From: Zygnema cylindricum
Lineage: Eukaryota; Streptophyta; Zygnematophyceae; Zygnematales; Zygnemataceae
Length of the DNA: 64,000 nt
Direction of reading: 5' to 3'
Assembly (NCBI GenBank): GCA_037447655.1
Contig: JBBHKE010001521.1
Coordinates: 210,177-274,176 of the forward strand
The notes beneath the pieces are model-generated. The model was given only the letters and a program-made list of their open reading frames with translations. It ran no database searches and was not told the DNA's origin. Position numbers and translations under genes: made by a program. This document shows positions 1 through 64,000 of the stretch, piece after piece. How positions within the stretch are numbered: position 1 is the first letter of the stretch; each line of letters starts with the position of its first letter.

Positions 1-1414
1 TAAAGACTCCCTTTCTGGTGAAGGTATCAAACTCTTTGTCATCTAACACAGACGTAGAGACAAGATTTTTACTCAGCTGAGGAATGTAAAGTACATCTGA
101 GAATGTAAGTATAGAAGTCTTACCCTCCACTAAGACTTTCAGATCTACTGATCCCACTAGATCTGTAGTAACCACTCTCCCATCCCCATACTCTATCTCT
201 ACAGTAGGAATCTTTCTTAGCTTAGTGAAGAGTTCTTTATCACGACACATATGCATGGATGCACCTGAGTCGATGATCCATCCTTCCTGTGGAGCCTCCC
301 GGATGGCTCCAAGGGCACACTTCTGCCTCCGAGGAATCTCCTTCTCCTCCAAACTCTCGTCAAGAAGAAGCTCCCCATCCTCCTCAGAGGACTCATCCTC
401 GGTTTCTCCTGACACTTTTGTAACCACAAGTGCCTTTTTCTTCCCTCCGGAAGAACCCCCTCCACGGTTCTCTTGGAGCCTCAGCTCTGATAGCTTGACA
501 CAATCTGCAATAAAGTGTCCCGGCTTTTTGCAATAATGACAAAGACCCTTTGGGGGCCTCTGTCCCCCTGAATGATCTCTTTCCCCTCTATAAGGTTTCT
601 TCGGGTCCTTCCCCCATCGGTCCCCTCCTGCTGCTAGAGCTTGAATGCTCTTTCCTCCTCTCCTAATCTCCATTGTGTTCTCCTGCACAAGTATCATCCT
701 GACTACTGTGTTCCATTTCCATGAACTATCAGGCATTCCCTGTACTCGGTACACTAAGTTTTCGAACTCATTTGGTAATTTCATGATAAGGGTGTTAACT
801 TTCATTTTCACTGTACCTATCCACCCGGCACTTTCCATTTCGGTATACAAACAAGAAAGATCATTACAGTAATCTAGCATCTTTCCTCCTTTGTAAGTGT
901 AACTCAGTAGCTTTTGCTCAGCCAACTGGAGCTCTTGAATAGTTCCAGCTCTATAAATTTCCACCAAACTCACCCACAACTCCTCGGCCTTGTAAATGTG
1001 AAGATGAGGGGTGGCCAAACCTTGAGTGAGGTGCCTCAGAATGAAGTTCTTGGCAGCCATGTTTACATCCTCCCACATTTGAGTATCGTTCTCCACGGTC
1101 TTCACGATTGCCGCTCCCGATACTGTGGCAATAGGAGTGAGGGGTGTCTCCTTCCCTTTCCCCTTTTCGGACACACTGCTGTCCCCATCATCTGCCTCTT
1201 CCGCCGAGGCAGCCGTTGTTGCAGGAAACCTTACTCCCCCAAATCCTGGTGGAGTTCCCGAAGGTGGACGTTTCACTTGTCCACTGACGATACCCCAGTA
1301 TCGTTTTTCACACAAAGCTCCCATCATCATGGCTTCCCAATAGATGAACCCAGATCCATTGAAGGTGGGCACCCTAGAGGGTGGGCCCATAACCTGCAAT
1401 TCTGTGTCCTCCAT
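1..1414 (-). CDS. Copia element A, gag-protease polyprotein (partial, open at window edge)
   Basis: Reading the minus strand from the ATG at 1414 gives about 471 codons with no stop before the window edge, so the frame is open and incomplete. In order it shows a Gag region (start MEDTELQVMGPPSRVP), a CCHC zinc knuckle of form C-X2-C-X4-H-X4-C (CHYCKKPGHFIADC, about residues 285-300), an acidic linker, and the Copia aspartic protease signature WIIDSGASMHMC (about residues 375-390), then the start of the region before integrase. Gag packages element RNA and the protease matures the polyprotein in cytoplasmic particles. The first seven codons lie inside the LTR (1395-2430) and the frame runs across the primer binding site. 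It lies inside element B and is the best preserved coding frame in the window, so probably the youngest insertion. Integrase and reverse transcriptase would lie left of the window. Confidence 0.85.
   Translation of the reverse strand, partial: MEDTELQVMGPPSRVPTFNGSGFIYWEAMMMGALCEKRYWGIVSGQVKRPPSGTPPGFGGVRFPATTAASAEEADDGDSSVSEKGKGKETPLTPIATVSGAAIVKTVENDTQMWEDVNMAAKNFILRHLTQGLATPHLHIYKAEELWVSLVEIYRAGTIQELQLAEQKLLSYTYKGGKMLDYCNDLSCLYTEMESAGWIGTVKMKVNTLIMKLPNEFENLVYRVQGMPDSSWKWNTVVRMILVQENTMEIRRGGKSIQALAAGGDRWGKDPKKPYRGERDHSGGQRPPKGLCHYCKKPGHFIADCVKLSELRLQENRGGGSSGGKKKALVVTKVSGETEDESSEEDGELLLDESLEEKEIPRRQKCALGAIREAPQEGWIIDSGASMHMCRDKELFTKLRKIPTVEIEYGDGRVVTTDLVGSVDLKVLVEGKTSILTFSDVLYIPQLSKNLVSTSVLDDKEFDTFTRKGVF
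1381..1394 (-). other. Primer binding site of element A (half-tRNA type)
   Basis: Minus-strand GGTTATGGGCCCAC directly follows the LTR end. Its first 13 bases match the primer binding site of Drosophila copia, which is primed by a 5' half of initiator tRNA-Met and pairs with its anticodon arm, not with the tRNA 3' end. Priming by a half tRNA here is inferred from that similarity. Confidence 0.65.
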
Positions 1415-2430
1415 TGGACTACAGAATACAGGAAGCCTCTAGATAGTATTTAACTAACCCACTTCAAGCCACAACCACTACTGCCCAAGAAGGCAAACTG
1501 ACAATTTGACTGCACCCCTGTGTAGCCTGGACTCCCCTGAGTCCGTAGAAAAAAGAATCACTGAAAAAGGCCAACCAGGCGATAAGTTATGAGGCAGTAA
1601 AAATGCCAATTTGTACAAACTCTCAAAGGGAGAGGTGACCACCTACCAAAATTTTCTAAGTCCTGATTCTCTCTAATAACTCCTATCTACTGAAGTACGG
1701 ACCAATCAGATTACTGTATCGTACACAAAAGTACTACTGCCGATGTACCTTTTGTACGGCCTATGTACGACAAGGCTATTAAGTGGACGCGTGTCCGTTT
1801 TTCACTCGTCCGTACGTTTCTCGGAATTTCTATGACCGAATGTCATCTCTCCACGTGGCTCCAGGTTATGCCACGTCACAAAACGCCAAAGTGACCACTC
1901 CGGGATTTCGGCGATGATGTGCGCCGTTGGATTTTATGCGAAACGCAATCTTAGCCGTAATAAATATTTGCGCGATATTTGTTCCGATGTCGAAATAAAA
2001 TGCGCGGTATCCGTTTTGAATTAGCGTCGTACGACGTACTATATAAAACTGAATCTATGTGCGTCGTACACAGTTCTAGTTTAATGGATTTAATTCTTCC
2101 TAACTAAATATATATCTATCACATACCATAGCACTTAGCATTGGTCCTAGTCTATTAGGATAAAGCTGACCGCTACCGGTCAACTTGACGAACCGTAGGT
2201 ACCGGGATCAAATCTCTGGTCCGTCAAGTATAATTTTTAGTAACCTACTAAAAATAGCTGTCTGTTGAACTAAAGGCAGCCATGGATCAACCTCTCTCTC
2301 TTACCTTCAGTGACTACAACAAGTATGGGAGCTAGAGAGCGAGGTGGAGGCAGGCTGTCCGTCCTTTTTTTCCTTTTATTAAAACATATTTAAACCTAGA
2401 AAATACTATAGAAATCTATAGATTTCAACA
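1395..2430 (-). mobile_element. 5' LTR of Copia element A
   Basis: The LTR reads TGTTGAAATC at its start (plus 2430) and ends TTGCA next to the primer binding site, about 1036 bp. The boundaries come from alignment by eye with the LTR of element B (3736-4783), the solo LTR at 60370-61428 and the LTR at 63634. The flank at 2431-2435 (GTTAA) is the expected 5-bp target duplication, but its partner lies outside the window. The LTR interrupts the protease reading frame of element B. The last 20 bases contain the gag ATG. Confidence 0.75.
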
Positions 2431-3755
2431 GTTAATATGGATGTCTTTCTTTCTAGTAACACTTTCAGATCTACCAATCCTACAAGAGTAGTGGTGACTA
2501 TCCTCCCATTCCCGTACTCTATCTCTACGGTGGGAATCTTTCTTATCTTAGTGAACAGGTGCCTATCCTTACACATGTGCATTGAGGCACCTGAATCTAT
2601 AATCCAGCCTGCTTCACCTTTCAATCCACCGGAAACACATTTCTACCTTCGTGGAATTTCGACAACGTTTTTCGCCTCCAACTCCTCATCCAAAATAAGC
2701 TCATCGTCATTGTCCTTGCATTCCGCCTCATATACCTGTGTCATAAAGGCCTTTTTTTTTCCTCTCGGGGTACCATCGGTATGCCCCTCCTTTAACCGAA
2801 GCTCGGTTAGCTTAGTGAACTCTGCCATATAGTGCCCCGGTTTCTTACAAAAATGACATAAACCTTTGGGAGCCCTTGGTTCGAACTCGTCAACCTGTTT
2901 TTTTTGCTCCCTACCCCCATAGTTTCCGACTGGTTTCCGGGAATCCTTGTTCCTCCAATCGGTCACTGTTTCCAAGGCTAGGCCACTCTTTCCTCCCCTT
3001 CAGATCTCAATCGTATTCTCTCGAACGAGAATCATCCCTACCACTGAGTTCCATATCCACCTTGAGTCAGGTAAGTCCTGCACACGGTTGACTATGTTCT
3101 CGAACTCATCAGGTAACTTCATCAGTAAACAGTTAACCTTTTCTTTTTCACTAAAAACTTTTCCCGCACTCTCTAGCTCCATGAAGAGTGTAGCAAGCTC
3201 ATAGCAAAAATCCAACATATTTCCCCTTTTGTATACATACTCCTTAACTTTTTGATCAGCCAACTGTTATTGCTGAATCGTACCACTTCGGTACATCTCT
3301 ATGAGAGCCATCCAAAGATCGGATGCCCTTTCTACCTGCAAATGAGGACATGCAAGTCCTTGAGTGATATGGCGTTGGATGAAATGCTTTGCCGCCATAT
3401 TGTTCAAGTCCCAGGTTTCAGTATCATTCTCCTCGTTCCTCGGAATACGTGACATGAATGCTAAACCAGTTGCTATTGGTGTGGTCGCCTCCTTCTCCTT
3501 TCCTTTGTCCACCAACTCTCCTTCCTTTGTTTCCTCCGTTGAAGGTGAATCCTCTTTCCTGGTGAATCTGTTTCCTCCAAACCCTGGTGGAATTCCAAGA
3601 CTTGATGGACGCCCCAATCGTTCACTCACTATCCCCCAAAACCTTTTTTCGCATAGAGCTCCTATCATCATACTTTCCAAGTATATGAAGCCGGTTCCAT
3701 TAAAGATTGGTACCCTAGAGGGTGGGCCCATAACCTGAAACTCTGAGACCTCCAT
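2431..3755 (-). pseudogene. Copia element B, gag-protease remnant with three in-frame stops
   Basis: One minus-strand frame runs from ATG 3755 to 2431, where the LTR of element A interrupts it. It is collinear with the product of element A: Gag start MEVSEFQVMGPPSRVP, zinc knuckle CHFCKKPGHYMAEF in which the last Cys is replaced by Phe, and protease WIIDSGASMHMC. The frame is broken by TAA at 3267-3269, TGA at 3000-3002 and TAG at 2643-2645, with no frameshift. Comparison with element A shows the second stop replaces an Arg codon and the third a Gln codon, both fitting C-to-T change on the coding strand. The damaged knuckle and stops make it non-functional. The rest of the polyprotein would continue beyond element A, outside the window. 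Confidence 0.85.
3722..3735 (-). other. Primer binding site of element B
   Basis: Minus-strand GGTTATGGGCCCAC, identical to that of element A, directly adjoining the LTR end at 3736. It also codes for part of the Gag start (VMGP). Confidence 0.65.
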
Positions 3756-4783
3756 AAGTCCTCAGAGTGGACAGCTTCCAAGAAGCCTCTAGGATAATCG
3801 TGACCCCTTTGTGTTTAAGCAAAAATAACTGCCACCGTGGCAGACAAATACTCTGACCACGTGCACCCCTATGAAGGCAAGACTCCTCTGAGTCGATAGC
3901 AAAAAGAACCTCTGAATTTGCTCCCCTGAGCAGTAAGTTATAGAGGGTCAAAGTTGACCTTTTGTACAGAAGCTCTCTGGGAGAGAGGATCCTATCTTCT
4001 AATTTTTCTAAGTCTTATCTCTCTCACAAACTCTATCTACTGATGTACGGAACCAATCACAATGCAGTTCCGTACGCAAAAGTACAGCTGCTGGTGTACT
4101 TTTTGTACGGACATTGTACGACATGGCCTAAATGTCCACACGTGGAATATCCGGATTCGCTCCTTTAATCCTCGGAGATGCCGCGCTCCAATGTTGTATC
4201 GCCACGTGTCATCCGATGTGGCGATGCCCACAAACCGCCGAATTCTTCTTCCGCGATCTCGGCGCTAATTCCGACCGTTCGATTAAACTCGCATTTGATC
4301 GTAGCCGTAATAATTACATGCGCGGTATTTGTTTCGCTTACGAAATCAATGCGCGGTATTGATTTCTTATCCGTACCGCTATTCGTACTTTTACACTACC
4401 ATATCTATGTATCCCGTTAACAGTTATAGTTAAATGATTTATCCTACGTGTACATGTTTAAATCATTATCGTACTGTATACTATGTAAGACTACTTCTAG
4501 ACTTAACGGCTAAGGCTACCGGCTATCTACTCTCTGTTGGCCGGTAGGTACCAGGATCAAATCCTGTCGCCGGCATATACCTTTTAGTAATTAATCCCCT
4601 AACCAATATAAATTTCTCGTAAACCTCAGGATAGCCTAGGTAGCCATGGCTCTAGCTTCCTCTCCAATTTCTCAGTGACTGCGACAAGTTTGAGAGTTGG
4701 AGAGAGAAGTTAGAGGTAGACTGCCTTGGCTTCTTTATTTCTATTCAGACCTAGAAAATAGTTAAAAACCATTAATTTCTACA
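3736..4783 (-). mobile_element. 5' LTR of Copia element B
   Basis: About 1048 bp, from TGTAGAAATT (plus 4783) to TTTCA beside the primer binding site. It aligns along its whole length with the solo LTR at 60370-61428 on the other strand. It shares the internal GCGCGGTATTT repeats and the conserved segment at 3770-3945 discussed in the findings. The gag ATG lies 20 bases from its end. Confidence 0.75.
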
Positions 4784-7714
4784 CTACGATATCAAAAAAA
4801 ATCGACATCTACAATCATCATTGTTTTTGTAGACGTCACCAATTGTCAGACTTTTCGAAGTCGTATTTAATCGTTACAAGTTGTACCCACGTCTACAACC
4901 GTCACATTTCAAAGTTGCGATTTCATTTTAGCACATTGCAACGCTTTTTAAAGTAATACTTAAAAACTTCACTAAAACCCAAAGTTTTTTCAGAGTAACG
5001 ATCACGTGAGGATAACCCTACCTGCAAAACTTTGCATGTTGGCCTTTGTAAAACCGAGAAAATCTTTATCACAAAAAATGCAATGGACTGATCATCGGGG
5101 TACAAAATGGGTTAAAAATGAAAAAAATAAAAAGTGAAAAATCTTACAAAATAATAAACCTTAAACATATAACTTAAAACTAAAAAAAACTTGAAAAAAA
5201 AAACAAATTAAATAAATAAATAAAAAACTTAAATCCTATTAACTTAAATCTTGTACGGATATTGTGCATGAATTTATAATAGACATTTTTGTACAATACG
5301 AAATCATACAAAAGATATAGTAATAAATCAAATTATATATCAACGAAAATTTTACGTACACTGTTTTCGAGTCTCCCAATGTGTAACAACAAAATTTTGA
5401 ATTACGAGTGTGACAATTGTGTACATCGATGTCAATTTCTACAATTTGTGATGACGTACGCTATTTTTTGCAATTGCTTGTGACCTTGCATGTCTTTCCA
5501 TGACATTGTAGACGTATCGCCTTCCAATCTGTGTCATTTCATAGATGAAGAAGATGCGCTTTGCCCTTGCGTCTGCTCTCCACTCGATGTGAAATGGCAT
5601 CAGAATCTCGAGACCCTTGAAAAAAAATTCCGTACCAGGTTTGATTGGCCAATGTCCGAGATAGCCTCAATTTCCAAAATTCGGTGAAAATCCAATTTTT
5701 TCTTTAATGTTTAGGATTTTTGGATTTAAAAATTAGTACTTTATAATATATTGTTTTTCTCTGTATAAAGCAGGGCATGCCACGTGAGTACTCTGTATAA
5801 TATAAGAACAAAAGTACAGTACAACAAAATAAACCGTACAAATGTACGGTATGAATCGTAAAAATATCGCCAATAGTTATTGAACCGGTGTTATCGGAAT
5901 AGAAAACCGACACTATCGATTTTTTATCGCAATAACACTGGTGCTGATATATCGTGAGCATATATATATTATCTGTAGGCCAAAAAAATGTGCATATCGA
6001 TTAACGACAAATGGCTACTGATACACAACACTACTATTTTCTTTCGTTTGACATAATTAGCCAAGGCAAGTTTAGACAATCGAGATCTTCGTTGTAGAAT
6101 ATCCCTTTGACGTTAATTGCTTAAATATAGCGTAATAACACATCTTTTTTGCTAGATTAACTGAAAAACTTTAATTTATTGATGGCATTCTATATTTCGT
6201 GGAATGATCTGTGGCCTTATTATATGCCTTAACAAAACGTGATTTTGCAACAGATTACGTATACAAACAAGAAAGGTTATTAAATCTATGAGTACCAAAT
6301 TAACTCACGTAAATAATGAACCAACAACTGATTTAAGACATAACCAATACCACAATCTCCTCAAAGAGTGCGTTATGTAATACCATGATCCAAACAAATA
6401 ATTTAGGTCATATTAAAGTTGCTCTTGTACAATAGGTGAGTTAGATACTATTTATATTGATGTAAGTATGTTTATACTCAAGTATTATATGTGAAAAGCT
6501 ACGCTGCGTGCATGGTAGCAAGAAAAGTGGAGAATTACATCTTCATAACATTTGCGTCAAAGTAAGGTAGCTTCATAAGACAGTACCCCATAGTAAAAGA
6601 AGCTATGTGGAATCAAGCAAAAACATTTCTCAACAATAACCAACATATTTAGAAAAAAACATGTAAAGATTTTTACATGGGATTTTCAAACCGGGGGAGT
6701 GAGGGGCAAAGCTTAATAAAAATAACAAAATGAAATGAAGATAAAGCATTTTAGAAACAACAAAATGACAGTTGGAAAAAGAATACGCCATTAGATCGAG
6801 GATTTGGAAAGATAACAAAGATGTAGTACGTCCGTCAAGATGGTTGGCGACATTCACGAATGTATTCGCTACGATATAAGGAATAAGTGAAAGATTATAT
6901 ATGAGCACAACAGTCACAGAAAAAAAAAAATGCACACGAAAGCATATTTTATTATCATAATAGAAGAAAAGAAGTTTGACACCAATATATTCAACAATAA
7001 GGTTTTTCTTTAGAACAAAGATTCACTCTCCAATACATTCTCTTTTAAACATGTACATAGTGTATTACTAAATACATACATTTTTTGGTGCCTCACTAAA
7101 ATGAATTACCCTAATCTTCACTTCCTACTAACTCCACTAACTCATATCCGAAACTTACAAGCCGAAGTGTATACACAGACCTTTAATAAAACACCTTTAG
7201 ATTGAAACTGAATCTTGCGCTAGACCAAATCTTGTTCTATGATCGTAGAAACTAAAAGATTATAAAACGCATGACTATTATCTTGTAGTACACATCAATC
7301 GTGACAAAAATTAGTGAATTCCAAAAAAAAACAAGTCGTAGAATGCTCTTTTGACATATTAACTTTTCATGTGTTATTGATTTCACTACTTCAAGACGAA
7401 TAATTTCATACATTTAATAACATACAAGAATTCCTTATTCTTATTTCAATAAAAAATATATGTAAACCTTGTTTATGTGGCTGAAAGGTACAGTATTAAT
7501 GGCACTATCCAAACAAGGCGATGTTTTTTATTCACCTTTTTCGGAAACGGTTTTGGTGTGTTGTGAATTTGTCTCTTGTGTTTCCATTTGCAGCCATTCT
7601 AATCGCTACAACTCATTCGCCCAAATAGCACAAACGAATTCGAGTAAGGTTGAAAGTTTCAATCCAAAAACTTGATTCTATTTCTTTCTTACAATTGCTT
7701 ACTGTACCTACATG
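4784..7714. other. Intergenic, AT-rich, no gene recognised
   Basis: Only short unsupported frames are present. The stretch has A-runs (5100-5230) and many GTACG words. I see no transposon domain, tRNA or obvious terminal repeat in it. Confidence 0.5.
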
Positions 7715-8100
7715 TGTAATTTTGTGACTTCCATTAATACAGATAATGTCCAGCTTATATGAAGCCTCTATAATAATATATGCAATTTTTATTTTGAAAA
7801 TGAATAAGTCCCACCCAAGGATGCAAAAACTCTGACCGACTATACCCCTATGTAGCCTGGACAACCTTGATTCCGTTGCAAAAAAAATCACTGAAATTGC
7901 TCCATTGAGAATTAAGTTATCATTGGTCAAAGATGACCTATTTATACAGATGCTCTCTGGGAGAAAGGGTGGAAACCAAGAAATATTCTAAGTCCTAAGC
8001 TACCTCTCTAAGCCTACTACTGTTGTCCATAGCCTATTTCAGCCATGGATTACTCTCGAAAGCACCATAGACTACCTTCAAACAGCTGAAAAAGTCGTAG
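7715..8100 (-). mobile_element. Truncated first-family Copia LTR
   Basis: The minus strand reads the same U5-like end as elements A and B: the conserved segment at 7745-7925, an ATG at 7734 and the LTR end TTACA at 7715, again 20 bases after the ATG start. No primer binding site follows, so this is a solo or 3' LTR. Similarity fades near 8050-8100, where a motif like the AGCCATGGAT near the LTR start is seen. The distal boundary is uncertain. Confidence 0.55.
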
Positions 8101-8447
8101 TTTTGATCGGAGTTTTCTGTGTTAATGGATCTTTTTTCACCTTCCATCCTTTCCAATAGGAACCTGTTTCACACGCTTTTTTATACAAAGGACAAAATTT
8201 GTATAGATAACCATTGTTATAACAAGAGACACACCTTTTCCTTGAAATCTAGTATCTTTTTGAAACTAAGCATTGTAAGGTACAGCCGTTGGCTTTCTAT
8301 AATTAATACTAGCTGAATTGCATCTTATTCTAGCCCATACTCTATAGCTGTAGCTAGATTCCAATATGTCTTTTCCAATCTTTTTAGTTTATTATAGCCT
8401 TCTTTTTACTTTGTAGGAAGACCCTTCACTATAATCATTACTTGGTG

Positions 8448-8919
8448 CTAAGGAAAAGAACCACCTGAGCATGCAATTTTTGCAACCAAAAGTCTGAATT
8501 TATTGCAATATTCTGCCATGCTTTTCCCCTTATACTTATATTCCCAAAAATACCTAGCAGTTATAATCTCATGTTGTGCATTAGCTCTAGAATAAGTATT
8601 TTTAAAAGCATCCCAAACTTCTGATGCTTTAGTAGCCTGAGTATATGTTATGTGCAGCTCCCTAGATATTATTAACTTTATTAAATGAAGAGCTTGCTCA
8701 TTTTTTTGATCAAAACTAGGATCTGTGTCAGCCAGCGATCCATTAACAACATTAAAAAGCTTCACATGTACAAACTAAGACCTGACAAGATATGCCCAAT
8801 ACAGATATTCTCTCCTATCAAAAATCGGAATTCGTCAAGGGGAGCCAGTGACCTGTTGTTCTGAGACAACTGCCGGAACCGAAGACGATTCGTGACGATG
8901 AGGACTCAGGAGTAGTCAT
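8448..8919 (-). pseudogene. Second-family Copia Gag fragment
   Basis: The minus strand from ATG 8919 reads a Ser/Thr-rich start (MTTPESSSS). After a frameshift near 8880 it reads VVSEQQVTGSP, a TGA, then RIPIFDRREYLYWAYLVRS, another stop, and from 8765 an open stretch containing KLFNVVNGSLADTDPSF and MAEYCNKFRLLVAK. This is the N-terminal Gag domain typical of plant-type Copia elements (UBN2-like). The TGA after GSP is followed by Arg and fits a CGA-to-TGA change. The remainder of the element is missing on the left side. The Gag start lies inside the LTR that begins at 8854. Confidence 0.7.
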
Positions 8920-9711
8920 CTTATAACTAAAACAAGCATGAAACTTTCACAAAAATCGGTCTGAAATGCAGCAACTTCAGCAGTTGATAAATCGCAAACC
9001 AGATACTCAATAGCTCTATAACTATACAAAAGCTTAAATAACAAAAATATGAAGACATTCACAAAATTTCAATTTATTTTGCTCACAGATATCTGAGAAA
9101 TTTACAGATAAACATTACCAAAAACAGCATGTACAGATTTTAATATTAAATGTTAATTCCTACATAGTTGTCTATATCCTACACATATACACTGAAGCCT
9201 ATGCTGTTGAACGTTTGGAGGAATACCAGTCGTACAATAAATACCTAACACATTTAGTACTGCGAGTATAATCGAATAAAACAAGGTACGTCATATAAAA
9301 AGAATCCTACACTAATCAGCTAACCATAGAAAGACAAGAATTTGTTGAACCAAATATTTAAAATGGAGTGGTATTTTGTATTGTTGTGTATGTGGTCCAC
9401 ACGGACTATATTTTTTTGGCGGATTCATTCCGCCACCTACATATAAGATTTGGTATCCTAGAAAAATCTCCATGTGTCATTTCGTCCTGAAGTGTATCTA
9501 TGCACCAAAAACTAATTTTTTTGGAGTATCCTCTTTCTTGTAGTGATGTGTGTCTCAGGAGTGTTTACAAAGGTGTACTCCCTGCCGATCTACTGTTACA
9601 TCAATTACGGTTTGTACTAAACCGAACTTACAACCAAAAATATGCTAAGTCGTGAAACTCTCTCTCACTCACACTCAAAGCATAAAGAGGACTAAAGCTT
9701 TCCAAAACAAA
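8854..9711 (-). mobile_element. 5' LTR of second-family Copia element
   Basis: The LTR ends AACAACA at 8854, followed by GGTCACTGGCTCCC, a likely decayed primer binding site. The other end lies near 9711, where the sequence resembles the TGTTGTTTTGAAAGC start of the solo LTRs at 51191-57129. It shares with those copies the CTAAGT/CTCTCTCAC block at 9640-9700. The outer boundary is approximate because the terminal bases have mutated. Confidence 0.55.
9400..9545. repeat. Possible CACTA-type transposon terminus
   Basis: The bases ending at 9545 read TTTCTTGTAGTG, the reverse complement of the CACTACAAGAAA terminus common in plant CACTA transposons. A subterminal hairpin GGCGGA/TCCGCC lies near 9418-9436. 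No matching opposite terminus was found, so this is weak. Confidence 0.25.
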
Positions 9712-9779
9712 AGATAAAGCATAGATACCCCCTAAGATACCAAAAAATACCCATAAAATGACAAAACAAGATGAAAAAT

Positions 9780-10307
9780 ATTTTTTTCTCTCCCCTCTCT
9801 CTCTCCCTCCCACCCTCCTATCCCTCCGCCATAGTGGCTGCCCTCTCTCCGAACCAAAGATAATCCTAATTTCCCCACCTGATGACGTGTAACCCTTGTC
9901 TTCATATCCCTTCCCTTCCTCCCTCCCTCCCTCCCAATCTACCTCCCAACCTCTCTCCCTCTCCATGCCTCCCTCTGCCACTTACTTCCTTTTCTTGAGA
10001 AGCCGCCTTGTTGCCTCGGGGCTCCATAGGTTCCTCTCCCCGCCTCCCTCCCCCCCTCCCCTCCTCCCTCCCCCCCCCGCACAAGCATGCCCTAGAAGCA
10101 GCGCTGCGATACAGCTTCCCTGTTTGCTCGCTAATGAGGGGGGGAATGGAAGGAATGGAGGGAAGGGAGAGTAGGAAAGAAAGGGAGAGGGAGGGGAGGG
10201 AGGGGAGGGAAGAGAAGAAAAAGGAGGGATGGAGGGGAGGTAAAGGTGGGAATTGACGGGAGGGAGGGAAGGGAGGAAAGAGAGGGAAAGAGGGAAGATA
10301 TAGAAGG
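9780..10307. repeat. Polypyrimidine tract followed by polypurine tract
   Basis: 9780-10090 is almost pure C/T on the plus strand, with CCCTCC repeats and C-runs. 10135-10307 is almost pure G/A, with GGGAGG repeats. The two arms can fold on each other or form G-rich structures. Reading frames over this tract are artefacts of composition. Confidence 0.8.
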
Positions 10308-10607
10308 TGTTAGGATATGGTAATTAGAACTCTTTTAGCGACGTGTCATTCTCGTAGCTAAAGTAGCGACGACCAGCGACGAAGTAGTTTCGTCGCAGGA
10401 TATTTGAAGTACCAGCGAGGAAGAAGTTTCATCGCTGGATATTTGAAGTGACGTAGAAATAAAATGTTCATTTCGTTTCACATATGTTTGAATAGTACTA
10501 TAAAAGTGACATGGAAATTGCTTGGTAGTTTCGGTTCACGCAAGTTCAAGTCGTACCGTGTGATTCAAGTTGGTTCGCGGTTGACTTTCCTAGTCATACC
10601 GTGTTGT
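10308..10607 (+). mobile_element. Partial 5' LTR of third-family Copia element G
   Basis: TGTTAGG at 10308 begins a segment matching the LTRs of the element at 22250-28490, including two copies of the hairpin unit AGCGACGAA/TTCGTCGCT and the ATATTTGAAGTGACGTAG block. Similarity stops near 10607. The next sequence already matches internal gag, so the rest of the LTR, the primer binding site and the first part of gag have been deleted. Confidence 0.7.
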
Positions 10608-10612
10608 TTTCA

Positions 10613-11546
10613 ACTTAACTCACTCAATAACTTTCCTACAAAAAAGAAAGGTTGTTTGTCTTTATGAGGAGTCTTCCAAGCAAGTTTGCGGTAGCAAAAG
10701 TGGTTATCAAGGGGCGAGAGAAACCAACAATGGCATACACTATCAATCACTTCAAGAGTACGGAGAAGGAGAAAGCAACATCGAAAGAGGAAAACAAGGG
10801 GTCATCCTATCAAAGTTATCAGGAGGAGGATGACGGAGGAGCTTACAACTTTAGGGGATCTAGGGGGAGCGGAGGTGGACATCGTGGATGAGGAGGCAGG
10901 TCACAGGGCCCAGGGAGAGGCTCATATCAACGTGAAACCTATCAGATGACTTGTTACAATTGTAACGAGATTGGGCATGGCTCTTTTGAATGCCCAGACA
11001 AAAGCAAGCAGTGTAACGTTTGTCATAAATGGGGACACACTGGTCGCGGTTGTTATCAAAACAAGGGAAACAATCGCGGAGGGGGACAATTTAGAGGCGG
11101 AGGAAGTGGAGGAATTGGTTCATCAGGTAGAGGGGATTTGTTGGGGATGGGCCAATGGGAAAGGATCAAGAATTTTTCGTTTCACTTATCGAGGAATCAC
11201 AGGAAAAGAAGGAGGATATCCTATTTCACACACGAGGCAAGGAGAGCAAGGGAAAATTTAACAGTGGATCATATATTCAAATGCTACACATCACATGTGT
11301 TCAGACCAAGGACTATTCAGTGACATTAGAAAACTCACTATACCAAAATCTATCATAGTGGCTAATGGTTCGATGATGGTCATCGATATAGTGGGAACAG
11401 TACGGTTGGATCTACCGACACAAGATAGGGAAAGGAAAACTAGAGTCAATAGAGTACGCTTTAACAATGTGTTTTATAATCCGGGGGGGTGCATTAATCT
11501 CTTCAGTGTCCCACAAGTTCAAAAGAAAGTAGGAAGTGCCACATGA
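10613..11546 (+). pseudogene. Copia element G, gag and protease remnant
   Basis: The plus strand codes for the second half of Gag with two CCHC knuckles (CYNCNEIGHGSFEC and CNVCHKWGHTGRGC, within 10946-11060) in a Gly/Arg-rich setting, then decayed protease sequence with frameshifts. A readable stretch at 11295-11546 (MCSDQGLFSDIRK onward) corresponds to the protease C-terminal part. The first 570 or so bases of gag, relative to element H, are missing. Several frame changes make it non-functional. Confidence 0.75.
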
Positions 11547-11614
11547 TTGGAAGGAGGTAGGATCAAACAGGGCCATTTGCAGAAGGCATTGTGACTGAAA
11601 ATATGTAAAGTAGG

Positions 11615-12478
11615 TTGATTTGGAGAAAACCTGAAAATAGGACGGCGGATGAAGAAGGTAATCTCCATTCAGCAGAGGTTAACAAGGAGGACCTCACGTT
11701 CTGGCACCATCGTATGTGTCACACTTCAGAGAGTAACATTAAAAAGATGATTCGTAATAGGGAGGTTCGAGGACTAGATGTGGCAACAGGAGAGAAGGTT
11801 ATTGGATGTGATGGATGCACAAAAGGGAAGCATAAAAAGATGCCTCATCCGGTGAAAGATTTGCAATTCAAAGCGAATGCCACTCTAGATATAGTCCATG
11901 TAGATCTTTGTGGGGACACAAATCTAGAAACCATTGGAAAAAATAAATACATTATGGTGTTAGTTGATGATTTTAGCATTAAGACATGGGTATATCTTTT
12001 AAAAGCTAAGTCAGACGCTCTTTAAACATTTAAAGACTTTGTGGTTATGGCTGAGAGGGAAAGAGGGAGGCAGGTAAAGGAGGTACGCTCGGACCGCGGA
12101 GGTGAATTTCTTGCTTTCGCTGATTATTGTAAAGAGACGGGGATTAAGCAACACTTCACGGCTCTTTATTCCCCACAATCAAATGGAATAGGTGAAAGGA
12201 AGAACCGGACATTGTAAGAGATGGTGCGAGCCATGCTCCATACGACAAAACTCACACATTGTCTTTGGGGAGAAGCAATCAAGGCAGCTAACCATATTAC
12301 CAACAGGAGAACAAACTCTGCTTTGGGCAACAAAACACCGGAGGAACCTTGGAGTGGACAAATACCTACGGTAAAACACTTAAGGATTTGGGGATGTGAG
12401 GCCATGGGATACATGGAGGAAAGAAATCGGGAGGGAAAGTTTGTTGCACGGTCATGGGAAGGATATTTTGTGGGATGT
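11615..12478 (+). pseudogene. Copia element G, integrase remnant
   Basis: One plus frame codes for the pre-integrase zinc region (WHHRMCHTS ... GCDGCTKGKHKK) and the integrase core with VHVDLCGD, SDRGGEF and SNGIGERKNRTL, which carry the D, D and E catalytic positions. The protein joins element cDNA to chromosomal DNA. The frame is broken by TAA at 12023-12025 and again near 12214, both in positions where related copies have Gln. Similarity to element H ends abruptly near 12478, so reverse transcriptase, RNase H and 3' LTR are absent. Confidence 0.8.
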
Positions 12479-14735
12479 ATTAGTGTTAATAGCAATATTC
12501 ATTCAAATGGTGCACATCATAAAACTTTGCTATACATAATTTAATGTTTTTTTTTTTAATAAACAGTGAACGTTAAGGTGAAAACTATTTGAAATAGTTC
12601 AAAAAAATGTTTAAATTTTTTGAACCAAATCAAATTGGATATTGCTAAACCGATTGGCCCAAACCAGTAAATCGTTAAAATATGTTAAGCTCTTTAAAGT
12701 ACGCTGGAAAATTATAAGGTTGTGTACCATGTTACCGAAACTTTGAAACGTAACTTTGGATTTTAGCGGAGATTCCTCGTACTACTTTGCAGAGATACAA
12801 TGTGTAAATATGAACTTGAAAATTGTATTTTGACGATCATAAACGTGAGTAAAAATTGAGACGGTTGTAGACAACTAAAATTTTTGGAAAAATTGTTGAG
12901 GTCTACAAATACAATGACTATTGTAGACGCCGAGTTTTTTGTGACATTGCAGATGTGACATTGCGAACTCATGCTCACTTGTGACTTCACAAAGTAACAA
13001 AAAATTTTGCCATATCTTTTCCAAATTTTTAAAAGTTTTCTTATTCTTCGCTCAACGGTTACTTTTAATAAATTCTCCTCATGGGTCGATTTTAGTAGAA
13101 GTTTGAAGGCGACCTAGCAAGCTGCGGTAGTGGGTCAAAAAGATAATAAAGACGAATTCGAGTGAATTCTAAATTTCAATATGACGCTTCTTTTGACACA
13201 TTTTTCATACGGTGAAATATTTTTTTGTTGCATGTTCAATTTCGGAGGGAAATAACAAAAATAAAACCCTTCCTTAAACACATGGGCACACAATATTATT
13301 AAAAAAATTTAATAATTGCTTCGTCAAACTTAACCTACTATTTTATACACCAATTGTAGATTGATACAACTTTTTTGTGTACTACAACGTAAATCACTTA
13401 TAGTCTTAGTAACACCGTATCTGCGCCCCTATATTTGACTCTCAAAAATAAAATAAAAATAATAATAGATTTTTCTTCCATTACACAAATATAAGTATGG
13501 TTTATTTAACATGAATTACACTAATTTGGACAACTTTAAACAGTATAGTTTATGAAGTATCTTAGAACTTACCAAATGTTTTCGCAATTTTAGACTATAG
13601 TAAAAAAAAAGTGTTGGATAACAATTTCAATACAGTAAAGTGAGTGGCGTCGCATGAAAGCGTACTCAAATTTTATTCTTGTAGATAAAGATTGACGAAA
13701 ATTGTGCGAAGTGGTGCTATCATGTTCAAACGTCGAATATGTAAAATTTCGGTAAGTCATATACACTTTGGAACATGTATCCAAGTTAGTGTTATGTGTG
13801 TTAATTAGAGTTGTTGATTCTTTGGCTCCACGTCAAAAAACCCAATACAAGATTAATAATACTATTTATTCTTTACACTAACAATATCAACACCACAAAC
13901 ATTTTTTGATGTACGTTTACACATACCTCTAAGACTCTCACACCTTTATGTAAATTTTCCTTATGCACGTACAATGGATAACACGTGTTTCGGCTTTATC
14001 GGGCAGAATCGATTTTTTGTGAAAAACCGAAATGACAAAAAACGAAAAACAAATTCGTCAAGTAAAATGGTAGAAAAACCGTGTTTGTTCAACTCAATTA
14101 GGTCCACTCTAAACGAGGATGAGTGCCACGCATCACAATCTGACCGTGCATCATATTACACAAGTACAGTGCCCCAATCCGTACTTTGGCATTTGCAGTC
14201 AAAGAGAATAATTTTCCTTCGACGATTTTCTCGAATACATGCTTGTAGTTTGACTAACCGATATTGTGTAGGATTAGTGGAATATATATATATATATATA
14301 AATATATATGTTTTGTCATAAGCCTTTGATACAATTGGAAGACTTCAAAATTTGCTTTAATCAAATTTTTCTCTAAACGTGTTTGACATGACGTTTATGC
14401 GACAAAAGAAATTGTAGGTTAAACCAATTATGATATTGTATTTTTTGTTGTCTTCGGACGCTTCATAGTTTTTTGACACATTGTGGATAAATGAGCTGTG
14501 CATAAAAGTAATAAAACCCAACAAAACCCTACGAATCGTTATAAGAGTCAACCATCACAATACAAATGTATTGGTACGCCAGACCGATATATTAGCAATA
14601 TGTCGTATTAATTTGTAAGGGATGTATATCGTACCACCATATTACTCTCAATAAACCAAAACAACTTAAATGATGATTATCTATAAGTAGTTATCAATAG
14701 ATAACCCTACCCTATTTATCGCTATTAGTGCTCCA
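12479..14735. other. Intergenic, no gene recognised
   Basis: AT-rich sequence with only short unsupported frames. It contains a TA-dinucleotide run near 14282-14310. Bases right after 12479 have a weak resemblance to the mariner-like terminal motif found elsewhere in the window. Confidence 0.45.
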
Positions 14736-15358
14736 CATTTTTTTGACAATTAAATCATCTTTCTTGAGTGTACACTTGTTAAGTTGTTGCTTTCACGGTT
14801 GCAATTGAAATTTAGGATTCTTACCATTTAGTTTTGGATTAGAAAACAAAAAATGGCATTTGTGCATTGGGAAAATATAGTCTAAACAACGAAAGAATCA
14901 TAAGCGATTTAGTGTTCTTGATTCAACGAAGTGATAAACCCGAGCTAAAACTTAACCAGCCGTTTTCATGATTACACCTCCTATCGCTGGTAGAGTTAGT
15001 GAATTATTGCATTGATAGTTCATTAAAAATACCTACACTAAACTATGTTTTATAATGCAACTTAATTTGGGCCACTTCTTCAACTATATTTTATTAAAAC
15101 AAATGTATGAGCTGATGTAAAGAAAAATTCTACTTGGAATAGAGGATTAATTCTACTAGCATATGCAGGCGTAGTCACGATATCGACATATAGAGCTGAT
15201 AAATCAGTAAAACATAGTGATATTGAGCTTCTCCATATATAGAATCGATATATTGATTATCAGGTACCCAAAGTAGGTACATATCGAATATCTCAAAGGG
15301 GCCTTCAATACACAAAACTACATATTGTATCGCTATTAATGCTAAAAAAAATTTCCAA

Positions 15359-15496
15359 CTTAAAACATTTTTCTCCTTGCAAAGTTGTCAGATTGTTAAT
15401 TTAACAGTTGCAATTGAAAGGTGAGATTTCCACCATTTGATCGGCAGTCTCCCACCAAAATTCCGACATGTGTGTACGGAGAAAGGATGCTTTAAG
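15359..15496. repeat. Short foldback element, copy 1
   Basis: About 138 bp bounded by CTTAAAACATTTTTCTCC and, in inverted orientation, GGAGAAAGGATGCTTTAAG. A second copy lies at 16569-16707. A degenerate relative of the left half may be present near 14745. Regions around them are rich in ATATCG/CGATAT words. Confidence 0.45.
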
Positions 15497-16568
15497 TGGC
15501 TAAAAAAATAGCAAACCTAAAAACCCCATAAAAAACCCTGAAAAACCTTAAAAAACCCTAACTGGAAACAACTACGGAAATGCACCTATTGCCAATCAAG
15601 CTTGAGTGGTCCGCCTCTTATGCATTATGAACGGTATAGTTTTGTGTATTTATAATTATAAGTACTAATTATAGTACTTTATAAACGTCGTGCGAAACGA
15701 GTGTAATACAGTATAATACAGCGTGTATCGCTATCTGGTAAATTCATAGCGCGATAATTTTGATATTCGATATATCGAATATCGATCGAGCACTATCCTC
15801 AATATATCGTACCGAGACCAAAATAAATTATCGCGATATATAATATCTTTTAAATTTAATATTTCATATTTTTATATAATGTGTTATTTTAGCGAAAAAG
15901 ACAAATTGCCTTATACGCCACGTACAATGTGATTTTCGTTGCGTGACTTAAAGGCCGCAAAACGTAACCGACAGAAAAAGTAAGACTTATGTTATTTATA
16001 TAGTTAATTATTTAGGATATGGTTACATCAAGAGGTCTTTGTAATAGTACGGACAGCAAAATTTATGTATTACAGAGGCCTCGGTTACATCCCGTATCGT
16101 GTGTAAATAATTTTTTAGGTACGTGTTCTGATTTAAGTGCTCCACGTAAGCTGCCGATCAAATCTTAAAATCGTCAAAGATTTGGAAACCGACCATTTTC
16201 GTCTGGAAATCCGTACTTGCGAATTCCGTACATGTACTTCGCAAGTGTACCGCCTCAATGTACCTCAAAGATCTCCTTCACTCTGCTGACTTTCAAAAAA
16301 AAACCGTTTTACTTTTCGGCAAAGAATTTACGGTCACCTTGCCAAAAGCACATGACTTTAGAGACCTGTGAAAACTTTCATTTGTTTTTTTTAATGCTTC
16401 AATACATCGAAGATACGATAAATTGGCGATATATCGCGATATTTTGATTTTCGATATATCGAAGCGATACATCGATTATCGGGCACCTGAAATTTGATAT
16501 ATATCGAATATCGGCAAATGGTCCTCGATACCCAACACTAGCTATTAGGATTGATAATTATTTTGTCG

Positions 16569-16707
16569 CTTAAAACATCTTTTCTCCATACCCATTTGTC
16601 CAATTTTAGATTTGAGACTGCCAATCGGGAGGTAAGAATCTTGCCTCTTAATCACAGCCTTCAAATCCACAATCCGACAATTGTTTACGGAGGAAAGATG
16701 TTTTAGG
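16569..16707. repeat. Short foldback element, copy 2
   Basis: About 139 bp with terminal inverted repeats CTTAAAACATCTTTTCTCC and GGAGGAAAGATGTTTTAGG. The size and architecture are those of a miniature inverted-repeat element, though I could not define a target duplication. Confidence 0.5.
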
Positions 16708-17069
16708 GGACCAAAAAAACCTTAATAGTAATAGCGATTCACGTTGTACTGTGCCGTACTAACAGTAAAGTAATGGCGCAAACGAAATCTGGTACATAAA
16801 GAATTAGGGATTGTATACGTTTGAAACACTAAGGGTACGGTCAGTCTTGCGTACCTGCGAACGCAAAGTGTACGAAAAGTATTTCCGTACGTTAAGTACG
16901 AACTAATCTTCCATAGTGCATACCATAGTTCCATTTAGGCTCAAATATCGACGATATCAATTTGTCGTATTATCCATATCAGCATTCTTTTCATACAAAC
17001 TTAGAGTGATGGAAGCTTCAAAGACTTGTTTAGCAAACACTCCACTACTAGATACATTTCGCATATTGG

Positions 17070-17438
17070 AAATGGAACATGTTGTTGGAGGAGCAAGCCA
17101 CAGTATTTGACTACTCAGTCAACGATGGAGGTCGAGTAAATGGCTAGTAGCTCAGCTCTTAAGGAGCTTCTATTTGTAAAAATTTTACGTCAGGGCATGG
17201 CTTTTTGCAATCTAGACCCCAAGTTGTACGGTGTCACAATCAGGCTACAATTGTTATTGCTTGTATTCTAGTCACGATTTTAAAGGCAAACATGTTAATA
17301 CAAAAATTCACTTTGTCAAAGAAAAGGTTAAAATTGAGTTATCAGCAAGATGAGAAAATAATAATAGATATGATGACCAAAACACTCATTGTACGTAAAT
17401 TACAATTTTGCAAAGAAACATGTGGCTTAAGTGAATAG
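17070..17438 (+). pseudogene. Copia RNase H and polyprotein C-terminus
   Basis: The plus strand reads CWRSKPQYLTTQSTMEVE, a stop where Tyr is expected, then MASSSALKELLFVK. After frame changes it reads NQATIVIA and LSYQQDEKIIIDMMTKTL, ending KETCGLSE with a stop at 17436-17438. This is the Copia RNase H region and the usual C-terminus after it. RNase H degrades the RNA strand during reverse transcription. No reverse transcriptase is left upstream. The sequence right after the stop should include a polypurine tract and 3' LTR, but I could not delimit them. Confidence 0.65.
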
Positions 17439-18900
17439 CATAGTCTAAGGCTTTAGAGGATTGTTGTTTTAAAGCCTTAGTTCTCTTAGTAATGAAGTTG
17501 TGAAAGAAAGAGATTTGGGACTTAGAATATATATTTAAGTCTTGAGTTACTATGTACCACATTATGGGTGTCGATAGTAGAATACGGAGAACATCTAAAG
17601 GTGCACTCTCAAGACACAAGTTAATATATGATAAAGTCTCATTTTATGGATGTTAAAAGAAACCTAAAAGATAGATGTCGATGGAAACTCGAGGGATTTC
17701 GTTTGGGATCTTTGCAACACAAAACACATGATCAACTGTGCCAAATGGAATTGTGGACGTTGGATGAAGTCCGACGTTATTTTGGAAATATAATGTATTG
17801 TGAATCCCATCCGCTGTCAAATTGTGATAAGTTGAATGCCTACGAATATTTATGGAATTCGGAAAGAATTCCAAAGATTTTTTGGCTAACGAAGAGTACA
17901 AGTGACATGGACAACTAATGACTCAGAAGTGATGAAACTAAAATGAATATTACTACAATTATACATGTAGGATCGCCAAAAGTACGTGATTACGTTCTTT
18001 GGTGTAATAATTTTTAATTCTTTAAATGATTCCTATTAGCTCAATGACCAGAAACTCTCTAAGTGTATAAATTTTTAGAATAAAGCATTTTCAGATAGGA
18101 ACAACTTTTGTGTGATAAACACATATTAGTGTTTTTGTTAACATAGATTGGAGACATCTTTAAGTTTTATAAAAGATTTTTGTTTATGCATTTTTAATTG
18201 TATCTTCGACACTTTCACAAATTTTGGGGCAGGTTTAGTGCCTTCATTTCCTATTGTTGTTGTTAAAATTGCTTGTTCAAACTGTTTCTCCTAAAGGCTG
18301 TCAGTTTTTGTACTTATGGGATGGCTTTTGCATCATATTTTTTTGCTGCTCCAGGTGTCTCAAAACAACTGTTTTCTTCTTTTATGCCCACCGATTGGGA
18401 CAATCAAGGTTATCGTCTTGGGTCTATTGATAATGGTGTAGCTTTTTGACTATCGCTAATAGACCAACCTGATTTACCGAGTCCTTTCACCTTGCCTATG
18501 ATTTCTGTCCAGCTGTTAAAACCATCATCTCTCCCATCTATATTGACAACAATCTCATCATTTTTCTTTGTCTCATCTACGTTATCAGTTGAGGAGATTG
18601 ACTATGAAAATTGCAAGGTATCCAACTCGCATTTCTTTTCTTTTTAGTTTTCTCCAGTTCTTGTATTTGATCAATCTTGTTCATCCTCACCTTTTGATAG
18701 TTCCTCGTCGTCGAAAATACTTATGAATAAACCTCATTTTTGTTTTTCAATGAATAAGGATACTATGTCCTAATCTCATTTTAAGATGTTATACGATGTG
18801 GAAATGTAAGACCTCACATTTTTATATCTAAATAACTTTGACCTTTGCTTCGCATACCCTCTAATTGGTTGGTACCTCTAAGGTTCGACCTTCACTTTAT
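17439..18900. other. Intergenic, with one unassigned frame
   Basis: A 96-codon plus frame at 17628-17918 (MIKSHFMDVKRNLKDRC onward) has no family I recognise and may be LTR or unrelated sequence. The rest is AT-rich with no supported gene. Confidence 0.4.
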
Positions 18901-18911
18901 ATTATTGCAAG

Positions 18912-19115
18912 ATGACGGAATATTCCCTTCCTTTTACACACGTTAGTGTGCGAGAGATCATCGACCGGGTAAATATTCCATGCCTGGCTGATGTTGTCGA
19001 GGTATTGGATGCACAAGGTAACGTAATTTATGTCGTTGTCCTAAAGATCAACAGAAAATTTGTTGTTGCCAAGCGTGTTGTTGCCCAATCACGACCAAGT
19101 ATGACGATACCGTAG
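18912..19115 (+). CDS. Small open frame, possible degenerate retroelement N-terminus
   Basis: A 67-codon frame starts MTEYSLPFTHVSVREIIDR and is rich in Val. I do not recognise it. It lies about 1.3 kb upstream of a decayed retroviral-type protease on the same strand, so it could be the start of that element's Gag. Nothing in the frame itself proves this. Confidence 0.25.
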   Translation: MTEYSLPFTHVSVREIIDRVNIPCLADVVEVLDAQGNVIYVVVLKINRKFVVAKRVVAQSRPSMTIP

Positions 19116-19849
19116 TGGGATCCTTTTTTTTCATGAATGATCTTTTATAAAAATATAACTGAATGCATAATCCGGATCAGATGGAAAAGTTATTGATATT
19201 GAAAGTAAATCACCATGTTTAATGTGCTCTCACGGGAAGCGTTACCAAACCAAATGTCTAATGCAGAAGCTGTTCAAATATTTAGTGGATACTTTCGTGT
19301 TCATTTGAAGAGATGTATACAAAGCCATCTCACTAAGACACACGGATTGAAATTTAGCTTTGTTTAGGCTGCCCAATTTGATTTGCGGTGGGGTAAGAGA
19401 TGCTGTCACGTTGGTGAGAGGCTCACGATAATCCAAAAGTGGTTCCTAAAGAATCGGTCGCAACCATTTGCCTTAATTGTTGTAACCATTTGCCAAATAA
19501 TCGACCTCTTAAGGTGTCACCATGGGCATATTGTGTATTCCACCAAGAAATAGGATTTTTTCTCCTTGTGGCTAAACCATACATGATTCAAGGTTCTGTC
19601 CGAAAAAATCGACCACTTGTGCCCATTGTAAGAAAATTGGACCTTTTTTCCATCGTTATTATATTAAGAACCATTAGTTCTTATATCAAAACCAAAAGTG
19701 TAGCAGTGATGTTCTTGCTTATGTCGCTAAGGTGTTTACCTTTTGAAAATAAAATGAAAAGATGCACCACCAAAAGGATAAAGGTGTGAGGAAGAACACT
19801 TGGAGGTGTAAGCCCAAATAGCCACTATGATGAAGGAGAAATAAGAATC

Positions 19850-20781
19850 CTTCATGTCTGGTGAAGCGTGAGCTCACCGAGATGGCAAGTAAAGTCGTCA
19901 ATACTCCCACGTTGGCTGGTTGAAGCTTACAGGGGTCTACTATACAACAACCAACCTCCACATTTGACAAGGGTACTATGGACCATAACCCCGATGGGAA
20001 GGCTCCCTACATTTGTATTCATCTACCTTTCACAAACGAGGCTGTGCTTGTGCCTCCTTTGGTGTAAACAGCTTTGAGTTTCACTATTGAATCCCTTGTC
20101 ATCTTTGATTGTACCATTTAGGACAACCATTTAGAGTTAGAGAATGTCATCTTTGATCATACCATTTAGGACAACCATATAGAGTTAGAGAACGTCTCTG
20201 TATAATGTCCACGATGTTAACTAGATCTTGGAGAAATCTTCTCTTCCTAAGGATGAGAAAATGACATCGGTAGTTTTGAAAGCATTTTATCAGAAGTGAT
20301 TTATCACTGCCATGCACCTAATTCACATCACGAGCGTAACACATTATACCCACACATGGACTTTCTTGATAATAGGGCAAAGTCTTTCCCCATTAATGGA
20401 GTCGCTTTCTTTCTCTTTCTCGTGGATATGGGGGCTAAGCTTGTTATATTACGGGCTACCTACTCAATTTTAGCAGTTGGAATCCTGCCACTCAATTATC
20501 CCATTCCAAAGATAATTGACAATCTCGATTTCGTTATTGATTTTCGTAAATTCGATGGAAATTACAAACATACCTTGCAAATTCCACTCTCTCCCATTTC
20601 TACACCTTCGTTGGCTCCTTGTGATCCTTTAGGATATTCTCTAATCAATTGGGAATTGTTTCACCTTAATCCTCACCACGACGACTTTGTCATTTTTGAT
20701 CTTTTTCGTCATTTTAAAAAAAAATCTAGAATTTTATGTAATTTGGCCAATACCTCAATTGCGGATTTCAGATTTTTATAG
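19850..20781 (+). pseudogene. Decayed retroelement protease region
   Basis: A plus frame from 20296 codes for FPINGVAFFLFLVDMGAKLV followed by AVGILPLNYPIP, the layout of a retroviral-type aspartic protease in which the active-site triad D-T/S-G is changed to D-M-G. The same frame can be followed upstream to about 19850 through several stops, over an acidic linker that contains a 16-codon tandem repeat (20098-20193). The reading downstream of 20780 fades. The Thr-to-Met change and the stops indicate a dead copy. Family placement is uncertain. Confidence 0.5.
20098..20193 (+). repeat. 48-bp tandem duplication
   Basis: Two 48-bp units start GTCATCTTTGAT at 20098 and 20146 and differ at a few bases. 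Each equals 16 codons in the frame of the decayed protease and carries the same in-frame TAG where Gln is likely ancestral. Confidence 0.75.
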
Positions 20782-20879
20782 AAATTTTTATTTCTTGATT
20801 CGACGACTGTATGGCGAACCGGATCATGTACTCGGTAAAGATTACATTTCGAACTATATCCAAAAAAGGTTATCTTCTA

Positions 20880-21630
20880 ACTTCTTACCGAAATGTTTTC
20901 TAAAATTTTTTGTGATTCTACATAAAAAGTGGCTCGACACTCCCAAATCCGAAGATGGTGAAGTGTAGGCTTCAGGTTGTACCACATCATGAAGAGTTTC
21001 GAAATTGACGTAAGCCGCCGATTACAGATGTAATTTGAGGTCAAGATTGCATCTCCCCATAGCAACATTGAATGACCAAAAGAGTACAACATTGAACAAA
21101 CCATTTCTTTTACTATTCGATTTTTGCGTTCGGCAACTCCATTAGATTCTAAGGAGTAAGATGCCGTAAACTGATGCCTGATTTCCCATTCTCGACAGTA
21201 TCCATCAAATGTGATGAATTCACCACCGTTTTTTGACCGAATTGATTTCAATTTTCTTTCGCATTAGCTATCGGCCCAGACATGCCACTCCTTACATCTC
21301 TCAAGTGCTTCAGATTTTGATTTCAAAAGGATTACCCAAGAGAACCGAGAGTAATCATCAATAATGACCAAGATATATCTATTTCCCCAAATATTCTCCG
21401 GTTTGATGTCACCGCGTAAATCAGCATGGATTAATTCAAGGGAATTTTGTGATCTGAATTTAATTTCTTTAATCGGATGAGGATTCCAAATTTTCCTCCC
21501 TTGACCACACCCTTCGCATCCGTTCACTTTTTCTCCCTAGACCAAATCCAAGACTCTTGCACACCCCTTTTTCATTATTCGTTTTACGCTACCCTCGGAT
21601 GTTTGGCACATCCGATGATGTCAAAGAGTT
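20880..21630 (-). pseudogene. Copia integrase remnant
   Basis: The minus strand codes for the pre-integrase zinc region (HHRMCQTSEGSVKRIMKKG, then a stop, then NGCEGCGQGRK) and the integrase core with LIHADLRGDI, RSKNGGEF and ESNGVAERKNRIV. The usual D of SDRGGEF is Lys here (SKNGGEF) and the following residue is Asn. A TAG at 21264-21266 and a TAG near 21538 interrupt one otherwise continuous frame. The fragment ends near 20880 beside unrelated sequence. It differs from elements G and H, so it is another Copia lineage. Confidence 0.75.
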
Positions 21631-22249
21631 AAATCTCCCAAAAATTTTGAAATTTGGCCGCTTAAACTATCCGGTTGCAAATCAGTTTTCGAAAAATAAT
21701 CCTAAGATACGTAGTCTCCACTATTGTTTGATTTTGAGTCTTAACATTAATTGACCTTGTAAGTTGAGCTAATTCAATTCCTTAAATTTGGGACCTCAAT
21801 TTTATCCCTTATAAGCTAGATTTGAGTAAACTTGGTGAAGTCACGATTCATACACCACACTTAGAAGGTGTTTCTATAGGGTCCACTAATATAGGTCAGC
21901 TTTAGTCATTTTTCAACTACATGTCTGCTCTCGAATGAAAAGAAAGTTTGTTTGGCTTTTCGAAGGAACTTCCTTCACAAAATGTTATTGGTTTTCTTGT
22001 CTTTTAGTTTTACTTCTTCAAACATCTGTTTGTCAATCATTTTTTATACTCTCTCATAACCTATATGGTCTAATTTTCTACACAGTAGAAGCCATGACCA
22101 TAAAACTTGCCACCTAGATTTAAACTTTACTTTTCATTTCATCTTTGGCTCTTTTATGCCTTAACATGTTATTTCCTCCTCTTATACTTAGAATTGCTAT
22201 CTTACATTGCTTGCTGGCTACTTGGTTTCTAATTTTAAGTACTATCTCT

Positions 22250-22778
22250 TGTTAGGTTTTGATATGAGAACTCTTTTAGCAACGAGTCATTCTTGTAGCT
22301 AAAGCAGCGACGACCAGCGACGAAGTAGTTTCGTCGGTGGATATTTGAAGTGACGTAGAAGTTAAATGTCCGTTTCGTGTCACGTATGTTTGAATAGTAC
22401 ACCGTGAATTGTTATTAGCCTTATGTACTCTATATCGACACCCCAAAATTTTGACATTGTTATCTTAAATATAATAAATTACACTATTTAAGGACGTGGA
22501 CCATAATCTGCCACGTCTGCTAACATTAAATTAGAATTAATGACACTAATTTTTTCTTTACACTAATAATTTGTATACGCTAATAACGATTCAAGGTGTA
22601 TTATAGAAGTGAAGTGGAAATTGCTTGGTAGTTTCGGTTCAATTAAGTTCAAGTCGTACCGTGTGATTCAAGTTGGTTCGCGGTTGACTTTTTCTAATCG
22701 TAACGTGTTGTTCAAGTCGGTTCAACCTGTCGGTCGTTCATTTCACCACGTTGACTCTTACGCATTTGTAGTCGTGTA

Positions 22779-22815
<37 letters not shown>

Positions 22816-22991
22816 AGACTTTGTGGTAAAATTTTCTTTTTGGAGGCGTAGCATATAAAGGAGGCGTAGAAAGGTCAAAAAGGAAAAGGAAGGAAGAAAA
22901 GGAGTTGTATTTGCATTGTGCTTAATATATTGAATGTTTTTAGAGGAACACCGTTGTTGTATGAATATTTAAATTGGTTTGTAATCTTTCA
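22250..22991 (+). repeat. 5' LTR of element H
   Basis: 742 bp from TGTTAGG to TTTCA. It is longer than the 3' LTR because of a MITE insertion at 22400-22598. A TA run lies at 22781-22809. Confidence 0.85.
22400..22598. mobile_element. Mariner-like MITE nested in the 5' LTR of element H
   Basis: 199 bp with terminal inverted repeats CACCGTGAATTGTTATTAGC and, reverse-complemented, CACCTTGAATCGTTATTAGC. TA flanks both ends. The 3' LTR at 28100-28125 shows the empty site, in which a single TA occurs at the insertion point. TA duplication and this architecture fit Tc1/mariner-type non-autonomous elements. Confidence 0.85.
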
Positions 22992-22993
22992 AT

Positions 22994-23005
22994 TGGTATC
23001 TGAGC
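22994..23005 (+). other. Primer binding site of element H
   Basis: TGGTATCTGAGC lies two bases after the LTR end. It matches the common plant primer binding site TGGTATCAGAGC (complement of the initiator tRNA-Met 3' end) at 11 of 12 bases. This contrasts with the half-tRNA type of the first Copia family. Confidence 0.85.
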
Positions 23006-23029
23006 GAGTTACTGGCAACATTTGCCGGT

Positions 23030-24375
23030 ATGGCGGAGAAAGGAAAATCCTCGGTGGAACCTAGTGGAAGAGCTAGTGGGGGAGTTAGTGGAGGAGGAGT
23101 TACAGTGACACAATATGATAAGTATGACAAATGGGGGGAGAAAAATGTGAAGATGGATGAGGGAACGTTTGAACGCTTTCAAGAGTTTCTCAACACACAA
23201 GAAGATGATAGAGATGGAGGAGTAAGTGGAGACTCACACAACTCTAAGAATATAAAGAAAAATAAGGGGAAACCCAAATTTTATGAGGAAGAGGAGGAGA
23301 GCGAAGATGATGATCTTAAAGTGTTTAATAAAACCATCGTCTTCACTCGTTCCAACTATTCAATTCGGAAGAGAAACATTCGAGGAGCATTGAAACCGAA
23401 AAACTTTGGGACATCGTTATCAGGGAAGAAACACGATTGGATCCTTCCGTGGATCCAGCCGGAGCACATAAGTGGGACAATAAAGATATGGGGGCCTCTA
23501 CCGCACTTATACAAAGTTGTGTTAGTTCTATGCATAAACATCTTCTAACTCATGATAGGGCTTTTGATTATTGGACCGCTTTGCAAAATGCGTTTAAAAA
23601 AAGGATTTGAGGCAAATGAAAATTATCTCATTGAAGAATATATTGGGTTTAGAATGAAGGAGAATGAGTCCATTGATGATGGAGTCAAAAGGTTTAATGT
23701 CATCATTGAACAACTTAACTCACTCAATAACTTCCCTACAAAAAAAGAGAGGTTGTTTGTCTTTACGAGGAGTCTTCCAAGCAAGTTTGCGGTAGCAAAC
23801 GAGGTCATCAAGGGGCGAGATAAACTGATAATGGCATACGCTATCAATCACTTGAAAAGTACGGAGGAGGAGAAAGCAACACCAAAAGAGGAAACCAAGG
23901 GGTCATCTTATCAGAGTTTATCAAGAGGAGGATGACGAAGGAGCTTACAGCTTTAGGGGGTCTAGGGGGAGAGGAGGTGGACATCGTGGATGAGGAGGCA
24001 GGTCACAAGGCCCAGGGAGAGGCTCATATCAACGTGGTACCTCTCAGATGACTTGTTACAATTGTAACGAGATTGGGCATGGCTTTTTTGAATACCCAGG
24101 CAATAGTAAACAATGTAACATCTGTCATAAATGGGGACACATTGGTCCCGGTTGTTATAAAAACAAGGGAAACAATCGCGGAGGGGGACAATTTAGAGGC
24201 AGAGGAAGTGGAGGAATCGGTTCATCCGGCAGAAGGGATTTTATTGGGGATGGGCCAGTGGGACAAGATCAAGAATTCTTCGTTTCACTCATAGAGGAAT
24301 CACAAGAAGAAGAGGATATCCTATTTCACACACAGGCAAAGAGAGTAAAGGAAAATTTAACATTTGGATCATAGA
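23030..24375 (+). pseudogene. Copia element H, gag remnant
   Basis: The Gag frame begins at ATG 23030 (MAEKGKSSVEPSGRASGG), continues with an acidic, Lys-rich segment, and shifts frame near 23390 and again at the A-run near 23590. It then reads NYLIEEYIGFRMKENESIDD and a Gly/Arg-rich tail with two CCHC knuckles at 24048-24165. The first knuckle is damaged because its last Cys is Tyr (CYNCNEIGHGFFEY), whereas element G keeps Cys. The second (CNICHKWGHIGPGC) is intact. Gag would form the particle and bind element RNA. Confidence 0.8.
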
Positions 24376-25690
24376 CTCAGGTGCTACCGATCACATGTGT
24401 TCAAACCCAACACTATTCCGTGATGTTTGAAAACTCACTATACCAAAATCCATCATAGTGGCTAACAGTTCGATGATGGTTATTGATATAGTAGGAACAA
24501 TACGATTGGATCTAGCGACATAAGATAGGGAAGGGAAAACTAGAGTCAATAGAGTACGTTTTAATAATGTGCTTTAAAATCCGGGGGGTGCATCAATCTC
24601 TTAAGTGTCCCGCAACTTCAGAGGAAAGGTGGAAGAGCCACATGCATGGAAGGGGGTAGAATCATTTTGCGTAGTAAAACATGACCATTTGCAAAGGGGC
24701 TTGGAACTAAAAATATGCAAAGTAGGCTGATTTGGAGACAACTAGAAAATAGGACGGCGAACGAACAAAGGAACCTTCATTTGGCGAGGTCAACATGGAG
24801 GACCTCGCGTTGTGGCATCGTCGCATGTGTCACACTTCAGAAAGTAGTATCTAAGACATGATTCGTCATGGTGCGGTTTGGGGACTAGACATGAGGATAT
24901 GAGAAAAGGTTATCGGATGTGTCGGATGCACAAAAGTGAAGCATGAAAAGAAGCCTCGTCTGGTTCAAGACCTTCACTTCAAGGCGAATGCCCCTTAAAA
25001 CCTAGTTCATGTAGACCTTTGTGGTGACATATATCTAAAAACCATTGGAAAAAGGAAATACATTATGGTGATAGTTAATGATTTCAGCAAGAAGACATTG
25101 GTGTACCTTTTAAAGGCAAAGTCAAAAGCATTTGAGACATTTAAAGATTTTGTACTTATGGCTGAGAGGGAAAGTGGTGAAAGACCTTCATTTCAAGGCG
25201 AATGCCCCTTTAGACCAAGTTCATGTAGACCTTTGTGGTGACATACATCTAAAAAACATTGGAAAAAATAAATACATTATGGTGATAGTTGATGATTTGA
25301 GCAAGAAGACATTGGTGTACCTTTTAATGGCAAAGTCAAAAGCATATAAGACATTTAAAGATTTTTTGGTTATGGTTGAGAGGGGAAGTGGGAGGCAAGT
25401 ATAAGCAGTACGATTGGACCGTGGAGGAAGATTTCTTGCCTTCACTGCATATTGTAAAGAAACGGGGATTAAGCAGTTGTTCACGGCTCCTTATTCCCCA
25501 CAATCAAATGGAATAGCAGAGAGGAAAAATCACACATTGCAAGAGATGGTGAGGGCCATGCTCCATTCAACAAAACTCACTCATCTTCTTTAGGGAGTGG
25601 CAATCAGGTCGGCTAATCATGTTACAAACCGGAGAATCAACTCGGCTTTAGGTATTAAAACATCCAGAGAACTTTGGTGAAGATAAGTGC
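24352..25690 (+). pseudogene. Copia element H, protease and integrase remnant
   Basis: The protease signature IIDSGATDHMC is readable at 24362-24405, followed within a few codons by a stop. The integrase core includes VHVDLCGDI, RLDRGGRF in place of SDRGGEF, and SNGIAERKNHTLQEM. A segment of about 210 bp is duplicated in tandem here (24964-25174 and 25175-25390), which repeats the first catalytic Asp region and breaks the frame. Many stops and shifts make the region non-coding. Compare the simpler copy in element G at 11615-12478. Confidence 0.75.
24964..25390 (+). repeat. Tandem duplication of about 210 bp inside integrase
   Basis: Unit 1 begins TCAAGACCTTCACTTCAAGG at 24965 and unit 2 begins GAAAGACCTTCATTTCAAGG at 25176. 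The units differ at several percent of positions, so they are not a recent exact duplication. Confidence 0.8.
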
Positions 25691-26110
25691 CTACGGTAAA
25701 ACATTTAAGGATTTCGGGATGTGAGGCTATGGGGTATGTAGAGGAAAGAAACCAGGAGGGGAAGTTTGCAGCACGGTCATGGGAAGGATACTTTGTGGGG
25801 TATAAAAACTCGATGCAGAATCGGATTTATAACCCCGTTACTAGGAGGGTTCGAGAGTCTAAAATAGTGGAGTTCAATGAAAATTTGGAATGGATGGTGA
25901 AAAGAGCTAATGAGTCTAAACAGGCCCAAGATTACGAGGAGGATAATCATTATGAAAAATTCATAGGAGAGGAGGAAGAAAAGGTCTAAATAGAGGTAGG
26001 GAAAAAGAAAAAAAATGAAATTTGTAGAGAAAACTTTGGAGAAAGTTCAAAAACCTAAGCCCACCAGCAACGAATCACAAAGCGACAAGGTCATTAGCGA
26101 ATCATCTACT
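25687..26110 (+). pseudogene. Copia element H, integrase C-terminal region
   Basis: A plus frame from 25687 to 25989 reads VKHLRISGCEAMGYVEE, RSWEGYFVGYKNSMQNRIY and TRRVRESKIVEF, the region linking integrase to reverse transcriptase in Copia polyproteins. An acidic tail follows. Element G breaks off inside this block (after EGYFVG). Confidence 0.7.
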
Positions 26111-26429
26111 CACACAAACAACATGACACCAGAAGAGACCTTTAGAGAACGAGGGTGATGACAGATTGAGAGCAATGATTCGGATAAATAATTTGCACAG
26201 GACGTACGGAGAAGTAAGAGATCAACAAAAGGGAAGTAATTCGAACGATTCTCACCAAAAAAGTCATATAAAAAGCAAACTAGTTGCCAGAGTGCAATTT
26301 CCAAACTTAGAGAAAGAATGGCGAAATCCTTCATCTTATGAAAGACAATAACAGAAAATTGTCCAGCCGATCCTTAATCGTATCAAGAGGCTAGAGACTC
26401 GGACGAATGGGAGGAGAAGTAGAAAGCGA

Positions 26430-27893
26430 CATTTATAAAGAAGTTTAATTCTGTGAAAGCTAATGGGTGTTTTGAAGAAGTAGACTTACAAGTTGGTAAG
26501 AAGGCGATTGACTTGAAGTGGGTTTTTAAGACAAAGACAGTTGCCTCGGGAGAAATTCTTAAGTATAAGGTTCGTTGGTATGTAAAGGATTACAACAGAA
26601 GGAGGGTATTGATTATTCAGAGACTTTTGCAACTGTGGTTAAGTTTGATTCTTTGCGAGCAATTATTGCAATGGCTGCGGTGGAAGGAATGCATATTCAA
26701 CAGATGGATATAGAGACAACTTTCTTAAATGGAGAATTAATTGAGGAGATTTATATGAAAATTCCATAAAGAGTTCTTGGAAAGAATGGAAAAGTATGGA
26801 GGTTGTGGAAGGCTTTGTATGGTTTGAAGTAGGCACCAAGAACATGGAACCATAAGATTCACAAGGTTTTACTAATTTTAGGATTTAGGAGGTTTTTTGC
26901 AGATTGTGGAGTGTATATTTGGGGAGAAGGTAGGGACATGGTAATTTTAAGTGTTTACGTAGATGATTTCATTTCTATCCCTCACAACTTGGATTTACTT
27001 GGAGAAATAAAGATAGAATTTCAGAATCATTTTAGAATCACAGATTTAGCAAATGCACAATACATTGTGGGAATTCAAATTCAGAGGAGAAGGGACGGAT
27101 ATATGAAGTTGAGCCAAGAACAATATGCAAAACAGGTACTGGAAAGATTTGGGTTTTTAGATTGTAAGCCACTTATAACTCCCCTTGATCCTCGTGACAA
27201 GCTTTCTAATTTTTTTAAAAGTCCCGAGGTTGATGTTCCGTATAGGGAGGCGGTCGGTAGCTTGATGTATTTGAGTGTCGATACTAGACCTGACATTAGT
27301 GACGCAGTGAGTGTTGTTAGTGGGTATTATGGTAATCCGAAAAAGGTACATTGGGAGGCGGTGAAGAGAATATTAAGGTATTTGGTGGGAACACTTAGTC
27401 TTGGAATAGTTTATAAAAAAGATGCAAGCTTGAGTTGTTATGGATATTGTGATGCCGACTATGGAGGGGACCATGATACCAGAAGGTCTACGTCAAGATA
27501 TGTGTTTTTCCTTGCAAGAGGAGCCATCTCGTGGAATTCCCGTTTGCAACCTACTGTGGCACTTTAATCTACGGAGGCGGAGTATATGGTCGCATGTCAT
27601 GCTGCGAAGAATGTTGTGTGGATTAAAGATTTCTATCGGAGGTTGGAGTTGAAAAAAAATGCATACAAATATTAAGAGAAAACTTGTCCTCCATTGCACT
27701 TAGCAAAAATCCTATTTTATATAAGCGCACTAAACACATTAAAATTCAGTGGCATTTTGTTCGAGATTTGGTTTCGGAAAAGGAAGTTGAATTTACGTTT
27801 GTACCCAAAGAAGAACAAGTTATTGATATGTTAACCAAAGCAACACTAAGAGAAGTTTATGAGATGGGAAAAAAACTAGTTGGCATGGAGTAA
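26430..27893 (+). pseudogene. Copia element H, reverse transcriptase and RNase H
   Basis: The plus strand reads LKWVFKTK and KYKVRWYVK, shifts frame, then IDYSETFATVVKFDSLRAII and MDIETTFLNGELIEEIYMK, shifts again, then VILSVYVDDFISIPHNLD with the YVDD catalytic pair, TDLANAQYIVGIQIQRRRDG and VPYREAVGSLMYL. RNase H begins near 27400 (GYCDADYGGDHDTRRSTSRY), has a TAA at 27565-27567 where Ser is expected, then STEAEYM, and ends FVPKEEQVIDMLTKATL at 27790-27850 with the terminal stop at 27891-27893. The enzyme copies element RNA into DNA. The 218-codon stretch at 26911-27567 is the best preserved part of the element. Confidence 0.85.
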
Positions 27894-27915
27894 AAAGGGG
27901 GTTTTGAGTATCTCA

Positions 27916-27928
27916 ATAAGAGGGGGAA
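27916..27928 (+). other. Polypurine tract of element H
   Basis: AATAAGAGGGGGAA directly precedes the 3' LTR, the usual place of the plus-strand DNA primer. Confidence 0.8.
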
Positions 27929-28490
27929 TGTTAGGTTTTGATACTGAGAACTCTTTTAGCAACGAGTCATTCTCGTAGCTAAAGCAGCGACGACCAGCGA
28001 CGAAGTAGTTTCGTCGCTGGATATTTGAAGTGCCGACGACGAAGTAGTTTTGTCGCTGGATATTTGAAGTGACGTAGAAGTTAAATGTTCGTTTCATATG
28101 ACGTATGTTTGAATAGTACTATAGAAGCAACGTGGAAATTGCTTGGTAGTTTCGGTTGACTTAAGTTCAAGTCGTACCGTGTGATTCAAGTTGGTTCGCG
28201 TTTGACTTTTTCTATTCTTACCTTGTTGTTCAAGTCGGTTCAACCTGTCGGTCCTTCATTCCACCACGTTGACTCTTACGCGTTTGTAGTTGTGTACCTA
28301 TATATATATTGGTTGCGACTTCGTGGTAAAATTATCTTTTTGGAGGCGTAGCATATTAAGGAGGCGTAGAAAGGTCAAATGTAAAAGGAAGGAAGAAAAT
28401 GAGTTATATTTGCATTGTGCTTAATATATTGAATGTTTTTGGAGGAACAACATTGTTGTGTGTATATTTCAATTGGTTTGTAATCTTTCA
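27929..28490 (+). repeat. 3' LTR of element H
   Basis: 562 bp from TGTTAGG to TTTCA. It has two copies of the unit ending CGTCGCTGGATATTTGAAG, the first of which is a perfect 11-bp stem with a 5-base loop at 27994-28020. It preserves the empty site of the MITE found in the 5' LTR. Confidence 0.85.
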
Positions 28491-29805
28491 TCTCGAACCC
28501 ACTTTTTTCTATTGTGCAAAGGATGTTCATATAAAATTCGAGAACAAGTACCGAATACATCATTGAGAACCCATTTCATATGTTTGATCCTCTTCTTAGC
28601 ATCAAACTCCAATCTAGGTAAGCTTCCAAAAATGATTAGTGTAGGAGCTTTGGCTAAGAGGTGCTAGAGAAGATAATGATATTTGCAACAACGAGTTTAT
28701 GCTCTTCTAATCCTTATCCATTCGTCATGCACCACTCTTTAAGTTGCATGATTCACTACTAAGAGTTCTTCAATTTTGTTCTTGGGCTACGGATGTTTGC
28801 TCTGTCAACTTCATTTCAAACAAATGTTTGGCCTCATATGGCCCCTTTGCATAACATTCCTCATTGACAATTCACATAATTGATTTTTTCTTCTCAACCA
28901 ACTTTATTCAAATAATTAATGGCTATAAGAGTAAATTTTCTCCCATTTTATTTTGAGATCTTAGTGTTTATCATGAGTACCATCTTTCAGCATAAAAAAG
29001 GACCCATCATAATAAAATGTAAACAACACAAAAACACAAGCAAAACGTTTTACAAACAAAAAAAGTATTTTGCCTAACATACACACATGACTAAACTAAA
29101 ACAGTATTAGCAACAATAACACGAATGACCTTTAGACTTAAAAGCCATGCCAGACGGTGGCAAGTTAATCTTCCATATAATCTGTCTAATTGATGTTTAT
29201 AATCTTAAACATGCTTGAATAATCACTATGTCCTTGTGTTATGTTCTTGTGTTATGTCCAGTGACTTAGGTCATAGCTGTTTTCTTTGAAAGTATGAAAC
29301 GGTCCAACTTTGCAAAAGCGAAATAATAACTCTAAAAGATAAACCAAATATCGACAACAAAAAACGAAAAAAAAATAAAAGAGTGAAAACCAAATCACTT
29401 TTTCAAATTACGACCATATTCAAGGATCAACATATTTCTAACCATACGTTATTGCTAATAGTTTTTATATTTAGATATACATTTTATTGCAAGAGTTAGG
29501 TAATAAATATTTATTATAAAATTTGAACATATATTTAATAAAAATTTTACATTCGTCAATGATATTATGTAATATCAATTTTATTTTTTAATATTGTTAC
29601 AATTATAAAATTTTATTATCATTAAATTTAACATGCATTATCATCCACTAAAATTACTTAGTACATTTTGGGTACATTTGCAATTTTTATTTTATTACTT
29701 ATTTCTACTTATGTTTTCTCGTTTATCAATCAATCATTTTAATCATCATTACAAATCAACATTATTTCCTAATGAAACATTTAGATCTACTCCCCTTCCC
29801 CCTAC
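28491..29805. other. Intergenic, no gene recognised
   Basis: AT-rich sequence with short unsupported frames only, grading into very AT-rich DNA at 29400-29760. Confidence 0.5.
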
Positions 29806-30089
29806 CTACACCCTTTCCCTCTCCCTCTCTCTCCCTCTCCCTCTCCCTCTCCCTCTCCCACTCACCCTCCTCCCCCTCTCCCCCTCCCCTTCCCCCTCCC
29901 ACAACATCTCCCCTCCCCCTCTCCCTCTACCTCCCCCATCTCTCTCCCTCTCCCTCCCCCTCTTTCTCCCACTCACTCTCTCTCTCTGCACCTCCCTCTC
30001 CATTCTCTCTCACTCCCTCTCCCTCAGACTATCCCTATCCCTCTCCCTCCCCCTCCCCCCCACCCCCCCCCCCCCCCCCCCCCCCCCCC
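29806..30089. repeat. CT-rich simple repeat with terminal C-run
   Basis: CCCTCT/CTCTCC repeats run to 30058, followed by a stretch that is almost only C to 30089. Apparent Pro/Ser/Leu-rich frames here are compositional. The gypsy copy 1 remnant begins directly after it. Confidence 0.9.
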
Positions 30090-30149
30090 TCAGAGGTGGC
30101 AAGGGGCCACATTGATCTGATTCTCTTTATTTCTCCGACCATCTTTCCC

Positions 30150-31241
30150 CTACAAAGTTCGAACTCCCTTGCTTGAAACTTTCACCACCTTCAAAATCAC
30201 CCGTCTGGCAAAGATGTTAAGCGTATCCTTCTTCTGTTGCATTCGATACACAAAGTCTCCCGGCATAAATTGTCCCTGTCGGGCACATAATTTCCCCTTC
30301 GACGCTGGGAATACCACAATTGATCCTGGTGTTGTGCCACCTGTAAATTCCACATGGCAAGAGGTATCTCTTGAGGGAAAATTTTGGCACGGTCGGCGAT
30401 CAGTTTTTCGACGGTTCCTTTCTCATCCATTCCAGGGAAGACCACCGCTTAGGCCGAAGCAACCCCGAGCAGAATAGGATGTCGTCCGAATAAAATGAAG
30501 TAAAGACTATAGGAGTGGAGAGAAGCCTGTCTGCTGAATTTGTATCCCATGGCAATCCAAGGCACCCTTTTGTCCCACTCTCCCAAGTCCTCTTCAACTG
30601 CATATTTTCGTAGTGACCGCTTCACTGTCTGTACGCACCTTTCGGCCAAACCGTCGGCTTAGGGGTGGTCGCGACTGGTAAGTCGATGGTTGATGAGGCA
30701 TTTCTCCAAAAGATTGGTAAATTCTCCGTCGAATTCCGATCCCTGGTCTGTCAGAACCTCTGCTGGCGCCCCAAACTGTGACAAGACTCTCTGCAGAAAG
30801 GCGTCGGCAATGGACTTGGACTCCTTTCGAGGCAGGACCACAAGCTCTATCCATTTTGAGAAATGTTCAGTTATGACCAGAACGAAACGATTCCCACGTC
30901 TGCTGGTCGGAAGAGGTCCCAAAAGATCCAAAGACCACCAATAAAACATTCCCCTGAAGGGAAGAGAATGGAGCAGAGTCCCGCCCTTTTTTGTCAAAAG
31001 CTGCCTTAACTCGATCACAGGAAGAGCAAGTCTGTACAATTCGGTTGACTTGGGCCCGCAACCCGTGCCACCAGTATGAGCCTGTAACCAAGGAAGTGGT
31101 TCGCTTCTGTCCGAAGTGTCCACATTGTTTATGGAGATTGGTGATCAGAGTTTCTCGATCTGAGGGAGGAGGAACCACTTTCCTAGTACCGTCTGACCAT
31201 TTGTGGAGGAGCACTCCTCGGTCCCATTCATACGCCACCAT
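30150..31241 (-). pseudogene. Gypsy copy 1, integrase
   Basis: The minus strand codes for a zinc-binding region (H..CGHFGQKRT ... CSSCDRVKA, 31241 to about 30990). After a frameshift near 31000 comes the core with WSLDLLGP, LTDQGSEFDGEF and LAERCVQTVKRSL, which carry D, D and E. A TAA at 30656-30658 occurs where HPQADG is expected. The C-terminal part (PGDFVYRMQQKKDTLNIFA, 30180-30290) resembles the GPY/F-type integrase tail. I see no chromodomain. The enzyme inserts element cDNA, but this copy is broken by at least one shift and one stop. Confidence 0.8.
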
Positions 31242-31262
31242 CCGGGTCTGAACTCGGGATAA

Positions 31263-31960
31263 TTAAATTCCAGCCAAATGGGGAAGAGGGGATCCCTGCT
31301 GAATATATTGGAGAGCTTTGGAGTCATTCCAAATATCTTTCCGTCCAGCTCCTATGGGTGCCTGCCCCTCAACATCTGCTGCAAAAGTTGAGAATTCCCC
31401 CCCAGATGGAGGAAGCCAAAGGAAGGCGGAGGATGCTTGAATGAGTCCCAAACTGATTTTCGGATCCTCGTTGTGCCAGCCCCGAAAATCAAGGGTAGAA
31501 GGATCAAGGTTTCGGCTTAGTCCGTCGGCATTCCCATGAATTTCCCCTGCCCGGTAGACAATGCTGAAATCATATTTCTGTAGGATATGAACCCATCTGG
31601 CGAGTTTGCTGGTCAACTTACTATTTTCCAGGATCCACTTCAAGGGTTGGTGATCGGTGATCAGTGTGAAATGGACCCCGTACAAATAAGGTCTGAAATG
31701 CTGGATGGCCCAAACCGCGGCAAGAAGCTCCCCATGATAACTACTATAATTCCCCTCAGCTCGGTTATTGCTCCGGCTGGCGTAAGCCACCACATACTCG
31801 GCACCTGCGTCGTTAACTTGAGCCAAAACAGCTCCCAATCTCAACTTGCTCCAATCAGTGTAAAGGAGGAAAGGCCTCTGGTGATCAGGCATCCGGAGCA
31901 CTGGGTGCTGCTTCAGGGCATCCTTTAAGAAATGGAAAGCAATTTGCTGTTCCTCGGCCC
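31263..31960 (-). pseudogene. Gypsy copy 1, RNase H
   Basis: A 212-codon minus frame reads PFLLYTDWSKLRLGAVLAQV, AEGNYSSYHGELLAAVWAIQ, PYLYGVHFTLITDHQPLKWI and YRAGEIHGNADGLSRN. These are the gypsy RNase H signatures with catalytic positions D (in YTD), E (in HGEL) and D (in TDHQ). The segment from 31901 to about 31960, in another frame, carries the connection from reverse transcriptase. It is continuous with the integrase after a short linker. Confidence 0.85.
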
Positions 31961-32930
31961 ACTACCATTCTTGATCTTTCCGTAATAGCTTATTGAGGGG
32001 CTGGGCCTGACTACTGAACTCGGGAATAAACTTGCGATAGTAGTTAGCCAGGCCGAGAAAGGTGCACAAAGCAGAATTGTCCTACGGGGGAGGAAGAGCG
32101 TCGAGGGCTGCAACCTTCACCATATGGGGACCCACTGTCCCACGAGTTACCTCATGTCCGAGGTAAATGATTTTTCTGCACCCCAAAAGTACCCTTGCCC
32201 GAGGGACATTTCAAGCCCGCTGCTTGAAGAGCCCGGAGAACGATCTCGATATGCTCTAGGTGTTCTTCAAAGGTCTTGGAAAATATTATCACATCGTCGA
32301 TGTAGCACCTGGCACAATCGATTCCTTGGAGCGCTTCGTCCATGGCCCGCTGGAACTTTTCTGGTGCATTCTTCAGTCCGAAAGGCATGTAAATCCACTC
32401 ATAAAGTCTGGATCCTGCTCAGAATGTCGTTCTCTCCTGGTATTTTGGTTCCATGGCAATCTGGTGGAAACCATTCTTCATGTCCAGTGTGGAGAAAATA
32501 GTGGCCCCAGCAAGAGAGTCGAATATCTCTTCCGGAGTGGGCATTGGGTACCGGTCAGGAATGGTGGCCGTGTTCAACATGCGGTAGTCCCCACACATCA
32601 GAAGTCCACAGTTTTCCCGGATGAATCTTTCTTATGAGGGTGAACTGTGGGGGAAGCAAACCCATGTAGTCCGGTACTTTCCTGAACCAACCTTGCGTCT
32701 ACCAAAGTTTGAACCTTTGCAGTAATAAACTCTTTCTCTTTCAAGCTGAGAGGATATTGTTTCTGCCAAACCGTTGCGGTTTCGTCGATCAAATCTATCC
32801 GGAAGGGGGTTCCTTTGTAGATTCCGACATCTGTTTCGGACCATGAGAAAACCTGAGTGTTTCTAGCCAAGAGTTCTGTTAGCTATTCTTTCTGCTGAGG
32901 GTCCAGCTGCTCCCCCAGATTCAAGTCCAT
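31961..32930 (-). pseudogene. Gypsy copy 1, reverse transcriptase
   Basis: Minus-strand segments in more than one frame give SWSETDVGIYKGTPFRIDLI, GLHGFASPTVHPHKKD, FSTLDMKNGFHQIAMEPK with a catalytic Asp, MPFGLKNAPEKFQRAMDEAL and CYIDDVIIFSKTFEEHLEHI with the catalytic YIDD. They appear in the order of fingers, palm and connection. One TGA replaces Trp near 32410, and frameshifts occur near 32600 and 32150. The frame starts at an A6 run (32930-32935) shared with the end of the methyltransferase frame, which it would enter by a -1 shift. Confidence 0.85.
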
Positions 32931-33880
32931 TTTTTCGGCTCGACCGCAGCCGAAGCTTCCGGTGGTCTTCCCCAGAGGTTGATGTCGAATTCTAGCACAA
33001 CCTGTGGATCTGCCACTATTCCTCCGAAAAATACTTTACTGCTGACAACTTCCGCTAAGCCGTCTCCTTTTGATCTCCCGTTCCCCCCCGCTGAAGGAAC
33101 TCTCGGGTGTAGAATTTTTCTCTTTTCTCTCCCCCCCTCAAGCTGCAAAGTTGCTTGCATGGACAAAAACTGTGGAGCTTGAAGGTAATTTCTGCGTGAA
33201 TCTGGAGCGTGGAGACTGGAATAGGCAAGAGCATGTTTTACAACCCATGTAATGGCATTTAAATCCATGCTTTGCCCTATGAGGCTGCACCGCTGTAGGT
33301 TTGAAATACCTGGTGCTGCCGTGGTTTCCGGATGAAATCCCATCGCGTGTTCTCGTTCCGTTATTGTTGGTGCTGTCCAAAGTCTTTCCTTGCTGTCAAA
33401 AATCATTCTAGCGGCTCCGTTCCGGTAGGCGTGACTGTGAGGAAAAGATACCAACGTGGGGAGTGCTCGACGCGGGAATCCTAGGATATTGCATTGGAAG
33501 AAAGGTGTGCGATCCGGTTTGGTTACAGGTGTCGCCATTCTCCCTTTTCGAAGTATTTGATGCACTGAAATCTGGGGGTCGGGGGTTTGTGTCTTTAACA
33601 GTTGCCAGAGGACAGGAAGAGGGATCATATTGGTCCAATATGGCCGGAGTCTGTGCGCTCGAGATCCCACTTGAGCAGCGTCAAAAACTAAGGGAGCTCC
33701 CAGAATACGGGTTACCTGATTCCAACTTTCTGCAACCTGCTTTCGTTTATCATCTCCCGGGTGGACATTCTCCAGAATGTACCCCACTGGGGTGTTTTGG
33801 AGCTGCTAAATCCACGATATCAATGTAATCATCTGATAGAAGGTTCCACTTCGGTGGTCCTGATGCCCTCTTCCTTGTCC
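32921..33880 (-). pseudogene. Gypsy copy 1, Dnmt3-like cytosine methyltransferase C-terminal half
   Basis: The frame open from 33787 down to TGA at 32921 starts VGYILENV, containing the ENV motif (motif VI). It continues with LVFDAAQVGSRAHRLRPYW (motif VIII-like RxHRxR followed by an aromatic, as in Dnmt3), a target-recognition region, ERLWTAPTITEREHAMGF (motif IX-like) and SLIGQSMDLNAITWVV (motif X-like). Upstream in frame is ITLISWI, then TAG where Gln is expected, then QLQNTPVGYILENV. Such enzymes transfer a methyl group from AdoMet to C5 of cytosine. Motif order I-IV-VI-VIII-X, taken with copy 2, is canonical and not the rearranged DRM order. The tail of about 100 residues before reverse transcriptase has no domain I recognise. 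Confidence 0.8.
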
Positions 33881-33948
33881 TGCATAAGACCCTCGAGGGA
33901 ATCAAAAACTGCGACGAGTTCACCCTAGAGCTCGCGTGTCTGAGGCCG

Positions 33949-33966
33949 GTATAACCTGGTTATACT
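33949..33966. repeat. Short palindrome GTATAACC-T-GGTTATAC
   Basis: Near-perfect 8-bp inverted repeat with a single-base centre, in sequence between the gypsy remnant and the N gap. No role is apparent. Confidence 0.5.
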
Positions 33967-34023
33967 AGGGAGAAGGACAGGAGACCGTTGACAATTTCTG
34001 TGTTTGGGGGCTGGGGGTCTAAA

Positions 34024-34033
34024 NNNNNNNNNN
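34024..34033. other. Assembly gap of 10 N
   Basis: Ten N bases directly before a GA repeat. True distance across the gap is unknown. Confidence 0.99.
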
Positions 34034-34148
34034 GAGAGAGAGTTAGAGAGAGAGTGAGAGACAGGAGAGAGTTAAAGAAAGAATTTGGTCGAGAGAGTGG
34101 CGAGAGTGATTGGTTGAGAGAGCTGGTTTAAGAAAGAAATTGAGAGAG

Positions 34149-34230
<82 letters not shown>

Positions 34231-34330
34231 GAGAGATTGAAATAAATATGGCGAGAGAATTAATGCGAGAGTGTTAGAGAGATCAAAAGACTTCGGGAGA
34301 AAGGATTGAGCTGAAGCCTCTTCAAGATTG
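34034..34330. repeat. GA-rich microsatellite
   Basis: Imperfect GAGAGA and an uninterrupted (GA)n block at about 34152-34226, with purine-rich sequence on both sides. Confidence 0.95.
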
Positions 34331-35216
34331 CACTCTGTTTTCTGTAACTCAAAATGGTCATTTTTGGGCCAAAGGTGGAGGGCAGCAGCCCTTTATGCTG
34401 CAATCCTTTTGGTTTTTTTTAGAGAAGTTGCACTAACCAATTTTTTTTTTTTGTTGCCCGTAATGCGGCTCCCCTCCGTGAGCCGTCGATGACGCGGGTT
34501 CGAAATCGAACGCATCCGCGTGATTCTAAAATGGTATGCGTCATCTTGGTGATGGCCGTCGATCTCCAAAGTCAAAAAAAAACTTTTTCGTAGAAACTTC
34601 GCCGCTCACTTTCAAAAAATCCCGCCGAAAATTTCCGGCTCCTCCAGCGGTCACGTCTTGGAGTACCACTGTCCCTCCGTACGGTCGATCCACCAAAACT
34701 TCGCAACAAGGATTTATATCGTAGCGAGTCCACAAACGATACTCGACAATATCGCTACGCACCTAGAATGGATCGAAAGAACGACACTCACTGTCTCATT
34801 GTACAAGCGCTTTAGCGCTTTCGTGATCAGAGGACAAAAAGTAAAAACCGGCACCTGATTAAGGCTATTTGCGGCATAGTTCAAAAGTAGGTGAAAGTAG
34901 GCCCATAGAATATGCCTATGATATGCAAAACATACAATATGACCTTAAGACCCATATTGTATTCGGACCTGTTGGACCAATAATACATTCAGAACAAAAA
35001 TTGGACCAATTAAAACATTTGGACAAAAAAAATATATTTTCACCGTCAAATTCAGAAGATCGGACAGTCGCTGATCAAAGTAGCGATCTAAGAAGATCAC
35101 ATGAAAATCCCATAACACAACTTACGATAAAGGAGCCGACCAAAGGCCTACCATTAAAACGCCTGCTTTATAACTATAATTTGCGCTAATAACAATTCAC
35201 CGTGCATGCCTGCATG
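34331..35216. other. Intergenic, no gene recognised
   Basis: Unique-looking sequence with T-runs at 34410 and 34442 and a tRNA-like GGTTCGAAATC at 34498. A terminus resembling the mariner-type motif (CGCTAATAACAATTCACCG) occurs at 35185-35203 without a visible partner. Confidence 0.4.
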
Positions 35217-35224
35217 GTACAGCT

Positions 35225-35811
35225 CAGAGGTCGCAAAAGTCAAAATTTTACATAATCGAAACCGACCGTTTTTTTTTTTCAAAATCTGAGTAACCGACAA
35301 CCGACCGGGTTATGTCACGCACCAAAATTGTTAACCGTTAACCGACCGGCGTTTACGAAAATAAAAGTTAACCGAAACTCGATTTCTCGCGACTAACCAT
35401 GCCCGCCCGTAACTGAAAAAGTACAAAATTACAACGCTCATTGTTATTAGCGTTAATGTACTTTGCAATAATGTACGACGTATAAATAAGCCAATAATTA
35501 CGATTTGTCGCGTTCCCTAAGATTTGTGAAATGAATAGTGTTACTATCGTGTTAGATTTGGGACGCTAATCATGATGTCACGTACTTCCACGATACCAAA
35601 GTGTACAAAGTACAATAATGTTGAATTGTATCAACAGTACAAAATTTTCAATATTTTTGGTTAACCGACCGTAACCAACTTTTTTTTCTGGTGAATCAAC
35701 CGGCCGCAACCGCCCGACCCCCAAAATTTGGCAACCGAATCCGTTCCAGATCCAGCGCGGGCGGTCGGTTAACGGTCGGTCACTATTTCGGTTGACCGTT
35801 TGCGACCTCTG
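35225..35811. mobile_element. Non-autonomous hAT-like element
   Basis: 587 bp with terminal inverted repeats CAGAGGTCGCAAA and TTTGCGACCTCTG. Its 8-bp flanks are GTACAGCT (35217-35224) and ATACAGCT (35812-35819), equal at seven positions. The CAGAGG terminus and 8-bp duplication are typical of hAT transposons. No transposase is encoded. The left half recurs at 57251-57487. Confidence 0.8.
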
Positions 35812-35982
35812 ATACAGCTCGAAAGCGATATTAGCATCACTTGAAACATCTACTGTAGTCTGCCCGATTTTATATTTGACGGTCGCGATGGAAAGAAGTG
35901 GATACTACACTGCAGTAACTTGTCTCTAACAGTCCAAAGCAAACGGCAACCGGACATGTTGGCACGGAAAAAAGGTTCAGTA

Positions 35983-36618
35983 CACCGCTAATCGTTATTA
36001 GCGTTAATAACACTATTTTTGTCGCGGTATTTTCCGGCCCGACATTAAATTAGTGTTACCAACATTAAAAAATAATTAGGCAAATATGAAAAGTAATTAT
36101 TTAGTGTTAAGCCTTTATACTACGTTTGTCAAAATTAGTGTGATGTATGAGAAGCTTGTTTTCGTACATCGTGTCCACGTGCCATCTCATTTATACAATA
36201 TTAATTGATTTTCGCATGGAAATTACACTTCAATACCAGTTAGCGGCAGAAAGAGCGGAACATACAAAGCATAAAATAGCGTAAATTTTACTCATTTTAC
36301 ATGTTTCCTTCATCTCCCACTCCCCCTCACGCCCCCTCTCTCTTCCCCTCTCTCCCTCATCTCCCTCTCGCTTACCTTTTCAAAACCCCACAACTACTTA
36401 ATTTGGCGAAAGCTGTCAAGGTAGTACACTTGTACTTGAGATAGTCTTGATGACAACTCAGCGTAGATGCTACGAAGTTGAAACAGGAATTGGATTTAAG
36501 TGCCAAATTAATGTTATTGATTTTTTTTCTTTTCGACACAAAATCATAAATTAACCTTACTAACACCAAATTAGCGTTTGCGTTATTTTTTCTTTAACAC
36601 TAATAACAATTAGCGGTG
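35983..36618. mobile_element. Mariner-like MITE, 636 bp
   Basis: Terminal inverted repeats begin CACCGCTAATCGTTATTAGC and CACCGCTAATTGTTATTAGT, alike over 25 bases with two transitions, flanked by TA at 35981-35982 and 36619-36620. A CT-rich tract at 36307-36368 lies inside. It encodes no transposase. Confidence 0.8.
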
Positions 36619-37641
36619 TAGTTATTAGTGTTCTGTATCGAATAAAGATAAATACCAATAATTATCAGTTATTGAACGATGAAGGGTCGTGGTATATCCC
36701 TCAAGAACCAACAAATGTTTTATCGCCGCTAAGCAAAGGTCACAATCGGGTACACAAACATGGTTGTACCCGAATGTGATTTTTTCCGTTTTTGAATAAC
36801 CCAGCCGAATCTGGCCGGCCCCCAATATTTGAAATCCGGATCCATTCCGAATCCGATGCAAACCGTTTGTGTACGGTTCGGGTACATATTTGAGTACCGG
36901 ATTGTGTAAAAGGGCAAGATAGTAACCCACAACACACTATAAGGCACAGCGGAAAGACTCCAAGGATCCCCCAGTAGCAAGAACAAAAGTACACAGCACT
37001 CATAGATAAAGGTCCAACTTTATTAATCAAGAGGAAGATTACAAGTTGACAGCTCACTGTAAAGGTCTACTCAAAGAGTCTGTCTTTTATTACGCCTGTC
37101 CCACTATTTAAACTAACTAGCTGCTAGTGAACTTAACACTCTACAAGTGTACACGTGGACCTTCACGGTCAACCGAGATCTATCCAAAATATATTTCTAG
37201 AACTATACAGTTAAATTTACATTCTTCGGCGTTGCTACACTGCCACAGTGCGCTGCTATGCTACGCTACGCTATTCTACTTAGTTGCTATGTTACTATGT
37301 TGCGCTGATCTAGAATCGCAGCAGCGCTCCTCCGCAACCACAACCATAGCAGTCTGGTCTCTAGCCCTTAAGTACTCAACTCTGTAATGTCAAGCGTGCC
37401 CGAGAATCCCCGGGAAGGGCCCACAGCCTGGGGTAGTTGGCCTCGGATTCCTGCAAAGAACCCCCCCCCCCTCCAAATGCGAAAGGCTTCCCAAAATAAT
37501 GATCATGCCCCCTGCTGACCCCCCATCTTTCCCATAGATATGCATACAAAGATAGGAGAGACACCGGAACCAGGAGTAAGAGAAAGTGCATGGGGGGGGG
37601 GGGGCGAAAAGATCTCGTTTCCCCCTTCCTTTCCCATTAGG
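36619..37641. other. Intergenic, unassigned repeats
   Basis: 36745-36902 has imperfect inverted ends CAATCGGGTAC and GTACCGGATTG around a CCGAATCCG-rich body. 37000-37400 may be LTR sequence of the gypsy lineage, but I could not prove it. G-runs and C-runs occur at 37454-37470 and 37592-37604. Confidence 0.35.
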
Positions 37642-38262
37642 TCAGGGAAAGGGATTCACTGGTGTGTCCTGGAGCTGCTGAATCCACGATATTAATGTAA
37701 TCATATGGTAGAAGGTGCTACTCCTGCGGTCTTGATGCCCTTTTCCTTGACCTGTGAGGGAGTATCCATGACAAGGCGATCCTACCACAACCAGATCAAT
37801 TCTGCCCAGATTTGCTAAATGGGGTGCCATAATGTTATCCACATTCTGGGGAAGACTCCGGTGAGCTTTGGAAATGGAAGACACGGGAAGCTGTTGAGGA
37901 AATAGGCGGTGCAGCTGATGAAGTCGATGTTCGCTGACAACTTGTGCTTCCGGCGAAATCTCCACTGTTGTATATGACTCCACCCGATATCGTGCTTTCA
38001 AAACTGCTTCCAGATCGGAACTGATTCTTGAAAATAAAGATAAAATCCAAAGTCCGGTGTCGGGGACGGTCAATGACACCACTTGTCGATTGAAGTCCTT
38101 GTTACCTGTCTTGGTTGGGAAAACATCTGACAGGGTGGTCGAATCTATTTTCGGTAATAATAATAAGGCTGAGAATGCCTGATCTACTCTTTGCCGGAGT
38201 TTCGTTACCTGCAATAATCTATTTGTGTATTCCCCTTCCCACCGCTTGGAAATCGGGAATTG
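37642..38262 (-). pseudogene. Gypsy copy 2, Dnmt3-like cytosine methyltransferase N-terminal half
   Basis: The frame reads LWILSLFSRISSDLEAVLKA at the AdoMet-binding motif I and GRIDLVVVGSPCHGYSLTGQ at motif IV, with the catalytic Cys encoded at 37771-37773. FYHMITLISWIQQLQDTPV then leads toward motif VI, where the copy ends. Dnmt3-family enzymes have a similar layout: LFDGIxTG, then GSPC, then a stretch before ENV. Motif I here is altered (FSRISS for FDGxxTG), which may be decay or divergence. The frame joins the protease in register across a TAG at 38263-38265, so the enzyme was likely released from, or fused within, the Pol polyprotein. Confidence 0.8.
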
Positions 38263-39840
38263 CTAGATGTCTCCTGCGATATCTATTGAACTGTCGAACA
38301 ACTCCGCCGGAGAGGATGTGGAATACACTGGGTAACAGCCAGACACAGGAACATTGGTCTTTTCCCAGTTCCATAAATCCAAAGGAACCACAACTTTGGT
38401 GCCTTCGGGATTTCTGGGGTCCCGAACTGTACATTGCTCTTTCCAATCACTTAAACTCATATTCATCCGGGTCCAAGTAGCCATTCCCAACAGGATTTCA
38501 AACTGATTCCCTTCTACCACTAAGAAAGGAAGTTCAATTTTCACCTTCTGTCAAGCATCATCGGAGAATTCAATGTTCATGGCTTTGATGATTCCATGGA
38601 CGGGCTGATTGTCGCCGCTGACCGTGCTTAAGCAGATGTTACTTGGGCAAATTTGGGGTCTGAGTTCACCCGACATTTTCTGCAATGCGGAAGTGGTGAT
38701 AAGGTTTGGAAGTGCTCCGGTGTCGACCACATCGTCTTGGTACCCGCTGTACCCATTAAGCTTGAAGTTGCCCGTCCGGTTCAGAATGAGCGCTACAGAC
38801 AAGGTTTTGTAGTCCATATCCACCATAGGGGTTTTAGGCTCTGTTCACAAATATACCGTCGTGGGTGTTGTTGCCCGGTTGACTTTTTCCTTGCCCGAAT
38901 GAATTTCTTCTCCCAAGGCCTGAATGAGGATATCTTCGGGCAAATTATGGGAGGAAGCGAGGGTCTTAACATGAGTCAAGGCATATGGCATAAGGTGCCG
39001 GACTAGCATGACAGCAGGCTTTGAGGAAGGGAGTGGGGCTCTTGGGGATGAAGCCAGCGAATCTGGCTCGCGATCCTTTTCGTTCCCCTCCTTGTAATCA
39101 CTTTCAGAACCGGAATCGGGCATTGGTGGAGTTTTGGGTGCCCCCTCGTCCGGACGTTCGCCCATGAACCGTTCAAACCAATCTTGAGTGCTTTGTTTGT
39201 CCTCTTCCAGTGATTTCTTCTCCTGCTGTAGTTTCTTGCTCTTGTAACTTTCGAAACCGGGAGGCAGTTTAGGCTTAGGAGGAGGAGGAGGAGGTTGGGT
39301 GGGCTTGATTCCAAGACCTGTGTCACTGTTCAGCACTACTGCCCGGGGCGTGAAAGATAAAGGCCCGATGGCCTTCCGGTTGTGGTCCATCTTGCTCATT
39401 TTCTGCTTGTCTCTCCTTTGATCAGAGGTTGAAGAGCGGAGTGGTCTACGACCATCTCCCACTCTCACATTCCACGCTCCGTGAAGTAAACTGCTAGCAT
39501 GGTGGGCATTTGGGGGTTCCAAATCCCAGCCCATCATCTCATCTTCGTTAGCACCCGATGTGCTTTGAAGCTCAAGCTCCGCTAGCTTTTGTAGTAACTC
39601 TTGCTTCTGTCTTTGTAGTCGTTGCCCTGCCGTAAGAGGAGCAAGCCGGTAAGTCGATCCCAAACGAAGAGCAGCCAATTCTGCAACCATGGCAGCCATC
39701 TGCTGACTCTGCTGTTGGATTATTATCTCCGGTGTAAGTCTTGCTGGAGCAGTCGTTAATTGTTTTGGTGTCACTGGTGTAGGCAGCACTGGGCGCTCAA
39801 GGGTAAAGGAGTTGTAGGGGAAGAGGGTTAACGGCTGTCT
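38263..39840 (-). pseudogene. Gypsy copy 2, linker and aspartic protease
   Basis: A 314-codon minus frame (39789-38845) is a Gln-, Pro- and Lys-rich linker with PTQPPPPPPKPKLPPGF and an acidic segment. After TGA at 38845-38847 the same frame continues through DDVVDTGALPNLITTSALQK, carrying the protease triad D-T-G, and NQPVHGIIKAMNIEF. After another TGA at 38551-38553 it reads FLVVEGNQFEILLGMATWTR, where the ILLGM resembles the second conserved protease block. The protease would mature the polyprotein. It is directly followed by the methyltransferase in the same register. Confidence 0.8.
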
Positions 39841-41193
39841 CTCCTCCTCCCGTGAATAGAGCGAATTGCATCATTTCCTTCGGGATCTCGTTCTTCCGGA
39901 AACATTGCCCCTCCTTATGCCCCATAAAACCACAGGCCTCGCATTTGTGACCCTCAGTGGTATACTTGCTCCGAATCTCGTTGGAGATCTGAGCATCGTC
40001 AAACTTTAGCAGTTTGATTTGCCGCAGTTGGGACAGGGACATTTTCGAAGTTTCGCTCGGGGAGTGGGTCGGTAATTGTTCTTCGTGACCGGTGTTCTCT
40101 CCCCCCCCCCAGCTCCTTTGAGTCGTTCTTCATGCTGCTTCTGGCTCCTTTCTGAACGCTCTACATCCCATTCTTTCAGCTTGAGGGCTAGCTCCGGTTT
40201 GAGTTTCCTGCTGCAGCGTTTCCATCCATGTCCTGGTTGTTGACAATTTAGGCAATTGTACAGAATTACCCGATCGTCGGCCCCCATTGCAGGTTCTGGC
40301 CCGCTGTCAACAGCTTGCTTCCCTTTAAGCTTCCGCAAAGCTTGGAGTTCCGCTTGTTCTTCCCCACTTAAGGAAGTTTCCCCGGTGAATCCTGCAAAAT
40401 TTGCTTTTGCCTTGCCGGTCACGGATTTTTCCCTCGCCTCACTGTGAACAAAGTGGTCGTATAACTTCATGGCCACCAGGGATATGTCCTTGGCCAAGGG
40501 ATTTATGTTCTAGATTGCTTGTCCTGCAATCCAGTTATCGAAGGCAGTCTGCCTCGTCGGTCCGAAGGAATTACGAACAGCAATGAAATACTTCGTAGCC
40601 ATCGCAGGAAGATCAATGGTTGACAGCTTAGTTTTCTGGCACAGGCTCCATAGACGGTTGAAGAGAGTCTGGGGTGTCTCGCTCTTTAAGCATCGGAATT
40701 TCGTGAATTCCTTGATGGCCGATTCGTTCCTCTCTGTGTAGAGGAGTCGCCAAATATTCAGAAGGGTGGTGCATGGAGTGGGATTTGCCAGCATGCGTGT
40801 TGCTGCCCGAGCTGCTTGAATAGCTTACAGCTGGTTAACATAGGCCCTTCCTTGGGCATGGAGCTTTATATCATCGGTGAATGTGGCTGTCACAGGGGTG
40901 GCCGCCGCTGCCGTTAAGTCAGCCTCAGCTTGTAAAACGGCCGCATCAAGAGTGGGATTGGAGATCTTGATGCTAAGGGCCATCAAAAGAGGTTGACGCT
41001 CCTTATAGTCTGCCAACGCCCCTCTAGAGAGGTAGTTGACCATCATGGGAAAGAGAGTCGTCTCGAAGTCATCCGGCACTGCTCCTCCCCTGTATTTATT
41101 GATTTCCGATTGGGTGAAAGATTTCCACAACAGCTCGAAATCTGAGAAAGCGATCCCCGAGCTGTCCCCTGTAAAAATTCGGATATCCCCCAT
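39797..41193 (-). pseudogene. Gypsy copy 2, capsid and zinc-knuckle Gag
   Basis: The minus frame from 41193 (MGDIRIFTGDSSGIAFSDFE) runs to 40006 with TAA at 40825-40827 and TAG at 40510-40512. It has a capsid-like helical region with TLFNRLWSLCQKTKL, then a first knuckle CLNCQQPGHGWKRC of C-X2-C-X4-H-X4-C form, and CPCPNCG. After a one-base shift near 40020 a second knuckle CEACGFMGHKEGQC follows at about 39900-39950. Two knuckles, with a Cys cluster between, are more than most gypsy Gags have. Gag forms the particle and binds RNA. Confidence 0.75.
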
Positions 41194-43121
41194 TTCTTTC
41201 CTTTCTTCCGGTGATTGGGTGAACTGAGAAAAGGAAAGGCCGGTGGGACTAACGTTCTGTGCCGGCGAAGTAACCCCTTTGTCCTCTTCTTCGGGATCGG
41301 TACTGCCTTCTCCTTTGGTAAGAGATGCTGCATTGCGAGGCGTGGATACTCCTCCCGCAGAGGAAGTACCAACCCCTGAAAGGGTGGCTGAGGAAGGGTA
41401 TTCCTTACGCGAAGATTTCTTGGCCCCCGGTGAGCAAAGGGTATCTGCGTTGGAAGACTTGTCTCTCCTGATGTAGTGGAAGGAAGGGCGCGCTCCCCTT
41501 CGTTTACTCCTCTATATCCACGGGAATACCTTTCGTCCTGAAGAACTGTTTCCTCTGAAGGGATGTGGATCCGAGGTCTATTCAAAGGTTGATCTCCGGG
41601 CAGAGATGGAGAAGAAGACGACAAAGGCCAGTTTTGAGGAGAAGGAGTTCGTCTTCGGAGACGAGTCTGTTTCCGAGGCCGTCTTCGGGCAGTTTCAGGA
41701 GGAGGAGTTCCGAAACTGGAGGATGGGGAACGCCTGTGCGGAGGAGAGTAGACGTCTGGCTTGTAGGGTAAATTCAGCGGACCTGGGGACCCACGGTCGG
41801 CTCCATTAAAGGAAACGGAAGGAGAGGGAGAGGAGATGGGATTGTCTCGGGGTCCTCCTGCCGGAGCCTGGGAGTGGGAAGTAGGAGGACGAGGAGGGAA
41901 AGGAGGAGGATCACGGGACAGTCTGGGTGGAGGAGAAAGAGGTGTAGACAGTCTCAAGGGGATGTGAATTCTTTCGTCCGATCGTAACTCCACTAAGGCC
42001 TCAACAGCTTCAGAAACCTCCACCGAAACAAAAGTAGGCTCTTTGCGTGGAGCCGCTTTGAGTTCAGACGGTAAATTTGCACCCAAACCCCCAATATAAG
42101 GTCTTGTGTCTACCCCCTCTTCCCACAGAAGAGGAGGTTCCTGACCAATCTCCGAAGGAGGAGCCTGGGGTGGAGCTCCAGGCGGGGGTTCCGCTACTGG
42201 TGTTGGAGGGATCCGCCCACTGAGGATCCCACTGGACCTCCACCTAGCTCTCCGGATGAGATTCAATTTCTGCTCCCACAACTTTCTCCGTTCTTCCTCC
42301 AAAGCTTCCCAATCTACTGTGACGGGTCCAGTCCCCGCCGTAGCCGAGCCCTGAGATTTTAAAATTTCCACTAGTTCCTTAGCCCTTTCCACTACTCCGG
42401 TCAGATCAGCTATCCCTGCTCCTAGAATTTCTGGATCTGTAGGCCTGGCTCTAAACAATCCCTCGGACAACTCTTCTGGTTCGGTTTCCGGAACCTCTGG
42501 GTCAGTGGGTTCGGGTCGCCAGAACCCTCCGTCAGGGCGGACCCGGTGTGCCGGAGGGGTAGATCTCTCGGTGGAGACTGGCACTGGCGTTGGGGAAGGT
42601 TCTTCCTTGGGAATAGGTGCAAATCTACCCTTACTATCCCTGTGGTCAAACTTCTTTCCCCTCCCCGGCTCTGGAACCCCGCTATCGCTGCCACCTGCTC
42701 TCCTACGAGACCTCGAAGCTGGGCGCCCCCGGGACGGTCGGCTTACTGCAGTGTCTTGGGAAGAAGATGGAGGAGGGCGAGAAAGAGGAGCCATCCTCGG
42801 CCTTTCCTGCAAGGATTGTGAGGAACCACTCTCTGAAGAGCTACTTAGAATCTCCACCACCCCTCCCACTGGTTTAACCACCCGTGGTCGATTCGACCGA
42901 GACAATCTTTGCACCAACTCCTGCTTAACCTTCAGTTCGTGAAGATCATGAAGAGCAAGGAGTTCCTTTCGACCAGGGCGGCTGGGATCCATCAAAACCG
43001 CAGGGTCAATCTGAATTTCAGTCCTGGGAATCTTTGATCTGGTGTGAAGCCCGACCTCCGGAAGGGGACTCAAAAGGGGCTCCCGCTGAGCTTGCCTCTT
43101 TGGCCTGGCCCGGGGTAACAC
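41043..43121 (-). CDS. Gypsy copy 2, long Pro/Ser/Arg-rich Gag-region frame
   Basis: A 692-codon minus frame with no internal stop. It is rich in Pro, Ser, Arg and Glu, contains repeated SP and PPP clusters, and has a short coiled-coil-like segment near WEALEEERRKLWEQKLN. It has no known domain and is probably intrinsically disordered. Its end overlaps the capsid frame by about 150 bases in another register, and its start is linked to the N-terminal frame by a -1 step at an A6 run. It may be a Gag extension or a separate accessory product. That it is unbroken while the neighbouring parts have stops is notable, although GC- and Pro-rich frames survive longer by composition. Confidence 0.6.
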   Translation of the reverse strand: MLPRARPKRQAQREPLLSPLPEVGLHTRSKIPRTEIQIDPAVLMDPSRPGRKELLALHDLHELKVKQELVQRLSRSNRPRVVKPVGGVVEILSSSSESGSSQSLQERPRMAPLSRPPPSSSQDTAVSRPSRGRPASRSRRRAGGSDSGVPEPGRGKKFDHRDSKGRFAPIPKEEPSPTPVPVSTERSTPPAHRVRPDGGFWRPEPTDPEVPETEPEELSEGLFRARPTDPEILGAGIADLTGVVERAKELVEILKSQGSATAGTGPVTVDWEALEEERRKLWEQKLNLIRRARWRSSGILSGRIPPTPVAEPPPGAPPQAPPSEIGQEPPLLWEEGVDTRPYIGGLGANLPSELKAAPRKEPTFVSVEVSEAVEALVELRSDERIHIPLRLSTPLSPPPRLSRDPPPFPPRPPTSHSQAPAGGPRDNPISSPSPSVSFNGADRGSPGPLNLPYKPDVYSPPHRRSPSSSFGTPPPETARRRPRKQTRLRRRTPSPQNWPLSSSSPSLPGDQPLNRPRIHIPSEETVLQDERYSRGYRGVNEGERALPSTTSGETSLPTQIPFAHRGPRNLRVRNTLPQPPFQGLVLPLREEYPRLAMQHLLPKEKAVPIPKKRTKGLLRRHRTLVPPAFPFLSSPNHRKKGKKWGISEFLQGTARGSLSQISSCCGNLSPNRKSINTGEEQCRMTSRRLSFP

Positions 43122-43456
43122 TCGGTTTCTTTTTTGAGCCTGTGCTGTGGACTCCTTTCTTTCCTCGGCAAAGGTTCTGGGGCCTCCGCCAAAGAGGGAA
43201 AATGTTCAGGAGTGAGGCTAGAAGGAGATGGGGGCGAAGTTTGTGGTTTGGGTGGTTTTGGAGGAGTCTCAACCCTAACAGGCTCAGGCATCATCCCCTG
43301 GAGAAACCGCTCTATGTTGGCAGACGAGGTGAAAAGGACGGATTCTTCAAGAACCTGTGACTCTTCTTCTGATACCACCGCTTCTTGATTCGCCTGTTCT
43401 TCCGGCCTGGCATCGGAGAGATTCTTATCTTGAGCTTCACCTCCCCCCATGATGAC
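43070..43456 (-). CDS. Gypsy copy 2, Gag N-terminal frame
   Basis: From ATG 43456 (MGGGEAQDKNLSDARPEEQ) the frame codes for an acidic then Pro-rich segment including PEPVRVETPPKPPKP and ends at 43070. An upstream ATG at 43492 is in frame but less likely as a start. At AAA AAA (43130-43135) a -1 step would enter the 692-codon frame. No function can be assigned from sequence alone. Confidence 0.55.
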   Translation of the reverse strand, partial: VIMGGGEAQDKNLSDARPEEQANQEAVVSEEESQVLEESVLFTSSANIERFLQGMMPEPVRVETPPKPPKPQTSPPSPSSLTPEHFPSLAEAPEPLPRKERSPQHRLKKETECYPGPGQRGKLSGSPF

Positions 43457-43492
43457 GAAGGTCGCGAAAGAAGAATTAATGACAGAAAACAA

Positions 43493-45100
43493 TACTCGCT
43501 TACGCCAAGAGAGCTTCTAAAGTCAAAAAGCTCCTATCCCCTCTAATCCGAAGGAGACAGGGGCTTTTCAGTATTGTGTTTATTCCACGGGAAGTCTATA
43601 GCATTCGTTCCCTCAAAACCCACTGTTTCGATACAAGGAAATTGCAGTTTTACTCCGGGAAGTCCACGCCTAAGCAAAAGAGACTACAAGTGAAGACACA
43701 AATGCACTACCACGTGGACATATAAAAATAAATAGGAATGGTTGTTTCAGATTTAACAATATCACCTTGACCACAGAGATAAAATATAAGATGGAAGATA
43801 TAAAAGATGGCGAAGCAAGCTTAACATACCCCGGCAATTTACGATGACAATGTGAGAAAGGCGAAATCTCTCCCGATGGCAATGTAAATAGGTATGGTAC
43901 TCCTTCAACCCTCGGTGTCCGCAGCTCTGAACCGACTAGACTCTTCTCAGTTTCAAGCAGCGAAAAATCCAAAAATCACCCAAAGGGACGGTAGTGCCAA
44001 CCACCAGCCCGAACTATGATTCCCAAAATGGACAAATCCAAAACAGAGATGGCAATTTAGTCAAACAAAACAAAGATTCTCCAAAAGAAGGTTTGTTGGA
44101 ATTTCTGAGGGTTTTCACAGGAGACAGTACTGAAAAGTAACCTGTCTCCTTCGGCCCCAAGCGCCTTATACATCAAAGTTTGTCCAAAATCAGGTCCAAA
44201 AGTCAGAACTATGCTATGAACCAATGAGCGGCAAGCAAGAGCAATCGAACTGACAGAGGACAAAATAGTCCGTACTACACTTGGGGCAAAAAGTTAGACA
44301 TCTGACTACGGCTAGATCCGCGGCCGGAAGTTATTATTTGATCCGCAGTTATAAGCCAAACCACAAAGAAAAGGACACGGAAGTGCCAAGCTTTGACTGA
44401 AGGTAATTAATAGACCGCTGGTCAGCTGGACCTGAACTGAATTGCTACAGACAGCTAACAGCATAAGCTAGATTACAGTCCGGAAGTCTACGTGGCAATC
44501 CACAATGTACCCCCCACTAGGGCTGGTGGAAGCTAGTACTATGCGACGGAACTGCGATCTTTGAGACGGTAGAACTTTGTCGTCCGGCCTCCGTTAGGCG
44601 CGAAATAAAGTGCGTCTGGTTCAGTTGAGGAAATACCATAATCCTTCTGGCTGGTTGTGCTAACTTTTCCGTACTCTGAGAACAGTACGGGTAGGAAGGG
44701 TACGGAAATCCTCGGTAATATAGAAGTGTGCCTGAAAAGCACTCGAGCTTGCAGGAAACGACAATTTTCAGCGACAAAAATTTGCTGTTGTAGATTCAGC
44801 GACGAAAAAACACGTCGTTATATCTACAAAATTACATTTTTATTTAACAACATCTTTGATACGTAGTAAGCTGCCGACTACCAATGAGAATTCCTCACTT
44901 CGCCGACGAACCAGCGACGACCTTGTGTCGTCGTTAAGCCGAGAAAGATGAATAGCAATCACAATGGCGATATCAGAAATACCAAATGGACGACTAAAAG
45001 TCGAATTTAAATTCATTTTGTGAAAAAACGGAGAGAAATATTAAATTCACACTTTCATGAATAATAAAATAAAAAAAAAACAAAACATTGTGGCACCCAA
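43493..45100. other. Region upstream of gypsy copy 2, LTR not delimited
   Basis: No supported gene. It should contain the 5' LTR and primer binding site of copy 2, but I found no clear TG...CA pair or primer site. A 28-bp inverted repeat around CTGTCTCCTTCGG is at 43541-43572 and 44127-44157. Two hairpins of the CGACGAC/GTCGTCG type occur near 44766-44812 and 44915-44933. Confidence 0.4.
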
Positions 45101-45179
45101 TGTAGGCTGAGGGCTAAATCTGGGTTCCTCTCCTTCCTATGAAGTACACGAAATTGACCCTCGTCATCTCCCATCAACG

Positions 45180-46514
45180 TCGCCTAATGGTAGCAAGCTC
45201 TCGAGTTAAATTATTAATTAAGCGATGAACTGTTATCATCGCTATTTATTGCGCCTCCAAACGGCGATGGAGATTTTGAACTTCATTCCTCAATCGGTCT
45301 ACTTCCGGTGGTGGAGGGGGCCCATCAACATGTGGGACCCTCGGAATTTCCCAAAGATACGTACGCCTCACTTGCACATTTCAAAAACATTGTAAGACCG
45401 CACTTCGAGCATCTAAAAATGCGTTTAGCTCCGGAGTACGAATTGCACGACGTAGAATGGTAAATAACCGTGGGTCCCAAGGGTGATAATGTCGGATTGA
45501 TTCCGGGACATCTATTTCAAATCCAATCGGTCAGCGTACAATCCATGTGAAACGTTCGTCATTAGGCTAAAAATGCCTAAGGTATGGGAAATTTGACGCA
45601 TGGTTGTATGATGCGATGTACAGCCATGTTGGGTGGGCAGGGACATCCGGATGGATGTCGAGAATTTCCGGGACGGGGTTCAACCACCGATCAATAGGCC
45701 TCGCCTCCCCGTAACGCCAATAGTCCGGCCATTCCTCGACCGGGATGTAATGGGCAGCCGTCGATCGGAAGCCATCCATGGCCTCATCTCCGACTGGAGG
45801 CGGGAAAAACCAATCGGGTTTTTCCTCTTGAATTACGACATCACGCTCGGCCGGAATTTGAGGTCCTTCTACCGCCACGAGAGCTCTATCAAGATTCGGT
45901 GATGGTGGAAAAGCAACAACCTCGTCATCGTCTCCATATTCTTCTTCCATGCGTCTCTCCGAGCTCTCCGAAGATTGCCGATCCGAGGTTGAGGGATCGT
46001 CGTCATATCTTGCGACCGAAATGTTTGACGATTCGATTTCTTCCGGTTCTTCCTCCTCTTCCGTAGGCCTTTCCCCTTCCTCAATAGGCTTGTCCGACGC
46101 AGTTCTTGAGGGTTCGTATTCCTCGTCTACCTCCTTACCCTCTTCTACTTCGCGGACACCTTCTTCTTCCGCTCTAATCCCTTCATTTGGTAAATCCCCT
46201 TCCGACACACTTCCCCTTACTACCCTCTCCGTAACCGTCCCTTCCCTCCCCACCGCCTCAGTTTCCTCTATATCATCTATGTTAACACTGAATTCTTCCC
46301 CCTCCCTCAAAACCAACTCAATTCCAACCCTTTCCCTACCGCCCTCTTCCGGTTCCACCCTATTCCCTAACAGTCCTTCGGTTGCACCCCTTTCTCTCTC
46401 TAAGTTCTCCCTTCCACGTATGTCACCCCCCATCGCGGTTACCATTGGAAGTGGACAAAACCGCCTCAGAATGGCAGAGCGCGCTCGTTTGAATGTTCGT
46501 TGGCCGCCCTCCAT
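45180..46514 (-). pseudogene. Unknown acidic protein with coiled-coil-like tail, interrupted
   Basis: From ATG 46514 (MEGGQRTFKRARSAILRRF) the minus frame is open for 315 codons to TAG 45567-45569. It is strongly acidic in the middle and ends with an aromatic-rich part (PVEEWPDYWRYGEARPIDRW). The same frame continues protein-like beyond that stop through PESIRHYHPWDPRLFTIL and VDRLRNEVQNLHRRLEAQ, which looks coiled-coil, interrupted by TGA 45531-45533, TGA 45381-45383 and TAA 45246-45248. The original product was probably about 440 residues. I do not recognise the family. Retroelement or DNA-transposon accessory protein is possible. Confidence 0.5.
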
Positions 46515-46688
46515 TTAAAAAAAATATTATTGTTTAAGCGAAAATATTGAAAAAACACATTTTTGGACGTGAACCACAACCAAAAAGACGCTCTTTTATT
46601 CAGACCTTAACCCAGACAGTCCAACTGTAAAATAGTCCAATATTTACAGTTAGAAAATTGAACCGTTGGCCCTACAACTTAAAAACTC

Positions 46689-46985
46689 ACATTCGAGCGA
46701 CGACAGAATGTCGTCGCTCGTTCGACTCTATTCGAGTTTCCAGATATTGGTTCGACGAAACAACGTCGTTGTCCGCGAATGACATTCGAGAATACCATCG
46801 TTCGATAATTTGAATTAATGTCGTCGCTTGTTTGGTCTAAAGGACGAACCATTGTCGTCGGTCATTTGCACTTTCGAACCAACGAGGTATCCTCATCCAT
46901 TAAATTATGTTTGTCGTATCCATCATTGAAGTGCCGACATGGTGTCGTTGCGTCCACCGCGACAAAGACACGTCATCGCTAGTAC
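46689..46985. repeat. Cluster of GTCGTC/GACGAC hairpins
   Basis: 46694-46720 is a perfect 11-bp stem (CGAGCGACGAC / GTCGTCGCTCG) with a 5-base loop. Partial copies of the motif recur every 35-60 bases up to 46985. Similar motifs occur at 44.9 and 49.1-49.4 kb and in the LTRs of elements G and H. Confidence 0.7.
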
Positions 46986-47236
46986 GCTGTCGCCATAAAT
47001 AAATCGCAAGACACTCGGAAAATAATACTAAAAAACAACAAAACAATGCAAAGTAGTCAACAACATAGAAAAACTCGCACTAATGGAGAGTTAGTGAGAA
47101 GTCAGTATGGAGTTTGAGAGAGAAAGGCGACGTTCAAAAATAGTTTTGTACAAATAATTTAAAAGCACAACAAATTTAAAATATAACAACACATTGTGAA
47201 TGACAATAATAACATAAAAGGAAGGAGGAAACGAAG

Positions 47237-47662
47237 TCAATTAATAAATGGGAGAAAGTTTGCTTGAAAGGGCTTACTTGTACCGTACACTCCGGTAAAA
47301 TGCTTGGGATACTTTTTTATGGTCCTTGGAATGAGTTCAGCTGAGCCGTTATTTTCACAGTCCTTCAACATCCAGTGTATCACTCGCATCCGAGTTGCCT
47401 TAGTGGACATGTGTTGAACTTTACGGTGGGAGACACGTCCTCTGGTATTGGTCGAAGACGGAAAAAAACCTTCCACAATGGCCGTCGGGTTTACCGACGT
47501 TTCGATTTCCGCCTCACTCTCATCCTTGTTCGGAAGTGCGTTTTCCTCGTCGTTCCTCTCATTTTCCTCATCTTGTTCAACCTGAGCGTTATGGGGATTG
47601 TTGGTTTTATTGGTCGGGTTGGCGCCCCAAATTCTATTAAGGGTCCACATACTCTCAAACAC
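47237..47662 (-). CDS. Unknown exon Y1 (acidic region plus basic domain)
   Basis: A 141-codon minus frame begins MFESMWTLNRIWGANPTNKT, passes an acidic segment, and contains RMRVIHWMLKDCENNG followed by RTIKKYPKHFTGVYGTSK. The second paralogue Y2 at 49673-50042 shares the WM..DC..NG...LI.RTIKK.P.HFTG pattern. Just after it the DNA reads CAA|GTAAGC, with a good 5' splice site at 47277, and Y2 has the same site. The real exon likely ends at 47278 and the final codons are intronic. The family is unknown to me. The basic patterned block could be a DNA-binding domain of a transposon protein. Confidence 0.45.
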   Translation of the reverse strand: MFESMWTLNRIWGANPTNKTNNPHNAQVEQDEENERNDEENALPNKDESEAEIETSVNPTAIVEGFFPSSTNTRGRVSHRKVQHMSTKATRMRVIHWMLKDCENNGSAELIPRTIKKYPKHFTGVYGTSKPFQANFLPFIN

Positions 47663-49577
47663 TTAATATCACCTAAAAAATAAGAAGTAGGAGCACCCGA
47701 AAAGAAAGGAAATGGCAACCTAAGCAAATGAGGAAGAAGGAGCGATGGTGTTGTTGCCATTATCACAAATACCTTTATATAATACACGAAATGCAAGTGA
47801 AAATGATTTTGCGCGGTAATATGTGAGGGAATTGCCATTTTGAATTTTTCGTTTAAAATCCAAATTTTGAATTTTAGCATGGCTTTCAATTTAAAAAAAT
47901 ATCAAAACGCGGGAATAGAAGCGGGATCTCGTAAATATTTGCTTCAAAATTGCCAAAATATTTCAAAACTTACGTCGTCGGTGTAATTTACATAGCGCCA
48001 TAGAAACACCTCCAGCTTACATGTTATACGGCAAAAAGATGATTGGAAAAAATGCGGCGTCGTTACCCCGGCAATCGGTTGTTCTAACGTCAGCTATGAA
48101 ACGCGACCAACTTTGGGAATGCGTGGATGATGAACATGCCACGTGTTTTCGGCAACAACCAATGATAATCTTACGACGGCGCATGATCAACTTTCGTCGC
48201 TGGATTACCGCCAATTAGAATTAACATGTATCCTAATATGTGTTTTTTGGTGGTTTTACGTTCAATTAGAATTAACAGTGATACTAATAAGAGGTTGGTT
48301 TGACGTTTGATCTAAGTAAACGCATTCTTATTAGTCTTAAGACCCAATATTAAAATGCATTGATTCTAATAGAACAACCCACCGGGCACCTAATTAAGAT
48401 TAAGGGTCCTCATTTAACGTCACATAACATTCATTCTCTCCGCGAACGACAAGGAAATGAAAATCAATCACTGATTTCAATGTATGTTATGTGGAACGAA
48501 ACGTAAACATATAGTACCTCCCGTTATAGTTTCGTTCATTGTACAATACAAATCTAACTGAATGAACATATTGAAATTGTACGGTTTCATAGCGTTGTAA
48601 CGTAACTGCGTTTTACAGCCCGATGCATAGATTCGACTATACGACGTGACAATGAACGTTTCGCATACGTTATACTCGCACCTATTATACTGTAATCATA
48701 TTCACCGCGTGCGAAACAAACGCTTATTAGAGTCACGAATGAACTTTAAGTGAAAGTACACATACCCGTACATTTCGACGGTTTTTACTCGTACCTATTT
48801 TAGTGTATAATTATGCACGGTGCAATGATTGTATATTCGCAAACCCAAAATAGAATTATGGAATTTTATAGGGGACGACGCCACATCGTACGGATTGTCA
48901 GATTTTGTACTTCTGCCTATTTTACCGTATATGCTACGACGGCGGATCATTTATACCCAAATCAGCGTTATGGAGAAATTACAATTGAACATTTTTTTGA
49001 AAATGGTATTGATACACAAATTAGAGTACATGACACTAATTCATTATATACAATAATAATTTCTATACGCTAATAACGATTCATGGTGTACTTACTATAT
49101 GTATGGTCGTATACGGAAGAATTTCGTCGCCTCCCCGATGCGTTCGACAATTCCAACGGTGGGGCGACGAAACGAAACAATGAACCCCACGTTTCTTTTA
49201 CCACACGGTTTGAATATTGGACGTCGTCGCCTCTTCGACATTTCTTTAGAAGTTAGGTTACACTAACACCTACACGATTAATCGGCATGAAGTCTTTTTT
49301 GGAAACTCCCAACATTAAGGCGACGACGCACTATCGTCACCTCTTCGGTTTCTCTATTATTTGCTGAAACTCCAACGTGGTACCCTTAAATTCACCACAT
49401 TCAGGCGACGACCCCATGTCGTTGCAGGTCCATAGGTTTCTACTCACAACAAAAATCAATTGGACGACATTGCACAACCAACGATCGTAACGACACGAGG
49501 TGGACGGGGGATATAAAAGGCCGTACACAAACATGCAATATGAGGTAGAAACAATTCAATATAAATAATGAAATAAG
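47663..49577. other. Intergenic with one MITE terminus and GTCGTC motifs
   Basis: A mariner-like terminus CGCTAATAACGATTCATGGTG ends at 49088 next to TA. Its last 70 bases resemble the end of the MITE at 22400-22598, but the other end was not found. GCGACGAC/GTCGTTGC-type hairpins lie at 49120-49420. No supported gene. Confidence 0.45.
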
Positions 49578-49672
49578 TCAAATTCCGTTACAAAAAATAG
49601 GAAAGAACGACACACAAATTAGGCAATCGTGGTTTGTTATATGAATGTAAAGACAATGGTAAAAACTCTTAC

Positions 49673-50042
49673 TTGTACGACACAACCCCGTAAAATGTTG
49701 TGGAAACTTCTTGATAGTCCTCGAGATGAGCAGTTTCTCTCCATTTTTGTGACAATCGGCGACCATCCAATTGATTACTCGAAGTCCAGTAATCTTTTTT
49801 GAAACTTGCTACACTTTTCGGGTCGTTGCCGGGACGTTCCCGTGTTTATCACACGGTGAGACCAAATCTTCGGTAATAGCGCCTTCCACGAGGGGGTCCA
49901 CGTCGGGTGATCCTATTTCTTCGCTTGGTGGGTCGGGTCCTTGGGTTTCACTATAATCCATGTCCTCTTTGGCTAACGATGGTAATAATCTAACCGTAGC
50001 GGTGTTTTTTGCGACAAAAATGTGGGAAGTAATAGGCCACAT
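49673..50042 (-). pseudogene. Unknown exon Y2, paralogue of Y1
   Basis: The minus frame from 50042 has an acidic part (MDYSETQGPDPPSEEIGSPD), a TAG after RKV where Y1 has Gln, then LRVINWMVADCHKNGEKLL and RTIKKFPQHFTG. The DNA CAA|GTAAGA marks a 5' splice site at 49672, the same point as in Y1. Conservation of the protein pattern and of the splice site between copies whose flanks differ suggests a real gene family with an intron. This copy is broken by one stop. No following exon was identified. Confidence 0.5.
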
Positions 50043-51190
50043 ATTATAAATAATAAAGATGACGTTTTGGTCAAAAGATGATACAAGGAAAACAATGAAG
50101 ATTCAAAAGCCAAGCTAACTGGAGAATGCGGAAAGACAATGTCATTGTTGGACCGAACGCAGGATATATATACCAAATAAAAATAAAAATATGGGAATAA
50201 AAGGAGGGAAACTATTCCCTATACTTTGGTCGTTCAAAATTTAGATTTTAATATTTTGCGTGCCAGCGAGCTATCCAAATATTTGTAACGACACAAAAAA
50301 GGCGGGAAAGTATCAAAATATTCGTTAGTTTTGAGAGAGAGGGTATGTTCATGGTAAGCGACGGACGATTTTCATGAAAGAGCCATGGTAACAGCCTGGT
50401 TCTAATTGTATGTACGGGTCTGCTTTCAAATGGAGGCGGGTATAAAAGACACTCTATGTGACGTCGTGCTGGAGCCGTAATGTTTGCGTGGACAAAAAAT
50501 TGTCCATGTGTAAATTTGAGCGACCAATCACAAAATGCTTGAGATAAGGTGGTTGGTGAGATTGTACGTTTTGGACGAATTTAGAATAACAGTTTACTCT
50601 AATACGTCATTACATTAACGCTAATACTGGTCACAAGCTGGAGAGACAAACGGAAGAGCATCCATTTTAGAGTTAACACACATATTAGCATGAATTCACT
50701 CTAATAAAGCGAAAAATCCTGACATTATTAGAGTAACAAACCTTTATTAACATACAGTATCCAGGTAAAACGGACAAGTGACCAACTTTTGAAACAGCAA
50801 ACGTTGCGTTAACATTACATCCTTACAAATTATATTTCGTACAACAGGACAACAAATGTAATTAACGGCGAATAGCTAACACTTAAATGCGGTAAAATAA
50901 TCTGACATGTACATTCGAATGTTTTACATTTCTACGTGACGGCGTACTATTTCAAATAAATTGTTCGGGTAATTTTATTAGTGTACTCAAGGTTGGGACC
51001 AACATTTTTTATTTTTGAAGACCCAAATTAGAATTATTAAACAATTAGAATGTATGTTTTTTTCCAAAATTTTCAAATTTTTAAATACGGTAAACCACTG
51101 TAATTGTTATTATACGCTAATAAAACTTCTACGCTAATAGCAATTGGTAGTGTATTGTACAGTACTGTACCGTAATTTCAATGTTGGTGC
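50043..51190. other. Intergenic with one MITE terminus
   Basis: The mariner-like terminus CGCTAATAGCAATTGGTAGTG ends at 51152 beside TA, without visible partner. No gene recognised. Confidence 0.4.
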
Positions 51191-52152
51191 TGTTAGTCTA
51201 TGACAACTGGTGCAGGTGGAGCTGCAGTAGTAGTAGAAGTAGACATACTTAAGCAGAAGCTTTACAATAATTCCTTACAAACAACAACTTTTGACACACA
51301 GTAAAACCTGACTCACAAATCCAATTACCCCAAGAATTAGCACACACACAGAGTAGTACACACACTATTAATTCCCAAAATTACAACATATATGATCCAG
51401 TATACCATAAGATATGAGAGCTGCAAGTTTCCCAAAAATTGCCTATCAATTTCCCATATTCCCAAAACAAGATACCAAAATGTTTCCAAGTCCTAAACTT
51501 TATACACTGAAAGAATGTCTACAGCTCATTAGCTAATTAGGAGTCAGTATCCGTAATAGTGGTACTGTACTGTAGTACGACAAAGTACGTTAATGTACTT
51601 CCAAAAACCAAATTGCAACTAGCCTAAAACTGAATAGTGAAACACAATTTGCTAATCCACTAAGCTACAAAATCATGTTCTAATAAGTATTCACAAATTG
51701 ATATCGTACACCAAATGTTGCTTGCTTAGTTAGCAACTATAGATGCGTCCAGCCCGCTGTGGTATATTTTGTACGAATATCTGGGCTGCTTACGAATCAC
51801 CTCGTCATCCGTGGTCCCCACTCAATTTCCAGCTGTCAGTTTGATCGTAATCATCGGCTGGAATTAATCTTTCACAATTGTATTCACATTTGTCCGATTC
51901 ACTTTTTGTCCGCCCGATTACCCGAATTCAATTGTCCAATTGATGTCATATGCCCAGGTCCATTCCGCACTTCCTGCATAGTCTGAAATGTTGACGCATG
52001 TCTATGTGACCGTACAAATACTCTTAGAGTAACTTCTACACTGTCACACTATTTAAGGTAAATGTAACACCATCCTTAATCCAAAAATATTCTAAGTTAC
52101 AAATCTCCCCTCACAACTCTATCTACTGAGAATAAAGTTTTTCAAAACAACA
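51191..52152 (-). mobile_element. Second-family Copia solo LTR, copy b
   Basis: About 962 bp from TGTTGTTTTG (plus 52152) to CTAACA (51191). Its ATG at 51246 opens MSTSTTTAAPPAPVVI, but TAA follows just before the LTR end. No matching 5-bp flanks are visible. It lies head to head with copy c, 27 bp away. Confidence 0.65.
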
Positions 52153-52179
52153 GGGGTCACGTACGATGATCGTACATGG

Positions 52180-54531
52180 TGTTGTTTTTAGAAAGCTTTA
52201 GTCCTCTCTATGCCTCAGTTGTGAGGGAGAGAGAGTTGTTCAGGACTTAAGTAATATTTGGTTGAATTCGGTTCAGTGCTTACCAAAATTAGTGTGACAG
52301 TGAAGTTGGGAGTTCACGGATCATTCACACTTGGGACACGCGTCGTCACTTGAGAGAAATGCATGAGTATGTCCTCCGTGGACGTACGGAAATTCGGTAG
52401 GACCACGGGACTTCGTGAAGTCACTTCTACGGTGCCAAATCCTCTAATCGGACGACTAAAAGCCACTGCCAACAAATACTGATGAGGCGTGACTAGATCA
52501 CTATCACTTTACGTTGTCTGAACTTCGGTGTAAATATTTGGTAGAACAGATTTTTGTATGTAGTGAATTAGTTGTTTAGTGTTGAGAATGTGGTTTATGA
52601 CATACCTTTAGTGTTGTTTTGGAAGATTCAGTTTCGTACTTGCGTGCGCGTGATTGCGTGCGTACGTATTTACCGAAATTAATGTGGTGGCACGAATGCA
52701 TTTTCGGGTTAAGGGAGAAGTGAAATTAATTGAAGTTCGACGTACGGAAGTACGAATTGAGTGACGCGAACAAACATATGTAAAAGTACGGTTCGCGTAA
52801 GTGAAATGGACGGCGGATCGCGAAGCGATCCGATGTATGATATTCGAAGTATGTAAAATCGTAAAATTGTACGTCGCACGTACGAAACATAATGCGACAG
52901 GTGACATTTATTACATGGGACGCCGCCGGTACGGAGCGTCGTATTTGACAGGTGTACTTTAAATTTGGCGCGCGAGATTTATGGAAAGTACGCCATGGTA
53001 CATAGAATCTATATTGGACAGGTGTACTATTAGGTGTACTTTATTTACGACATACATTTATCGAAAATGACGTGTACCTTAAATGCGACAAGGCGCATTT
53101 ATGACGAAGTACGTGATTTCGGTACGGACAGGATTTGGAACGTACGAATTGATTTCGGCAAGTTGGTCATGGTACACGTGGAGGGCGAACGGCGTCTGCC
53201 GATATTTTTAAGGGACCACATTGTTTTTTATAACACATTATCTAGTGGACCGTACATATGCGATGTCGGTTCACTACGTGGATCTATCTACAAGTGACTA
53301 AGCGAGTTGTCGCTTATGACGCGTATTTTGCGGACGCGTCGGTGAAAATATTTGAAATAACATTGTTTTGTCGTATGTGTAATAATAATTTAGTATTGAG
53401 TATGACAGTTTTTATTTAGATGATCATTTAGGGTTTCGGCAGTTTAATTTGTGTGTTGTCGTACTTGCCGACAAGTGTACGCTTATGATTGGTTGACTTT
53501 CAGGTGTACACTTACAGTTAGGATTATTTGTCGTAATAGGTTCTCATGATGTAATACTACTTAGTGGAAGGTACGTTGGCTATTTTGACATGTAGCAATT
53601 CATTGACAGCTCACAAGTGTATATATAGGAACGAGCTTTGTTAGGAATTAATCATCAATGCTGGTTAGTAAAGTGGGGACCAAAGATGTAGTATTTTAGG
53701 GTTGTCGATTAGGTCATGCACTTTGAATGATATAATGATTATTTGATTATACTTTGATTATACTTTTGTTTATGTGTGATGCATTTGTTTGTTATTATTT
53801 ATTTATGTTATTTTATATATGTTTGATATGCATTGTTTATGCATTTGTCCTAGGGTTTGTTTATGTCGATTATTCCATCAAACCTTAGATGTTGTCATAG
53901 GGTTTGTTTATGTCGATTATTCCATCAAACCTTAGATGTTGTCATAAGGTTTATTTATGTTGATTATTCCATGAAACCCTAAATGTTGTTTGTTGCGTCT
54001 GTGTACGCATATGGAGGATGCATTTCAAATGACTGTTCATTGGCCTAGCTTTGCTTAGCTTTTTGCATTATAGTTTGGGTTGCTTCTGCGGTCTATTTTA
54101 GACCAAAGAACAACATTTAGTACACAGGTATACTCACAGTATTTGTTGTGTTAGAATAGTAGATGTACGGCTGGAATGCCTCCGTACAGCTTAGTGTAGT
54201 TTCGGTGTATAGAAGTAGGACTTAGTGAATTTGATTCATTAGGAACAAATGATATGAAAACTGTACACTCAGTTTTATGTAATTTCATTTCTGCATATCT
54301 CACAGACCTTTGAGCGGAATGGATTTAAATATTGTGTGTGTGTTCCTTTGTATGTTATCTACACTGTGGGATATTTTCAGGACCATTGGATTATTGTACT
54401 GAAAGTTATAGTCTGTCAAAGTCGTTGTTCAGCCATCAGTATTTGTGGAAGCTTCCTCTCTTGATTTGTTCTACGATGACTACTGCTGCATCTTCTTCAT
54501 CTTCAGTGCCAGAAATTTTCTCAGAACAACA
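52180..54531 (+). mobile_element. Second-family Copia solo LTR, copy c, enlarged by an insertion
   Basis: Begins TGTTGTTTTTAG and ends AACAACA, with perfect 5-bp flanks CATGG at 52175-52179 and 54532-54536. The length of 2352 bp is more than double that of its relatives. Sequence from about 52620 to 54090 has no counterpart in copies d and e and is probably an insertion. The ATG at 54476 opens MTTAASSSSSVPEIFSEQ. Confidence 0.8.
53848..53991. repeat. 47-bp tandem repeat, three units
   Basis: Units starting TAGGGTTTG at 53851 and 53898, and TAAGGTTTA at 53945, each followed by a similar TATGT(C/T)GATTATTCCAT block. It lies in the insertion inside solo LTR c. Confidence 0.85.
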
Positions 54532-54755
54532 CATGGTAGGCACTATTCTATCGCATTGTACATGGTATTGTAACATATTGTACCCAAAATCGTTAACGAT
54601 TGGTTTAATGATGTTTGTACATAATAGGTACAATACTTTAGCATTATACATGGTATTGTACAAAAACGAAAGGCCCTTGGCAACCAAAGGGCCAAGCACT
54701 GGGTCGTCCTTGACTATTTTTAACTATATGATTATTTTTTATAATATGTTTCACA

Positions 54756-56130
54756 CATAGTTGGTCAAATTGCGCATTTTTTCATTTTTCCGATTATCAC
54801 GTATTATTCAAGACTTTTGAAAAAATCGCAAAAAAACGTGATGTATGTTGAATTTGGAAATCTTTGGTTCACTAGAAAAGGCTGTGAGGGGAGATTTAGG
54901 ACTTAGAATATTTTCATCTAAGTCAGATTTTACTACTGACCTCTAATAGTGTGACAGTAGCAGTTAGACAGTAGAGTGTACTGTACGACTGCAGAGACAC
55001 GTGTTGACATTTGAAGACAGTGCAGGTATTCCGTAGTGACAACAACACCCACAGCCACGTGTCATTAATCATACGGGCGGTTTAAGTGAATCGTACGGAC
55101 GGAGACTAAGCCGAACATCCGAGAAAGGAGCGTAAGAGGATCGTTGATGCAAACCGAGTCGACGGACGCGATTCAAGTGGGGATCACAGTGACTGAGTGC
55201 GCCGTACGAACTCATGATGATTCGTACCATTTGACCGACAGACATTTTGACTGTTGTGAATAGTGCTGACTAAGCACCGGCAACATTTACTGTACGAACG
55301 ATATCTGTAAATATTTGGGAAACAAATATTTGTTGTTTAGCGTATTATAAAATAGTGTTACATTAGTAGATTTGTTGCAGGTAGCAAATAGGGTTTAGAA
55401 AAGTACTTACGGAATAGTAAAATACAGTTTAGATAGTTTGTTAGAACAAAGAACAGTACTATAGTATAGGGAACATATTTAGTATGGTACAGTAGATACT
55501 CACAGTGAGTATATACTATATAGTTTAGGACTTAGTCAAAATTATGCATCCACTCTTGGGAATATAGTTTTTCTAAAGGCAGTTGATAAGAAACTTGCAG
55601 AGACTATTTCTTATGGTTGACTGGGTCAAATGATATGAAACTTTGTGAGTTGTCATTTTATTATAAGGTGTAACACTGTGTTGAATTTGGTGCTAAGTGT
55701 CCCTTTCAGTCACATTCTGTGTCAGTTGAAAGTTGGCTGTTCGAGAAGGTACTTGATAGCTTCTGTTGGTTTTATGTCTACTTCCACTACAACAGCTGGT
55801 CCTCCACCTACGACGGTGGTTGTAAAACAACAATGTGCTTTCTGTCCGGTAAGCTGTACTAAAAACTGAAAACTCTATGGTGTTTATTGTAACTGTATTG
55901 TTTTTAACAAGAAATATACGGAATTATTCTGGAAATGTAATGACTATTACAAAAAGAGACGGAAAATGTACGAAAAATGTACAAATCGCGGTACATGTAA
56001 AATATACGGTAACATGTACGGAATAGTACGAAATAATAATCATTAACAAATTTTTCAAATCGACCTCTCCGATTTCTACGTATTATTCGCGCGTTTGAAT
56101 TGTGTGTAAAATACGATTTGAACAACTATG
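54756..56130. mobile_element. Inverted-repeat element alpha, host of solo LTR d
   Basis: Ends read CATAGTTGGTCAAATTG and, inverted, CATAGTTGTTCAAATCG. Without the LTR it would be about 380 bp. The adjacent element at 56139-57250 shares the same terminal sequence and part of the body in inverted orientation. Confidence 0.55.
54846..55832 (+). mobile_element. Second-family Copia solo LTR, copy d
   Basis: 987 bp from TGTTGAATTTGG to AACAACA, with flanks ATGTA and ATGTG. The element at 56139-57250 preserves the uninterrupted site (GATGTACTTTCTGTCCGG on the minus strand), which confirms the insertion point. The ATG at 55774 opens MSTSTTTAGPPPTTVVVKQQ. Confidence 0.8.
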
Positions 56131-56196
56131 GTTTCAGACATAGTTGTTCACGTCGTGTAGTGCGAACGATTTAATCGCAACGAATTATACCTTACA

Positions 56197-57129
56197 TGTT
56201 GTTCTGTGACAGTTACACCAACTGAAGATGAGGATGATGCTGGAGTAGTCATCACAGAATTCAGATAAGCAAGAAGCTCTCACAGATGCTCAAAAAATTG
56301 CACACAACTTTGGAACACAACCAAAGATAATTTAGGCAACCAAATGGCAATTGCACACAACTTTGGAACACAACCAAAGATAATTTAGGCAACCAAATGG
56401 CCTACAAATCTGACACAACGCACATAATACACAAAGGAACACAAGTGCAAATTTACACAAAAATTTGCAAACAGATTTGAGAAATATTCTCAGTCAAAAT
56501 ATCAAAAATGTCACAGCATAATTTTGATACAACACGTTCCTAATTCTGAAATGGTTAAGTCCTGTATTTATACCTAAAAGATCTATTCTTCTAAGAGATA
56601 GCAGCCACTCACTACTCTAACTAAGCAAAGAAGACATATCAACCATGCATCAATAATATCAACTATCTGAAAGAATGATACCTGAAAATGTCACGGTATG
56701 TCATACAGAATGAATCTGAACTAAGACACTAATCAAACAAAACACGCTTTTGTACAAACTAGAGATAAGTAACGTCACAAAACACCGTGTACAACACGTC
56801 AAATAATTACTAACGTGGTCTCGGATGACCACCTTCCGTCGGCAGCAAATCTTCACCGTCCATCATTACGAAGTTTCATTCAAGATGAAACTTTTATCTG
56901 ATACCTCGATCTTTATGGTAAGTCTGAATAGTACAAACAGATCTTTGTAGAGTGTCTCATTTACCGTCGCGTGTCCTGAAGTGTGTCACACCGTGAACTC
57001 ACTCACTGTTCACTGTAACATTAATTTTGGTACATACTGAACCAGACTTTCACAAAATATTCTAAGTACGGAGAAAAACACTCCACTCACTTATGAAAAT
57101 TAGTGAGGACTAAAGCTTTCAAAACAACA
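56197..57129 (-). mobile_element. Second-family Copia solo LTR, copy e
   Basis: 933 bp, TGTTGTTTTG (plus 57129) to AACAACA (56197), with perfect flanks TTACA at 56192-56196 and 57130-57134. The ATG at 56252 opens MTTPASSSSSVGVTVTEQ. A perfect 53-bp tandem duplication is at 56297-56402. Confidence 0.85.
56297..56402. repeat. 53-bp tandem duplication
   Basis: Two units starting ATTGCACACAACTTTGG at 56297 and 56350, identical except at the last base. It lies inside solo LTR e and is probably recent. Confidence 0.9.
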
Positions 57130-57250
57130 TTACAAACGCAATTTCCCGTTCAATTTACCGGACAGAAAGTACATCGCGATTTTTTGCGATTTTTTCAAAA
57201 GTGACAAATTATACGTTTCAATCGCAAAAAAATCGCACGATTTGAACAAC

Positions 57251-57487
57251 CAAAGGTCGCAAAAGTCAAAAATTTACACAACCGAAGCCGACCGTTTTTT
57301 TTTTCTCAAAATCTGAGTAACCGACGCCCGACCGGGTTATATCACGCTAAAAAATTATTAAAAGTTAACCGACCGGCGTTTACGAAAAAAAAAGTTAACC
57401 GAAACTTGATTTTTCGCGACTAACCGGCCTGCCCGTAACCGAAAAAGTACAAAATTGCTCGTTGTTATTAGCGTTAAACATTTATTA
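57251..57487. mobile_element. hAT-like element, second copy (left part)
   Basis: Starts CAAAGGTCGCAAAAGTC and follows the element at 35225-35450 for about 220 bases, including the CCGACCGG and GTTAACCGA repeats. It is interrupted by a mariner-like element at 57488. The right part was not identified. Confidence 0.65.
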
Positions 57488-58385
57488 CACAGCGAATCGT
57501 AATTATCGTAAATATATCTTTTTAGGTACACAAACAGAATCGGACAAACGGACAATTTCAAGTCATTATGACGTTTGCACTACGCGGTTTGTGAAAACGC
57601 AGTTACATCCTAATGACATTTATAAAATCATTTTTTGTACTTTTTTCGTTAATACGGTACAATTGTGTATGGTCAAACACCAATCGTAAGCCACACTATT
57701 TAAAACGGTACTATACTACACCGCGAATCGTTATTAGTGTCAAAGTTTAAATAGTGATGAAGAAATACCGTAATTGATGCTAATTATGATTTTTTTTTAA
57801 AAGGTGTATTCTAATTTCAACGTTAATGCTAATCTGGGAACAACAAAAACGGAATAATCAGCGTTCCATTATATACATTAATATATGTATCCGTACAAAA
57901 TATTAGAAATCGTATGCCGTCGTGAAATTTAAATATCCGTACATGTCAAACTAATTTACGTGTCAGACTTACCACGTTTTTTAGCGCACCTTCTTATGCG
58001 TGCGCATCTGATTTAATTCATTTTTTGTAAAATTTTCACTTGAAAAGGTACAATTATGTACGGTCTGACATCGACCGTACACCACACTATTTAGATCTTA
58101 TTTTATTTTCGTTCTTTACGCTTTTTTTTACAGTATCTTAATTAACGTCAAGGAAAAATTAAAAGCATGTATCATATTTGAGGAAAAAAATCAAAATTTT
58201 AAGAACCCAAATTAGAGCTATTGACACTAATGACGATTCGTGGTGTATAGTTGTTAATGTTGATTCAAAAGATACCTTAAATAATGTAAAGAAAAATTTA
58301 GAGTTATTTACTCTTTTTAAGGTTTTTGGGTCAAAACTTGTGGTGACATAATTAGCGTTAATAACGCTACTTATGATTCGCAGTG
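57488..58385. mobile_element. Mariner-like element, outer of a nested pair
   Basis: Ends CACAGCGAATCGTAATTA and, inverted, CACTGCGAATCATAAGTA, flanked by TA on both sides (57486-57487, 58386-58387). Similarity of the ends is moderate (17 of 21), so the pairing is tentative. Confidence 0.55.
57719..58245. mobile_element. Mariner-like MITE, inner of a nested pair
   Basis: 527 bp with ends CACCGCGAATCGTTATTAGT and, inverted, CACCACGAATCGTCATTAGT, TA flanks at 57717-57718 and 58246-58247. It encodes no transposase. Confidence 0.75.
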
Positions 58386-60104
58386 TAGTGTTATTGGAAA
58401 TTTATGATTAATAATACTATTTACTGCAAAGAGACATGGTAGACGTCGTATGCCATAGTCCACATCTTTAATCAATAAGCATAAAATCCAAAAAATGATT
58501 TGTAGTATCAAATATAGAAAAAATCAAATCACAACCTCGTCCTTTTTTCGACTATATTTTACAAAAACTCAACCTCAAACTTAAAAATTACACAAAATCT
58601 ATAAATCTAAATATGGTATAAATACAACGCTTTGGTAATTTCGTAAAATAAACATTCGGTTAAAAAAAAAAAAAGATAAACACTAGAAAAATTGTGAAAT
58701 ACAAAAAAAAATCAAAGAAAAAAAAAATTAACTAATACTAACAAAAAGACATCAATTAGAAAACAAAACAAAACAAAAAATTATGCATTCAAAAGATTTC
58801 GGTTGGATCTAACATACAAAATATCAATAACAATTGAAGCCGATAGTGAGCTCCTATAGTTTGTTATTGTGTTCTCGACATCCGAATAATTGCATTCAGA
58901 CATGGAACTAGAAGCCGGAAAAGCTAGAATAGATGTGGCAACACCGGCTATAATAGGAAATCTTTTTTTATCGCACATACATCTAATATTTTTTCCCACC
59001 ATTCAAGTATGTTAAAGTTCAATCTTTCCTTGTTCGTTAATTTTAAATCAAAATAACGTTTCAATTCGTCACTAACAAGCGTTTTTTTTGTCGATGGTAA
59101 TAAAAACCTAATTTTCGTCATCGCTATCACCAAAAAAATCATGGAAACACACTTAAAATGGTCGAAGGTCCTCGCAACACATCAACGTCACCATTTTCGC
59201 ATTTTTTCCGGTCACTCTTTTTCGCCTGTGTTTTCGAAAGAAACTTACGAAGAAGTCCTCTCGAACTATCCGTGTCGGCCAAAGCTGAACTTGTGTGAGT
59301 GTTAATTGTTGAAGTACTGTTTGTTGCCTTGTATTGGTAAACTATGAAACATGTATTACACGCCGCAAAACCTCCCCTTTCACTTTGTATTTGTTTTATG
59401 TTTTAGTTTCATACACATGTTGAATTTTTTTCCAACAACTTGAAGTGGCCCTGCTTTCTTTCACTAGGTAACAACTGAGCAATTTCACCATTTTTTTGTT
59501 TTTGAAGTTCGTTTTAGATTATAGTTTTAAGAGAAGCGAGAATGCTTTTCTCTATTTTGGTGTATGACTAGGTTTTGTTTGAATTGTGGTCACGTTCCTC
59601 TAACTGAAATATCAATTCAATTTTTTGATTCAGGGTGCGGCCCCATGTGGCTAGGTTTGGGTTTTTTCTCTCGTTTTCCTGTATGACTTAGCGCCGTACT
59701 GCCTAAGCTGCGAACGTATGAAGAAATCGTAAATTTATAAAGTACAATTTACGTCATTCTCAAACTTAGGATGTAGGAAAATTTGTCGTCTTGTGTTTTT
59801 TCGACCCACTGTCACGTCATCTTCAAACTAATCATAAACAACACCGACAATGTGTAATAGGCTAAGAAAAAACGTTTACACCAATAGGAAAACATATTCC
59901 CACGTGTGAAACGTTTTCGATTTTTTTTGACGAAAGAAAAAAATACGGGGTTTTTGGTTTTTGTCCCAATGCACCTTGTACGGTTTTTTTTGCAGGGGTC
60001 TCCATGCTGCAGTGTCATTTCACGCAAAGGTGAAAAACTTGCGAAGGTGGAAAATCTGCGAAGTCATGGCGGTAGGATAGGTGTCATGCCGCATCGTGTC
60101 GGCT
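58386..60104. other. Intergenic, no gene recognised
   Basis: AT-rich with A-runs at 58660-58780 and short unsupported frames. No terminal repeats seen. Confidence 0.5.
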
Positions 60105-60369
60105 GCTAGCGCGCACGATATCATGCCCGCACGCGCGATATTCGGCGCGCGCGCACAATATAATACACGCAGGCGCGATATTATAAATGCACGCGCGGTG
60201 TTTCTCACGCACGCGCAGTATTTCTCACGCACACGCGGTATTTTGCACCCACGCGTAGTATTTCTCACGCACGCGCGGTATTTCGCATGCACGCACGGTT
60301 TAAGGCACGCTCGTGCGGTTTAATGCATGCACGCGCGATTTCATGCATGCACCCACGATTTGATGCACG
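60105..60369. repeat. GC-rich minisatellite of about 20 bp period
   Basis: Degenerate units of the kind GCACGCGCGGTATTTCTCAC run up to the LTR at 60370. Frames on both strands are open because of the repeat and should not be read as genes. Confidence 0.8.
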
Positions 60370-61428
60370 TGTAGAAATTGATGGTCCTTTTTAAGTATTT
60401 CATAGGTCTAAATAGAAATACAGAAAGAAGCCGAGGCAGTCTATCTCTAACTTCTCTCTACAACTCCCACACTCGTCGCAGTAACTAAGAAGTTGGAGAG
60501 GAAGCTAGAGCCATGGCTACCTAGGCTATCTAGAGGTTTACCGGGAAATAGATTAGTTGATTTACCGATACGTAGTTTATTTACTCAAAGGATTAGTGAC
60601 GGAACCATGATTTGATCTTGGAACCTGCTGGACGTCAGGCAGCCGACGGTAGCCTGATCCGTTAAGTCTAAAGCTAACGATACATACCATATGGTTTGAT
60701 ATTTAAACATTACAACTTAGGATAATTCATTTAACTGGAATTGTTTACGAAATGCATAGATCCAGCTGTGTAAAAGTACGGATTACGGTATGTGTTAGAA
60801 ACAAGTATCGCGCATTTGTTTCTCTAACGAAACAAATACCGCGCAAGTATTTATGACGGCTCCCATTAAAATCTGCATTCAATTAGACGGCCGAAAAGTA
60901 AGCCGAGATCGCGGAAGAGAATCTCGGCGGTTTGTGGTTATCGTCACATCGAATGACACGTGGCAAAGTACGTTGGATCACGGCATCCCTGGGGATTACG
61001 GGACCGAACCTGGATATGACATGTGTCGACTTTTAGGCCATGTCGTACAGAATCCGTACAAAAAGAACACCGACAATTGTACTTTTGTGTACGGAAGTGT
61101 AATATGATCGGCTTCGTACATTAGTAGATGGAGTCTGCTAGAGAGATAGGACTTAGAAAAATTGGTGGATATGACCCCTTCTCCCAGAGAGCTTCTGTAC
61201 AAAAGGTCAACTTTGACCCTACATAACTTACTGCTCAAGGGAGCAAATTCAGAGATTCCTTTTGCTATCGACTCAGAGGAGTCTTGCCTTCACAGGGGTG
61301 AAGGTGGTCAGAGTTTTTGTCTGCCACGGTGGCAGTTGTTATTGCTGAAAGACAAAGGGATCAGGGTTATCCTAGAGGCTTTTTGGAAGCTGTCCATTCT
61401 GAGGACTTATGGAGGTCTCAGAGTTTCC
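60370..61428 (+). mobile_element. First-family Copia solo LTR
   Basis: 1059 bp from TGTAGAAATTG to TTTCC, where TTTCA is expected. Flanks GCACG at 60365-60369 and 61429-61433 match, although GCACG is frequent in the surrounding minisatellite. It aligns throughout with the LTR of element B. The ATG at 61409 and the first codons (MEVSEF) are conserved. Confidence 0.8.
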
Positions 61429-61640
61429 GCACGCACGTCTACCTTTTTCGTTCGCACGTGCGAAATTTTGCGTCAGTTCATTTATTTATATGTTTGTTGA
61501 ACAGTACTAATTTCGTGCGTGGTACTGTTTCGTTTCGTGCGCAGGTACACACTTTTTGAGTATTTCGTGCGATACCTTTCATTTCGTGCTAGACCTTTCA
61601 TTTTGTGCGGTATGCTTCGATTCGTGCGTATGCACGCGAT
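61429..61640. repeat. TTTCGTGCG-type minisatellite
   Basis: Repeated TTTCGTGCG words at about 18-25 base spacing, continuing the GC-rich environment on the other side of the solo LTR. Confidence 0.6.
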
Positions 61641-62724
61641 TTCGAAGCATGGACGTGGAGTATCGTTTAGAGCGAATCCCGATTCTCGGGCGACGCTTCG
61701 ATATATCATATTTATTTTAGTCGCGAACCCATGTAGGTTCGCTCGCATATGTAGTTAGGGAGGGTTTTTACCCTCGGACGGTGGATTTTGTCAGGCGTAC
61801 GGCAGACGAAGTTGGCCGCCTATTGGCCAACATCTTAAGATGTTTCATGCATGTAAAGTAGACTAGACATAGGCTAATTTTGCTTAGGCCTACCGTAGCT
61901 CTTACTTAGCCTAATTCTCAGACTTAGAGAATTTAGCTTTTAGACAAGAATTTTCTCTTGGCAGCGGAGCTTTTCTCTTGCTCTCTCTCTCACCGATTGC
62001 TCATACTTTCTCTTTCTTATTGCTAGCTAGCTATAGTGGCTAGATTGGTTAAGAATATTTGCCTTTGTTTTCTGCCTCGTTTTTAATCCACGCGGCTTCG
62101 GCCAAGTCCGGAAGGTTTTCATCCAAATTTGTCTTTTTGGCGATTGGTGGAGTGGAGGCTTGAGGTATGGCATCTTCTGTCAAGCAGCGCTGTTCTCCGG
62201 ACAGCTAGACGGTTTGTTTGAGTGTATTTATGTGTGTGGCATTTCGGTTTTCTAGGGAAAGTGTCATTTTTGGTTAATTCCGATTTTCTTGGTTTTGGTT
62301 GGAAGTGATTATTTTGCTTCGTTGCTTTCCTTTGGGATAACTCTTGTAGAGAATACGTGGAAGACCCGAGAGCCTAGTGGCTACCTCGTGGCTTAGTATA
62401 ATTATTGGGTCCACTCACAATAGGGGAGTATTCTTCCCCTTCTCTCTTTGGGTCATTTTCACCTTTATTTCTTCTCATGGTGTATATAATTTTTGTCTTT
62501 TCATATTTATAATTGTTGTTATACATGTTTGTGAGCATGACTTTGCTGGTTTTGATGCATGTTCGCTTGCTTGTCTCTCATGCACGACAGGCTTTTGATC
62601 GCGAGTCGGGGCCTATAGCTCGCATCTAGGCCTCTCTTCCTTTCTTTGCTGGTTGTTTGGGTTTACTAGTTTCTGGCAGGGGGCACTCCTATTCTTGAGG
62701 TTGTTATCCCTCGTGTTTCGCATG
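61641..62724. other. Intergenic or upstream part of the element below
   Basis: No supported coding domain. A reverse transcriptase belonging to the domain at 62725-63527 would be expected here, but none is readable. Confidence 0.4.
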
Positions 62725-63527
62725 GTGAGCTCGCCTTCCAGCGGTCCCTTTTGGATGCATCACGTTTGTTTAATCTGGCTATTATCGAGGACATGCCTAT
62801 TTTTTCCACTTTTGTTACGACATCAGTTGCGCGTGTTCAGCCCTCCATTTCTTATCGGGTTGTCGCCGCAATTAAATGCGAGCTTCTTGAGGGGCTTCCA
62901 CCTAATTCTTTGCATGCACGCTTTCTCTCTTGTGGCGGACTTAGCTCTAGAGCTTCGCTATTGCTATCCCTATATTATCCACCTTTCGTTTCACCCCGGC
63001 TCATTTCACCACGACCCTCATGTTCTGGCTTGGCCTCCCTTACCCACCTTTGCTTAGCTCTCTTCTTTGCTCATGTGGCTACGATCTCGAGCCCGACAGG
63101 GTCCATTTACTTCATTGCTCCCACGAGGGCGAATTGATTCAAGCGCACGACACGATTCGAGACACCATTGCTACTATCGCTTTCGAAAGGGAGTTTTCTG
63201 TTTGTCACAAGATCTCTCACATTATTCCTTTGCGTCGGATTGACCTTGTATTACTTGATCATGCACGTCGTACATTTGGTGACATTGTTTTGGCAAACCC
63301 TACCTCAAATAAAATCGTCAACCAAGCAGCTCGGCATGTGGGAGTGGCCGCCCGTGACGCGGCTAAGATGGAAAGATCATGATTATGCCCGCAGTGAAGT
63401 TATGGATGGCTTCATTTCGATGGCGGTTGAAATATTTGGTTATTTGGGTGTGGCTTTCGACGAGTTCTTCCGTGCTTATGGTCGGCGCTCGTTGGAGCGG
63501 CGTGGACGTGAGAGCCCCTATGTTTAA
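62725..63527 (+). pseudogene. C-terminal domain of a probable non-LTR retroelement
   Basis: In two or three frames the plus strand reads GELAFQRSLLDASRLFNLAI, LMFWLGLPYPPLLSSLLCSC, CGYDLEPDRVHLLHCSHEGE (a Cys/His cluster), AHDTIRDTIATIAF, RRIDLVLLDHARRTFGDIVL and, after a shift near 63375, VEIFGYLGVAFDEFFRAYGR. A Cys/His cluster followed by an Arg-Asp-rich block of this type is found at the C-terminus of retroelement proteins, and resembles the zinc knuckle and restriction-like endonuclease of R2-like elements. That assignment is an inference. Frameshifts near 62990 and 63375 disable it, and the end at 63527 may be genuine. Confidence 0.5.
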
Positions 63528-63633
63528 GTTCTAACTTCTTTTTATCGGCAACGGTTTTCTGTGGCCATACAACGAGTGCAGGCTTTTATTTTACTTTCAT
63601 CGTCTATTGCGGTTATGGATAGAGGACGTGTTC

Positions 63634-64000
63634 TGAAACTCTGAGACCTCCATTGGCCCTCAAAGTATGCAGATCCAAAAGAAGCTAATCTAGATAGTGC
63701 CGACTCCAAGTTGATATAAACCCAAATGACTGACCCTTTGACAGTCAGAACCCCAATATAGATTCACCCCTGTGAAATAACACTTTCTGTGTGCTCAGTT
63801 CCACCACAAAATGCAAAGTTAGAATATGAGATTTGGACACATTCACCCACTTTGACTTTCCCTTAGAAATACAGCCACCCTGGCAGACAAAAACTCTGAC
63901 CGACTACACCCCTGTGTAGCCTGGACTCCCCTGAGTTCACAGCAAAAAGAATCACTGAAAATGGTCAAGTAAATTGATAGTTATGGCTGCCCAAAGTTTG
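63634..64000 (-). mobile_element. First-family Copia LTR, partial (open at window edge)
   Basis: The minus strand shows the conserved segment (63670-63960), ATG at 63653 (MEVSEFQ) and LTR end TTTCA at 63634. What follows is not the primer binding site, so this is a solo LTR or the 3' LTR of an element extending right. Confidence 0.75.

What the first reader, a model, noticed from the sequence alone, without database searches (positions are those of the whole stretch)
32921..43492. Ty3/gypsy retrotransposon carrying a Dnmt3-like DNA methyltransferase between protease and reverse transcriptase
Copy 2 has protease (VDTGA) followed in the same reading register by methyltransferase motifs I and IV (GSPC). 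Copy 1 has ENV, RAHRLR and the C-terminal motifs followed by reverse transcriptase. About 95 diverged bases are shared at the two break points, so together they show one domain in one place in the element. Methyltransferase capture by retrotransposons is known in charophytes and dinoflagellates. Whether this lineage is one of those is open. An element that can methylate its own DNA could change how the host silences it.
Basis: partly seen in the sequence, partly recalled or inferred. Interest (0 to 1): 0.9.

Follow-up and report, generated by a model that had tools for sequence, protein, structure and literature searches.

The report
Gypsy retrotransposon encoding a Dnmt3-like methyltransferase
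This stretch holds decayed copies of a jumping gene that carries its own Dnmt3-like DNA-methylating domain between its protease and reverse transcriptase; the unnamed host genome holds many more copies, one of them recent, and the kind was already known from a green alga.

Summary
On the minus strand, gag, protease and the first half of a Dnmt3-like methyltransferase (MT) share a frame (41511-37642); 3.8 kb on lie the second MT half, Ty3-type RT, RNase H and integrase. Host-genome copies prove the order: of 20 loci chosen by MT, 18 have RT after MT, and 9 of 9 of the window's subfamily have protease before it. One copy of another subfamily has a single 2,395-codon frame between identical 931-bp repeats, so it is recent. 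Repeats run A-coding-B-A-B, as published for KnitGypsy-Dnmt3 of Klebsormidium (PMC5890265). MT is under purifying selection (dN/dS 0.13-0.51 in the 13 unsaturated pairs of 42). Not seen in nine paper searches: relatives with MT between RNase H and integrase, a subfamily with EC for the catalytic PC (11 of 11 loci), and a palindromic B1|A2 junction. The unbiased search for MT-less relatives did not complete.

The parts
43706..44326 (-). 5' terminal repeat, A-type (part)
   Evidence: 74% over 635 columns with the A repeat of the genome copy on C1374; no partner repeat found inside the window
40006..43448 (-). gag region, several stops and frame changes, one CCHC-like knuckle
   Evidence: ORFs; 40006-41511 is 72% identical over 442 aa to L014 and L016; ATG at 43448 read from the sequence
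38269..38844 (-). aspartic protease (VDTGA), one TGA inside
   Evidence: Asp_protease_2 only E 0.11; 77% identical to the stretch before MT in L014 and L016; that stretch of L016 scores E 6.4e-4, below cut-off
37657..38115 (-). MT N half, motif I (altered) and IV (GSPC), copy 2
   Evidence: PF00145 24.2 bits, cut-off 22; 44% to P0021; 81-82% to L042 and L043
37657..37754 (-). 98-base stretch shared with 33785-33882, end of copy 2
   Evidence: 84.7% identity
33883..37656 (.). sequence between the two copies; other repeats and a 10-N gap at 34024-34033
33224..33889 (-). MT C half, motifs VI (ENV), VIII (RAHRLR), IX-X, copy 1; one TAG
   Evidence: 20 homologues; 47% to P0021; best other genome copy 91%
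32152..32957 (-). linker and Ty3/gypsy reverse transcriptase (broken frame)
   Evidence: PF00078; 57% and 78% to P0021
31263..31961 (-). RNase H
   Evidence: PF17917 2.3e-35, PF17919 1.8e-33
30284..31262 (-). integrase zinc-binding and DDE core
   Evidence: PF17921 1.4e-16, PF00665 3.3e-12; tblastn with P0022 and P0024 to 30284
30063..30089 (-). run of 27 G, candidate polypurine tract, where copy 1 ends
   Evidence: read; genome copy L012 has a G-run at 9329-9340, at the start of B1

Best explanation
Two truncated, decayed copies of a Ty3/gypsy-type retrotransposon family with split direct repeats (A-coding-B-A-B) whose Pol carries a Dnmt3-like cytosine-5 methyltransferase between protease and reverse transcriptase and, in some copies, a PHD finger after the integrase. 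Shown: domain order, repeat order, purifying selection on MT, a recent insertion. Inferred: MT is made as part of Pol, enters the particle, and methylates the new cDNA before or at integration, so that the new copy arrives already marked and is handled as resident DNA. Also inferred: integrase cuts at the palindrome GACAGCTGTC where B meets A in a two-repeat circle and trims two bases, giving TGTC...GACA ends and a 4-bp target duplication. The confidence given is for identity and anatomy; I hold cDNA methylation at about 0.4 and the palindrome cut at about 0.35.
For: Dnmt3 class: profile search of solved structures DNMT3A 3.8e-17; next 4onj/4onq 'DNA methyltransferase' 1.9e-8, DRM2 3e-7, M.HhaI 1.5e-6, DNMT2-type 1e-5; no DNMT1 among 51 sequences at E 0.01. 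Order: RT after MT in 18 of 20 loci; protease before MT in 9 of 9 window-type loci; one 2,395-codon frame. Catalytic Cys in 11 of 11 rows that cover it, window included. MT dN/dS 0.13-0.51 in 13 of 42 pairs, the rest saturated. A repeats 931 of 931 identical, B 99.6% of 243. Palindrome once in each of 5 of 12 loci scanned, on 5 of 6 contigs, both subfamilies; TTGG on both sides of the C1344 copy.
Against: No activity data. The yeast test of the K. nitens MT in PMC5890265 showed no methylation and was called inconclusive (section 10 read). Subfamily B has EC for PC in 11 of 11 loci. Target duplication: exact in 1 of 4 copies checked, 3 of 4 bases on C449, none on C1374 and C1042. In an 11-row tree human DNMT3A falls with phage enzymes, not with the retro MTs (83/88, long branches). 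Protease and CCHC matches are below Pfam cut-offs, and PHD is below it in L014 and L016. No call shows where MT acts.
Confidence: 0.9

Rival explanations
1. MT works not as a catalyst but as a nucleic-acid or chromatin-binding part of Pol (packaging, strand transfer, or with the PHD finger as a tether for insertion).
For: Subfamily B has Glu for Pro in the PC motif in 11 of 11 loci while the Cys is kept and MT stays under purifying selection; P0024 has SC.
Against: Subfamily A keeps PC in 9 of 9 loci; the Cys is kept in B as well.
Confidence: 0.25
2. MT acts in trans on host DNA and shifts the host's methylation, rather than on the element's own cDNA.
For: Many copies (133 scored of 1,678 first-look candidates for the window C half) could supply enzyme; de Mendoza et al. 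discuss this for Symbiodinium (PMC5890265, section 11 read).
Against: The K. nitens methylome was plant-like in that paper (section 9 read); a Pol-fused enzyme is expected to sit mostly in particles (inference).
Confidence: 0.2
3. The window holds one element split by a 3.8-kb insertion with a 98-bp target duplication, not two copies.
For: The halves meet at the same 98 bases and together make one element.
Against: 9 of 15 differences at codon position 3 (p 0.03); 98 bp is long for a target duplication; a gap lies inside.
Confidence: 0.25
4. Host gene or processed pseudogene placed by chance next to a retrotransposon.
For: Broken frames in the window.
Against: Same order in 18 of 20 loci and in metagenome proteins P0021 and P0024.
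Confidence: 0.01

Closest known systems
KnitGypsy-Dnmt3 of Klebsormidium nitens (de Mendoza et al. 2018, PMC5890265; first seventh of the text and sections 9, 10, 11 read)
   Same: Gypsy domain set, Dnmt3-related MT in the Pol frame, DIRS-like repeat arrangement (their Fig. 4 legend), purifying selection on MT
   Different: The place of MT within Pol is not stated in what I read; PHD finger, EC subfamily, junction palindrome and target duplication are not mentioned there; the genome here is 352.8 Mb, larger than K. nitens as I recall it
SymbioDIRS-Dnmt3 of dinoflagellates (same paper)
   Same: Dnmt3 in Pol with RT, split repeats
   Different: Tyrosine recombinase in place of a DDE integrase; another retrotransposon class
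Ty3
   Same: Nearest solved RT to relative P0021; same Pol enzymes
   Different: No MT, ordinary LTRs (recalled)
Orchid Gypsy elements with an AlkB-like 2-ODD domain (PMC9289625, abstract start and passages seen)
   Same: Gypsy element that captured a nucleic-acid-modification domain
   Different: m6A RNA demethylase type, in an additional open reading frame

Membership tests
Ty3/gypsy retrotransposons | Pol order protease, RT, RNase H, integrase (integrase last) | tested here: met
   protease by similarity and motif, its Pfam score below cut-off
Ty3/gypsy retrotransposons | RT closest to Ty3 | tested here: met
   relative P0021: Ty3 RT 4ol8 first, 7.3e-34; window RT itself not searched there
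Ty3/gypsy retrotransposons | paired LTRs with TG..CA ends and short target duplication | tested here: inconclusive
   window: no pair found; C1344 copy has TG..CA ends and TTGG duplication but repeats in the order A-coding-B-A-B
Dnmt3 methyltransferases | unpermuted motifs I-IV-VI-VIII-X with catalytic Cys, nearest to DNMT3 | tested here: met
   window motif I altered
Dnmt3 methyltransferases | monophyly with cellular eukaryotic Dnmt3 | tested here: inconclusive
   11-row tree put human DNMT3A with three phage enzymes (83/88) and the six retro MTs apart (100/98); long branches
Dnmt3 methyltransferases | cytosine-5 methylation activity | not testable with these tools
   -
KnitGypsy-Dnmt3 | Dnmt3 in the Pol frame of a Gypsy element | tested here: met
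   L012, L014, L016
KnitGypsy-Dnmt3 | DIRS-like A-coding-B-A-B repeats | tested here: met
   of 6 contigs looked at: C1344, C1374 (with an extra B), C449 and C1042 show the order, C1407 only B-A-B, C544 only A and B before an interruption; not visible in the window
KnitGypsy-Dnmt3 | sequence monophyly with the K. nitens element | not tested
   its sequence was not at hand

The most novel reading that the evidence does not exclude
A family of Dnmt3-carrying Gypsy elements, wider than printed, in which the captured MT sits at either of two places in Pol (before RT, or between RNase H and integrase), is paired with a PHD reader, and in one lineage has changed the catalytic PC motif to EC under selection; and whose integrase cuts at an internal palindrome of a two-repeat circle, which would explain how a DDE integrase can live with DIRS-like split repeats.
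Probability: 0.35. Interest if true: 0.75.

Novelty: new member of a known kind. Interest (0 to 1): 0.5.

Why it matters
Retrotransposons are main targets of DNA methylation; elements that keep a selected methyltransferase of their own make it testable what methylation can do for the parasite. A host genome with many copies, some with open frames and one with identical repeats, offers natural variation (PC against EC) and recent insertions on which to measure it.

Tried and rejected
Single element split by an insertion: kept as a rival. First protein search with the MT N half: 1,945 candidates, none at E 0.001. Viral contigs and prokaryote contigs: no relatives at that sensitivity; the tool says that records near the window's genome may be left out. 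Structure of the C half alone: pLDDT 44, not used; the P0013 model (mean 51) is confident mainly over residues 41-130 and 161-180, and its Foldseek TM-scores on the query side are 0.26-0.37. Rfam and tRNA scans of the window: nothing. Trees of four to five rows for MT, RT, RNase H and integrase, to tell one capture from two: too weak. The larger MT tree groups P0022, P0023 and P0017 with subfamily B only at 82/90. Initiator-tRNA primer site: no better than chance. Pfam on 10 other window frames to find host genes: hits in 3 of 10, all transposon domains.

Full report
What is in the window. The minus strand from about 44.3 to 30.06 kb holds parts of a Ty3/gypsy element. The frame 41511-37645 has 7 stops in 1,289 codons against a shuffle mean of 61 and reads gag, protease and MT N half, with a stretch out of frame near 40 kb. 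After 3.8 kb of other sequence with a 10-N gap come MT C half, RT, RNase H and integrase. The halves overlap by 98 bases, 84.7% identical, with 9 of 15 differences at codon position 3 (p 0.03), which favours two element copies over one element with a duplicated target.

What the domain is. The N half passes PF00145; the C half does not match it. The C half finds 20 metagenome proteins. A profile of 13 rows (11 of those proteins and the two window halves) against solved structures ranks DNMT3A/3B first (3.8e-17), then 4onj (1.9e-8), DRM2, M.HhaI and DNMT2-type enzymes, with no DNMT1 among 51 sequences. Foldseek of a relative's model shows DNMT3 in all 50 rows listed of 108 at E 0.001 or better. 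Motif order is unpermuted, unlike DRM. Phage enzymes are also similar (208 records), and in an 11-row tree human DNMT3A falls with phage enzymes rather than with the retro MTs (83/88, long branches), so descent from a eukaryotic Dnmt3 is likely but not shown here.

Contiguous relatives. A search for long proteins found four. P0021 carries MT then RT in one frame and spans both window halves. P0024 has MT-RT-RNaseH-integrase-PHD. P0022 and P0023 have MT between RNase H and integrase, with a PHD finger at the end (P0022's PHD and MT and P0024's MT score below Pfam cut-offs).

Copies in the host genome. The genome (352.8 Mb, 2,689 contigs, unnamed) gave 123 PF00145 places, 123 scored of 782 candidates, and 149 rows for the window C half, 133 scored of 1,678 candidates, the best other copy 91% identical. 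By my reading of that table 12 rows besides the window's own cover query 1 to at least 290 without a stop in the match. Of 18 ten-kb loci taken around MT hits, 16 have RT after MT on the same strand; L025 and L027 show no RT in the stretch. With L042 and L043 it is 18 of 20. Some are near-identical (L012 and L013). MT between RNase H and integrase: 0 of 20. Protease upstream: 9 of 9 loci of the window's subfamily A. The loci were chosen by MT, so they cannot show how many relatives lack it. L012 encodes CCHC (below cut-off), protease (DTGA, E 0.012, below cut-off), MT, RT, RNase H, integrase and PHD in 2,395 codons; L014 and L016 hold MT to PHD in 1,525 and 1,520 codons, their PHD below cut-off.

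Repeats. On C1344 the A repeats (931 bp) are identical, and a 243-bp B lies before and after the 3' A at 99.6%: A-coding-B-A-B, the order that de Mendoza et al. give for KnitGypsy-Dnmt3. The order is also seen on C1374 (with an extra B), C449 and C1042; C1407 shows only B-A-B and C544 only A and B. C1344 ends in TGTC...GACA with TTGG on both sides; C449 has TCAT/GCAT; C1374 and C1042 have no match. GACAGCTGTC occurs once in each of 5 of 12 loci scanned (L012, L013, L015, L026, L033, on 5 of 6 contigs); it lies at the B1|A2 junction where I read it (C1344, C1374, C1042, C449). That an integrase cuts there is inference.

Selection. MT dN/dS is 0.13-0.51 in the 13 of 42 within-subfamily pairs that are not saturated (stop codons skipped; three rows had 1-3); RT in the same pairs is 0.03-0.39 where defined (12 of 13). 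MT changes faster in protein: L012 against L015 dN 0.157 for MT and 0.040 for RT; L014 against L042 0.202 and 0.035. Subfamily B has EC for PC in 11 of 11 loci; subfamily A has PC in 9 of 9.

Literature. Nine answered searches led to PMC5890265 (first of seven parts of the text, sections 9, 10 and 11), and PMC6338049, PMC12344493, PMC9033089 and PMC9289625 (passages only). Of these, PMC5890265 describes such Gypsy elements first-hand. A passage of PMC12344493 says Copia where the 2018 paper says Gypsy. I saw no mention of the RNase H-integrase position, the EC motif or the junction palindrome in what I read; the library is open-access only and no supplements were read.

Noticed in passing
P0022, P0023 (metagenome proteins): MT lies between RNase H and integrase, with a PHD finger C-terminal to integrase: a second site for MT in Gypsy Pol.
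   Followed up: partly
L012, L013, L015, L017-L022, L024, L029: Catalytic PC motif of MT reads EC in all 11 subfamily B loci.
   Followed up: partly
window 30150-33882 and 37657-43448: CpG observed/expected 0.67 and 0.65 in the element copies against 1.05 between them and 1.28 at 46600-60000, without a matching TpG/CpA excess.
   Followed up: no
window 10611-12474 and 23711-25799; RT at 26833-27567: Repeated stretches, 82-85% alike, with Copia-type gag-pre-integrase and RVT_2 domains in or near them.
   Followed up: no
window 35225-35456 and 57251-57477: A 230-bp repeat at 88%, one copy inside the stretch between the two element copies.
   Followed up: no
C1374 31305-37084: B repeat occurs three times around a 3.7-kb stretch between coding part and B-A-B end, as if another element or a recombination lay there.
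   Followed up: no
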